A stretch of 29,826 bases of DNA from a virus. Under the pieces are notes generated by a model. That model had not been told where the DNA came from. It searched no databases and saw only the letters and a program-made list of their open reading frames with translations. The translations under genes were made by a program, and so were the position numbers. Location of the stretch: the IMG/VR virus record IMGVR_UViG_3300047462_000736, positions 1 through 29,826 of that record; one strand, given 5' to 3'. Shown piece by piece: positions 1 through 29,826 of this stretch. Within the stretch, counting starts at the first letter, position 1; every line of letters begins with the position of its first letter.

Positions 1-429
1 ATGGTCGGCACATCCAGCCAGACCCACGGTCGTGCGCCGGACGCGCGCAGCGTGCAGCAAAGCCGGATCGCCGCCGATGGCCTGGCCGCGGTGCATCTTG
101 ACGATCTGTCCGGCATGCGGGCCACCGCCATGTGTCTGGTCGGGCATCTGGGCCATATGATCGACGCGCTGGACGACGGCAGCCTCGGCCGACTGCTGGG
201 CGGCGGCGGGTTGATCGCCGGTTTCGCCTCGGTCTGCCGGGTCGCATGCCTGCTGATGGACCGGGAACGAAAGAATTTCGACATGACCGTCCCCAGCGCC
301 CATAAAGCCATTGCCCACAGCCCCACCGATGAGGCCGAACTTGAGCGGCGAATCACCGATGAGCTTGATCGCATCGCAGCCCGAAAACGAACGGCTGCCC
401 TCGGTGCGCCGGATGGCCCCGACTTATGA
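1..429 (+). CDS. Hypothetical protein in the terminase small-subunit position
   Basis: This 142-residue ORF opens on an ATG at the first base of the window, so its true start could lie further upstream. The C-terminal part is charged and helical (acidic/basic stretch after residue 105, TDEAELERR..DELDRIAARKR), and the middle is rich in Gly and Leu. It overlaps the start of the large terminase by about 70 bases in another frame, the arrangement usual for translationally coupled small/large terminase pairs. I see no clear helix-turn-helix or other diagnostic motif. The assignment as packaging small subunit rests on position only. Alternatively it is an unrelated small phage protein. Confidence 0.45.
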   Translation: MVGTSSQTHGRAPDARSVQQSRIAADGLAAVHLDDLSGMRATAMCLVGHLGHMIDALDDGSLGRLLGGGGLIAGFASVCRVACLLMDRERKNFDMTVPSAHKAIAHSPTDEAELERRITDELDRIAARKRTAALGAPDGPDL

Positions 430-1678
430 AGACAAGCTGCGGCTGTTTTGGAACTGGTCGAAATGGCGCGCCCGGCGCGAGCAGTTGCCGCCGGACTCTG
501 ACACGTGGCTGGTTTGGCTGCTGCTCGCCGGCCGCGGTTTCGGCAAAACCCGCACCGGCGCGCAAACGGTCGGCGCTGAGGTCGAGGCCGGCCGCGCCCG
601 GCGCATCGCCCTGGTGGCGCCCACCGCCGCCGATGTGCGCAACGTGATGGTCGAGGGCGAAAGCGGCATCCTGGCCGTCTCGCCGCCCTGGTGCCAACCG
701 ATATATGAGCCGTCCAAGCGGCGGCTGACCTGGCCGAACGGCGCCGTCGCCGAATGCTATTCCGCCGACGAGCCCGAGCGTTTGCGCGGGCCGCAGCATG
801 ATTTCGCCTGGTGTGACGAGCTGTCGTCCTGGCGCTATTCCCACGCCTGGGACATGCTGATGTTCGGTCTACGCCTGGGTGAACGCCCCCGCGTGGTGGT
901 CACCACCACGCCCAAGCCCACCCGGCTGATCCGCGATCTGGCGGCCGCGCCGACCACCGTTCTGACCAGGGGCTCGACCTTCGCCAACCAGGAAAACCTC
1001 GCTCCGTCCTTCATGACGGTCATCCTCGCCAAATACCAGGGCACTCGCCTCGGCCGGCAGGAGATCGAGGCCGAGCTGCTGGACCAGGCCGACGGCGCGC
1101 TGTGGACGCGCGCCGTCATCGAATCCGCCCGCGTCGCGCGGGATGACATGCCGCAGATGAAGCGCATTGTCGTCGCCATCGACCCCGCCGTCACCGCCGG
1201 CCGGGACTCCGACGAAACCGGCATCGTGGTCGCGGGGCTGGGCATCGACGGCATGGTCTATGTACTGGCCGACGCCTCCGGCCGCTTCACGCCGGATGAA
1301 TGGGGTCGCCGCGCCGTCAACCTTTATGCTGATCACAAGGCCGACCGCATCGTCGGCGAAACCAACAACGGCGGCGATATGGTCGCGATCATGCTGCGCA
1401 CGGTCGATCCCAACATCGCCTATAAGGGCGTGACCGCCTCGAAAGGCAAGCGAACCCGCGCCGAACCGGTCTCGGCCCTCTACGAACAAAGCCGCGTCAA
1501 GCACGCCGGCGCATTTCCGACGCTGGAGGATCAGATGTGCAACTGGTCCCCAACCTCCGGCGAGGGCTCTCCCGACCGCGTCGACGCGCTGGTCTGGGCC
1601 GTCACCGAATTGAAGCTAGAACCCGCCGACACCGGCCTGCTCGATTTCTACCGCGACCGCGCCGGGCGCATGCGATAA
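359..1678 (+). CDS. terL: Phage terminase large subunit (ATPase/nuclease)
   Basis: This is the DNA-packaging motor, which cuts concatemeric DNA and pumps it into the prohead through the portal. Numbering from the ATG at 359 (439 residues), the N-terminal ATPase shows a Walker A motif GRGFGKT at about 58-64 and a Walker B ending in D153-E154 (FAWCDE). A coupling-motif-like TTTPKP follows. The C-terminal RNase H-like nuclease shows VAIDP (D275), VGETNN (E334) and DRVDALVWA (D409), a plausible metal-binding acidic triad. The frame stays open back to an ATG at 311, but 359 has a GAGCGG ribosome-site-like stretch just upstream and gives a normal N-terminus. An ATG at 413 is a further alternative. 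The length is typical of the family. The portal gene, normally next, lies 5.5 kb away behind an insertion. Confidence 0.95.
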   Translation: MSLIASQPENERLPSVRRMAPTYEDKLRLFWNWSKWRARREQLPPDSDTWLVWLLLAGRGFGKTRTGAQTVGAEVEAGRARRIALVAPTAADVRNVMVEGESGILAVSPPWCQPIYEPSKRRLTWPNGAVAECYSADEPERLRGPQHDFAWCDELSSWRYSHAWDMLMFGLRLGERPRVVVTTTPKPTRLIRDLAAAPTTVLTRGSTFANQENLAPSFMTVILAKYQGTRLGRQEIEAELLDQADGALWTRAVIESARVARDDMPQMKRIVVAIDPAVTAGRDSDETGIVVAGLGIDGMVYVLADASGRFTPDEWGRRAVNLYADHKADRIVGETNNGGDMVAIMLRTVDPNIAYKGVTASKGKRTRAEPVSALYEQSRVKHAGAFPTLEDQMCNWSPTSGEGSPDRVDALVWAVTELKLEPADTGLLDFYRDRAGRMR

Positions 1679-1742
1679 CGCCGATATGCCGCGACCGCCG
1701 CCGCAATCCACGATAGCGACCCGCCGGTCGCCGTGGTAATCC

Positions 1743-2801
1743 ATGCGAATGCAGGAAATCAAATCCCTAACCGCAATGCGCGGAATATTCGCGCTGTGGG
1801 TTTTGGGGTATCATCTTCGCTCGTTGCACCCCGTTCCAATGCCGGACCCTTTCGGAATCCTGCTGCGCGGTTATCTGGGCGTCGATTTCTTTTTCCTTCT
1901 GAGCGGTTTTGTGCTGGCTGGCGCATATGGCGGTCGCGACTATAACCTGCGGAATGTTTGTCGCTTTGCGGTAATGCGGGTTGGACGAATGTATCCGCTT
2001 CATCTGGCGGTGATCATTGTCTGCCTGATCGCGGCGTGGCTATTAGGCAATCCGCATTCGTGGCGGCGCATCATTGTTGAAGGCTCGCTTGTGCAGAATT
2101 GGCCCGGTGTTACGGTGCCATTGCGATCGATCAACGGCCCCTCGTGGACGATCAGCGTCGAATTGCTAGCCAACTTGCTTCTTGCCGCCGCCGGTTGGTT
2201 TCCGTTGCGGGTGAATAGGTTTTTTGCGGTCGTGATTGGTCTTGTCGCATATGGTTCGATTATGGCTATCGCGGTTCAACACGATGGAGTTTTGGACCTT
2301 TCGATGGCGAATTCGGCCACGCCATTTTATCGGTGTTTCTCGGAGTTCGTCATCGGCGTTTTGTTGTTTCGGTGGCGAAACACCGGTAGTTACCTATCTG
2401 GAACGGCACTTTCGATTCTGAGCGCCATTACAATCGGCGCAATAATTTCAAATATTAGCGACAGAATTGTTGTGTCATTGCTCGCGATTTTAATTTTGGG
2501 TATAGCAGCCAATAATGGAAATCTATTGCGATTTCTTGAGTCCCGGCCGATATACTTTTTGGGAAAGATTTCGTTTTCGGTCTATCTGGTGCATCTGCCA
2601 GTTTTGTACGCCGTCAGCTTTCTGGTCATGCGCACCTCTTTGAGTGTTACACCGGTCTTGGTTCTTTATGTTGTCGGCACCGTACTGATCACGATCGGCG
2701 TTTCGAGTTTGACGTATAAGTATATCGAAGAGTGGGGACGGATAACTTCGAAGCGTTGGGCGGCGAGTATAGGAAAGTCGCGATCATCGGTCGTGGTCTA
2801 A
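1743..2801 (+). CDS. Membrane acyltransferase 3 family protein (OafA/YrhL-like)
   Basis: This is a 352-residue polytopic membrane protein of the acyltransferase-3 family, which moves acyl (usually acetyl) groups onto extracytoplasmic sugars such as O-antigen, capsule or peptidoglycan. Visible hallmarks are the N-terminal R13-x10-H24 pair in MRGIFALWVLGYH, the GVDFFFLLSGF segment near residue 50, the R..R.GRMYPLHL motif near 80-90, and NGPSWTISVELLANLL near 130. About ten hydrophobic helices follow, ending in a short basic tail. There is no fused C-terminal SGNH domain, but the next gene encodes a separate SGNH esterase. GC is lower than in the flanking terminase and portal genes, suggesting recent transfer. 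Phage-borne members of this family are known for serotype conversion, and that role here is inferred. The ATG at 1749 is an alternative start. Confidence 0.9.
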   Translation: MRMQEIKSLTAMRGIFALWVLGYHLRSLHPVPMPDPFGILLRGYLGVDFFFLLSGFVLAGAYGGRDYNLRNVCRFAVMRVGRMYPLHLAVIIVCLIAAWLLGNPHSWRRIIVEGSLVQNWPGVTVPLRSINGPSWTISVELLANLLLAAAGWFPLRVNRFFAVVIGLVAYGSIMAIAVQHDGVLDLSMANSATPFYRCFSEFVIGVLLFRWRNTGSYLSGTALSILSAITIGAIISNISDRIVVSLLAILILGIAANNGNLLRFLESRPIYFLGKISFSVYLVHLPVLYAVSFLVMRTSLSVTPVLVLYVVGTVLITIGVSSLTYKYIEEWGRITSKRWAASIGKSRSSVVV

Positions 2802-3076
2802 ACTGCTGCCAAGCGATAAAGTTGACCCTTTCGTTACATCTTTCGTTTTACGCCTTCCATCCGAACAGCCTGCAAATGGCGTTTCCGCCTCGATAAATCA
2901 GAGGCACTGACCCGGTCGCGTTCAACACGAGCGAGGCTATCAAGAGCCACCTAGCGATGGTCGGTGTGTTTATGCCAGCTCACGGCGAGCTGATATGCTG
3001 CTTCGCTTGCGATCAAAATAGCGACGTACGCCTAAGTCTTAATATACAAAATATATCAAGAGTTTGAGGGATAAAT
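2802..3076 (+). promoter_or_regulatory. AT-richer intergenic leader upstream of the esterase gene
   Basis: This 275-base gap is the longest without a gene. It contains a 6-bp inverted repeat, CAGCTC/GAGCTG (2976-2981 and 2987-2992). The last 70 bases are AT-rich, with TAATATAC-like -10 candidates around 3040-3048. The downstream gene has a good ribosome site (GAGGG at about 3065). No strong -35 box is evident. An independent promoter for the esterase gene is plausible but unproven. Confidence 0.3.
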
Positions 3077-5989
3077 ATGACGATTGTTTATACCCAGAAC
3101 TTTGAGTCCACAACTGTAGGCGCGCTCCCGAGTGGCTTCGCCAATATCATCAATACGTGGGCCGTCACAGCGACTAACCCGATATCCGGCTCCAACTCGC
3201 TCATGGCTTCGGTCAATGATGGCGCGGTTGTTCTTGAGACCGGCCTCGCGGCGATCGCAAACATGGACTTGCGATACGATGTTGGGGTCCAAGATGGTTT
3301 TGTCGGGGCGATTTTGCGCTCGGACGCAGCTGGGCAGAACCACTATATGTGGGCCATTAATGCTGGCATCGATTATACGACGCCGCGGCTCTTTAAGAAT
3401 GTCAGTGGCTCGTACATCGCAATTGGTACCTATGCCGGACAAGGATATCTCGGTACCGTAACAGCCGGAACAAAGCTCAGCATACGAGCGCGAATTGTCG
3501 GCGCTAACCTCTATTTCCGAGTCTGGCAATTTGGCACTTCGGAACCTGGCAGCTGGAATGTAACGGTATCTGATTCTTCGATCACTGCGGCGGGCTATTT
3601 CGGGTTTCGCAACCAATTGGGGTCGGCTAACACTGGCCTGACGACCATCGACAATCTTGTTCTTGATGATACGAACAGCGCGACCGCGACCGATTTCACT
3701 TTTACACCTTCGTCGCAGACAACCTCCGCAGGCACGCCGACCGGGCCTTATTCCATAAATCTTAATGGCGAATATAGCGCCAATGTCACAATTGTTTTAT
3801 CTGACGGTGGCGCGGGCGGAATATTTAACCCAACGTCTCTAAACTGGACGAATGCGAGCATCGGTCCGCAGCCGTTCACCTATACGCCGACTGGTGGCAC
3901 GACGCCGGTTATGCTGACCGCTACGGCATCCGGCGCATTTTCAACAACTCACACTGCCTACTGCGCCTTAACGGCTGCAACAGATTTCACTCTGACGCCG
4001 AGCAGTCAGATGACATTGGTGGGGGTTGCGACAGGGAATTACACCCTGACGCCTAACGGTCTTCCAGCGTCGTCAACGACCGTCACACTATCTGATAGCG
4101 GCCAGGGCGGTACATTTACGCCGTCGTCGCTGACCCTCGCAACGGCCGCAGCGCGGACGTTCACTTACACAGCCGCGTCCAGCGGAACGAAAACCTTAAC
4201 CGCTTCGGCGACCGGCGGTTTTACAGCGTCTCACACGGTCGACTGCGTCGCCTCCGTAGCGGCGACCGATTTTACTCTCATGCCGTCATCTCTCAGCACG
4301 TCTTCGCTGGTAGCGACCGGCAGTTATATTGTTACGCTTAATGGCGCGCTCGCCTCAAATGAGACAATCGCCCTCACGGACGCAAGCGGCGGCGGCATCT
4401 TCACCCCGAGCTCGCTAACATTCACGCCCGCGAATGCCGGGACGCCGCAGACGTTTTCATATACTCCCGCGAGCGGTGCGGCCGGCACTACAAAGACCCT
4501 CACCGCGACAGGAGGCGGCGCGTTTAGCGCCAATCATTCGGCGTCATGCGTCGTATCGGCGACAGCCTCCGATTTTTCGCTGACGCCATCATCACTTTCG
4601 ACGAACCCGGCGATTGCGACTAGCAATTACACGGTGACCCTTAACGGACCACTAGCTGCAAACGAGACGATTGTTCTTAGCGATTCGAGCGGTGGCGGCA
4701 CGTTTACGCCGTCATCTTTGACGTTTACCTCGGGCAACGCCGCCACTCCACAGACCTTTACATATACACCTTCCGGTGGCGCTGGCGGGACGACCAAGAC
4801 ACTGACGGCCACAGGTAGCGGCGCTTTCAGCGCTAATCACAGCGCTTCATGTGCGGTGTCTAGCGGGCCGCAGGTAGTTCCGGTTACGAATTCCTCGATC
4901 TTCTGGTCGGAGGGAAATTGGGATCACCTAACGTCGGGCACGTTTGGGGTATCACTTGATACGATGCAGGCGACGGCTGCGGGCGCGTACTTCAAGTTTA
5001 ACGTGTCGGGGACGGTCAATCTTTCACTCGATATCGACAATTCAACGACGAGCAGTTTTCCCTCCGGAAACATGCCAATCGTCAGCTACATTATCGATGG
5101 CGGCGATCGCGTTGACTCCCAGCTCCAACCCTCCCTTACGAATTTCGCCATTTCAAGCAGCCTTTCGACTGGTGCGCATACTGTCGAGGTCTATCTTCGC
5201 AGCACGAGCTTAAATCAGGGGGATCGCTGGGGCTCTATCGGCGTCAGCCCCACGAATGTTCTTCGCATTAAAGGCATTGTGATCGATTCCGCCGCGATAA
5301 TTTCTGCATCTACTTTGCGGTCAAAACGCATGGTGATCTACGGCGATAGCCGCACCGAATGCTATAATCTTGATGGTAGCTCGCAGGATTACCCGGTTAA
5401 CGGATACGGCGCACTTATGGCCCGCGCCCTTGATGCAGAATGGGCGAATGTTGGGTACGGCAGTCAAGGCGTCACCGTTGCCGGCGCGGGCAACGTCCCT
5501 GCAATGCTTACATCGTATAGTCTCTACAGCGCCGGCCGAGCGCGTTCCGCAACAGGCGTCGATTATGTCACTGTGTTGCAAGGGTTCAATGACAATTCGA
5601 ACAGCGTAGGCGGCGCGACAATCCAAACAGACGTGCAAGCTTTGCTTGGAAATCTTCGGACCCTGTACGGCGGGAATACGAGAATCTTCTGGTTTTACGA
5701 TCCTGCAGGTTTCTATGCCTCTAATTATGCTGCGGCGGTTGCGGCTTACCGGACCGCCAATCCTTCGGATACGAAGGTCTATTACATTGATATTTCGTCC
5801 GCTTCACCTGTTCCGGCGCAGTTCGATCAGTTCTCGGGAGCAACGGATTACACAGCTGATGGCGTCCATTTTAATCAGTTCGGAAGCGGCGTTTTGGGAG
5901 CCCAGTATGCGGCAAAAATCCAGACTGCGCTCGGCACCACCACCACCCCCACGACCCCATCCCATCAACTCAAAAGGGCGCGATCATGA
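3077..5989 (+). CDS. Virion- or surface-type protein: lectin-like N-terminus, four Ig-like repeats, CE2-type jelly roll, SGNH esterase
   Basis: The protein has 970 residues. Residues 1-200 look like a concanavalin/LamG-type beta sandwich (opening IVYTQNFES). Residues 205-594 are four tandem Ig-like repeats of 95-101 residues, each starting [T/S]DF[T/S][F/L].PSS. Residues 600-745 resemble the N-terminal jelly roll of carbohydrate esterase family 2. Residues 750-965 form an SGNH hydrolase with GDSR (nucleophile S758), NVGYGSQG (block II Gly), GFND (N838) and DGVHFN (D928, H931). All catalytic blocks are intact. SGNH enzymes of this layout remove acetyl groups from polysaccharides. There is no signal peptide, which fits a tail-fibre or tailspike protein incorporated into virions rather than a Sec-secreted enzyme. 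The gene follows the acyltransferase and overlaps the next gene by ATGA. GC is lower than in the core structural genes. The virion location is inferred. Confidence 0.88.
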   Translation: MTIVYTQNFESTTVGALPSGFANIINTWAVTATNPISGSNSLMASVNDGAVVLETGLAAIANMDLRYDVGVQDGFVGAILRSDAAGQNHYMWAINAGIDYTTPRLFKNVSGSYIAIGTYAGQGYLGTVTAGTKLSIRARIVGANLYFRVWQFGTSEPGSWNVTVSDSSITAAGYFGFRNQLGSANTGLTTIDNLVLDDTNSATATDFTFTPSSQTTSAGTPTGPYSINLNGEYSANVTIVLSDGGAGGIFNPTSLNWTNASIGPQPFTYTPTGGTTPVMLTATASGAFSTTHTAYCALTAATDFTLTPSSQMTLVGVATGNYTLTPNGLPASSTTVTLSDSGQGGTFTPSSLTLATAAARTFTYTAASSGTKTLTASATGGFTASHTVDCVASVAATDFTLMPSSLSTSSLVATGSYIVTLNGALASNETIALTDASGGGIFTPSSLTFTPANAGTPQTFSYTPASGAAGTTKTLTATGGGAFSANHSASCVVSATASDFSLTPSSLSTNPAIATSNYTVTLNGPLAANETIVLSDSSGGGTFTPSSLTFTSGNAATPQTFTYTPSGGAGGTTKTLTATGSGAFSANHSASCAVSSGPQVVPVTNSSIFWSEGNWDHLTSGTFGVSLDTMQATAAGAYFKFNVSGTVNLSLDIDNSTTSSFPSGNMPIVSYIIDGGDRVDSQLQPSLTNFAISSSLSTGAHTVEVYLRSTSLNQGDRWGSIGVSPTNVLRIKGIVIDSAAIISASTLRSKRMVIYGDSRTECYNLDGSSQDYPVNGYGALMARALDAEWANVGYGSQGVTVAGAGNVPAMLTSYSLYSAGRARSATGVDYVTVLQGFNDNSNSVGGATIQTDVQALLGNLRTLYGGNTRIFWFYDPAGFYASNYAAAVAAYRTANPSDTKVYYIDISSASPVPAQFDQFSGATDYTADGVHFNQFGSGVLGAQYAAKIQTALGTTTTPTTPSHQLKRARS
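3689..4858 (+). repeat. Four tandem Ig-like domain repeats inside the esterase gene
   Basis: Repeat units begin at 3689, 3980, 4265 and 4568, and the last ends near 4858. They encode [T/S]DF[T/S][F/L].PSS, then an .NG..A......LSD..GGG.F.P.SL stretch, then F.YTP and a TLTAT...GAFS..H..C ending. Units 3 and 4 are the most alike, suggesting a recent duplication. Each unit ends with a Cys in the same position, after H(T/S)A/V-like residues. Confidence 0.8.
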
Positions 5990-6564
5990 CCGCTATTCCG
6001 TTTAGTTTTGTGGTGCGCGACAGCACGGCCGGCGGGGCGCGGGTGGCCGGGTTGACGCCGGGCTTCGTGTTTTTCAAGAAGCTTTCCGACAATTCCGATG
6101 TCGCGCCGCCGGCGATCTCCGAAGTCGGGCAGGGCGCGTATAAATTCACCTACGATCCCGCCGCCGCCGGCGAGGCGATCTGGCAGGTCGATGCCGGGGC
6201 GGGTCTAAGCGCGGCCGGCGATCGCTATATCGACGGAACCGCGACGTTGGGGCTGCAGCTGCAGCCTCCCGACATTACCGCGGTCGCCGGCGACGTGCTG
6301 GATGCCGGCCTGTCCGGCCACGCCGCGGCGGGAACGGCGGGCGCCGCGCTCGGCATTTTGGTCAACACCCTGACCGAAAGCTATGCCGCCAACGGACAGC
6401 CGGGCACCCTGGCGCAGTTGCTCTACGGCATGCTGTCGGTGTTGACCAATGTCGACCAATCGGGAACGACCCTGACGGCGCGCAAGCTGGATGCGACGAC
6501 CGCCGCCATGAGTTTCACCCTCGACAACGCCGTCGCCCCCACCTCGCGCAAACGCGCGGCTTGA
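5986..6564 (+). CDS. Hypothetical phage protein with an Ig-like N-terminal module
   Basis: The protein has 192 residues. The first ~90 (FSFVVRDST, then GFVFFKKLSDN, EVGQGAYKFTYDP, GEAIWQVDAG, DRYIDGTATL) read as a small beta-sandwich like those found in phage fibre or baseplate-adaptor proteins. The second half is Ala/Gly/Leu-rich and may be helical, ending in basic residues. The start overlaps the stop of the esterase gene by four bases (ATGA), with AAGGGCG upstream, so the two are translationally coupled. A role as accessory or connector of the preceding fibre-like protein is inferred. I do not recognise a named family. Confidence 0.65.
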   Translation: MTAIPFSFVVRDSTAGGARVAGLTPGFVFFKKLSDNSDVAPPAISEVGQGAYKFTYDPAAAGEAIWQVDAGAGLSAAGDRYIDGTATLGLQLQPPDITAVAGDVLDAGLSGHAAAGTAGAALGILVNTLTESYAANGQPGTLAQLLYGMLSVLTNVDQSGTTLTARKLDATTAAMSFTLDNAVAPTSRKRAA

Positions 6565-6572
6565 TGGGCGCG

Positions 6573-6600
6573 TTGGAGACAAATTGCAGTCTGTCTCCGA
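6573..6600. repeat. REP-like hairpin between small structural genes
   Basis: A perfect 7-bp inverted repeat, GGAGACA (6575-6581) and TGTCTCC (6592-6598), encloses a 10-base loop. It can be extended by weaker pairs on the outside. It lies just after a stop codon without a T-run, so it looks more like a dispersed intergenic palindrome or mRNA-stabilising hairpin than an intrinsic terminator. Confidence 0.5.
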
Positions 6601-6733
6601 CATCGTGATGCGACCGACCGGTAAATCGCCAAGCCGCGGGAAACCCCTCTTATCTGTGTCGATCTGCGCTATCTGCGGATGAATCGTCCACGGATCACGC
6701 AGAATATCCTCTCTCGAAACTCAGGAGACGCCG

Positions 6734-7192
6734 ATGTCCGGTTGGCCGATCGCATTGGGGTTGGGCCAGGGCGGACCCGTGTCTTTTCTGCTTGACGGTT
6801 TGGCGGGTGGCGCTGTGAGCACATTGACCCTCAATCTTCGCCGCACATTGCGTCCCGCCACGATCTCCGGCTATGCCGGGCGCGATTTTCCCGCGCTGTC
6901 GGTCGCGGCCGAGGATGTCTTCGGCATCGATCTCGGCTGGGCGCTCGATGCCGGCGACAGCCTCGATCCCGGCAGCCTGGAAGTTCTGTTCTTTCCCGTC
7001 GATACGCCGGTTTCGAATTACGCCACGGCGCTCGACGGCGCGCCCGGGCTGATCGGCACGGTGGCGGCTCAGGCGATCGGGCAGCCTCCGGCCGGGCGGT
7101 ACGCGCTCGGCTTCAGTTGCGGCACGGTCAACGGCCGCCGCATCGCGATCCATTCCTTCTTCAACGCCGTGGGGTTGCCCGATGCCGCCTGA
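6734..7192 (+). CDS. Putative fibre-tail adaptor-like phage protein
   Basis: This 152-residue protein starts after a strong ribosome site (CAGGAGAC). Its C-terminal part has the pattern of small beta-sandwich adaptor proteins: DLGWALDAGDSLDPGSLEV, then PPAGRYALGFSCGT.NGR and an aromatic end. This is like phage fibre-tail adaptor proteins, in which a DS...W.V core is followed by a Gly-rich turn and T..GR. It overlaps the portal start by 11 bases. Together with the 5986 gene it may connect a fibre-like protein to the particle. Function is inferred from fold-like pattern and position only. Confidence 0.55.
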   Translation: MSGWPIALGLGQGGPVSFLLDGLAGGAVSTLTLNLRRTLRPATISGYAGRDFPALSVAAEDVFGIDLGWALDAGDSLDPGSLEVLFFPVDTPVSNYATALDGAPGLIGTVAAQAIGQPPAGRYALGFSCGTVNGRRIAIHSFFNAVGLPDAA

Positions 7193-8570
7193 AGGTAAGC
7201 TGACGCCGCTGACGGTCGCCGCCCAGCCCGGCTTTATTGGCAGGTTGACCGCCGGCCTGCGCTATGCAATCCGCGGCGTCTCGCCCGACAACTGGTTCGG
7301 CCCGCTCCAGCCGATCGAGCCCGCCGCGCCGGCCTTCATCGAACCCCGCCGGTTCGATTACATGTCCGGCCTCAACATCCAGTATCAGCCGCGCGGCGAA
7401 GAAGGCGTGTCCTTCGTGCAGATGCGGGCGCTGGCCGACAGCTACGATGTGCTGCGCCTGGTGATCGAAACCCGCAAGGATCAGGTCGAACGCCTGCGCT
7501 GGAACATCCGGCCCAAACCCGGCCAAACTTCGGCTAAGCGCCTGCCTGCCGCGACCGATCCCCGCGTCGCCGAGTTGGAGGGTTTCTTCCGCAAGCCCGA
7601 CGGCCTGCATCGCTGGGGCAGCTGGCTGCGCATGCTGCTGGAAGACTTGTTCGTCATCGACGCCGCCACGCTCTACAAGGCGCGCAGCGTCGGCGGCGCG
7701 TTGCTGGCGCTCGAGCCGGTGGACGGCGCGACGATCAAGGTGCTGATCGACGATAACGGGCGCAGTCCCGTGCCGCCCGATCCCGCCTATCAACAGGTGC
7801 TGCACGGCATCCCCAAGGCCGATTTCGCGCGCGACGAGCTGCTCTATTTGCCGCGCAACCCCCGCACCGCGAAGGTCTACGGCTTTTCGCCGGTCGAACA
7901 GATCATCACCACCGTCAACATCGCGTTGCGCCGACAGCTGGCGCAGCTGCAATATTTCACCGAAGGCAACATGCCCGAGGCGATCCTCTCCGTGCCCCAG
8001 GGCTGGACGATGGATCAGATCGTGCAGTTTCAGGAATATTGGGACACCATCATGGCCGGCAATACGGCCGAGCGCCGTCACGCCCGCTTCGTCCCGGCCG
8101 ATTTCCGCTACCAGGCGATGCGCGAGCCGCCGCTGAAGGATGATTTCGACGAATGGCTGGCGCGGGTGGTGTGCTACGCCTTCTCGACATCGCCCGCGCC
8201 CTTCACCCGCCAGATGAACCGCGCCACCGCCGACAACGCCCAGGAAATGGCGCTGGGCGAGGGCCTCGGCCCGATCATGCTGTGGATCAAATGCCTGGTC
8301 GATCAGGTGATCGAGGACGACTTTGGTTACAGCGACCTGGAATTCGAATGGATCGACGAAAAATCCGCCGACCCGATGAAACAGGCCCAGATCACCGATA
8401 TCAAACTCAAATCCGGCCTGAAAACCATCAACGAAGCCCGCGCCGAATCCGGCGAAGACCCCATCGCCGGCGGCGACACCCCGCTCATCTACACCGCCGC
8501 CGGCGCCGTCACCTTGGCGAGTGTGTTGAGCGGCTCAACCCAACAGCCGCCCTCTTCTGCATCCTCTTAA
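7182..8570 (+). CDS. Phage portal protein
   Basis: This protein forms the dodecameric portal at the capsid vertex, through which DNA is packaged and to which the tail is joined. The 462-residue length is usual for an HK97/SPP1-like portal. Recognisable parts are a variable N-terminus, the helical SYDVLRLVIETRKDQVERLRW segment at about 85-105, the wing region with LLEDLFVIDAATLYK, then YLPRNPRT.KVYGFSPVEQI, the long helix of the stem region (ALRRQLAQLQYFTEGNMPEAIL) and a C-terminal crown rich in Ser/Ala. The start lies inside the preceding gene. The next genes encode the prohead protease and capsid, as expected. Confidence 0.93.
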   Translation: MPPEGKLTPLTVAAQPGFIGRLTAGLRYAIRGVSPDNWFGPLQPIEPAAPAFIEPRRFDYMSGLNIQYQPRGEEGVSFVQMRALADSYDVLRLVIETRKDQVERLRWNIRPKPGQTSAKRLPAATDPRVAELEGFFRKPDGLHRWGSWLRMLLEDLFVIDAATLYKARSVGGALLALEPVDGATIKVLIDDNGRSPVPPDPAYQQVLHGIPKADFARDELLYLPRNPRTAKVYGFSPVEQIITTVNIALRRQLAQLQYFTEGNMPEAILSVPQGWTMDQIVQFQEYWDTIMAGNTAERRHARFVPADFRYQAMREPPLKDDFDEWLARVVCYAFSTSPAPFTRQMNRATADNAQEMALGEGLGPIMLWIKCLVDQVIEDDFGYSDLEFEWIDEKSADPMKQAQITDIKLKSGLKTINEARAESGEDPIAGGDTPLIYTAAGAVTLASVLSGSTQQPPSSASS

Positions 8571-8591
8571 TCGTCATTCTGCTCTTTTGAT

Positions 8592-8673
8592 CGTCATTCC
8601 CGTGAAAACGGGAATCCATCTACGGGCATCTCGGCGACGGGGGGGATGGATCCCCGCTTTCGCGAGGATGACG
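8592..8673. repeat. Imperfect inverted repeat, copy 1 of a dispersed 80-bp element
   Basis: Left arm 8592-8620 (core CCCGTGAAAACGGG) and right arm 8645-8673 (core CCCGCTTTCGCGAGG) are imperfect reverse complements of 29 bases. They share CGTCAT..C at the outer ends and ATCCATC at the inner ends. A second, better-preserved copy lies at 11109-11188. Each arm is itself a small hairpin with a GAAA/TTTC-type loop. The element resembles REP/MITE-like intergenic repeats of proteobacterial chromosomes. Confidence 0.85.
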
Positions 8674-8697
8674 GCCTAAAACAACGGAGACCAACCC

Positions 8698-9522
8698 ATG
8701 AAATTCTACGCCAAAATTACCAAGATCGACGAGGCCGAGCAGATGGTGTTCGGCTATGCCTCGACCGAGGCGCTCGACAGCCAGGGCGAGATCGTCAAGC
8801 GCGAGGCGCTCGAGGCCGCGCTGCCCGAATATATGCGCTTCGGCAATATCCGCGAGATGCATCAGCCTTCGGCGGTCGGCGTCGCGACCGAGGCCGGGCT
8901 GGACGAGACGGGACTGCATCTGGCCGCCAAGATCGTCGATCCCACCGCCTGGGAAAAGGTGGTGCAGGGCGTCTATAAAGGCTTCTCGATCGGCGGCCGC
9001 GTGGTGTCGCGCGACCATGTCCAAAAACACGTCATCACCGGCGTCAAACTCTCCGAAATCAGCCTCGTCGATCGCCCCGCCAATCCCGAGGCGGTGTTCA
9101 CCATGTATAAGGCCGACGACATGGATGGTCTCCGTAAAGCGGGCGCGCGCAACTCCGCCGCCGATCTGCGGATGATCCAAGACATCCACGACCAGGCGGT
9201 CGCGCTGGGCGCAACCTGCGACGGCTGCGCCCCCGATGATGATGATGATGACGACGATAACGATACCGGCGCCGGCGGCGACGCGATGACCGACAAGATC
9301 GCCGGCCTCATCGCCGAACGCGACGCCCTTCGCAAAGCCCTATCCCGCATGCCCGCCGACCGCCGCGCCGCGCTGCGCGCCATCCCCATCGAAAAATCCA
9401 CCGACCGCCTCGGCGGCCTCCACCCCGGCGAAGAAATCTCCCGCGACCCGGTCGAACTCGCCAAACGCGCCCTGCGCCGCCCGATGACCCTGGCGCAGAT
9501 CGAGAAGGTGGCGAATGGGTAG
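8698..9522 (+). CDS. Prohead serine protease, XkdF / HK97-type
   Basis: This protease matures the capsid by trimming scaffold or capsid N-termini inside the prohead. Of 274 residues, the first ~145 carry the herpes/HK97-like protease fold. H55 lies in the EMHQPS motif, S97 in the YKGFSIGG motif, and acidic residues (E120, D125) lie in LSEISLVDRPANPEA. Residues after about 180 begin with an eight-Asp run and continue as a charged helical tail (ERDALRKALSRM, then VELAKRALRRPMTLAQIEKV). No separate scaffold gene is visible, so the tail may act as scaffold. A CGGAGA ribosome site precedes the ATG. The gene lies directly after repeat copy 1. Confidence 0.9.
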   Translation: MKFYAKITKIDEAEQMVFGYASTEALDSQGEIVKREALEAALPEYMRFGNIREMHQPSAVGVATEAGLDETGLHLAAKIVDPTAWEKVVQGVYKGFSIGGRVVSRDHVQKHVITGVKLSEISLVDRPANPEAVFTMYKADDMDGLRKAGARNSAADLRMIQDIHDQAVALGATCDGCAPDDDDDDDDNDTGAGGDAMTDKIAGLIAERDALRKALSRMPADRRAALRAIPIEKSTDRLGGLHPGEEISRDPVELAKRALRRPMTLAQIEKVANG

Positions 9523-9698
9523 GACATTGGACAGGCTGGAGTCGTTGAATCGGGGCGAGCAGATTTGAAATGATTCTGATAATCTGTCCCGAAATCTATA
9601 TGCAAAGGCTCTTTTACGTATCATATAAGCCGATCAGGCACATTCTAACGATGGAAGCGTTATAGTGTGTCTCTACGACGCGTCGGGAAATTTAGCGC

Positions 9699-9989
9699 AT
9701 GACGATTTTTGCAGTGCTCTTACCAGCGGACACCCCGAAAATTGCCGAGCAGATTCAGACCGCATTTCCTAACGACCATTATATGGTCAGCGGAACTCAG
9801 TGGCTGGTTTCAAGTTCGCTGACCGCCGTAGAGTTAAGTGCGAAATTGGGAGTTTATGATCCCAAAAACCCAGGTCTGCCGACTCTTGGGAATGCAATTA
9901 TTTTCGCGACGTCATCATATTTTGGACGCGCTCCGCAAACAGTATGGGATTGGCTAAAGGTAAAATTAGAAAGTCGTGCGGTTGGCTAA
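9699..9989 (+). CDS. Conserved hypothetical small protein
   Basis: This 96-residue protein begins TIFAVLLP, continues with a central TQWLVSSSLTAVELSAKLG, and ends with the motif YFGRAPQTVWDWLKVKLE. The layout is compact alpha/beta with no signal peptide or membrane helix. GC is clearly lower than in the protease and capsid genes around it, and it lies 176 bases after the protease, so it is probably a moron-type insertion. The next gene starts inside its last codons, so the two are likely co-expressed. I cannot name a function. Confidence 0.7.
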   Translation: MTIFAVLLPADTPKIAEQIQTAFPNDHYMVSGTQWLVSSSLTAVELSAKLGVYDPKNPGLPTLGNAIIFATSSYFGRAPQTVWDWLKVKLESRAVG

Positions 9990-10344
9990 CCAGAACCCTC
10001 CATCAGTAGCTGCCGGGCCGCCAACCGAAGTAGCGAGCGTCCCGCCGCCGCAAGATTTATATCCTACTTCCGATATACGCTTCGTCTTGGTTGAGATCGG
10101 CAAGCTAAATACGAAGATCGATCATCTCATATCGGTTCAGGAGAAGTTCGGAAGCAAACTCGATACTGCCGTCCTCACCATCGACAGGGTGAAAACCGGT
10201 AGTATTGTGGCCGGTGTAATTTTATCAGCCGTAATTGCTCTTTTTTGGTGGGCTATTGGAGATAGAATTGAGAACGCCGCTCGTAAGGTTCTAACCGATC
10301 CGGCATTTGAAAGTTCGTCTCACAAGGCTCCTGGGGTAAAATAA
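9976..10344 (+). CDS. Hypothetical single-pass membrane protein with coiled coil
   Basis: A GTG start at 9976 gives 122 residues and a 14-base overlap with the previous gene. The N-terminal ~35 residues are Pro/Ala-rich. Residues ~35-70 can form an amphipathic helix or coiled coil (VLVEIGKLNTKIDHLISVQEKFG). One hydrophobic helix follows at about 76-93 (IVAGVILSAVIALFWWA), then a charged tail. Small proteins of this build occur next to lysis or accessory genes in many phages, but no lysis partner is adjacent here. It ends one base before a strong hairpin. GC is low compared with its neighbours. Confidence 0.6.
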   Translation: MRLANQNPPSVAAGPPTEVASVPPPQDLYPTSDIRFVLVEIGKLNTKIDHLISVQEKFGSKLDTAVLTIDRVKTGSIVAGVILSAVIALFWWAIGDRIENAARKVLTDPAFESSSHKAPGVK

Positions 10345-10369
10345 GCACGCTTAATTTCGTTAAGCGTGC
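10345..10369. terminator. Hairpin terminator between convergent genes
   Basis: There is a perfect 10-bp stem, GCACGCTTAA (10345-10354) and TTAAGCGTGC (10360-10369), with a 5-base loop. Read on the minus strand it is followed by TTATTTTA, giving a U-rich tail. It therefore best serves as terminator of the minus-strand ferritin-like gene, and may also slow plus-strand transcription. Confidence 0.75.
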
Positions 10370-10371
10370 GT

Positions 10372-11076
10372 CTAACCCGCCACCATCCCCGCCACCGTCG
10401 TCACCGCATTATCGATGCTCAACGGCAAGGTCGCCACGCTGCCGGCGAAGGCCGATAGCAGCTTTCGGTACAGCCGCTGCTCGATCGCGCAGAGTTCCCG
10501 AACGCGGGCATGATCGAGCTCGGAAAGTCCGTGCAGCCGCTCCGCCATATTGGTCAGATGTCCGCGTTCCTCGGCCAATAGGCTTTTCAGCGACACGGTG
10601 TGACCGGCGCTTTCCAGCGCCGCCTGGTATAGGCGATAGCCCCACACTGCTCGGAACTCGACGATCATAGACATGGTGAGGTACACCGCGCGCGGATGGG
10701 CGTCGGCATCGAACACGCGCGCGATTTCGGCTTCCAGCCGGTGGAAGTATCGGCGCGCCGACGACGCGGCGACCATGTCGTCGTGCTCGTAATCCATCGT
10801 GCGGCCGGCCTCGCGGTCGGCGTGGCGCTTGAAGAAGAAGGCGTGGCGGGTTTCGTCGGCCAGATGTTTCAGGGTCGGCTGGTCGATGGTCTTGCCGCGC
10901 TGGGTCGCCATGATCTTATGGCTGCCCAGATGTTCCAGCATCGACAGCGTATTCAGAAACCGCGCATGCAGCGCCTTCTCCCCGATGAACCGCGCCATGA
11001 CCGCCGATGTCTCGACCGCCATCGCCGCGTTGTTCATCTCGAATTCGGAAACCAGTAATCCGGTGTCGATCGGCAT
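10372..11076 (-). CDS. Ferritin-like diiron-type four-helix protein
   Basis: The protein has 234 residues, is almost wholly helical, and carries the ligand pattern of ferritin-like diiron proteins. E48 lies on helix 1 (TLSMLEHLGSHK), E75-x-x-H78 on helix 2 (LADETRHAFF), E140 on helix 3 (MIVEFRAVWGYR), and E170-x-x-H173 on helix 4 (LLAEERGHL). This arrangement binds two metal ions in oxygen-handling or iron-storage proteins, but the substrate cannot be told. It is the only minus-strand gene in the head module. It sits between the protease and capsid genes, has a hairpin terminator at its 3' end, and has a perfect inverted repeat 32 bases before its start. GC is like the core genes, so it may come from a host-like chromosome. 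It is not a known virion component. Confidence 0.8.
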   Translation of the reverse strand: MPIDTGLLVSEFEMNNAAMAVETSAVMARFIGEKALHARFLNTLSMLEHLGSHKIMATQRGKTIDQPTLKHLADETRHAFFFKRHADREAGRTMDYEHDDMVAASSARRYFHRLEAEIARVFDADAHPRAVYLTMSMIVEFRAVWGYRLYQAALESAGHTVSLKSLLAEERGHLTNMAERLHGLSELDHARVRELCAIEQRLYRKLLSAFAGSVATLPLSIDNAVTTVAGMVAG

Positions 11077-11108
11077 CGCTAACAGTCCAATTCTCTCTAA
11101 ATTATTCC

Positions 11109-11188
11109 GTCATCCCGTCGAAAGACGGGATCCATCTCTCGGCCGCCGAGACCCTGGAAACATGGATCCCGTCTTTCGACGGGATGAC
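11109..11188. repeat. Perfect 27-bp inverted repeat, copy 2 of the dispersed element
   Basis: Left arm 11109-11135 and right arm 11162-11188 are exact reverse complements. Each contains CCCGTC-GAAA-GACGGG (or its complement), so each arm can also fold alone. The 26-base centre holds a smaller CTCGG/CCGAG palindrome. It is the same family as 8592-8673. The position just upstream of the minus-strand gene and 130 bases before the capsid gene could affect both transcripts. Confidence 0.9.
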
Positions 11189-11320
11189 AAGCCAAGAATA
11201 GACGCAATCAACCCATTCCGGCCAGTGAAGCCCGCCGACCGGAAATTTGCAACTCGCCCTTGGGCAAGGTGGTGGGAACGCCGCGACGGCGTCCCGTCCC
11301 GATGATGGAGCCTCTCAACG

Positions 11321-12751
11321 ATGAATGGAAATGTAACCGCCGATACCTTGGCGCAGGTCAAGGATGCCTTGTCTCACGCCACCCCCGAAGTGCTGTCCAA
11401 GGCAATCACCACCTCGACCGGTCTGGTCGCCTATGACCTGCAGCCTTCGGCCAAGAACCTCTACCCCGCCGCCACGCCCATCCGCAACGTGCTCCCGCGC
11501 GTCGGCGGCGGCACCGGCACGGCCACCAACTGGCGGCAGGTCAACGCCATCATCGGCTCCGGCTGGGATGCGATGGGCTGGGTGCCGGAAGGCCAGCGCT
11601 CCGGCAGGATGAGCTACAACACCTCGACCCGCTCAGCCTCCTTCGCCACGATCGGCGAGGAGGATTCGGTGACCTTCGAGGCGGTCTCCGCCGCCCAGGG
11701 CTTTGAGGATATCCAGGCCACCGCCACCATGCGGCTGCTGCAGAAGATGATGCTGAAGGAAGAAAACGCCTTCCTCGGCGGCAACGGCTCGCTTCAGCTC
11801 GGCACGCCGGCCACGCCTTCGCTCTCGGCCAGCGGCACCGGCGCGACTTTGCCGGCCGCGACCTATTCGGTGATCGTCGTGGCGCTGACCTATGAAGGTT
11901 ATCGTAATTCCAGCCTCACCGGCGGGGTAGCTCCCTCGGCCAATGCGACTCAAGCGGTGACCCTCGGCCAGACCTTGTTCGCTTCCGTCACGGCCGCGGT
12001 CGGCGCGGTCGGCTATGCCTGGTATGTCGGTATCGCGGGCGCGGAAAAGCTGCAGGCGATCACCACGATCAACAGCGTCGCCTTCTCCGCGCCGCTCGCC
12101 ACCGGCAGCCAGGCCGCGACCGCGATCACCGCCGACAACTCAGCCAATCCGGGTCTGGCCTATGACGGTCTGCTGACGGCGGCGCTCAAGGCCGGGTCCG
12201 GCGCTTATGTGAACTATCTCGCCACCGGCACCGCCGGAACCGGCACGCCGCTGACCGCGTCGGGCCGCGGTTCGGTCAACGAGATCGACCTGATGCTGCA
12301 GAAGATGTGGGATCAGTACGAGGTCAGCCCGACCGTCCTCTACGTCAACAGCCAGGAACAGCGCTCGATCACCAACAAGGTGCTCTCCAGCGCCTCCGGT
12401 CCGCTGCTGCGCTACACCAGCGACGGCCAGGATCCTTTCGCCATTATCGCGAACGGCGTCGTCGAGTATTACTACAACCCCTTCGCGCTCGACGGCGGCT
12501 ACAAGATCCCGGTCAAGATCCACCCCTTCGTGCCGCCGGGCACCATCGTCGGCTGGTCGGAGAACCTGCCGGCGCAGTACCAGTCCAGCAATGTCCCGAA
12601 CGTCGCCGAGGTCAAAACCCGCCGCGACTATTACCGGATGGATTGGCCGCTGAAGACTCGCGCCTACGAATTCGGCGTCTATGCCGAGGAAGTCCTGGCG
12701 ATCTACGCGCCGTTCGCGATGGGCGTTATCGCCAATATCGCCAACGGCTGA
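11321..12751 (+). CDS. Major capsid protein, HK97 fold with Ig/FN3-like insertion
   Basis: This 476-residue capsid protein is preceded by GGAG 12 bases before the ATG. The N-terminal part (TPEVLSKAITTSTGLVAYDLQ, then LYPAATPIRNVLPRVGG, then TNWRQVNAI) and the C-terminal part (NGVVEYYYNPFAL, HPFVPPGTIVGWSENLP, VAEVKTRRDYYRMDWP) match SU10-like HK97-fold capsid proteins. Residues ~165-275 form a beta-rich module (LPAATYSVIVVALTYEGYRNSSL, then a Ser/Ala/Thr-rich part) that looks like an Ig/FN3-type surface domain inserted into the shell protein. This is one of the highest-expression genes of such phages, and a hairpin follows it. Confidence 0.92.
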   Translation: MNGNVTADTLAQVKDALSHATPEVLSKAITTSTGLVAYDLQPSAKNLYPAATPIRNVLPRVGGGTGTATNWRQVNAIIGSGWDAMGWVPEGQRSGRMSYNTSTRSASFATIGEEDSVTFEAVSAAQGFEDIQATATMRLLQKMMLKEENAFLGGNGSLQLGTPATPSLSASGTGATLPAATYSVIVVALTYEGYRNSSLTGGVAPSANATQAVTLGQTLFASVTAAVGAVGYAWYVGIAGAEKLQAITTINSVAFSAPLATGSQAATAITADNSANPGLAYDGLLTAALKAGSGAYVNYLATGTAGTGTPLTASGRGSVNEIDLMLQKMWDQYEVSPTVLYVNSQEQRSITNKVLSSASGPLLRYTSDGQDPFAIIANGVVEYYYNPFALDGGYKIPVKIHPFVPPGTIVGWSENLPAQYQSSNVPNVAEVKTRRDYYRMDWPLKTRAYEFGVYAEEVLAIYAPFAMGVIANIANG

Positions 12752-12775
12752 TCGCTAACGGCGAAGCGCCGACCC

Positions 12776-12810
12776 GGACCGGCTCCTTCAGGGGCCGGTC
12801 CTCCCTTTCT
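12776..12810 (+). terminator. Post-capsid hairpin (attenuator or terminator)
   Basis: An 11-bp stem with one G-U pair is formed by 12776-12786 (GGACCGGCTCC) and 12791-12801 (GGGGCCGGTCC), with a TTCA loop. It is followed by the pyrimidine-rich TCCCTTTCT. The T-run is imperfect, so partial termination or mRNA 3'-end protection after the capsid gene is more likely than full stopping. Confidence 0.7.
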
Positions 12811-12828
12811 CGATGACGGAGGCGCGCC

Positions 12829-13389
12829 ATGGCTCAGGGCGATCTGGTCACCTTGGCGGATGTCAAAGCCTATCTGGGCGGCGATCTGCAGTCCAATGAC
12901 GACGGCGTGCTGTCGCGGCTGATTTCGGCGGCCAGCGCGTTCTTCATCACCGCCTGCGCCCAACCGATCGTGCAGACAACTTATAGCGAGCTCTATGACG
13001 GCAAGGGCAATCGGCGTTTGCATTTACGGTATACGCCGGTCACTGCGGTCACCGCCCTGACGGTCGATGGCCTCGCCATCCCGCCTCTGATTGCGGAGCG
13101 CAGCCTGGGATGGGTGCTGAACGCCAATGTCATCTCGCTGTTCGGTTATGGTTTCACGCGCGGCCTCGCCAATATCGCGGTGACCTACACCGCCGGTTAC
13201 GCCGCGCCGCCCCCCGATGTCGTCGAGGCGGTGATGGAACTGGTGGGTTTGCGCTATCGCGGTAAGGATAGGCTCGGTAAAACTTCCGAAAGCATGGGCG
13301 GCATCGCCACCACCGCCTATGCGCAAAAGGACGTCAGCCCGTTCATCGCCAGCGTCATCCGGAACTACTCTCGGGCGAATCTGGCATGA
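12829..13389 (+). CDS. Head-tail connector protein (HK97 gp6-like)
   Basis: The 186-residue protein begins with the helical LVTLADVKAYLG..........LSRLISAASAFF typical of gp6-like adaptor rings that bind under the portal. A beta segment (RRLHLRYTPVTAVTALTVDG) and the conserved ....IAVTYTAGYAAPPPDVVEAVMELVGLRYR follow, where the final helix packs in the ring. It starts after a good ACGGAGG ribosome site and overlaps the next gene by ATGA. Family membership is clear from the pattern; ring stoichiometry is not visible. Confidence 0.88.
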   Translation: MAQGDLVTLADVKAYLGGDLQSNDDGVLSRLISAASAFFITACAQPIVQTTYSELYDGKGNRRLHLRYTPVTAVTALTVDGLAIPPLIAERSLGWVLNANVISLFGYGFTRGLANIAVTYTAGYAAPPPDVVEAVMELVGLRYRGKDRLGKTSESMGGIATTAYAQKDVSPFIASVIRNYSRANLA

Positions 13390-13862
13390 TCGGCGCGACC
13401 TTGAATACCCAGCCGGTCGAGGATTGGCTGAACGCCTATCCGGCCGCCGCCGAGGCGGCAATCTCACGGGCGAGTAATCTCATCGCCGCGCAAATCCTCG
13501 CCGCCGCATCGCGCAATCTGTCCGGCGGGGTCCTGAAAGCCCGGACCGGCACGCTTCGCGCCTCGCTGGCCGCGCAAGTCAGAGCGATGGGAAACAGCGT
13601 CGCCGCAACCGTAACAGCCGACACGCCCTATGCTGCTTTCCAGGAATACGGCTTCAGCGGCATTGAAAATATCGCCCCGTTCGTCCGGCGGCAGACCATG
13701 GCTTTCGGTCGGCCGGTCAAGCCGGTCGATGTTCCGGTGCGGGCGCATACCCGCCGCGTCGATTATCCGGCGCACTCCTTTCTGCGCGCCGCGCTTGCGG
13801 AAATCGCGCCCGCCATTCCGGGCATTCTCGCCGATGCTCTGGCTGAGGTCTCCAAGCCATGA
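13386..13862 (+). CDS. HK97 gp10-like head-tail joining / tail completion protein
   Basis: The 158-residue protein has an N-terminal helix rich in Ala (AAAEAAISRASNLIAAQILAA), then TGTLRASL and the signature TADTPYAAFQEYG of gp10-like proteins. The C-terminal half is rich in Pro and Arg, followed by PAHSFLRAALAEIAPAI. It overlaps its two neighbours by four bases each, which points to translational coupling. The family closes the head-tail interface or helps tail assembly. Confidence 0.85.
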   Translation: MIGATLNTQPVEDWLNAYPAAAEAAISRASNLIAAQILAAASRNLSGGVLKARTGTLRASLAAQVRAMGNSVAATVTADTPYAAFQEYGFSGIENIAPFVRRQTMAFGRPVKPVDVPVRAHTRRVDYPAHSFLRAALAEIAPAIPGILADALAEVSKP

Positions 13863-14293
13863 GTCGTGAAGTCATCCAGGCTGCTTTGTTCGATCTGTTG
13901 ACGGTCGGCGACGACGCCGTCCCCGGCATCCGCCTCGCCAGCCGGCGGCTGAAATCGCCGCAGGATGTCGGGCCGGGAAACTGCCCGGCATTGTTCATGA
14001 TCTATCGCGGCGAGACCGTTGAATGGACCGGAATGCAGCCGCTGAAGCGGATCATGCATCTTGACCTCGTGCTCTACGCCCATTCCGGCGACAAAAGCTT
14101 CCCGACCTCATCCCTGCTCAACCCGCTGCTCGACGCCGTCGAACAGGCCTTCGGCGCCAACGATGCGGCGGTGGTGCAGACACTGGGCGGTCTGGCTCGG
14201 CGCGTCACCATCAACGGCCGTATCGATACCGACGAAGGCCTGCTCGGCGAATACGCCTTCGCCATCGTCCCGATCGAAATCCTGACCCCTTAG
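13859..14293 (+). CDS. Tail terminator / minor tail protein U-like
   Basis: The 144-residue protein has the order expected for tail terminators, which cap the tail tube and link it to the head. A start helix (REVIQAALFDLLTV) is followed by CPALFMIYRGE, then a strand pair (IMHLDLVLYAHSG), a helix (LLNPLLDAVEQAFG) and a final strand (GLLGEYAFAIVPIEI). It lies between the gp10-like gene and the tail tube gene, the canonical place. Start choice is set by the ATGA overlap. Confidence 0.8.
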   Translation: MSREVIQAALFDLLTVGDDAVPGIRLASRRLKSPQDVGPGNCPALFMIYRGETVEWTGMQPLKRIMHLDLVLYAHSGDKSFPTSSLLNPLLDAVEQAFGANDAAVVQTLGGLARRVTINGRIDTDEGLLGEYAFAIVPIEILTP

Positions 14294-14302
14294 GAGACTC
14301 CC

Positions 14303-14518
14303 ATGTCCGATATTTCCGATACGGCGCCGGTCGAACCGGCCGCCGAAGGCGCACCCCCGCCCGCGACCATCCCGGCGCGCGCGGCGATCGACCGCTGGTT
14401 CAACGCGCATATCCCCGGCTCGCCGGTCGCCCGTTCGGTCGAGGCCTACAACCATCTGCGCGCTGTGCTGGGCCATCTCGAAACCGAAATCGCCCAGTTT
14501 TTTGAACAGGAGATCTGA
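14303..14518 (+). CDS. Small hypothetical tail-region protein
   Basis: The 71-residue protein is preceded by an AGGAG ribosome site. The first 25 residues are Pro/Ala-rich and probably disordered; the rest is helical (RAAIDRWFNAHI and AYNHLRAVLGHLETEIAQFFEQEI). It lies between tail terminator and tail tube, four bases before the latter. I do not recognise a family. A small assembly factor is possible. Confidence 0.7.
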   Translation: MSDISDTAPVEPAAEGAPPPATIPARAAIDRWFNAHIPGSPVARSVEAYNHLRAVLGHLETEIAQFFEQEI

Positions 14519-14521
14519 TCC

Positions 14522-15256
14522 ATGACTCAATATGCCTTCGGCGTCGGCGCGCTTATCGCGCTGCGCACCGATATCGCCAATCCCGCCCCCGCGCAGTTCG
14601 GCACTTTGCAGGAGGTGCAGCTCGATATCAGCTTTACCGTCAAGGAGCTGATGGGGCAGTTCCAGGCCCCGGCGGCGCTAGCGCGCGGCGCGCTCAAGAT
14701 CACCGGCAAGGCCAAGGCGGCGCGCATCACCGCCGCCAATTTCAACAACATCTTCTTCGGCCAGACCTTGGGCAGCGGCAACACCCTGACGCAGTTGGGG
14801 GAGGCCGGAACCGTGCCGGCAAGTTCGGCCTATACAGTGACGGTCGCCAACCACGCCACCTTCGTCGCCGATCTCGGCGTTGCCTATGCCGCGACTGGCG
14901 CGATGCTGACCCCGGTGCCCAGCGCGCCCGCGACCGGCCAATATTCGGTCAGCGGTGGCGTCTATACCTTCGGGTCGGGCGACGCCAACGCCAATGTGCT
15001 GATCACCTACAGCTATACCACGACGGCCGGGACCAGCCTGGCGCTGACCAATCTGCTGATGGGCGCGCAGCCGACCTTCAAGCTGGTGCTGAACGAACAG
15101 TACCAGGGCAAGCTCCTGAACCTGCAGTTGAACTCGGTGATCGCGCCGAAGCTCTCGCTCGCTTTCAAGAACGAGGATTTCATGATTCCCGAATTCGATT
15201 TCCAGGCCGCGGCCGACGCCGCCGGCAATATCGGCAATGTTTGGTTGAGCGAATAA
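14522..15256 (+). CDS. Major tail tube protein with a beta-domain insertion
   Basis: The 244-residue tube protein starts after AGGAG. The N-terminal part (LQEVQLDISFTVKELMGQFQAP..ALARGALKITGKAK) and C-terminal part (QPTFKLVLNEQYQGKLLNLQLNS, KLSLAFKNEDFMIPEFDFQA) match siphophage tube subunits, which stack as hexamers. Residues ~100-170 form an inserted beta module (YTVTVANHATF through ANVLITYSYTT) that is also found in the hub protein at about 22864-23062. The gene is followed after one base by the tail chaperone. Confidence 0.9.
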   Translation: MTQYAFGVGALIALRTDIANPAPAQFGTLQEVQLDISFTVKELMGQFQAPAALARGALKITGKAKAARITAANFNNIFFGQTLGSGNTLTQLGEAGTVPASSAYTVTVANHATFVADLGVAYAATGAMLTPVPSAPATGQYSVSGGVYTFGSGDANANVLITYSYTTTAGTSLALTNLLMGAQPTFKLVLNEQYQGKLLNLQLNSVIAPKLSLAFKNEDFMIPEFDFQAAADAAGNIGNVWLSE

Positions 15257-15257
15257 C

Positions 15258-15590
15258 ATGGCCGGCGAAACCGTTACCCTGGGCGGGCAGGCCTATCCGG
15301 TCGCGCCGCTGAAATTCCGCGATCTGAAGCGGATATTGCCGCTGTTCCTCCAGCTCGGCATCGACAGCGAGGCCAAGGTCGACGCGCAGGGCGACATCAT
15401 CGCCGCCGCGATGACCGCGGCCGATCCCGATTTCACCCGCGCCCGGTTCGACGATTTATCGCCGAGTATCGTGGAGCTGCAAGCCGCCGTCTCCACGGTC
15501 GCGGTTCTGTCGGGTCTCGAGCGCCGGGCGGCATCGCCGGGGGAAGCCCCGGCGGCGAATTCCCCGGCTGGGGCGATATCTACGCTCTGA
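15258..15590 (+). CDS. Tail assembly chaperone, short product (G-like)
   Basis: The 110-residue protein starts one base after the tail tube stop. It carries ....VTLGGQAYPVAPLKFRDLKRILPLFLQLG and a helical second half, as in chaperones that coat the tape measure before the tube polymerises. Its last 20 residues are low-complexity. A -1 shift near 15540 opens a longer, better-conserved-looking reading frame to 15799, so this ORF is probably the short form of a G/GT pair. Confidence 0.8.
   Translation: MAGETVTLGGQAYPVAPLKFRDLKRILPLFLQLGIDSEAKVDAQGDIIAAAMTAADPDFTRARFDDLSPSIVELQAAVSTVAVLSGLERRAASPGEAPAANSPAGAISTL
15535..15554 (+). promoter_or_regulatory. Candidate frameshift element in the tail chaperone
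   Basis: A perfect 8-bp hairpin, CGCCGGGG (15535-15542) and CCCCGGCG (15547-15554) with a GAAG loop, contains the run GGGGGAA (15539-15545). At GGG-GAA the P-site codon can re-pair after a -1 slip, but the A-site codon cannot do so perfectly. The element is therefore a candidate only. No canonical X-XXY-YYZ heptamer is visible nearby. Confidence 0.3.
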
Positions 15591-15799
15591 TCGCCACGGC
15601 CTGCGGCTATACATGGGCCGAGATCGACGGCATGACGCTCGGTCAATATCAGGAACTCGCCGCCTACTGGCTTAAATTTCCGCCATCCCATCTACTCCTG
15701 CGCCGAATGATCGGCTATAACCGGCACGAAACCGGAACAACCGGGCTCGGAGAACTTCTTTCCGAAACCGGCGATGGAGGGGTGTTTGCGAAACGCTGA
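15539..15799 (+). CDS. Tail assembly chaperone, -1 frame extension (GT-like)
   Basis: In the -1 frame relative to the chaperone ORF, codons are open from about 15539 to the TGA at 15797-15799. The product reads PGWGDIYALIATACGYTW, then AEIDGMTLGQYQELAAYW, then a helix and a short tail. There is no good start codon or ribosome site in this frame, so the product would be made by frameshifting from the upstream ORF, as in lambda G/GT. The domain looks like the T-part of chaperones that recruits the tape measure. It overlaps the following lipoprotein gene by about 26 bases. Confidence 0.6.
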   Translation, partial: GGSPGGEFPGWGDIYALIATACGYTWAEIDGMTLGQYQELAAYWLKFPPSHLLLRRMIGYNRHETGTTGLGELLSETGDGGVFAKR

Positions 15800-16397
15800 A
15801 TGGATATGGAAGGGTTTTGTTTTCGGAATTTGCGGCGCGGCGCTCGTCGCATGCACGACGATCCAGGACAAGTTTCAAGCGCAAGACAGCGCTGTCGCCG
15901 CACCTTATATCGGTCACACATACTACACCAACAACGGCAGTACGCTTTTGTTGTATTCGCAGCCTAATTACGCGTCGACTTCCGTAGTCGTGCCGGGGAA
16001 AATAACAGTCCTCGGGTTCTACGAGTCCCCGGAGCTTCAGACCTGGTTTAAGGTCGCTCTCGATAACGGTTCTCAAGGTTTCGTGGAGATTCCGATCCAG
16101 AGTTTTCGCGCCGCGCTGATCGACCATCCGCCGCCGATCGCCCCAAAAGTTATCGGCGCCTATCCGACCTTTCTCCGCCATCTCGATAGGCCGGAGTTCG
16201 AAAGGCGGCGGCAACTCCCTGGGGTCGTCGTCGGGATGTCGCAGAAAAGCGTTTTGGGAACGGCCTGGGGTGACCCCAATAAGATCGAAACACTCAAAAC
16301 AAAAAACAGCACACGCGAGAAATGGAGCTATCCCGACAACAACGTTCTCTATTTCGAGGACGGTTTTCTGGTCGGAATCAAGACCATTTTAAACTAA
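15774..16397 (+). CDS. Lipoprotein with SH3-like and SmpA/OmlA-like domains
   Basis: A signal sequence of 26 residues ends in LVAC (Cys27), a canonical lipobox. Thr at +2 does not match the inner-membrane retention signal, so outer-membrane sorting is expected. Residues ~45-105 resemble a bacterial SH3 domain (STLLLYSQPNYAS...WFKVAL..GSQGFVEI). The end, ~165-207 (GMSQKSVLGTAWGDPNKIET..REKWSYPD), has the pattern of SmpA/OmlA-type domains. A TTG at 15786 is an alternative start, but the signal is complete either way. The gene overlaps the chaperone extension and has lower GC. Phage lipoproteins in this site are often superinfection-exclusion or conversion factors; that role is inferred. Confidence 0.75.
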   Translation: MEGCLRNAEWIWKGFVFGICGAALVACTTIQDKFQAQDSAVAAPYIGHTYYTNNGSTLLLYSQPNYASTSVVVPGKITVLGFYESPELQTWFKVALDNGSQGFVEIPIQSFRAALIDHPPPIAPKVIGAYPTFLRHLDRPEFERRRQLPGVVVGMSQKSVLGTAWGDPNKIETLKTKNSTREKWSYPDNNVLYFEDGFLVGIKTILN

Positions 16398-16433
16398 GTC
16401 ATTTGCCTGTGGTTTTCTGTTTCGGAAAATCGA

Positions 16434-16463
16434 TTGAAAAAATACTATAAGCAAGATTAGAAT
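16434..16463 (+). promoter_or_regulatory. Putative sigma-70-type promoter
   Basis: TTGAAA (16434-16439) and TAGAAT (16458-16463) are separated by 18 bases in an AT-rich gap, 35 bases before the small ORF at 16498. This is the best promoter match in the accessory cassette and fits expression independent of the late operon. Confidence 0.5.
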
Positions 16464-16497
16464 AGCCTCGCATTATTATCCGAAACGGAATTTTATC

Positions 16498-16698
16498 ATG
16501 CGTGCAAATCTACAACGAGTACAAGATTCGGCGGCTGAACTTGATCAGGCCGCTGCACTTTTCCTAGAAGCCCTGAACGAGCTATCGCAATGCCATGGCA
16601 TAGGCCTCACTGGCGGTATGAACCTTTTCCTGATGGAATGTGATGATTACGAGCGCAAGTACACCGTGGACGTAGAAAGTCGCGTTGAGTTCGTGTGA
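16498..16698 (+). CDS. Hypothetical small helical protein
   Basis: The 66-residue protein has an amphipathic N-terminal helix (LQRVQDSAAELDQAAALFLEA) and a C-terminal acidic part (MECDDYERKYTVDVESRVEF). It is preceded by a plausible promoter and a weak ribosome site. It ends six bases before the convergent minus-strand gene. No family is recognised; the size suits a phage accessory or antitoxin-like protein, without direct evidence. Confidence 0.5.
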   Translation: MRANLQRVQDSAAELDQAAALFLEALNELSQCHGIGLTGGMNLFLMECDDYERKYTVDVESRVEFV

Positions 16699-16704
16699 AG
16701 CTGA

Positions 16705-17238
16705 TCAAGGCAACCTCACGCTTAGTCCCGAATTGGGGCCTGGCGGGAGGCGTAGGGCTGTGTCCATTCCCTGGTGCGTTCGTAGGTCGTCTAGCAGCGT
16801 TTTAGGACTAACTTCAGTTCCCTCTAGAGCAACGGATTCCGAACGAGGATTCATCACGGCTTTAGCCCGGTAAATGTGAAGTTGGCCGATACCTTCAGTG
16901 ATGGCGCGTAAGCATAGCCCCCGCGCGTAAAAGCGATTGAATTCTCCCTCCGCCATTGTTTCGGCCGCAGTGACGGGGACTTTTACCGTTGTCATTCCAC
17001 CAGATGGTGTCCGTCTAGATTCGTGGGTGTTAAGCCGACCGCGAGAATTTAGCTCTCGCGCCAACCATTGGTCATCATATGCGCCCGCAGCCTCGGAAAG
17101 TAATTTGACGTAATCGGATCGACCGCTCTCGCTTAGCCTGGGGCTGATATAGATTGTCGTGTCCTTGACGTCTCTGATGATTTCGTCAGTCATAAATTGA
17201 CGAGTGCGAGCATCCAAGTTTATGAGCGATAGCGGCAT
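16705..17238 (-). CDS. Conserved hypothetical protein, unknown function
   Basis: The 177-residue protein runs against the tail operon. Strong-looking conserved blocks are PLSLINLDARTRQFMTDEI, TIYISPRLSESGRSDY, VPVTAAETMAEGEFNRFY, an IYRAK motif, MNPRSES, and the terminal LPPGPNSGLSVRLP. I believe proteins with these blocks occur widely in bacteria, but no function is known to me and no catalytic motif stands out. A good ribosome site (GGGGA) lies before its ATG. It may be co-transcribed with the small minus-strand ORF upstream. GC and placement suggest an inserted accessory gene. Confidence 0.75.
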   Translation of the reverse strand: MPLSLINLDARTRQFMTDEIIRDVKDTTIYISPRLSESGRSDYVKLLSEAAGAYDDQWLARELNSRGRLNTHESRRTPSGGMTTVKVPVTAAETMAEGEFNRFYARGLCLRAITEGIGQLHIYRAKAVMNPRSESVALEGTEVSPKTLLDDLRTHQGMDTALRLPPGPNSGLSVRLP

Positions 17239-17291
17239 TGCAGTCCCCTATACTGATGATTCCGACATCTACTCCGGTTTAGGCTGGTTTG

Positions 17292-17501
17292 CTACATTTT
17301 AACTGCGTCAATTACCGCAAACTGACCGTATCGCTTTTGAGGCTCCGGCGCGATCACGCAGTTCAGCGCTACCCGGATTAATCGCCAATCTTCTAGAAAC
17401 GATCCATCACGCCTAATTCGATCGCTGGCGTCACCTGCAGTTTTGAGCACATCGCGAGGTTCAACTTCGCGGACACACGTCCGAATTGGGACAGCACTCA
17501 T
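17292..17501 (-). CDS. Hypothetical small protein upstream of the minus-strand gene
   Basis: The 69-residue ORF lies 53 bases upstream of the 177-residue minus-strand gene in the same direction. It is rich in Arg and Asp (VREVEPRDVLKTAGDASDRIRRDGS) and has no membrane helix. It is uncertain as a gene. It would be the first gene of a two-gene minus-strand unit, whose promoter would have to lie in 17502-17560. Confidence 0.35.
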   Translation of the reverse strand: MSAVPIRTCVREVEPRDVLKTAGDASDRIRRDGSFLEDWRLIRVALNCVIAPEPQKRYGQFAVIDAVKM

Positions 17502-17521
17502 TTGCTTGCTGTTGCGTCTTC

Positions 17522-17548
17522 AAAGCGCCCCTCGCGGGCGCTTTTTTT
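17522..17548 (+). terminator. Intrinsic terminator before the tape measure gene
   Basis: A perfect 9-bp stem, AAAGCGCCC (17522-17530) and GGGCGCTTT (17536-17544), has a 5-base loop and is followed by a T-run to 17548. It ends 12 bases before the tape measure ATG. Late transcripts must read through it, or the tape measure operon must have another promoter. Confidence 0.9.
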
Positions 17549-17559
17549 ATGGGTGAGCC

Positions 17560-18711
17560 ATGGCCGACAATCAGATTCAGATCGGTTTCGATGTCGATAA
17601 CAGCGCGCTGCAAAGCGGACTATCCGATTCATCGCAACAGGTCGCGCAGGTGGCGCAGGAAATCCAGGAAAACTTGGCCGGCATCGGGACCGCCGCTGCC
17701 GGCGCCGGCCAATCCTTGAAAACTCTTGCCGACGAAAAAGGGAGTTTGAAAGAAATCGATGACCGCTTCGCGCAGCAAACGGCGGAAATAGCGATCCTGA
17801 AGGACAGCTATAAAGAGTCTGCTGACGAGGCGATCAGCCAGCAAATTCGTATTGAGGAGGCGCGCTACGCCGCTATCCGGAGCGAGTTGAACGAAGAGAA
17901 CCAGGCCCAGAGCGCCAGCGCGCAGGTTCGCCAGCAATTGCAGAACAAGGCCGATGCCGAAGAGGTCAAGCACGATGCCAAGATGCGCGCGCTTGAGCAG
18001 CAGCGGGTCAAGGAATCCGAGGCGTCTTGGATGTCGATCCTGTCGCCGATCGGAAACGCATTCCAATCGTCGCTAAACGGCATCATTCGCGGCAACGAAA
18101 CTTTGCGCCAGGCCACCGCCAAGATGGGGCAGGCGGTGATTTCCGATTTCGTCGGTATGGCGGTCAAACGCGCCACCAACTGGATCGCGTCCGAACTGAC
18201 GATGACCGAAGCGACCGAGGCCGGTAATGCGATCCGCTCGGCCTCCGACGCTGCGGCCGCCTCGTCCGGCATCCTCGATATGTTGGGTAAGGCGATCGAA
18301 TCGATTACGGTATCGGCAGCCGAGACAGGCGCCGGCGTGGCGGCCTTCATGGCGCCGGAAATCGGCCCCGCAGCGGTGCCTGCGGGCGAGACTGCCGAAC
18401 TGACCGTGCTCAGTTTCATTCCCGGGCTCTCCGCTGCGGGCGGTGTCTGGAACCTGCCGACCGACATGCTGGTCCAGGCTCATGCCAAGGAATCGATCCT
18501 GCCCGCCGCGATTGCCGCGCCGATGCGTGATTTCTTTCAAAACGGCGGCGCCGCGGGTTCGATTGGGGGGATCGTCGGCGGCGACACTCACATCAACGTC
18601 AATGTGCAAGCGGTCGATGCCCAAAGCGTACAGCGCCTGTTCATGAACAATGGCGGGGCGCTGGTGAAGGCGTTGTCAGGCCAGCTGCGCCTTCTTAACG
18701 TACCGGGCTGA
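17560..18711 (+). CDS. Tail tape measure protein (short)
   Basis: The 383-residue protein begins QIQIGFDVDNSALQSGLSDSS, typical of tape measures. A long coiled-coil stretch rich in Ala/Gln/Glu spans ~20-150. A hydrophobic middle at ~200-290 is able to insert in membranes. The end is GGDTHINVNVQAVDAQSVQRLFMNNGGALVKAL, a common C-terminus of short tape measures. By the usual ~0.15 nm per residue it predicts a tail of roughly 57 nm. It follows a terminator and is four bases before the DUF2460 gene. Confidence 0.88.
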   Translation: MADNQIQIGFDVDNSALQSGLSDSSQQVAQVAQEIQENLAGIGTAAAGAGQSLKTLADEKGSLKEIDDRFAQQTAEIAILKDSYKESADEAISQQIRIEEARYAAIRSELNEENQAQSASAQVRQQLQNKADAEEVKHDAKMRALEQQRVKESEASWMSILSPIGNAFQSSLNGIIRGNETLRQATAKMGQAVISDFVGMAVKRATNWIASELTMTEATEAGNAIRSASDAAAASSGILDMLGKAIESITVSAAETGAGVAAFMAPEIGPAAVPAGETAELTVLSFIPGLSAAGGVWNLPTDMLVQAHAKESILPAAIAAPMRDFFQNGGAAGSIGGIVGGDTHINVNVQAVDAQSVQRLFMNNGGALVKALSGQLRLLNVPG

Positions 18712-18714
18712 TCC

Positions 18715-19346
18715 ATGAGCACATCGATTTTCCCGTCTCTTCCCGGTCTCGAATGCCGGTCGATCGCGCCCCTTCCTTCGCCACCACGGTCGTCACCAAT
18801 TACAGCGGTAAGGAAATTCGCATCGCTCGGCAATCGACGCCGCGCCGGACCTGGACGTCGTCCTATAGTTTCCTACGCCAAGGCACATTCGAAGGTGCGA
18901 CTTATACCGAGCAGGCGCAGCTCGAGGGGTTTTTCAACAACCGCACGGGAATGCTGGATTCGTTCCTGTATCTCGACCCGCACGACAATTCCGTGACCGC
19001 TCAGACCATCGGCGTGGGCGACGGATCGACCATCCAGTTTCAATTGATCCGCGCCTATGGCGGCGCTGTGGAACCGATCCTGGCCCCGCAAAGCGTGACG
19101 AGCCTGACGGTCGGCGGCGTCGCCAAAGTCAACGGCACGGATTACGGCGTCGGCGCTTGGGAAAATGGCGCGACGCCGCCTGGCACGATCAACTTCGTCG
19201 CCGGCGCGCCGGGCGTGGGGCAGGTCATCGTCGCCACCTTCTCTTACTATTTCCCGGTGCGTTTCACCGACGACACGATGACCTTTTCGAACTTCATGCA
19301 ATCGCTGTTCGAAAACAAAAAAGTCTCGTTTATCCAGATCAAATAG
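18715..19346 (+). CDS. DUF2460 distal tail protein, probable 1-base frameshift near the start
   Basis: The body (PVDRAPSFATTVVTNYSGKE, SYSFLRQGTFEGATYTEQAQ, YFPVRFTDDTMTFSNFMQSL) is a DUF2460 protein, the distal tail ring of GTA-like tails. The natural beginning, MSTSIFPSLPGLE, is present from 18715 but in another frame. Adding one G at TG|CCGG near 18755 joins it smoothly to the body. As sequenced, translation can still begin at the ATG at 18753, giving 197 residues without the first ~13. The deletion could be real or a sequencing error. The gene is flanked by tape measure and DUF2163 genes, as in Rhodobacter GTA. Confidence 0.85.
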
Positions 19347-19357
19347 TAGGCCCTCTT

Positions 19358-19573
19358 ATGAAACTCTGGTCTGTCATCTGGACGCGCCCCACGGATCGTC
19401 TGGCGAGCGCCCGCGTGGCCGCCGCCGACAAAGCGCAAGCGCGGATGCTGTTGTATGTCGAGGATGCCGCCGGCGAACCGGTCTATGGCGATCCGTATGC
19501 CGACGGCGTCATCGTCCAATTCGCGGGCAATATCGATGCCGAGCCCGCCGTGATCAGCGTGACTCCGCGATGA
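19358..19573 (+). CDS. Small hypothetical tail-tip protein
   Basis: The 71-residue protein starts at the ATG at 19358 (MKLWSVIWTRPTDRL); the frame is open further upstream, but the DUF2460 gene occupies that stretch. A basic/Ala-rich helix is followed by strands (ARMLLYVEDAAGEPVYG, VIVQFAGNIDAEPAV). It overlaps the DUF2163 start by four bases (ATGA). Small genes occur at this place in some GTA-like tail clusters. Function is unknown. Confidence 0.65.
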   Translation: MKLWSVIWTRPTDRLASARVAAADKAQARMLLYVEDAAGEPVYGDPYADGVIVQFAGNIDAEPAVISVTPR

Positions 19574-19902
19574 AGCCGACATCGCCCGCGCTGCGGAAAA
19601 TTCTGGAATCGCGCGAGTGGTTTCAGGCCGATGTCTTCACCTTCTCCGGCGGCAATCTGGGCTCGAACGTGCTGCGTTACTGCGGCGGCGACCAGGATGT
19701 CACCTATAATGGCGTGCTCTATCCCTGCGGCGGTTCGACCGGGCCGTATTTCGACCGCCAGGACGCTAAGGCCAAGGTGCGTCAAAAGGTCGGCACGGCG
19801 GTCGATACGCTACAATTCGACGTCATCCCGGCGCGGCGCAAATCCTCGGCGCGCCATTCCTGTCGGCGGTGCATAGCGGCGTGTTCGATGGCTCGGAACT
19901 GA
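19570..19902 (+). CDS. DUF2163 tail hub protein, N-terminal fragment (frameshifted)
   Basis: Residues 1-~88 (PALRKILESREWFQADVFTF, VLRYCGGDQDVTYNGVLYPC, DAKAKVRQKVGTAVDTLQFD) are the start of a DUF2163 protein, part of the tail-tip hub. After about 19831 the frame gives an Arg/Cys-rich tail (ARRKSSARHSCRRCIAA) that does not look like protein of this family. Restoring one G in the GGCGCGGCG run gives PAAAQILGAPFLSAVHSGVF and joins it to the downstream fragment. The single-base deletion may be real decay or an error of sequencing. Confidence 0.8.
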   Translation: MKPTSPALRKILESREWFQADVFTFSGGNLGSNVLRYCGGDQDVTYNGVLYPCGGSTGPYFDRQDAKAKVRQKVGTAVDTLQFDVIPARRKSSARHSCRRCIAACSMARN

Positions 19903-20474
19903 TCTTCGAGCGGCTGTTCATGCCGACCTATGGCGACACGCGTGCCGGGGCGATCCGCCTGTTCGTCGGGCGGGTGGTGGAGATCGACGCCAGCCGCACG
20001 ATCGCGACCTTTACCGTCAACAGTCACCTCGAGCTGTTGAACCTGCAAATGCCGCGCAACCTTTATCAGCCGGGATGCCTCAATAATCTCGGCGATGCCG
20101 CCTGCGGCGTGAACACCGCCGCCTATTCGCAAACCGGCACGGTCGCTGCGTCGTCCGGCGTTTCGAATATCAACCTGAACATCATCACCACCGGTCACGT
20201 CGAGGACGATTACAATCTGGGCAAGATCGTCTTTACCTCCGGCGTGCTGAACGGCCTGTCCCGTTCGATCCGCGTGTCGGTGTATAATTCCTCAACCTCG
20301 GCCAGCATCACGGTCTTGGCCCCATTCCCGACAGCGCCCGCAACCGGCGACACGTTCACGATCTATCAGGGCTGCGACAAAAGCTGGGCCGGAACGAACG
20401 GTTGCCCGAAATTCTCCAACACCGCCCGCTATCGCGGCTTTCCCTTTATCCCGCAGCCGACGACGGCGGTATGA
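19869..20474 (+). CDS. DUF2163 tail hub protein, C-terminal fragment, predicted Fe-S cysteines
   Basis: This is the rest of the DUF2163 gene in the -1 frame; it is open upstream to the lesion near 19831 (AQILGAPFLSAV) and then continues with VFDGSELIFERLFMPTYGDT. Four Cys are placed as in tail-tip proteins of the lambda gpL/GTA hub type that hold a [4Fe-4S] cluster: C-x8-C (codons at 20076 and 20103) and, 89 residues later, C-x9-C (20373 and 20403). The final part, ARYRGFPFIPQ, is typical of the family. The ORF start shown is only the first ATG in the open frame. Joined with the upstream fragment the protein would have about 301 residues. Confidence 0.8.
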   Translation: MHSGVFDGSELIFERLFMPTYGDTRAGAIRLFVGRVVEIDASRTIATFTVNSHLELLNLQMPRNLYQPGCLNNLGDAACGVNTAAYSQTGTVAASSGVSNINLNIITTGHVEDDYNLGKIVFTSGVLNGLSRSIRVSVYNSSTSASITVLAPFPTAPATGDTFTIYQGCDKSWAGTNGCPKFSNTARYRGFPFIPQPTTAV

Positions 20475-20556
20475 GGTTTTCTTGTTCCCTCAAATGCCGG
20501 GCGGTCGCGTCCGCTCCCTCGGCTCACGCGCGATCCGCCGTCGCGGGCTGTTTAAG

Positions 20557-21024
20557 ATGATGCAACTTGATGAACGCCAAGCCGTCATCGCCGAGGCGCG
20601 CAGTTGGATCGGCACGCCCTTCCATGACCGCGCCCGGGTCAAGGGCGCTGGCGTCGATTGTTTGCAATTGCTGATTGCGAGCTACCATGCCGCCGGTCTG
20701 CTTCCCGATCTGCGGCCCGACTATCCGGTGCGGTTCTTTCTGCACGGACATGACGAAATTTATCTCGGCGGCATCGCCGATCACGCCGTCGAGATCGCAA
20801 CGCCGCGACCGGCCGATTTCGCGCTCTTCAAGTTCGGCCGCTGTTTCAGCCACGCGGCGCTGGTCATTGACTGGCCGGTGATCGTTCACGCCTTCAGCGG
20901 CCAATCGGTGCAGGAGGACGACGCATCTCGGAATTTCCGCCTGACGACGATCGGCGAAGTCGTTGCGGGTCGCGGCCAGCCGAGGCCGGTGAAATTCTTC
21001 ACGTTGAAGCGGTGGTCCATCTAA
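20557..21024 (+). CDS. NlpC/P60 family cell-wall peptidase (tail tip)
   Basis: This is a cysteine peptidase of about 155 residues, expected to cut peptidoglycan peptides during entry or to help tail-tip assembly. Numbered from 20557, the catalytic Cys35 sits in GAGVDCLQLL, His99 in CFSHAALVID and His111 in IVHAF; all are present. The family start IAEARSWIGTPFHDRARVKG fits the ATGs at 20557/20560. The frame is open to 20482, but those extra 25 residues are Arg-rich and unlike the family. It follows DUF2163 as in Rhodobacter GTA (g13-g14). Confidence 0.88.
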   Translation: MMQLDERQAVIAEARSWIGTPFHDRARVKGAGVDCLQLLIASYHAAGLLPDLRPDYPVRFFLHGHDEIYLGGIADHAVEIATPRPADFALFKFGRCFSHAALVIDWPVIVHAFSGQSVQEDDASRNFRLTTIGEVVAGRGQPRPVKFFTLKRWSI

Positions 21025-21169
21025 GGTGGGCTTTGCGACGGATAATAGCCCGCTAGTCAGCAGGCCAAAACCGCCCCGATATTTTATGGCTCATATGGAT
21101 GTAAGAAAGTGGCCGGGTGATCTTCCCGAAGAATGATAGCCGATTCAGATATCGGGTTGCGAGAAGAGT

Positions 21170-21409
21170 ATGAGCGCCGATTCCTTAGGAATGGTCGTCA
21201 AGCCGAGTGCCATATTTATGTCGCGGTTTTGCGAAATTATCGGAGTTCCCGAAGAGGCGGGTTTCAGTGAAGAAACATTGGTGCTATGCGAATGTCGATC
21301 ATCAAACATCGATGCTATTGGCCACATCTATGAAATCGGTTTGCGAGCTTGGCGCTTGGCGCCGCTTTTCGCGATGACGGAAATTGTTGAAAAACCTCTT
21401 ATTGCGTGA
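21170..21409 (+). CDS. Hypothetical small protein
   Basis: The 79-residue ORF is preceded by GAAGAG at a good ribosome-site distance. It is mixed alpha/beta with two Cys in LVLCECRSS, and the end is hydrophobic (GLRAWRLAPLFAMTEIVE). Lower GC than the tail genes, and adjacency to the toxin-antitoxin-like pair, point to an accessory insertion. No family is recognised. Confidence 0.45.
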   Translation: MSADSLGMVVKPSAIFMSRFCEIIGVPEEAGFSEETLVLCECRSSNIDAIGHIYEIGLRAWRLAPLFAMTEIVEKPLIA

Positions 21410-21417
21410 ACAACTAA

Positions 21418-21460
21418 CATCATCAATCGTTAGACTATAACCAATCTCGCATTGATGATG
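21418..21460. promoter_or_regulatory. Inverted-repeat operator candidate upstream of the TA-like pair
   Basis: CATCATCAAT (21418-21427) and ATTGATGATG (21451-21460) are exact reverse complements, with 23 bases between them. The spacer holds the -10-like TAGACTATAAC (21431-21441). Half-site centres are 33 bases apart, about three helical turns. The site is 40 bases before the small ORF at 21501. Autoregulation by the antitoxin is an inference. Confidence 0.5.
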
Positions 21461-21500
21461 AGGTCCGGCGGCTTTTGCCGCGATAACTGGAGCGACCAGA

Positions 21501-21668
21501 ATGCCTACACAGAATAATGCACAACAGCCACGCAAGGGCGCGACCCAGCCGCCGCCCGAGGCGGAGTACGGAGACAGTGTGTCGATTGAGCAACTCGCCA
21601 AGCTGAAGAAGTCGGTCGAACCGCTTAATTTGGAAGAATGGGAAACGGTTAGCGGGCCGGCTTGGTAA
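21501..21668 (+). CDS. Putative antitoxin of a MazF-like pair
   Basis: A 55-residue ORF is preceded by TGGAGCG. The N-terminal ~20 residues are basic/Gln/Pro-rich; then YGDSVSIEQLAKLKKS and the acidic end LNLEEWETVSGPAW follow. A disordered, acidic, Trp-containing tail is typical of antitoxins that block MazF-type toxins. It ends three bases before the GTG start of the toxin-like gene. There is no visible DNA-binding domain of a named type. Confidence 0.5.
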   Translation: MPTQNNAQQPRKGATQPPPEAEYGDSVSIEQLAKLKKSVEPLNLEEWETVSGPAW

Positions 21669-21671
21669 GCC

Positions 21672-22070
21672 GTGCCGGAACTGACGCCTTCCTATTACCC
21701 GCAGTCGATCGCGGTCTCGCCGTATGATGTGGTTTGGTGTAGGTGGCCTACCAACGTTGGAGAGGGTGGGTTTAAAGACCGACCGGCGTTAGTCCGCAGC
21801 GTTCGGCAAAAAGATGGAAATCGTGCGTTGGAAGTTGCGTATGGCACTTCCAAACTCCACAAACCCTATGTCAGCAGCTTCTATGTCGCCAATCTTACGG
21901 ACATGAATGCTGCTGGGCTTTTTCTTGCTACGCGATTTGAACTGGACCTCACGTTGCTCCTGCCGTTCGCCGAGGATTACTTCCCAAAACGGCCCGATGG
22001 CGTGGGTCCGGTCATTGGCAGATTAAGTTCTCATAGCGTCGATCTTCTAAAACAAATGTTGAAACGCTAA
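21672..22070 (+). CDS. MazF/PemK-like toxin
   Basis: The 132-residue protein starts with GTG. It carries SPYDVVWCRWP....GGFKDRPALVRSV near the start, a pattern of the MazF/PemK fold (strand, then a loop with ...RPALV). Strands VAYGTSKL and FYVANL follow, then GLFLATRFELD, LLPFAEDYF and a final VIGRLSSHSVDLLKQML, the usual C-terminal helix. Such proteins are ribosome-independent mRNA endoribonucleases. The gene follows the small putative antitoxin within three bases and is closed by a strong terminator. The family call is by pattern only. Confidence 0.55.
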   Translation: MPELTPSYYPQSIAVSPYDVVWCRWPTNVGEGGFKDRPALVRSVRQKDGNRALEVAYGTSKLHKPYVSSFYVANLTDMNAAGLFLATRFELDLTLLLPFAEDYFPKRPDGVGPVIGRLSSHSVDLLKQMLKR

Positions 22071-22093
22071 GCCTCCGCACCGTATAGCCGAGC

Positions 22094-22120
22094 AAAAGCC
22101 CCGCTTCGGCGGGGTTTTTT
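22094..22120 (+). terminator. Intrinsic terminator after the toxin-antitoxin-like pair
   Basis: A stem, AGCCCCGC (22097-22104) and GCGGGGTT (22109-22116), has a TTCG loop and is followed by Ts to 22120. Flanking AAAA/TTTT also lets it work in the other direction. It separates the accessory cassette from the hub gene 110 bases downstream. Confidence 0.9.
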
Positions 22121-22232
22121 GCTGTTTGCGGTCTTGCGAAACAGCGACGTTGTTACGTCCTTCATTCGGGCTCGATCGTTAACGGCCGACGCCGCCGATC
22201 GGACACCCATTTTCCTTGCGCCGAGGTGAACC

Positions 22233-25200
22233 ATGAGCGGAATGCTTGGAGGTGGCGCAAAGACGACGCAGCCGGTCGCGCTGGCGGGGATTCAGGTTCA
22301 GACGTCAAGCTACGGGCTGCCGGTTCCGATCCTGTACGGCGCTGCCCGCGTGGCGATGAACCTAACCTATTACACCGATTTCAAGGCGATCAAATCGTCG
22401 TCGAACGGTGGCAAAAGCGGCAAGTCGGGCGGCGGCGGGTCTTACACCTATACGGCCGCCGTCGCGGGCGCGATTTGCGAAGGGCCGATCGTCAACACCA
22501 GCACGACCTGGGTCAATCAGACCGCGCAGCCGTCTTCAACCGCCGGCTTTTCGTTCTTCACCGGCGTGCTGGGCCAGTCGCCCTGGTCGTATCTGACCGC
22601 CAATCATCTCGATCAGGCCGTGCCCTATAGCGGCATCTGTTATGCCGCATTCGGTCTGATGAACCTCTCCAGCTCGGCGACGGTGCCGAGCTACAATTTC
22701 GAGATTTACGGGCGGCTTTACGCCACCGCGCCCAACGGCGCCGACGCCGATCCCAGCCAAGTCATGGTCGATCTGCTGTCGAATCCGCAATATGGGGCGG
22801 GCTTCCCGGCGACGCGGATCGGCAGCGTCGTCAACAACAGCGAAGACTATGCGATCCCGGGCTCACCCCACACGATCACTGTCGGCAACCACGCCGCGTT
22901 CAATTACAACCTCGACGTCGAGGACAGCTCGGGTGTTCCGTTTACCTGCGTTTCCGGTGCGCCGGGTCCGTCGCAATATGCGTTCAACGCCGCGACCGGC
23001 GTCTACAGCTTTAACGCGGCCGACACCGGCGCAGCGATCCAGATCAATTATGTCTCGACCGGCACTCTCTCGAACTATCAGAACTTCTGCCTGGCGTCCG
23101 GGCTGTGGATTTCGCCGGTCTATGCCGACCAGACCCAGACATCGTCGCTGATCGACGATATCGCGACCTACACCTATTCCGAGGTGGTCTGGTCCTGCGG
23201 TATCCTGACGATGGTTCCGCGCGGCAGTGTCGCCGTCAGCGGCAACGGCTACAGCTATACGCCGCCCTCGATGGCTGGTTTCAATCTCGGTGACGACGAT
23301 TTCGTGTCGGGCTATGCCGGCGGCTCGTCCGATGACGATCCGGTGCTGTTAACCCGACAACGCGCCTCCGATCAGATCAACGATATCAAACTCGAATATC
23401 TCGACCGCACGAACCAATACGCCCCCTCTATCGCCGAGGCCACCGATCAGGCCTTGATGGACGCCTATGGGCGGCGCGCCGATTCCAGCAAGCAGGCGCA
23501 TCTGTTCTGCGATGGGAACGCGGCGAATACATCGGCGCAGCTGCTGCTGCAAAAGGAATATATTCTCAACACCTACACCTTCGGGCTCGACGGCCGGTAC
23601 TGCCTGTTCGATCCGATGGACCTCGATACGCTCACGGATTCCGGACTCGGCCTATCGTCGCAGGCCATCCGCATTCTGGAAACCACCGAGAACGACGACG
23701 GCACGCTCACCGTCATCGCCGAGGAATACCCGGTCAGCCTGGGATCGACGGCCGAATATAACCTGAATCAAGGCACGGGTTACATCGCGAATTACCGGGT
23801 TTCGCCGGGGTCCATCAACACGCCGGTCATCTTCGAACCGGGCCCGGCCTATCTGTCGGCGAATTCGGAAGCCACGCCGCAAATCGTGATCGGCGTCTCC
23901 GGCGCCAACCCGAATTGGGGCGGCTGTCAGGTTCTGATTTCGCTCGACAACGTCGATTATCAGCCGCTTGGAAACATCGATCGCGCGGCCACGCAGGGTG
24001 TGCTGACGGCGACCTTGGCGACAGGGGCGGACCCCGACACCCTCAATACCCTGTCCGTGGATCTGACACAGAGCTTCGGCGCGCTTTCCAGCGTAAGCCA
24101 GCTCAACAGCGACAACTTCATTTCCGCTTGCCTTGCGGTCGTGCAGAACGCCGATGGCAGCGACGCGGAGTTGATTTCGTTCGAACAGGCGAACTTGACC
24201 GCGCCGTATGTTTACGCCCTCGGTAAGTATGGCGGCACGGCCGGCCGCCTGCGCCGGGGCGTTTATTCGACACCGATCGCCGGCCACGCGATCGGCTCAC
24301 AATTCTGCCTGCTCGACGACAACGTCTTCACCTTCGACCTGCCGATTGCCCCCGTCTCCTATGTCGGCAAGACGCTCTATCTCAAATTCCTTTCGGTCAA
24401 TATCTACGGCGAAGCGGCTGAAACCGCGGCCGATGTTTCGCCCTATGTTTACGATCCGACAGGAATCGCGGCTTTTGTCGCTCCGCCGAGCGGCGTGACG
24501 ATCAGCAGCGGCATCGCGGAGCAGCCCGACGGCACGGTGCAACCGTTCATGCAAATCGCCTGGACGGCGAGCCCCGATCCGGTGTTCGACCGTTACGAGG
24601 TGCAGTGGCGCACCCATACCGGCCCCGGCCCTTGGCTGGATCAATTCGTCGCCGCGAATACCACGTCGCTGACGATCTCGCCGATCGCGCCGCTCACGGC
24701 GTTCGACGCGCAGGTCCGCGCGGTGCGCAGCACCAGCAATACCGGGCCGTTCTTCTCGGCCTGGGCGCAGGATTTGAATGTCCTGACGGTGTTCAAGACG
24801 ACACCGCCGCCGGCCCCGACCGGCCTGAATGTCGCGGGCGGCTATCGCCAGGTGACGGTGTCATGGACGCCGGTCACCAGTGAATCCGACATCGCCTTCT
24901 ATGTCGTCTATTATAACACGGTCAACAATCTCGCGACCGCCGCCGTCGGCGGTCAGGGCACGCTCAGCGTCACCATCCCGAACCTGGCGCTGAACACGCT
25001 GTATTACGTCTGGGTCAAGACGGTCGATACCAGCGGCAATTTCAGCGCCACGGCGCTGGGACCCGGGAGCGCCAATACCCTCGGCGTCGAATCCTCCGAC
25101 ATCACCGGCCAGATCGTCGAAGCGCAGATCGCCGCCAATTCGATCACCGCCGCCAATCTGATCAGCGGTCTTAACCTTGTTCAGGTCGTCACCAGCATCG

Positions 25201-26669
25201 GTTCGGCCAGTTCGGCGACCAGCAACGTCGCTTACGAAAGCAGCACGGGGACGCTCTACCGCTGGAACGGCAGTGCGTGGATTTCGTCGATTACCGCGGC
25301 CGACATTCCGGCCGCCTCGCTCGACATCACGAAATTCGCCTCCGGCATAACCCCGGTTCAGATCGTATCGAGCCTTCCCGGCGCGGCGACGGAGGGCGAC
25401 ACCGCCGTTCTGACGACCGACGGCCAGTTGTACCGTTATCATTCCGGTGCGTGGACGGTCGCCGTTCCGGCGGTCAACGTCACCGGCACCTTGACCGACG
25501 CGCAGATCGCCAATCTGGCGGCGACAAAGATCACCGGCACCTTGACCGACGCCCAGATCGCAGCCTTGAGCGCGGCCAAACTGACTGGCCAAATCACGAC
25601 GACGCAGATAACGCCAGGGGCTGTCACGACACCCCTGTTGGCTGCCGGAGCGGTAGAAACGGCAAATTTAGCCGCCGGGGCGGTGACGGCAAACAAGCTT
25701 ACAATAGGGGACACCACCAACCTCATCATTGACCCACAATTTAAGGATCAGTCTTACTGGACTTTATTTGGTTCGGGCGTCGGTACGATTGTGTATTACG
25801 GGTCAGGCGGCAGCGCGCCGGACATCGGAAGCCCGAATATTGTAATTGTCAACACCGCTTTAGCCGGGGCCGCCACGGGTCTCTATGGCGCTTACACACC
25901 GTTTATTTCGGTAACGCCGAGTCAATCCTATAATCTTGCTGCGACTGTTGAAGCCATCGGGGCGATCCCATCGGTTCCTGCCTCGGTATACGTTAATTGC
26001 TACGCTGCGGATCAGACGACCCTTCTGGGATCTTTCTCTGCTGCATCGTCCCTGATAACGGGGGCGCAGAATGTCAATGTGACTTTCACGCCGCCAGCCG
26101 GAGCCGTCTACGCTCAGTGTAATATCTTTGTAAATATCGGGACTGTAACGTCTACGTCAGGCTATTGGTGCTTCGGGAATGTCTCTTTAATTCGCCTGGC
26201 AATCGCCACGACAATCGCCGATGGCGCTATTACGACCGGTAAAGTCGCGGCCAACGCCATAACAGCGGGCAAAATTGCGGCGAATACAATCACGGCAGCG
26301 CAAATTCTCGCTGGTACGATTACAACGACGCAACTTGCCGCGAGCACGATTACAGCCAGTAATATCGCCGCAAATACGATCACCGCCGCCAACATGGCGG
26401 CGAACTCGATCACCACTGCCTCGATCGCCGCCGGCGCGGTGAACGCCGGTCAGATCGCCGCCGGTGCGGTGACCGCCAGCAAGCTCTATATCGGCGATAC
26501 GACGAGCCTGATCTTAGACCCCAACTTCGCCGACCCGACGGTTTGGGCCATAGGCACGAATGGAACGACAACCCCCGGTTATCAGTCAGGCACAGCGACT
26601 GAAGCCGCGATGGGCCTGATCAAGGGGGTCGTTTGGAACTGTTCGCTGTTTTCTACAAGTACTAATTAA
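22233..26669 (+). CDS. Tail hub/fibre protein (GTA megatron-like), N-terminal and central part
   Basis: The 1478-residue protein starts after GAGGTGAACC. The opening (QVQTSSYGLPVPILYGAARV, then a GGKSGKSGGGGS linker, TYTAAVAGAICEGPI) is that of tail-tip hub proteins. Residues ~210-275 hold a beta module shared with the tail tube. Two FN3-like domains follow at ~750-855 and ~858-946. Then come two copies of a LYRWNGSAW/LYRYHSGAW module, tandem TDAQIA repeats, and long runs of a ~10-residue repeat (ITAANIAAN..). A ~170-residue domain opening KLTIGDTTNLI lies at ~1155-1325, and its second copy begins at the end (KLYIGDTTSLI) but is cut by a stop at 26667. The stop appears to come from a one-base deletion. 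Confidence 0.88.
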   Translation: MSGMLGGGAKTTQPVALAGIQVQTSSYGLPVPILYGAARVAMNLTYYTDFKAIKSSSNGGKSGKSGGGGSYTYTAAVAGAICEGPIVNTSTTWVNQTAQPSSTAGFSFFTGVLGQSPWSYLTANHLDQAVPYSGICYAAFGLMNLSSSATVPSYNFEIYGRLYATAPNGADADPSQVMVDLLSNPQYGAGFPATRIGSVVNNSEDYAIPGSPHTITVGNHAAFNYNLDVEDSSGVPFTCVSGAPGPSQYAFNAATGVYSFNAADTGAAIQINYVSTGTLSNYQNFCLASGLWISPVYADQTQTSSLIDDIATYTYSEVVWSCGILTMVPRGSVAVSGNGYSYTPPSMAGFNLGDDDFVSGYAGGSSDDDPVLLTRQRASDQINDIKLEYLDRTNQYAPSIAEATDQALMDAYGRRADSSKQAHLFCDGNAANTSAQLLLQKEYILNTYTFGLDGRYCLFDPMDLDTLTDSGLGLSSQAIRILETTENDDGTLTVIAEEYPVSLGSTAEYNLNQGTGYIANYRVSPGSINTPVIFEPGPAYLSANSEATPQIVIGVSGANPNWGGCQVLISLDNVDYQPLGNIDRAATQGVLTATLATGADPDTLNTLSVDLTQSFGALSSVSQLNSDNFISACLAVVQNADGSDAELISFEQANLTAPYVYALGKYGGTAGRLRRGVYSTPIAGHAIGSQFCLLDDNVFTFDLPIAPVSYVGKTLYLKFLSVNIYGEAAETAADVSPYVYDPTGIAAFVAPPSGVTISSGIAEQPDGTVQPFMQIAWTASPDPVFDRYEVQWRTHTGPGPWLDQFVAANTTSLTISPIAPLTAFDAQVRAVRSTSNTGPFFSAWAQDLNVLTVFKTTPPPAPTGLNVAGGYRQVTVSWTPVTSESDIAFYVVYYNTVNNLATAAVGGQGTLSVTIPNLALNTLYYVWVKTVDTSGNFSATALGPGSANTLGVESSDITGQIVEAQIAANSITAANLISGLNLVQVVTSIGSASSATSNVAYESSTGTLYRWNGSAWISSITAADIPAASLDITKFASGITPVQIVSSLPGAATEGDTAVLTTDGQLYRYHSGAWTVAVPAVNVTGTLTDAQIANLAATKITGTLTDAQIAALSAAKLTGQITTTQITPGAVTTPLLAAGAVETANLAAGAVTANKLTIGDTTNLIIDPQFKDQSYWTLFGSGVGTIVYYGSGGSAPDIGSPNIVIVNTALAGAATGLYGAYTPFISVTPSQSYNLAATVEAIGAIPSVPASVYVNCYAADQTTLLGSFSAASSLITGAQNVNVTFTPPAGAVYAQCNIFVNIGTVTSTSGYWCFGNVSLIRLAIATTIADGAITTGKVAANAITAGKIAANTITAAQILAGTITTTQLAASTITASNIAANTITAANMAANSITTASIAAGAVNAGQIAAGAVTASKLYIGDTTSLILDPNFADPTVWAIGTNGTTTPGYQSGTATEAAMGLIKGVVWNCSLFSTSTN

Positions 26670-27303
26670 ACTACACAATACAATCAGTGCTCATCAGCTG
26701 TGATGGGAATACACAATATCGTCAACGGGCGCTGATCCGCTCGTTTGGCCCCGCCAATAAATATTTTTACCTATGGACCGGATACTACGACAATACGCAA
26801 ACGTACATAACCGCAACGGCCCAATCATTCGATCCTTCATCCTACGTCGATCCCTACGGGGTATCGGTTACGGCCGCGAGCGGCTGTTCGGCTGAGTTTA
26901 TATCGACCTCACCGGCCAATGCCGCGTATGTGCTTTGCCTGTTTTTTGTTAGCAACGCGGAACCCGCGCCCTCTTCAACCGCCGGTTCCGGCTACTGGGA
27001 AATGGGCAACCCGCGCTTCGAGCGCGTCACCACCGGCACGCTGATCGCCGATGGCGCGATCACGACGGACAAAATAGCCGCAAATACAATAACAGCGGCG
27101 AATATTGCCTCAGGAACGATCACCGCCGGCCAAATCGCGGCGGGCACGCTGACGGCGGCTCAGATCGCCGCCGGTGGGATTACCGGTACCAATATCGCCG
27201 GCGGCACAATCACCGGCAGCAACATCGCCGCATTGACGATTACAGCGGCGAATATCAGCGCAGGGACGATCACCGGCGACAAGATCACCGGCAACTTTTT
27301 CAC
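25478..27303 (+). repeat. Coding repeats: 17-residue units, decapeptide shaft repeats and a duplicated domain
   Basis: Tandem units lie at 25481 and 25532 (51-base period, caccggcaccttgaccgac). Decapeptide ITxxxIAAGT-type runs lie at ~26205-26490 and ~27030-27300. A domain of roughly 170 residues occurs at ~25695-26205 and again at ~26480-27010. The decapeptides are of the kind that build beta-helical fibre shafts. The duplicated domain has lower GC than its surroundings. Confidence 0.75.
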
Positions 27304-28015
27304 CGGCAATTACTTCACCGCGACGGGCGGCGGCGGGGCGTCCGCTGTCGTGATGGACGGCCAGACGGGAACCTCCGGCGGCCTGCAATACGGGCCGTAT
27401 TTCCAGGTCATCGACAGCAGCGGCGCCACCCGGATGATTGCCGGCCAGTGGGGCAGCCAGTTCGGCCTGTTCGTCTGGAATTCGGCCGGCGTCGAAATCC
27501 TCAGCGCGTCCGACCTCGGCGTCAATGTCGTGGGAACGTCGAACATAGCCGCCAACGCGGCCACGGAAACCAACACCGGCACCTACGGGGCGTATTCAAG
27601 AACGATCGACAACAACACCCCCGGCGACGGCGTCAATCATTTTCCCGCCGGAACGACGCAATATGCCGCTTTGGCCGCTGTGGGCGAGACGCTCGTCGCG
27701 GGCGGCTCGCTCCAGATCATCGTCACCATACAGGGTTTCCTGGCGGCGGGTCTCTATGGCGGCGACGCCTATATGATCGTGACGCGCGACGGCGCCGATA
27801 CCGGCTGGACCGTGCTGCGCTCCGGCAGCAGCACCGCCGCGGATGGTTCGGTCACCTTGGTGTTCACCGATACGACCGCGACAACCTCGGCAGGTTACCA
27901 TGTCTATCAGCTTGAGTTCGTCTTAACCGTGCCATCCGGCCCGACCACGCCTCTGAAGCAAGCCCTCGTCGCCTGCACATCGCAGAGCATCGTCGCCAAC
28001 GTGTTCAAGAGGTAG
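26687..28015 (+). CDS. Tail hub/fibre protein, C-terminal part (after frameshift)
   Basis: The 442-residue ORF as called starts at GTG 26687, but the frame is open from 26666 and begins in the middle of the second IGDTT domain. SCDGNTQYRQRALIRS through GSGYWEMGNPRFERV matches the corresponding part of copy 1 (GYWCFGNVSLIR). It continues with decapeptide repeats and a C-terminal beta domain (YGAYSRTIDNNTPGDG, then MIVTRDGADTGWTVLR, ending SQSIVANVFKR). It is therefore the end of the hub gene, displaced by -1 relative to 22233-26669. No good ribosome site exists, so as sequenced it is probably not translated. Confidence 0.8.
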   Translation: MLISCDGNTQYRQRALIRSFGPANKYFYLWTGYYDNTQTYITATAQSFDPSSYVDPYGVSVTAASGCSAEFISTSPANAAYVLCLFFVSNAEPAPSSTAGSGYWEMGNPRFERVTTGTLIADGAITTDKIAANTITAANIASGTITAGQIAAGTLTAAQIAAGGITGTNIAGGTITGSNIAALTITAANISAGTITGDKITGNFFTGNYFTATGGGGASAVVMDGQTGTSGGLQYGPYFQVIDSSGATRMIAGQWGSQFGLFVWNSAGVEILSASDLGVNVVGTSNIAANAATETNTGTYGAYSRTIDNNTPGDGVNHFPAGTTQYAALAAVGETLVAGGSLQIIVTIQGFLAAGLYGGDAYMIVTRDGADTGWTVLRSGSSTAADGSVTLVFTDTTATTSAGYHVYQLEFVLTVPSGPTTPLKQALVACTSQSIVANVFKR

Positions 28016-28017
28016 CT

Positions 28018-28443
28018 ATGCCTGACTATATCGATTGCGATTCGACGGGCGAAATTGTCGGCGACGGCACCAGCAGCGACACAAATCTCGCCGCGATCAC
28101 GGCATTCCTGAAGGCTCAAGGGCGCACCCTGGTCGTCGCCCCGCGAAACACCGACCGCACCGCCAACATCGTCGATCTCTCGGACCCGAATAACCCCAAG
28201 GTCATCCCGCGCCCGGCGTCGCAGCCCGTGCCGGTCGGCCCGGCTTGGCGCGCCTATCAAAATCAAGCCCGCGTGTTGATCGAGGCCGGCGATATCATCG
28301 TCACGCGTTGCGCCGAAGCAGGCATTCCCGTCCCGGCCGATTGGAAAACATATCGCGAGGCGTTGCGCATTATCCTGCGCGCCGCGACAGGCGATCCAAC
28401 GCTCCCCTTGCCGATCCCGCCGCAAAAGCCGGCGGGTCTATGA
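28018..28443 (+). CDS. Tail fibre assembly / chaperone-like protein
   Basis: The 141-residue protein is preceded by AGAGG. Its second half, WRAYQNQARVLIEAGD, then IPVPADWKTYREALRIIL, ends ATGDPTLPLPIPPQKPAGL. This is like the C-termini of fibre-assembly chaperones (W..YR..LR....GDP....P..P..P). It directly follows the fibre, the common place. The next start codon overlaps its stop (ATGA). Confidence 0.65.
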   Translation: MPDYIDCDSTGEIVGDGTSSDTNLAAITAFLKAQGRTLVVAPRNTDRTANIVDLSDPNNPKVIPRPASQPVPVGPAWRAYQNQARVLIEAGDIIVTRCAEAGIPVPADWKTYREALRIILRAATGDPTLPLPIPPQKPAGL

Positions 28444-28588
28444 ACGCCCTACGAAATATCCGGCAGCAACGTCAGCGATCCATACCAGCAGATCGTCGAG
28501 GCTTTAACGAGCCTTCAACGCCGCTTCTCGTTGGCAGGTGACTGTCATCGGCCCCGGCGTTCAAACCGGCGCAACGATCACGATGTGA
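28440..28588 (+). pseudogene. Possible disrupted small gene
   Basis: An ATGA-coupled start at 28440 gives only 33 residues. Better protein-like text appears in other frames of the same stretch: YEISGSNVSDPYQQIVEALTSLQRRFS, in two adjoining pieces, followed by WQVTVIGPGVQTGATITM that ends at 28588. This suggests a short gene of about 50 codons with two frame lesions. Low certainty. Confidence 0.3.
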
Positions 28589-28595
28589 CGCAACC

Positions 28596-28617
28596 GCCGC
28601 CTTCGGGCGGCTTTTTT
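28596..28617 (+). terminator. Intrinsic terminator before the lysis genes
   Basis: A GCCGCC (28596-28601), TTCG loop, GGCGGC (28606-28611) stem is followed by six Ts (28612-28617). It lies 24 bases before the lysis cassette start at 28642 and would separate it from the tail operon unless read through. Confidence 0.85.
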
Positions 28618-28641
28618 ATGTCCAAACTCCAAGAGGATGAA

Positions 28642-28845
28642 ATGCCTGACCCTGCGATTACCGGGGGCGCGGGAAGCGCCGCCGCTGCCCAAACCCTGAC
28701 CGGCGTCGTGCTGGTCACGACGCCGTTTTGGGCCGATTTCCTGACCACCGTGAACATCGTCGCCGGCGCCATCGCCGCCATTTGCGGCGCGATCCTGGGC
28801 GTCACCGGCGTCTGGCGTCTTCTACGCCGGAGTAACCGCGCATGA
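28642..28845 (+). CDS. Holin-like small membrane protein
   Basis: The ATG at 28642 follows AAGAGGA and gives 67 residues; an in-frame ATG at 28618 has no ribosome site. After ~17 polar/Ala residues there are one or two hydrophobic segments (TLTGVVLVTTPFWADFLTTV and NIVAGAIAAICGAILGVTGV) and a basic tail (WRLLRRSNRA). Size, topology and the ATGA overlap with the endolysin make it the likely holin. Confidence 0.65.
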   Translation: MPDPAITGGAGSAAAAQTLTGVVLVTTPFWADFLTTVNIVAGAIAAICGAILGVTGVWRLLRRSNRA

Positions 28846-29291
28846 CCGACGCTCCGCAAAATCCCGTCGCCGATCAGATCGACGTCCTGGCCCGCACTCT
28901 GTGGGGCGAGGCGCGCGGCGAGGGCGAGGCCGGCATGATCGCGGTCGCAGCCGTCGTGCTGAACCGCATTCAAACCAGTCGAGAACATGGCGGCCGATAC
29001 TGGTGGGGGCGGGACGTGATCTCTGTCTGTCGCGCGCAAGCCCAGTTTTCCTGCTGGAACCCGGGCGATCCCAACCGCGAGAAATTGCTCTCGGTCGACG
29101 ACAGCGACGAGGCGTTCCGTAAGGCGCTCGCCATCGCCGCCGATGCCGTCGCGGGCCGCATCGACGACCCGACCTTCGGCGCCACCTCCTACAAAGTCGC
29201 GTCGCTGCCCTGGCCCTATGCCTGGGGCCATCCCCGCCTGCCGCTGGTCATCATCGGCCGGCACGCATTCTTCAACCTCGAAAAGGACTGA
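28842..29291 (+). CDS. Cell wall hydrolase, SleB family (endolysin)
   Basis: This 149-residue enzyme lacks a signal peptide and carries LARTLWGEARGEGEAGM, the SleB/hydrolase_2 motif, with the likely catalytic Glu in WGEARGE. It then has AVAAVVLNRIQTSR, VCRAQAQFSCWNPGD and GATSYKVASLPWPYAWG. The family cleaves the glycan strand (lytic transglycosylase-like). In the absence of a signal it would need a holin, which the overlapping upstream gene may provide. Confidence 0.88.
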   Translation: MTDAPQNPVADQIDVLARTLWGEARGEGEAGMIAVAAVVLNRIQTSREHGGRYWWGRDVISVCRAQAQFSCWNPGDPNREKLLSVDDSDEAFRKALAIAADAVAGRIDDPTFGATSYKVASLPWPYAWGHPRLPLVIIGRHAFFNLEKD

Positions 29292-29295
29292 TCCC

Positions 29296-29826
29296 ATGGA
29301 CCCGATCTCGATCGCGCTCGGCCTTTCGCAATATGTTCCGTCGATCGTGCGCTGGCTGGGCGGCGATCAGGCCGGCGATGTCGCGCAGAAAGTCGTCGAT
29401 ACCGCCCAATCCATCACCGGCAAGACCGGCCAGGCCGCCGTGGACGCGATTCACGCCGACGCCGCCCAGCAACTCGCTTTCCAGCAGGCCATGGCGGCCC
29501 AGACCGAAGACCTGGAAAAAGCCTATATCGCCGACCGCGCCAGCGCCCGCACCCGCGACACCGCCATCACCCAGGCCGGCCGCCGCAACCTCCGCGCCGA
29601 CATATTGGCCTATGCCGCCATCGGCGGCCTGATCAGCCTGATCTGGGTCCTGCTCGTCCACACCATCGCCGAGGGACCGGCCCGCGACATCCTGTTGATT
29701 TTGTCCGGCGCGCTCGTCGCCATCGTGAAGGATGTCTACGGCTTCGAATTCGGCTCAAGCCGCGGCAGCGAGGCGAAGACGGAGCAGCTGACGGCGCTGA
29801 TGTCCCCCGGGACCAAGACTCCGTAA
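29296..29826 (+). CDS. Phage membrane protein resembling 3-TM holins of GTA-like elements
   Basis: The ATG at 29296 follows AAAGGA and gives 176 residues; the frame extends upstream only as a shadow of the endolysin. Residues 1-30 are amphipathic (MDPISIALGLSQYVPSIVRWL). Then come a helical, Gln/Ala-rich part (QQLAFQQAMAAQTEDLEKAY), RNLRADILAYAAIGGLISLIWVLLVHTI, and a last hydrophobic helix (RDILLILSGALVAIVKDVYG) with FEFGSSRGS at the end. Proteins of this build stand next to endolysins in many alphaproteobacterial phages and GTAs. The lysis role is inferred. It ends with TAA at the last base of the window. Confidence 0.65.
   Translation: MDPISIALGLSQYVPSIVRWLGGDQAGDVAQKVVDTAQSITGKTGQAAVDAIHADAAQQLAFQQAMAAQTEDLEKAYIADRASARTRDTAITQAGRRNLRADILAYAAIGGLISLIWVLLVHTIAEGPARDILLILSGALVAIVKDVYGFEFGSSRGSEAKTEQLTALMSPGTKTP

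Follow-up and report, generated by a model that had tools for sequence, protein, structure and literature searches.

The window analysed here is a viral sequence of 29,826 nucleotides, covering positions 1 to 29,826 of IMG/VR record IMGVR_UViG_3300047462_000736. Towards its left end, a gene for an AT3 membrane O-acyltransferase and a gene for a large SGNH esterase lie between the genes for the terminase and the portal protein. Relatives were compared as a clade, defined by portal proteins at least 80% identical and counted as the 16 phages with a contig covering this interval, and as an outgroup of 24 phage records. The closest relative is the clade phage L004. The features of the interval are as follows.

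311–1678, plus strand: large terminase subunit, left neighbour (PF03237, E = 1.1e-23; PF17289, E = 2.8e-17)
1743–2801, plus strand: AT3 membrane O-acyltransferase, 352 aa (PF01757, E = 1.7e-23; phrog_3333 O-acetyltransferase, E = 1.6e-43; R13-X10-H24 and R79xxR82)
1806–5936, no strand: block exchanged relative to L004 (blastn and base-by-base comparison with L004)
3077–5989, plus strand: 970-aa multidomain esterase, probable virion fibre (open reading frame, domains, fold)
3077–3694, plus strand: N-terminal CBM66/LamG-like beta-sandwich, esterase residues 1–206 (AF2 pLDDT 89; matches in the PDB and a viral library)
3698–4873, plus strand: Ig-like repeats of the esterase, about 90 residues each, TDFTLTPSSQTT... 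(read from the sequence; 67% DNA patch)
4961–5209, plus strand: CE2-like jelly-roll domain, esterase residues 629–711 (PF17996, E = 1.6e-4, sub-threshold; structure match to CE2 esterases)
5339–5884, plus strand: SGNH esterase domain, residues 755–936 (PF13472 Lipase_GDSL_2, E = 2.2e-11; alignment; GDS 756–758, GFND 836–839, DGVH 928–931)
5986–6564, plus strand: 192-aa protein overlapping the esterase stop (conserved across the clade in its C-terminal part)
6734–7192, plus strand: 152-aa pre-portal protein overlapping the portal start (homologue fused to the esterase in L002)
7182–8570, plus strand: portal protein, right neighbour (PF04860, E = 8.7e-20)

In many outgroup relatives the gap between terminase and portal is just 17–230 nt, so the AT3 and esterase genes split a pair that is normally adjacent, as the earlier note had proposed. 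That note was also right that both genes are poorer in GC than their neighbours (50.9% for AT3 and 55.5% for the esterase, against 64.6% for the portal gene). The 192-aa protein has no family match in Pfam and PHROG profile searches. The 152-aa pre-portal protein is 58–72% identical within the clade, and three of 19 members weakly match the Gp77 fibre-tail adaptor family PF23148 (best E = 0.011, below the cut-off). Its identification as a known adaptor was rejected, as these Gp77 matches are all sub-threshold and it has no sensible sequence relative in the PDB. Across nt 1500–7300, the count of predicted terminators is at chance level, and predicted promoters slightly exceed the shuffle mean on the minus strand only, which is uninformative.

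The AT3 protein matches its Pfam profile over nearly the full length (positions 2–323 of 326). The complete R13/H24 motif described earlier is present as R13-X10-H24 in TMH1, and R79VGR82 (RxxR) follows TMH3. Both motifs are retained in all 15 clade AT3 proteins tested, and PF01757 scores above its cut-off in 16 of 16 clade records. An MBOAT identity was considered for this product and rejected, since the family is AT3/PF01757 and there is no MBOAT match. Judged by its sequence, the protein would probably O-acylate host surface sugars.

The catalytic region of the 970-residue protein bears out the earlier description of an intact SGNH esterase with a CE2-like jelly roll. The GDS, GFND and DGVH blocks are all intact, and alignment shows that none of the 11 class A relatives has lost the catalytic motifs. 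The CE2_N match falls just under the Pfam cut-off; a profile search with the esterase also matches the solved CE2 esterase 2wao (E = 3.6e-12), and the predicted fold gives whole-length matches to CE2 structures (2wab, E = 4.8e-20; 2wao, E = 6.6e-20, TM 0.74). These profile and structure matches strengthen the predicted two-domain CE2 assignment, with a jelly roll packed on the SGNH domain. The profile phrog_7918, labelled 'neck passage structure protein', aligns with the C-terminal jelly-roll and SGNH region (E = 8.2e-13); the N-terminal two thirds of the esterase are unrelated to it, and the label is an annotation. No homologue of the esterase was found among named phages by tblastn.

The remainder of the protein has an adhesin-type architecture. 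Its N-terminal domain matches CBM66 (5e-8) and the baseplate of phage Douge (2.3e-7) in the PDB, and tail fibre, minor tail and receptor-binding proteins in the viral library. Ig-like repeats follow, and in L002 the esterase is fused to the homologue of the pre-portal protein. Signal peptides are absent from 13 SGNH esterases, none of which has the hydrophobic N-terminus seen in a control, and no membrane anchor was found. Given the lack of a signal peptide, the tail-like N-terminal domain and the L002 fusion, the protein is likely to be a virion fibre, and the earlier suggestion that the esterase is carried in the virion is thus a likely one.

The phage is probably temperate, since a CI/S24 repressor gene adjoins the terminase gene in L004; no integrase was found in 14 clade records, all of which are fragments. 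In 13 of 16 clade phages the sole AT3 gene is oriented along the late genes, which leaves its expression in the lysogen uncertain. Two scans of genome contigs in a GTDB set returned no portal relative above 57% identity, the best ones being in diverse Proteobacteria, and the portal is at most 47% identical to those of named phages.

Linkage of AT3 and SGNH genes is obligatory in the clade. The two adjoin in all 16 phages that span the interval, and among the 24 outgroup records neither an AT3 nor an SGNH above the cut-off was detected. The earlier note had named in advance the lack of co-occurrence in relatives as grounds for dropping its idea; the co-occurrence is there. The 16 phages share common ancestry and so do not represent 16 independent events. 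Outside the clade, AT3 lies beside SGNH in the unrelated Arthrobacter phages Hum25 and Kukla and in the IMG/VR records L154 and L159. Between the relatives L004 and L005, both genes show purifying selection (YN00; omega 0.26 for AT3 and 0.10 for the esterase). Within the clade, L018 carries two AT3 and two SGNH genes, and L027 has the remnant of an old AT3 together with a new, inverted one.

Both en-bloc and single-gene exchange occur at this locus. The window and L004 are 97.5% identical in DNA up to nt 1805 and 97% identical from nt 5937, while the stretch between lacks DNA homology except for one 67% patch in the repeats (3977–4554), which identifies it as an exchanged block. One breakpoint falls inside the AT3 gene, in its first 63 nt, and the other inside the esterase gene, in its last 53 nt; the two AT3 proteins are 36% identical and the SGNH proteins belong to different classes. 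In other comparisons a single gene has changed. L012 and L141 (portals 94% identical) have esterases that are 88% identical and AT3s of different classes, and L009 and L012 have AT3s that are 74% identical and esterases that are 37% identical. AT3 classes 1, 2 and 3 combine freely with SGNH classes A and B (1A, 1B, 2A, 2B and 3A). Divergence of the two proteins does not covary (Mantel r = 0.005, p = 0.41, 17 pairs), and their nearest neighbours agree in three of 17 cases against 1.1 expected (p = 0.12). L018m and L027m are alike in both genes (65% and 64%).

Replacement of both genes between near-identical viruses points to a system that controls which viruses enter the cell. We give about an even chance to the reading that AT3 and the esterase form a two-slot receptor-editing cassette, which excludes competing phages, in a temperate siphophage-like clade. 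The esterase would act as a virion fibre whose CE2-type domain binds and O-deacylates acylated polysaccharide on the host surface at adsorption. AT3, produced in the lysogen or the infected cell, would O-acylate the host surface polysaccharide and so ruin it as a receptor for competitors, including near-identical siblings with a different cassette. Selection would keep both slots filled and favour rare alleles, so that recombination would swap the slots jointly or singly. The virion location, the surface glycan substrate, the expression in lysogens and the exclusion of rivals are steps that we infer. Weighing against this reading are the missing integrase in the 14 fragmentary records, the late-gene orientation of the sole AT3 in 13 of 16 phages and the lack of covariation between the two proteins.

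A stricter relation between the two genes would have the virion esterase remove exactly the acyl group that AT3 adds. The cassette would then be an allelic badge of self and non-self among phages, with acylation as the lock and the esterase as the key; lysogens would bar phages without the key and admit their own kind, and the badge would diversify through exchange of cassettes, much as self/non-self or bacteriocin-immunity loci do. The joint replacement in otherwise near-identical phages, the doubling of both genes in L018, the resemblance of L018m and L027m in both genes, and the adjacency in unrelated phages all agree with such a badge. Strict substrate matching is nevertheless not supported, given the absence of covariation, the free combination of classes and the single-gene swaps, and we consider this version rather unlikely. 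The same results tell against the earlier note, which had read the acyltransferase and esterase as a substrate-matched set. That reading is also incomplete in its logic: where the virion esterase removes the mark made by AT3, a phage could not be shut out by its own mark, which can bar only phages with another cassette.

Independent evolution of the two genes could instead mean that the terminase–portal interval is a moron hotspot holding chance neighbours without functional connection. ParE, DUF4258 and other genes also gather there, and the GC content of the pair is unlike that of the backbone. Yet this other cargo varies between phages while AT3 and SGNH are retained in 16 of 16, the replacing alleles are again AT3 and SGNH, and just one of 30 unrelated CE2-type SGNH phage records has any AT3. 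The retention disfavours chance cargo, which we regard as improbable. It is very improbable that the pair is a split acetyltransferase of the PatA/PatB or OafB kind, in which AT3 would hand an acyl group to the SGNH protein for transfer to the sugar and no esterase would act in vivo. The AT3 and SGNH parts of OafB do cooperate, an AT3 protein with no SGNH domain of its own can work with a soluble SGNH partner (PMC7448272), and the two are separate genes in Kukla. However, the SGNH protein here has neither signal peptide nor membrane anchor, shows the predicted CE2 two-domain esterase fold, and carries a lectin-like domain, Ig repeats and, in L002, the fusion to the pre-portal protein; in Hum25, an SGNH domain already forms the C-terminal part of the AT3 protein, which has another SGNH protein next to it. 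Nor does the pair belong to the fused-transferase type of OafB and OatA, as it consists of separate open reading frames and its SGNH protein lacks an export N-terminus.

For the receptor-editing cassette, each half has known counterparts. Host-converting phage acetylases and deacetylase tail fibres are usually studied apart, and literature searches found no description of an AT3–esterase fibre pair as a unit. The serotype-converting acetylases of temperate phages (Sf6 Oac, SfII, phiV10, and OafB of BTP1) are likewise phage-borne, low-GC accessory AT3 genes with R-X10-H and RxxR motifs (PMC9558356, PMC9833829). O-acetylation by the Sf6 AT3 impedes that phage's own endorhamnosidase, its tailspike enzyme, and confers superinfection immunity (PMC9558356). 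The AT3 described here differs in lying within the packaging and head block, always beside a putative SGNH esterase fibre and exchanged with it, and is a candidate for lysogenic conversion. On the esterase side, the deacetylase spike gp63.1 of Escherichia coli phage G7C is required for infection (PMC10743462), and SGNH receptor-binding proteins of Klebsiella prophages are confirmed esterases (PMC13123978, PMC10743462). These too place an SGNH esterase on a multidomain adhesin. In contrast, the present protein has a CE2-type jelly roll and SGNH domain preceded by a CBM66-like domain and Ig repeats, its gene lies between terminase and portal, away from the tail fibres, and it has an acyltransferase partner. 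It shares the two-domain fold and catalytic motifs of the CE2 family (CtCE2 2wao, CjCE2 2waa, Est2A 4dev) at about 18% identity, and is a phage protein without a signal peptide, an esterase by prediction.

Constant neighbours that are exchanged between near-identical phages make receptor editing among temperate phages directly testable, and the recurrence of AT3 next to SGNH in at least four phages outside this lineage suggests that the rule extends more widely. Tractable models are offered by the integrase-carrying Arthrobacter phages Hum25 (genes 26–27) and Kukla (genes 29–31), in which AT3 adjoins an SGNH hydrolase close to where the late genes end. Unlike the clade, to which they are unrelated, these phages have the pair at another genome site and in convergent orientation.

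The 29,826-base IMG/VR virus record carries a terminase gene, followed by portal, protease, capsid, tail, and lysis genes. The terminase–portal interval holds two genes, which the earlier note had read as a membrane O-acyltransferase with an R13/H24 motif and a large protein bearing an SGNH esterase and a CE2-like jelly roll. Both readings hold.

1743-2801: membrane acyltransferase of the acyltransferase-3 family (AT3); PF01757, 1.7e-23; phrog_3333 O-acetyltransferase, 1.6e-43
3077-5989: 970-residue protein; CE2_N domain, residues 629-711; GDSL/SGNH domain, residues 755-936

Both motifs described for OafB (PMC9833829), R-X10-H and RxxR, are present in the window's AT3, as R13-X10-H24 and R79xxR82. 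For the esterase, a sequence profile covering residues 600-955 and built from 11 relatives picks out the CE2 acetylesterases (2wao, 3.6e-12), both domains of an AlphaFold2 model (pLDDT 79) match CE2 enzymes (2wab, 4.8e-20; 2wao, 6.6e-20, TM 0.74), and GDS, G-x-ND, and D-x-x-H are conserved in 11/11 relatives.

Relatives were gathered from viral contigs and genomes using the portal as bait. AT3 adjoins an SGNH protein with a conserved N-domain in all 16 clade phages (portal ≥80% identical) that span the interval, namely the window and records L002, L004, L005, L006, L007, L008, L009, L012, L014, L018, L024, L027, L052, L138, and L141. Co-occurrence in relatives, the absence of which had been named beforehand as a refuter, was thus looked for and found, and supports the view that both slots are always filled in this clade. 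Outgroups with portals 44–57% identical have no match to the AT3 or SGNH profile in the interval, and their terminase–portal gap is often 17–230 nt. A record-wide search recovered AT3 in 16/16 clade phages; in 24 outgroup phage records neither AT3 nor SGNH passed the cut-off, the SGNH counts being lower bounds because the first-look filter of the search missed the window's own SGNH.

Similar neighbours occur outside the clade. An AT3-SGNH protein adjoins an SGNH esterase in Arthrobacter phage Hum25 (L136, 7974-11213), AT3 adjoins two SGNH proteins in Arthrobacter phage Kukla (L137, 5932-9003), and the two families are likewise neighbours at IMG/VR loci L154 and L159. Hum25 and Kukla both have integrases and, being named and apparently cultured, are good models for this arrangement. 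The linkage is nevertheless specific to some lineages rather than universal, since of 30 unrelated records that encode CE2-like SGNH proteins only one has an AT3.

Linkage is accompanied by cassette exchange, and both are real and well-supported. Window and L004 DNA are 97.5% identical up to nt 1805, which takes in the first 63 nt of the AT3 gene. From nt 5937, where 53 nt of the esterase gene remain, identity is again 97%. The DNA in between shows no homology beyond one 67% patch in Ig repeats; the AT3s are 36% identical (37% in a local alignment) and the SGNHs are of different classes. Given near-identical flanks around an interior lacking homology, the two genes were replaced as one block. 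L018 carries two AT3s and two SGNHs, L027 has a new, inverted AT3 next to what is left of another, and the AT3 of L052 is inverted. In the L004–L005 comparison, purifying selection acts on both genes (YN00 omega: AT3 0.26, esterase 0.10). The interval is a cargo hotspot. In L008, it also holds, at 8539-9205, a ParE toxin gene with a likely antitoxin gene immediately upstream. The L002 AT3 (5522-6547) has no obvious ATG ahead of R-X10-H, lacks an internal stretch, and is perhaps decaying. The L006 esterase frame (3595-5736) is broken near 5553 within the SGNH domain, giving two SGNH profile matches in adjacent open frames, and is either a pseudogene or an assembly error.

The proposal that the two enzymes form a matched set fared less well. 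AT3 and SGNH similarities are not correlated (Mantel r=0.005, p=0.41; 17 pairs), nearest neighbours agree in 3/17 cases against 1.1 expected (p=0.12), and covariation is absent in a smaller set too. AT3 classes 1 and 2 each occur with SGNH class A and with SGNH class B. L012 and L141 (portal 94%) have esterases 88% identical, but their AT3s fall into different classes; in the pair L009 and L012 the AT3s are 74% identical and the esterases 37%. These sequence comparisons do not support each AT3 making the substrate of its neighbouring esterase. Matching could still exist, since one and the same mark might come from different AT3s, and SGNH esterases might have wide specificity.

The esterase is likely, though not proven, to be a virion fibre, a reading suggested jointly by several features. 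A signal peptide can be seen in none of 13 esterase homologues but is present in the L159 SGNH protein used as a control. The N-terminal 206 residues have a CBM66/LamG-like fold (model pLDDT 89), closest among solved structures to Bacillus subtilis CBM66 and a mycobacteriophage baseplate protein, and the domain's named viral matches are mostly tail fibre, tailspike, and minor tail proteins. The 152-aa protein overlapping the portal start resembles a podophage fibre-tail adaptor at a sub-threshold level, and its homologue in L002 is fused with the esterase.

Precedents exist for each activity. The Sf6 AT3 acetylates O-antigen, hindering the phage's own tailspike (PMC9558356), and infection by G7C is impossible without its deacetylase spike (PMC10743462). 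In Klebsiella prophages, SGNH receptor-binding proteins are frequent, two being demonstrated esterases, and acetyltransferases are likewise common (PMC13123978). A partly conjectural mechanism would combine these: the virion esterase would read and edit the surface glycan, and AT3 would rewrite it, excluding competitors. The earlier superinfection scheme has to be amended on one point: a mark removable by the esterase of the phage that makes it would exclude other phages and not that phage. Repressor genes adjoin the terminase in L004 and, by sequence, L002, in keeping with a temperate phage. No integrase was seen in 14 clade records, all fragments, and AT3 runs in the late-gene direction in most relatives, so its expression in lysogens is presumptive.

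Elsewhere in the window, a minus-strand gene between protease and capsid (10372-11076) has ferritin-like motifs (ADETRH..., EERGH) and no Pfam match; L002 has a shorter, homologue-like minus-strand ORF (13057-13614). A 132-aa protein (21672-22070), also without a Pfam match, is reminiscent of MazF/PemK toxins. The capsid protein (11321-12751) lacks about 20 residues (the TSKSITGADGAGFSLNGGS region) through an in-frame deletion; L004 retains the region, as does L002 in slightly different form. DNA homology to L004 is missing from a second block as well (16364-17521), another variable site, which holds a minus-strand ORF (16705-17238).

What the first reader, a model, noticed from the sequence alone, without database searches (positions are those of the whole stretch)
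10345..11188. Minus-strand ferritin-like diiron gene inside the head module
A complete ligand set (E48, E75/H78, E140, E170/H173) marks a diiron four-helix protein lying between the protease and the capsid, in antisense to the late operon. It has its own 3' hairpin and a perfect 27-bp inverted repeat at its 5' side. Ferritin-like proteins are not usual phage head parts. It may be a lysogenic-conversion gene for oxidative stress or iron, or a host gene carried in with the repeat.
Basis: partly seen in the sequence, partly recalled or inferred. Interest (0 to 1): 0.62.

Follow-up and report, generated by a model that had tools for sequence, protein, structure and literature searches.

The report
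Phage-borne BioE-like biotin-precursor oxygenase
A phage carries, tucked backwards into its head-gene block, an iron enzyme whose bacterial cousins sit in the vitamin-B7 (biotin) operon, so the phage probably brings its host a way to make the biotin precursor from fatty acids; the gene is rare and this has not been tested in the laboratory.

Summary
In detail: a 234-aa minus-strand gene (10372-11076) with a complete diiron ligand set lies between head protease and capsid, with its own terminator. It is not a ferritin. Homologues (40-70%) were found in 24 bacterial genomes; in 10 they sit directly behind the biotin genes (bioBFDA-X), where other Alphaproteobacteria keep the pimelate enzyme bioZ. 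Ligand spacing is almost that of BioE, the diiron oxygenase that cuts long-chain acyl-ACP to pimeloyl-ACP, and 7 of 14 other published BioE residues match (0.85 expected). Several carrier genomes have biotin genes but no detectable BioC, BioZ or BioW. Best reading: a BioE-like oxygenase used as an accessory (lysogenic-conversion) gene. In IMG/VR it occurs only in one phage lineage (this contig and 15 others), always in the same antisense slot, under purifying selection, but is absent, shrunken or replaced in related phages, so it is not a virion part. The 27-bp repeat is unrelated: it is missing beside the 98%-identical copy. Caveats: one BioE pocket residue is Gly/Ala in the phages (as in two operon-linked homologues), and no true BioE sequence could be compared, so strict membership stays open.

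The parts
10372..11076 (-). diiron oxygenase gene (BioE-like), 234 aa, ligands E48, E75/H78, E140, E170/H173
10345..10369 (-). intrinsic terminator of the gene (10-bp stem, TTATTTT tail)
   Evidence: kept downstream of the gene in L003 and L004
11083..11211 (.). stretch upstream of the gene that differs from L003/L004; holds the palindromic repeat; the promoter-like motif conserved in 11 other phages is not seen here
11109..11188 (.). dispersed palindromic repeat (27-bp perfect arms), not part of the gene
8698..9522 (+). head maturation protease, left border of the accessory slot
11321..12751 (+). phrog_13692 protein taken as major capsid protein (by position and size), right border of the slot
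9699..10344 (+). two small sense ORFs (96 and 122 aa) that share the slot; among the gene-bearing contigs kept in L003 and L004 only

Best explanation
The gene encodes a BioE-like diiron oxygenase. Inferred action: it binds long-chain acyl-ACP, activates O2 at two iron atoms and oxidatively cuts the acyl chain to leave pimeloyl-ACP, the seven-carbon precursor that the host's BioF, BioA, BioD and BioB turn into biotin. The phage carries it as an accessory gene with its own terminator and probably its own promoter, read against the late operon, so it could be expressed in the lysogen or early in infection and raise or restore host biotin supply (and with it acetyl-CoA carboxylase and fatty-acid synthesis). 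Shown here: ligand set, fold, purifying selection, fixed antisense slot, accessory distribution, biotin-operon linkage of cellular relatives. Inferred: substrate, product, time of expression, benefit.
For: (1) In 10 of 24 chromosomal homologue loci the gene lies directly 3' of bioA (L020, L033, L034, L036-L041) or of bioD (L031); Alphaproteobacteria with BioZ have bioZ in that place (bioBFDAZ, PMC8024396). (2) 23 of 24 carrier genomes have bioB. No BioW in any; exactly one FabH, hence no spare FabH that could be BioZ, in G001, G003, G014 and G017-G024; the best BioC hits in G001, G007, G014, G017, G020, G021 are mutually 42-63% identical proteins of another methyltransferase type, and no genome has a BioC over the curated cut-off. 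G001 carries the copy that falls inside the phage clade. (3) Ligand spacing 27/3/62/30/3 against 27/3/69/30/3 in EmBioE and CpBioE (PMC12915131); of 14 further published substrate/ACP positions 7 are identical (L44, L47, K54, I55, Y132, Y147, Y150), shuffled mean 0.85, P 5e-6. (4) Fold and profile point to diiron oxygenases of the ADO type (Z 17.0 and 16.6; 8 of 10 weak PDB profile hits are ADOs). (5) dN/dS 0.10-0.26 in phages; conserved TTG..TAC promoter-like motif upstream in 11 phages and in L018. (6) A prophage with the same head module in Nitrospirillum iridis shows that relatives are temperate phages of Alphaproteobacteria.
Against: No BioE sequence was available for a direct comparison. 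Position 146 (Leu in both BioEs; L131A kills EmBioE) is Gly or Ala in phages and L018, though also in two operon-linked homologues (Gly in L031, Ala in L033). Phage genes are not next to bio genes and fall in a clade of orphan homologues; the gammaproteobacterial orphans coexist with a BioC-like gene beside bioB, and G022-G024 also have a BioC-like gene, so the enzyme is not always the only candidate. The fold fits MiaE as well as ADO. Host and expression unknown.
Confidence: 0.6

Rival explanations
1. Same fold and ancestry, changed chemistry: in the orphan/phage clade the enzyme acts on another acyl-ACP, acyl-CoA or aldehyde substrate and no longer serves biotin.
For: Orphan position in phages, Nitrospirillum and Gammaproteobacteria; coexistence with BioC-like genes in the latter; pocket residue 146 is G/A in phages.
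Against: Other BioE pocket and carrier residues kept, including K54, Y132, Y147; G/A at 146 also occurs in operon-linked L031 and L033; in G001, which has the phage-clade copy, no other pimelate enzyme was found.
Confidence: 0.2
2. Host-takeover role: the enzyme drains long-chain acyl-ACP and so slows host lipid synthesis during infection; biotin is a by-product.
For: EmBioE overexpression arrests E. coli growth, rescued by long-chain fatty acids (PMC12915131).
Against: CpBioE is not toxic (same paper); promoter-like motif and terminator of its own and accessory distribution fit a lysogenic-conversion gene better; no expression data.
Confidence: 0.08
3. Ferritin or Dps-like iron storage, or an oxidative-stress gene.
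For: Ferritin-like helical diiron arrangement.
Against: No match to any Pfam, NCBIfam or PHROGs family; structural matches are ADO/MiaE oxygenases; relatives in biotin operons.
Confidence: 0.04
4. tRNA hydroxylase like MiaE.
For: Best structural Z 17.2 to Pseudomonas putida MiaE, tied with ADO at 17.0.
Against: No sequence-family hit; biotin-operon linkage.
Confidence: 0.05

Closest known systems
BioE (Elizabethkingia meningoseptica, Chlamydia psittaci), diiron acyl-ACP oxygenase of biotin synthesis (PMC12915131)
   Same: Six ligands with nearly the same spacing; 7 of 14 other functional positions identical; biotin-operon linkage of the cellular relatives
   Different: Published BioE distribution names no Alphaproteobacteria and no phages; residue 146 differs; carried by a phage in an antisense head-module slot
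BioZ (bioBFDAZ operon of Alphaproteobacteria; PMC8024396)
   Same: Same place in the operon and probably the same product (pimeloyl-ACP)
   Different: Unrelated protein: BioZ is a FabH-type synthase, this is a diiron oxygenase
BioI (P450, Bacillus subtilis)
   Same: Would do the same job, oxidative cutting of long-chain acyl-ACP
   Different: Heme P450, unrelated
Cyanobacterial aldehyde-deformylating oxygenase and MiaE
   Same: Same fold and ligand type (Z about 17)
   Different: Sequence only marginally alike (profile E 0.06 or worse to ADOs); different genetic setting
Biotin synthesis genes in magroviruses (PMC10160649)
   Same: Virus carrying biotin synthesis genes
   Different: Archaeal viruses; in the passage read no diiron pimelate enzyme is named

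Membership tests
BioE | Diiron ligands E..ExxH..E..ExxH with helix spacing 27 and 30 | tested here: met
   E48, E75, H78, E140, E170, H173 invariant in 27 sequences
BioE | Published substrate and ACP/CoA-contact residues | tested here: inconclusive
   7 of 14 identical, P 5e-6 against shuffles; but L146 (Em L131), one of four residues stated to be conserved across BioE homologues, is G/A in phages and in operon-linked L031 and L033
BioE | Linked to biotin genes | tested here: met
   10 of 24 chromosomal homologues; not in the phages themselves
BioE | More than 40% identity to EmBioE over 85% (published search threshold) | not testable with these tools
   No BioE sequence was reachable
BioE | Makes pimeloyl-ACP, complements E. 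coli delta-bioH | not testable with these tools
   Needs the bench
Phage accessory gene (moron / auxiliary metabolic gene) | Present in some and absent in other close relatives at one locus | tested here: met
   10 intact, 6 core-deleted, 12 absent among 28 contigs with capsid 80% or more and both borders visible
Phage accessory gene (moron / auxiliary metabolic gene) | Own promoter and terminator, separate from the late operon | tested here: inconclusive
   Terminator found; conserved TTG..TAC promoter-like motif in 11 other phages and L018, but the window has a different upstream stretch
Ferritin / Dps / rubrerythrin | Match to a ferritin-like family profile | tested here: not met
   No Pfam or NCBIfam hit
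MiaE | Match to the MiaE sequence family | tested here: not met
   No Pfam or NCBIfam hit; the fold alone matches

The most novel reading that the evidence does not exclude
The family is the missing pimelate-forming enzyme of a set of Alphaproteobacteria without BioC or BioZ, and one phage lineage has captured it, retuned its acyl pocket (residue 146 to Gly/Ala) and in some members cut it down to a selected mini-protein without the iron site, so that the same locus now yields either an enzyme or a core-less derivative with another role.
Probability: 0.2. Interest if true: 0.8.

Novelty: new variant of a known kind. Interest (0 to 1): 0.64.

Why it matters
How many Alphaproteobacteria make the pimelate half of biotin is not settled; this family gives a concrete candidate (bioBFDA-X) that one complementation assay can test. 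It would extend BioE-type chemistry, described in 2025, to Alphaproteobacteria and to phages, and would be a phage accessory gene at the first committed step of a vitamin pathway, drawing directly on the host's acyl-ACP pool. The slot between protease and capsid is also shown to be an exchange site with varied cargo.

Tried and rejected
Pfam, NCBIfam, PHROGs and PDB sequence searches with the protein: no usable hit. INPHARED phages and PLSDB plasmids: no homologue; weak plasmid hits with operon homologues (a Caballeronia one among them) look like chance by size and context. A profile scan of 398 Pseudomonadota genomes found only the centre genome, so I could not reach true BioE sequences of Burkholderiaceae or Bacteroidota. 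Search for the host: no capsid match in the order of MAG RYN_452; distant prophages of the family in 4 of 385 alphaproteobacterial genomes, a fifth genome with a weak partial match. The 27-bp repeat as a host tag: only 1-mismatch copies in one of 385 genomes, so no host is named. Iron storage, MiaE-type tRNA hydroxylase and virion part were considered and rejected (see rivals). The viral structure library gave no close match. A promoter scan found nothing on the minus strand in the window. No Rfam families or tRNAs in the window.

Full report
OBSERVATION. The window is a 29,826-base IMG/VR virus record with terminase, portal, head maturation protease, a phrog_13692 protein taken as major capsid protein, adaptor and tail genes, all on the plus strand. 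Between protease (ends 9522) and capsid (starts 11321) lies a minus-strand gene, 10372-11076, 234 aa. A minus-strand intrinsic terminator follows at 10345-10369. The palindromic repeat 11109-11188 is as described.

FOLD. With 15 phage sequences AlphaFold2 reached pLDDT 81; with 27 sequences pLDDT 92.5 and pTM 0.87, all helical. VIA-align gives MiaE 2itb Z 17.2 (rmsd 2.6, 185 aligned) and proteins with aldehyde-deformylating activity, 8fhc Z 17.0 and 5ux1 Z 16.6. Foldseek E-values are weak, and Z up to about 13-14 is common for helical bundles, so the fold alone says only 'diiron oxygenase-type bundle'. A profile search of PDB sequences gave ten weak hits, eight of them aldehyde-deformylating oxygenases (best E 0.06).

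RELATIVES IN PHAGES. 15 IMG/VR contigs encode relatives at 64-98% identity; wider scans found no others, and INPHARED has none. All 15 carry the gene in antisense immediately upstream of the capsid gene. dN/dS is 0.10-0.26, so the protein is under selection. A capsid-anchored survey of 80 contigs shows that the slot is variable. Among the 28 contigs with capsid identity of 80% or more and both borders visible, 10 have the intact gene, 6 have core-deleted forms and 12 have none. Other cargo in the slot includes antisense PEP-CTERM proteins (L080, L081, L096), a PBECR-type nuclease (L068) and, beside the intact gene, a DUF2335 protein (L078). Contigs with capsid of 66-70% never have it. This is the behaviour of an accessory gene, not of a virion part.

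RELATIVES IN BACTERIA. A genome scan gave 24 chromosomal homologues at 40-70% (a 25th locus, L042, is a short fragment). In ten of them the gene is directly behind the late biotin genes: bioF-bioD-bioA-X or bioB-bioF-bioD-bioA-X in L020, L034 and L036-L041, bioD-bioA-X in the truncated L033, and bioF-bioD-X in L031. BioZ occupies this place in Agrobacterium and relatives (bioBFDAZ, PMC8024396). 23 of 24 carrier genomes have bioB; the remaining one has bioF, bioD and bioA on its truncated contig. BioW is absent in all 24. Nine of the ten operon-type genomes have exactly one FabH (G016 none was found), as do G001 and G018, so there is no spare FabH that could be BioZ. No genome has a BioC over the curated cut-off. 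The best BioC-like hits in G001, G007, G014, G017, G020 and G021 are mutually 42-63% identical; from general knowledge they look like the NDUFAF5-type methyltransferase. Gammaproteobacterial carriers do have a BioC-like gene next to bioB, and G022-G024 have a 127-146-bit BioC-like gene; there the enzyme would be redundant or do something else. These are mostly draft genomes, so absence is tentative.

COMPARISON WITH BioE. BioE is a diiron ferritin-like oxygenase that cuts long-chain acyl-ACP to pimeloyl-ACP (PMC12915131; the first description, PNAS 2025 e2501226122, is not held). Published ligands are E41, E68, H71, E140, E170, H173 (C. psittaci) and E26, E53, H56, E125, E155, H158 (E. meningoseptica). 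Anchoring on the ligands fixes the register in both halves. Of 14 other distinct published functional positions 7 are identical in the window protein: L44, L47, K54, I55, Y132, Y147, Y150; the shuffled mean is 0.85, P 5e-6. Off-register slides give a mean of 1.3 and at most 6 of 21, against 10 of 21 in register. K54 (a carrier-contact lysine), Y132 and Y147 are invariant in the whole family. Four published positions in the K102-D106 / R87-H91 loop and the last helix were left out because the loop length differs and the register is unsure. The exception is position 146: Leu in both BioEs, and Leu in six, Phe in two, Gly in one (L031) and Ala in one (L033) of the operon-linked homologues, but always Gly or Ala in phages and L018. 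Since EmBioE L131A is inactive, the phage pocket must differ in detail. I therefore say 'works like BioE' and leave strict membership open.

ORIGIN. In the tree the phage proteins and L018 (MAG RYN_452, Rhodospirillales) form one fully supported clade with L018 inside it (89/78); eight operon-linked homologues and L035 lie across the midpoint root, and the operon-linked L020 and L031 branch below the orphans. So a biotin-operon origin followed by relocation is likely; rooting is by midpoint and several branches are long. The stretch upstream of the gene shared by eight phages and L018 starts at CTGCGGCA..CTGGCGCGGTTG and not further left, where only the phages agree: the moved unit probably included a promoter. 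The motif TTG-(20)-TA is conserved in all 12 aligned leaders; call it promoter-like, unproven. The window, L003 and L004 have other leaders.

THE REPEAT. Window 11083-11211 (129 bp, repeat included) stands where L003 has 676 and L004 826 other bases. None of the other phages with the gene has it there; similar palindromes occur in L069 and L088; one-mismatch copies occur in one alphaproteobacterial genome. It is a dispersed palindrome, not a vehicle of the gene.

HOST AND LIFESTYLE. Nitrospirillum iridis has a prophage with the same gene order (portal 53%, protease 49%, capsid 42%), so relatives are temperate and infect Alphaproteobacteria. The host of the window is not known.

MECHANISM. Shown: diiron ligand set, confident fold, selection, slot, accessory distribution, operon linkage of relatives. 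Inferred from BioE: O2-dependent cutting of acyl-ACP to pimeloyl-ACP. Inferred: expression from its own promoter in the lysogen, benefit through biotin. Main doubt: the orphan clade may have shifted substrate.

Noticed in passing
L065 2659-3153, L066 1334-1895, L069 2225-2698, L088 5440-6001, L091 4378-6001, L093 1-1003 (minus strand): Core-deleted forms of the gene: open frames of 91-102 aa that keep the first helix and the C-terminal LYEKLLAGFANALATMPSGIET tail but have lost the diiron core; close pairs still show dN/dS 0.16-0.27. Six contigs in IMG/VR. Function unexplained.
   Followed up: partly
L085 5203-6001 (minus strand): A 185-aa open frame of the same family that has lost its iron ligands (E48 to G, E75/H78 deleted, E140 to Q) without a stop codon.
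   Followed up: partly
L080 2668-3567, L081 4860-5717, L096 4088-4873 (minus strand): PEP-CTERM proteins as alternative antisense cargo of the same slot.
   Followed up: no
L068 2165-2569 (minus strand): PBECR2/PBECR3-type nuclease as alternative cargo of the slot.
   Followed up: no
window 1743-2801 (+): O-acetyltransferase (phrog_3333, O-antigen acetylase-like) between terminase and the neck gene; only 30-36% identical in several relatives, possibly a second accessory gene.
   Followed up: no
L169 2022-13000 (Nitrospirillum iridis chromosome): Prophage with the same head-tail gene order; its protease-capsid slot has no oxygenase gene.
   Followed up: partly
L166 5395-6261(-), L167 3704-4426(+): BioC-like methyltransferases (128-146 bits, below cut-off) in genomes that also have the operon-linked oxygenase; identity as BioC unclear.
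   Followed up: no
L018 and L042 (MAG RYN_452): Bacterial copy 70% identical to the phage gene and nested in the phage clade, plus a short 76% fragment on another contig of the same MAG.
   Followed up: partly
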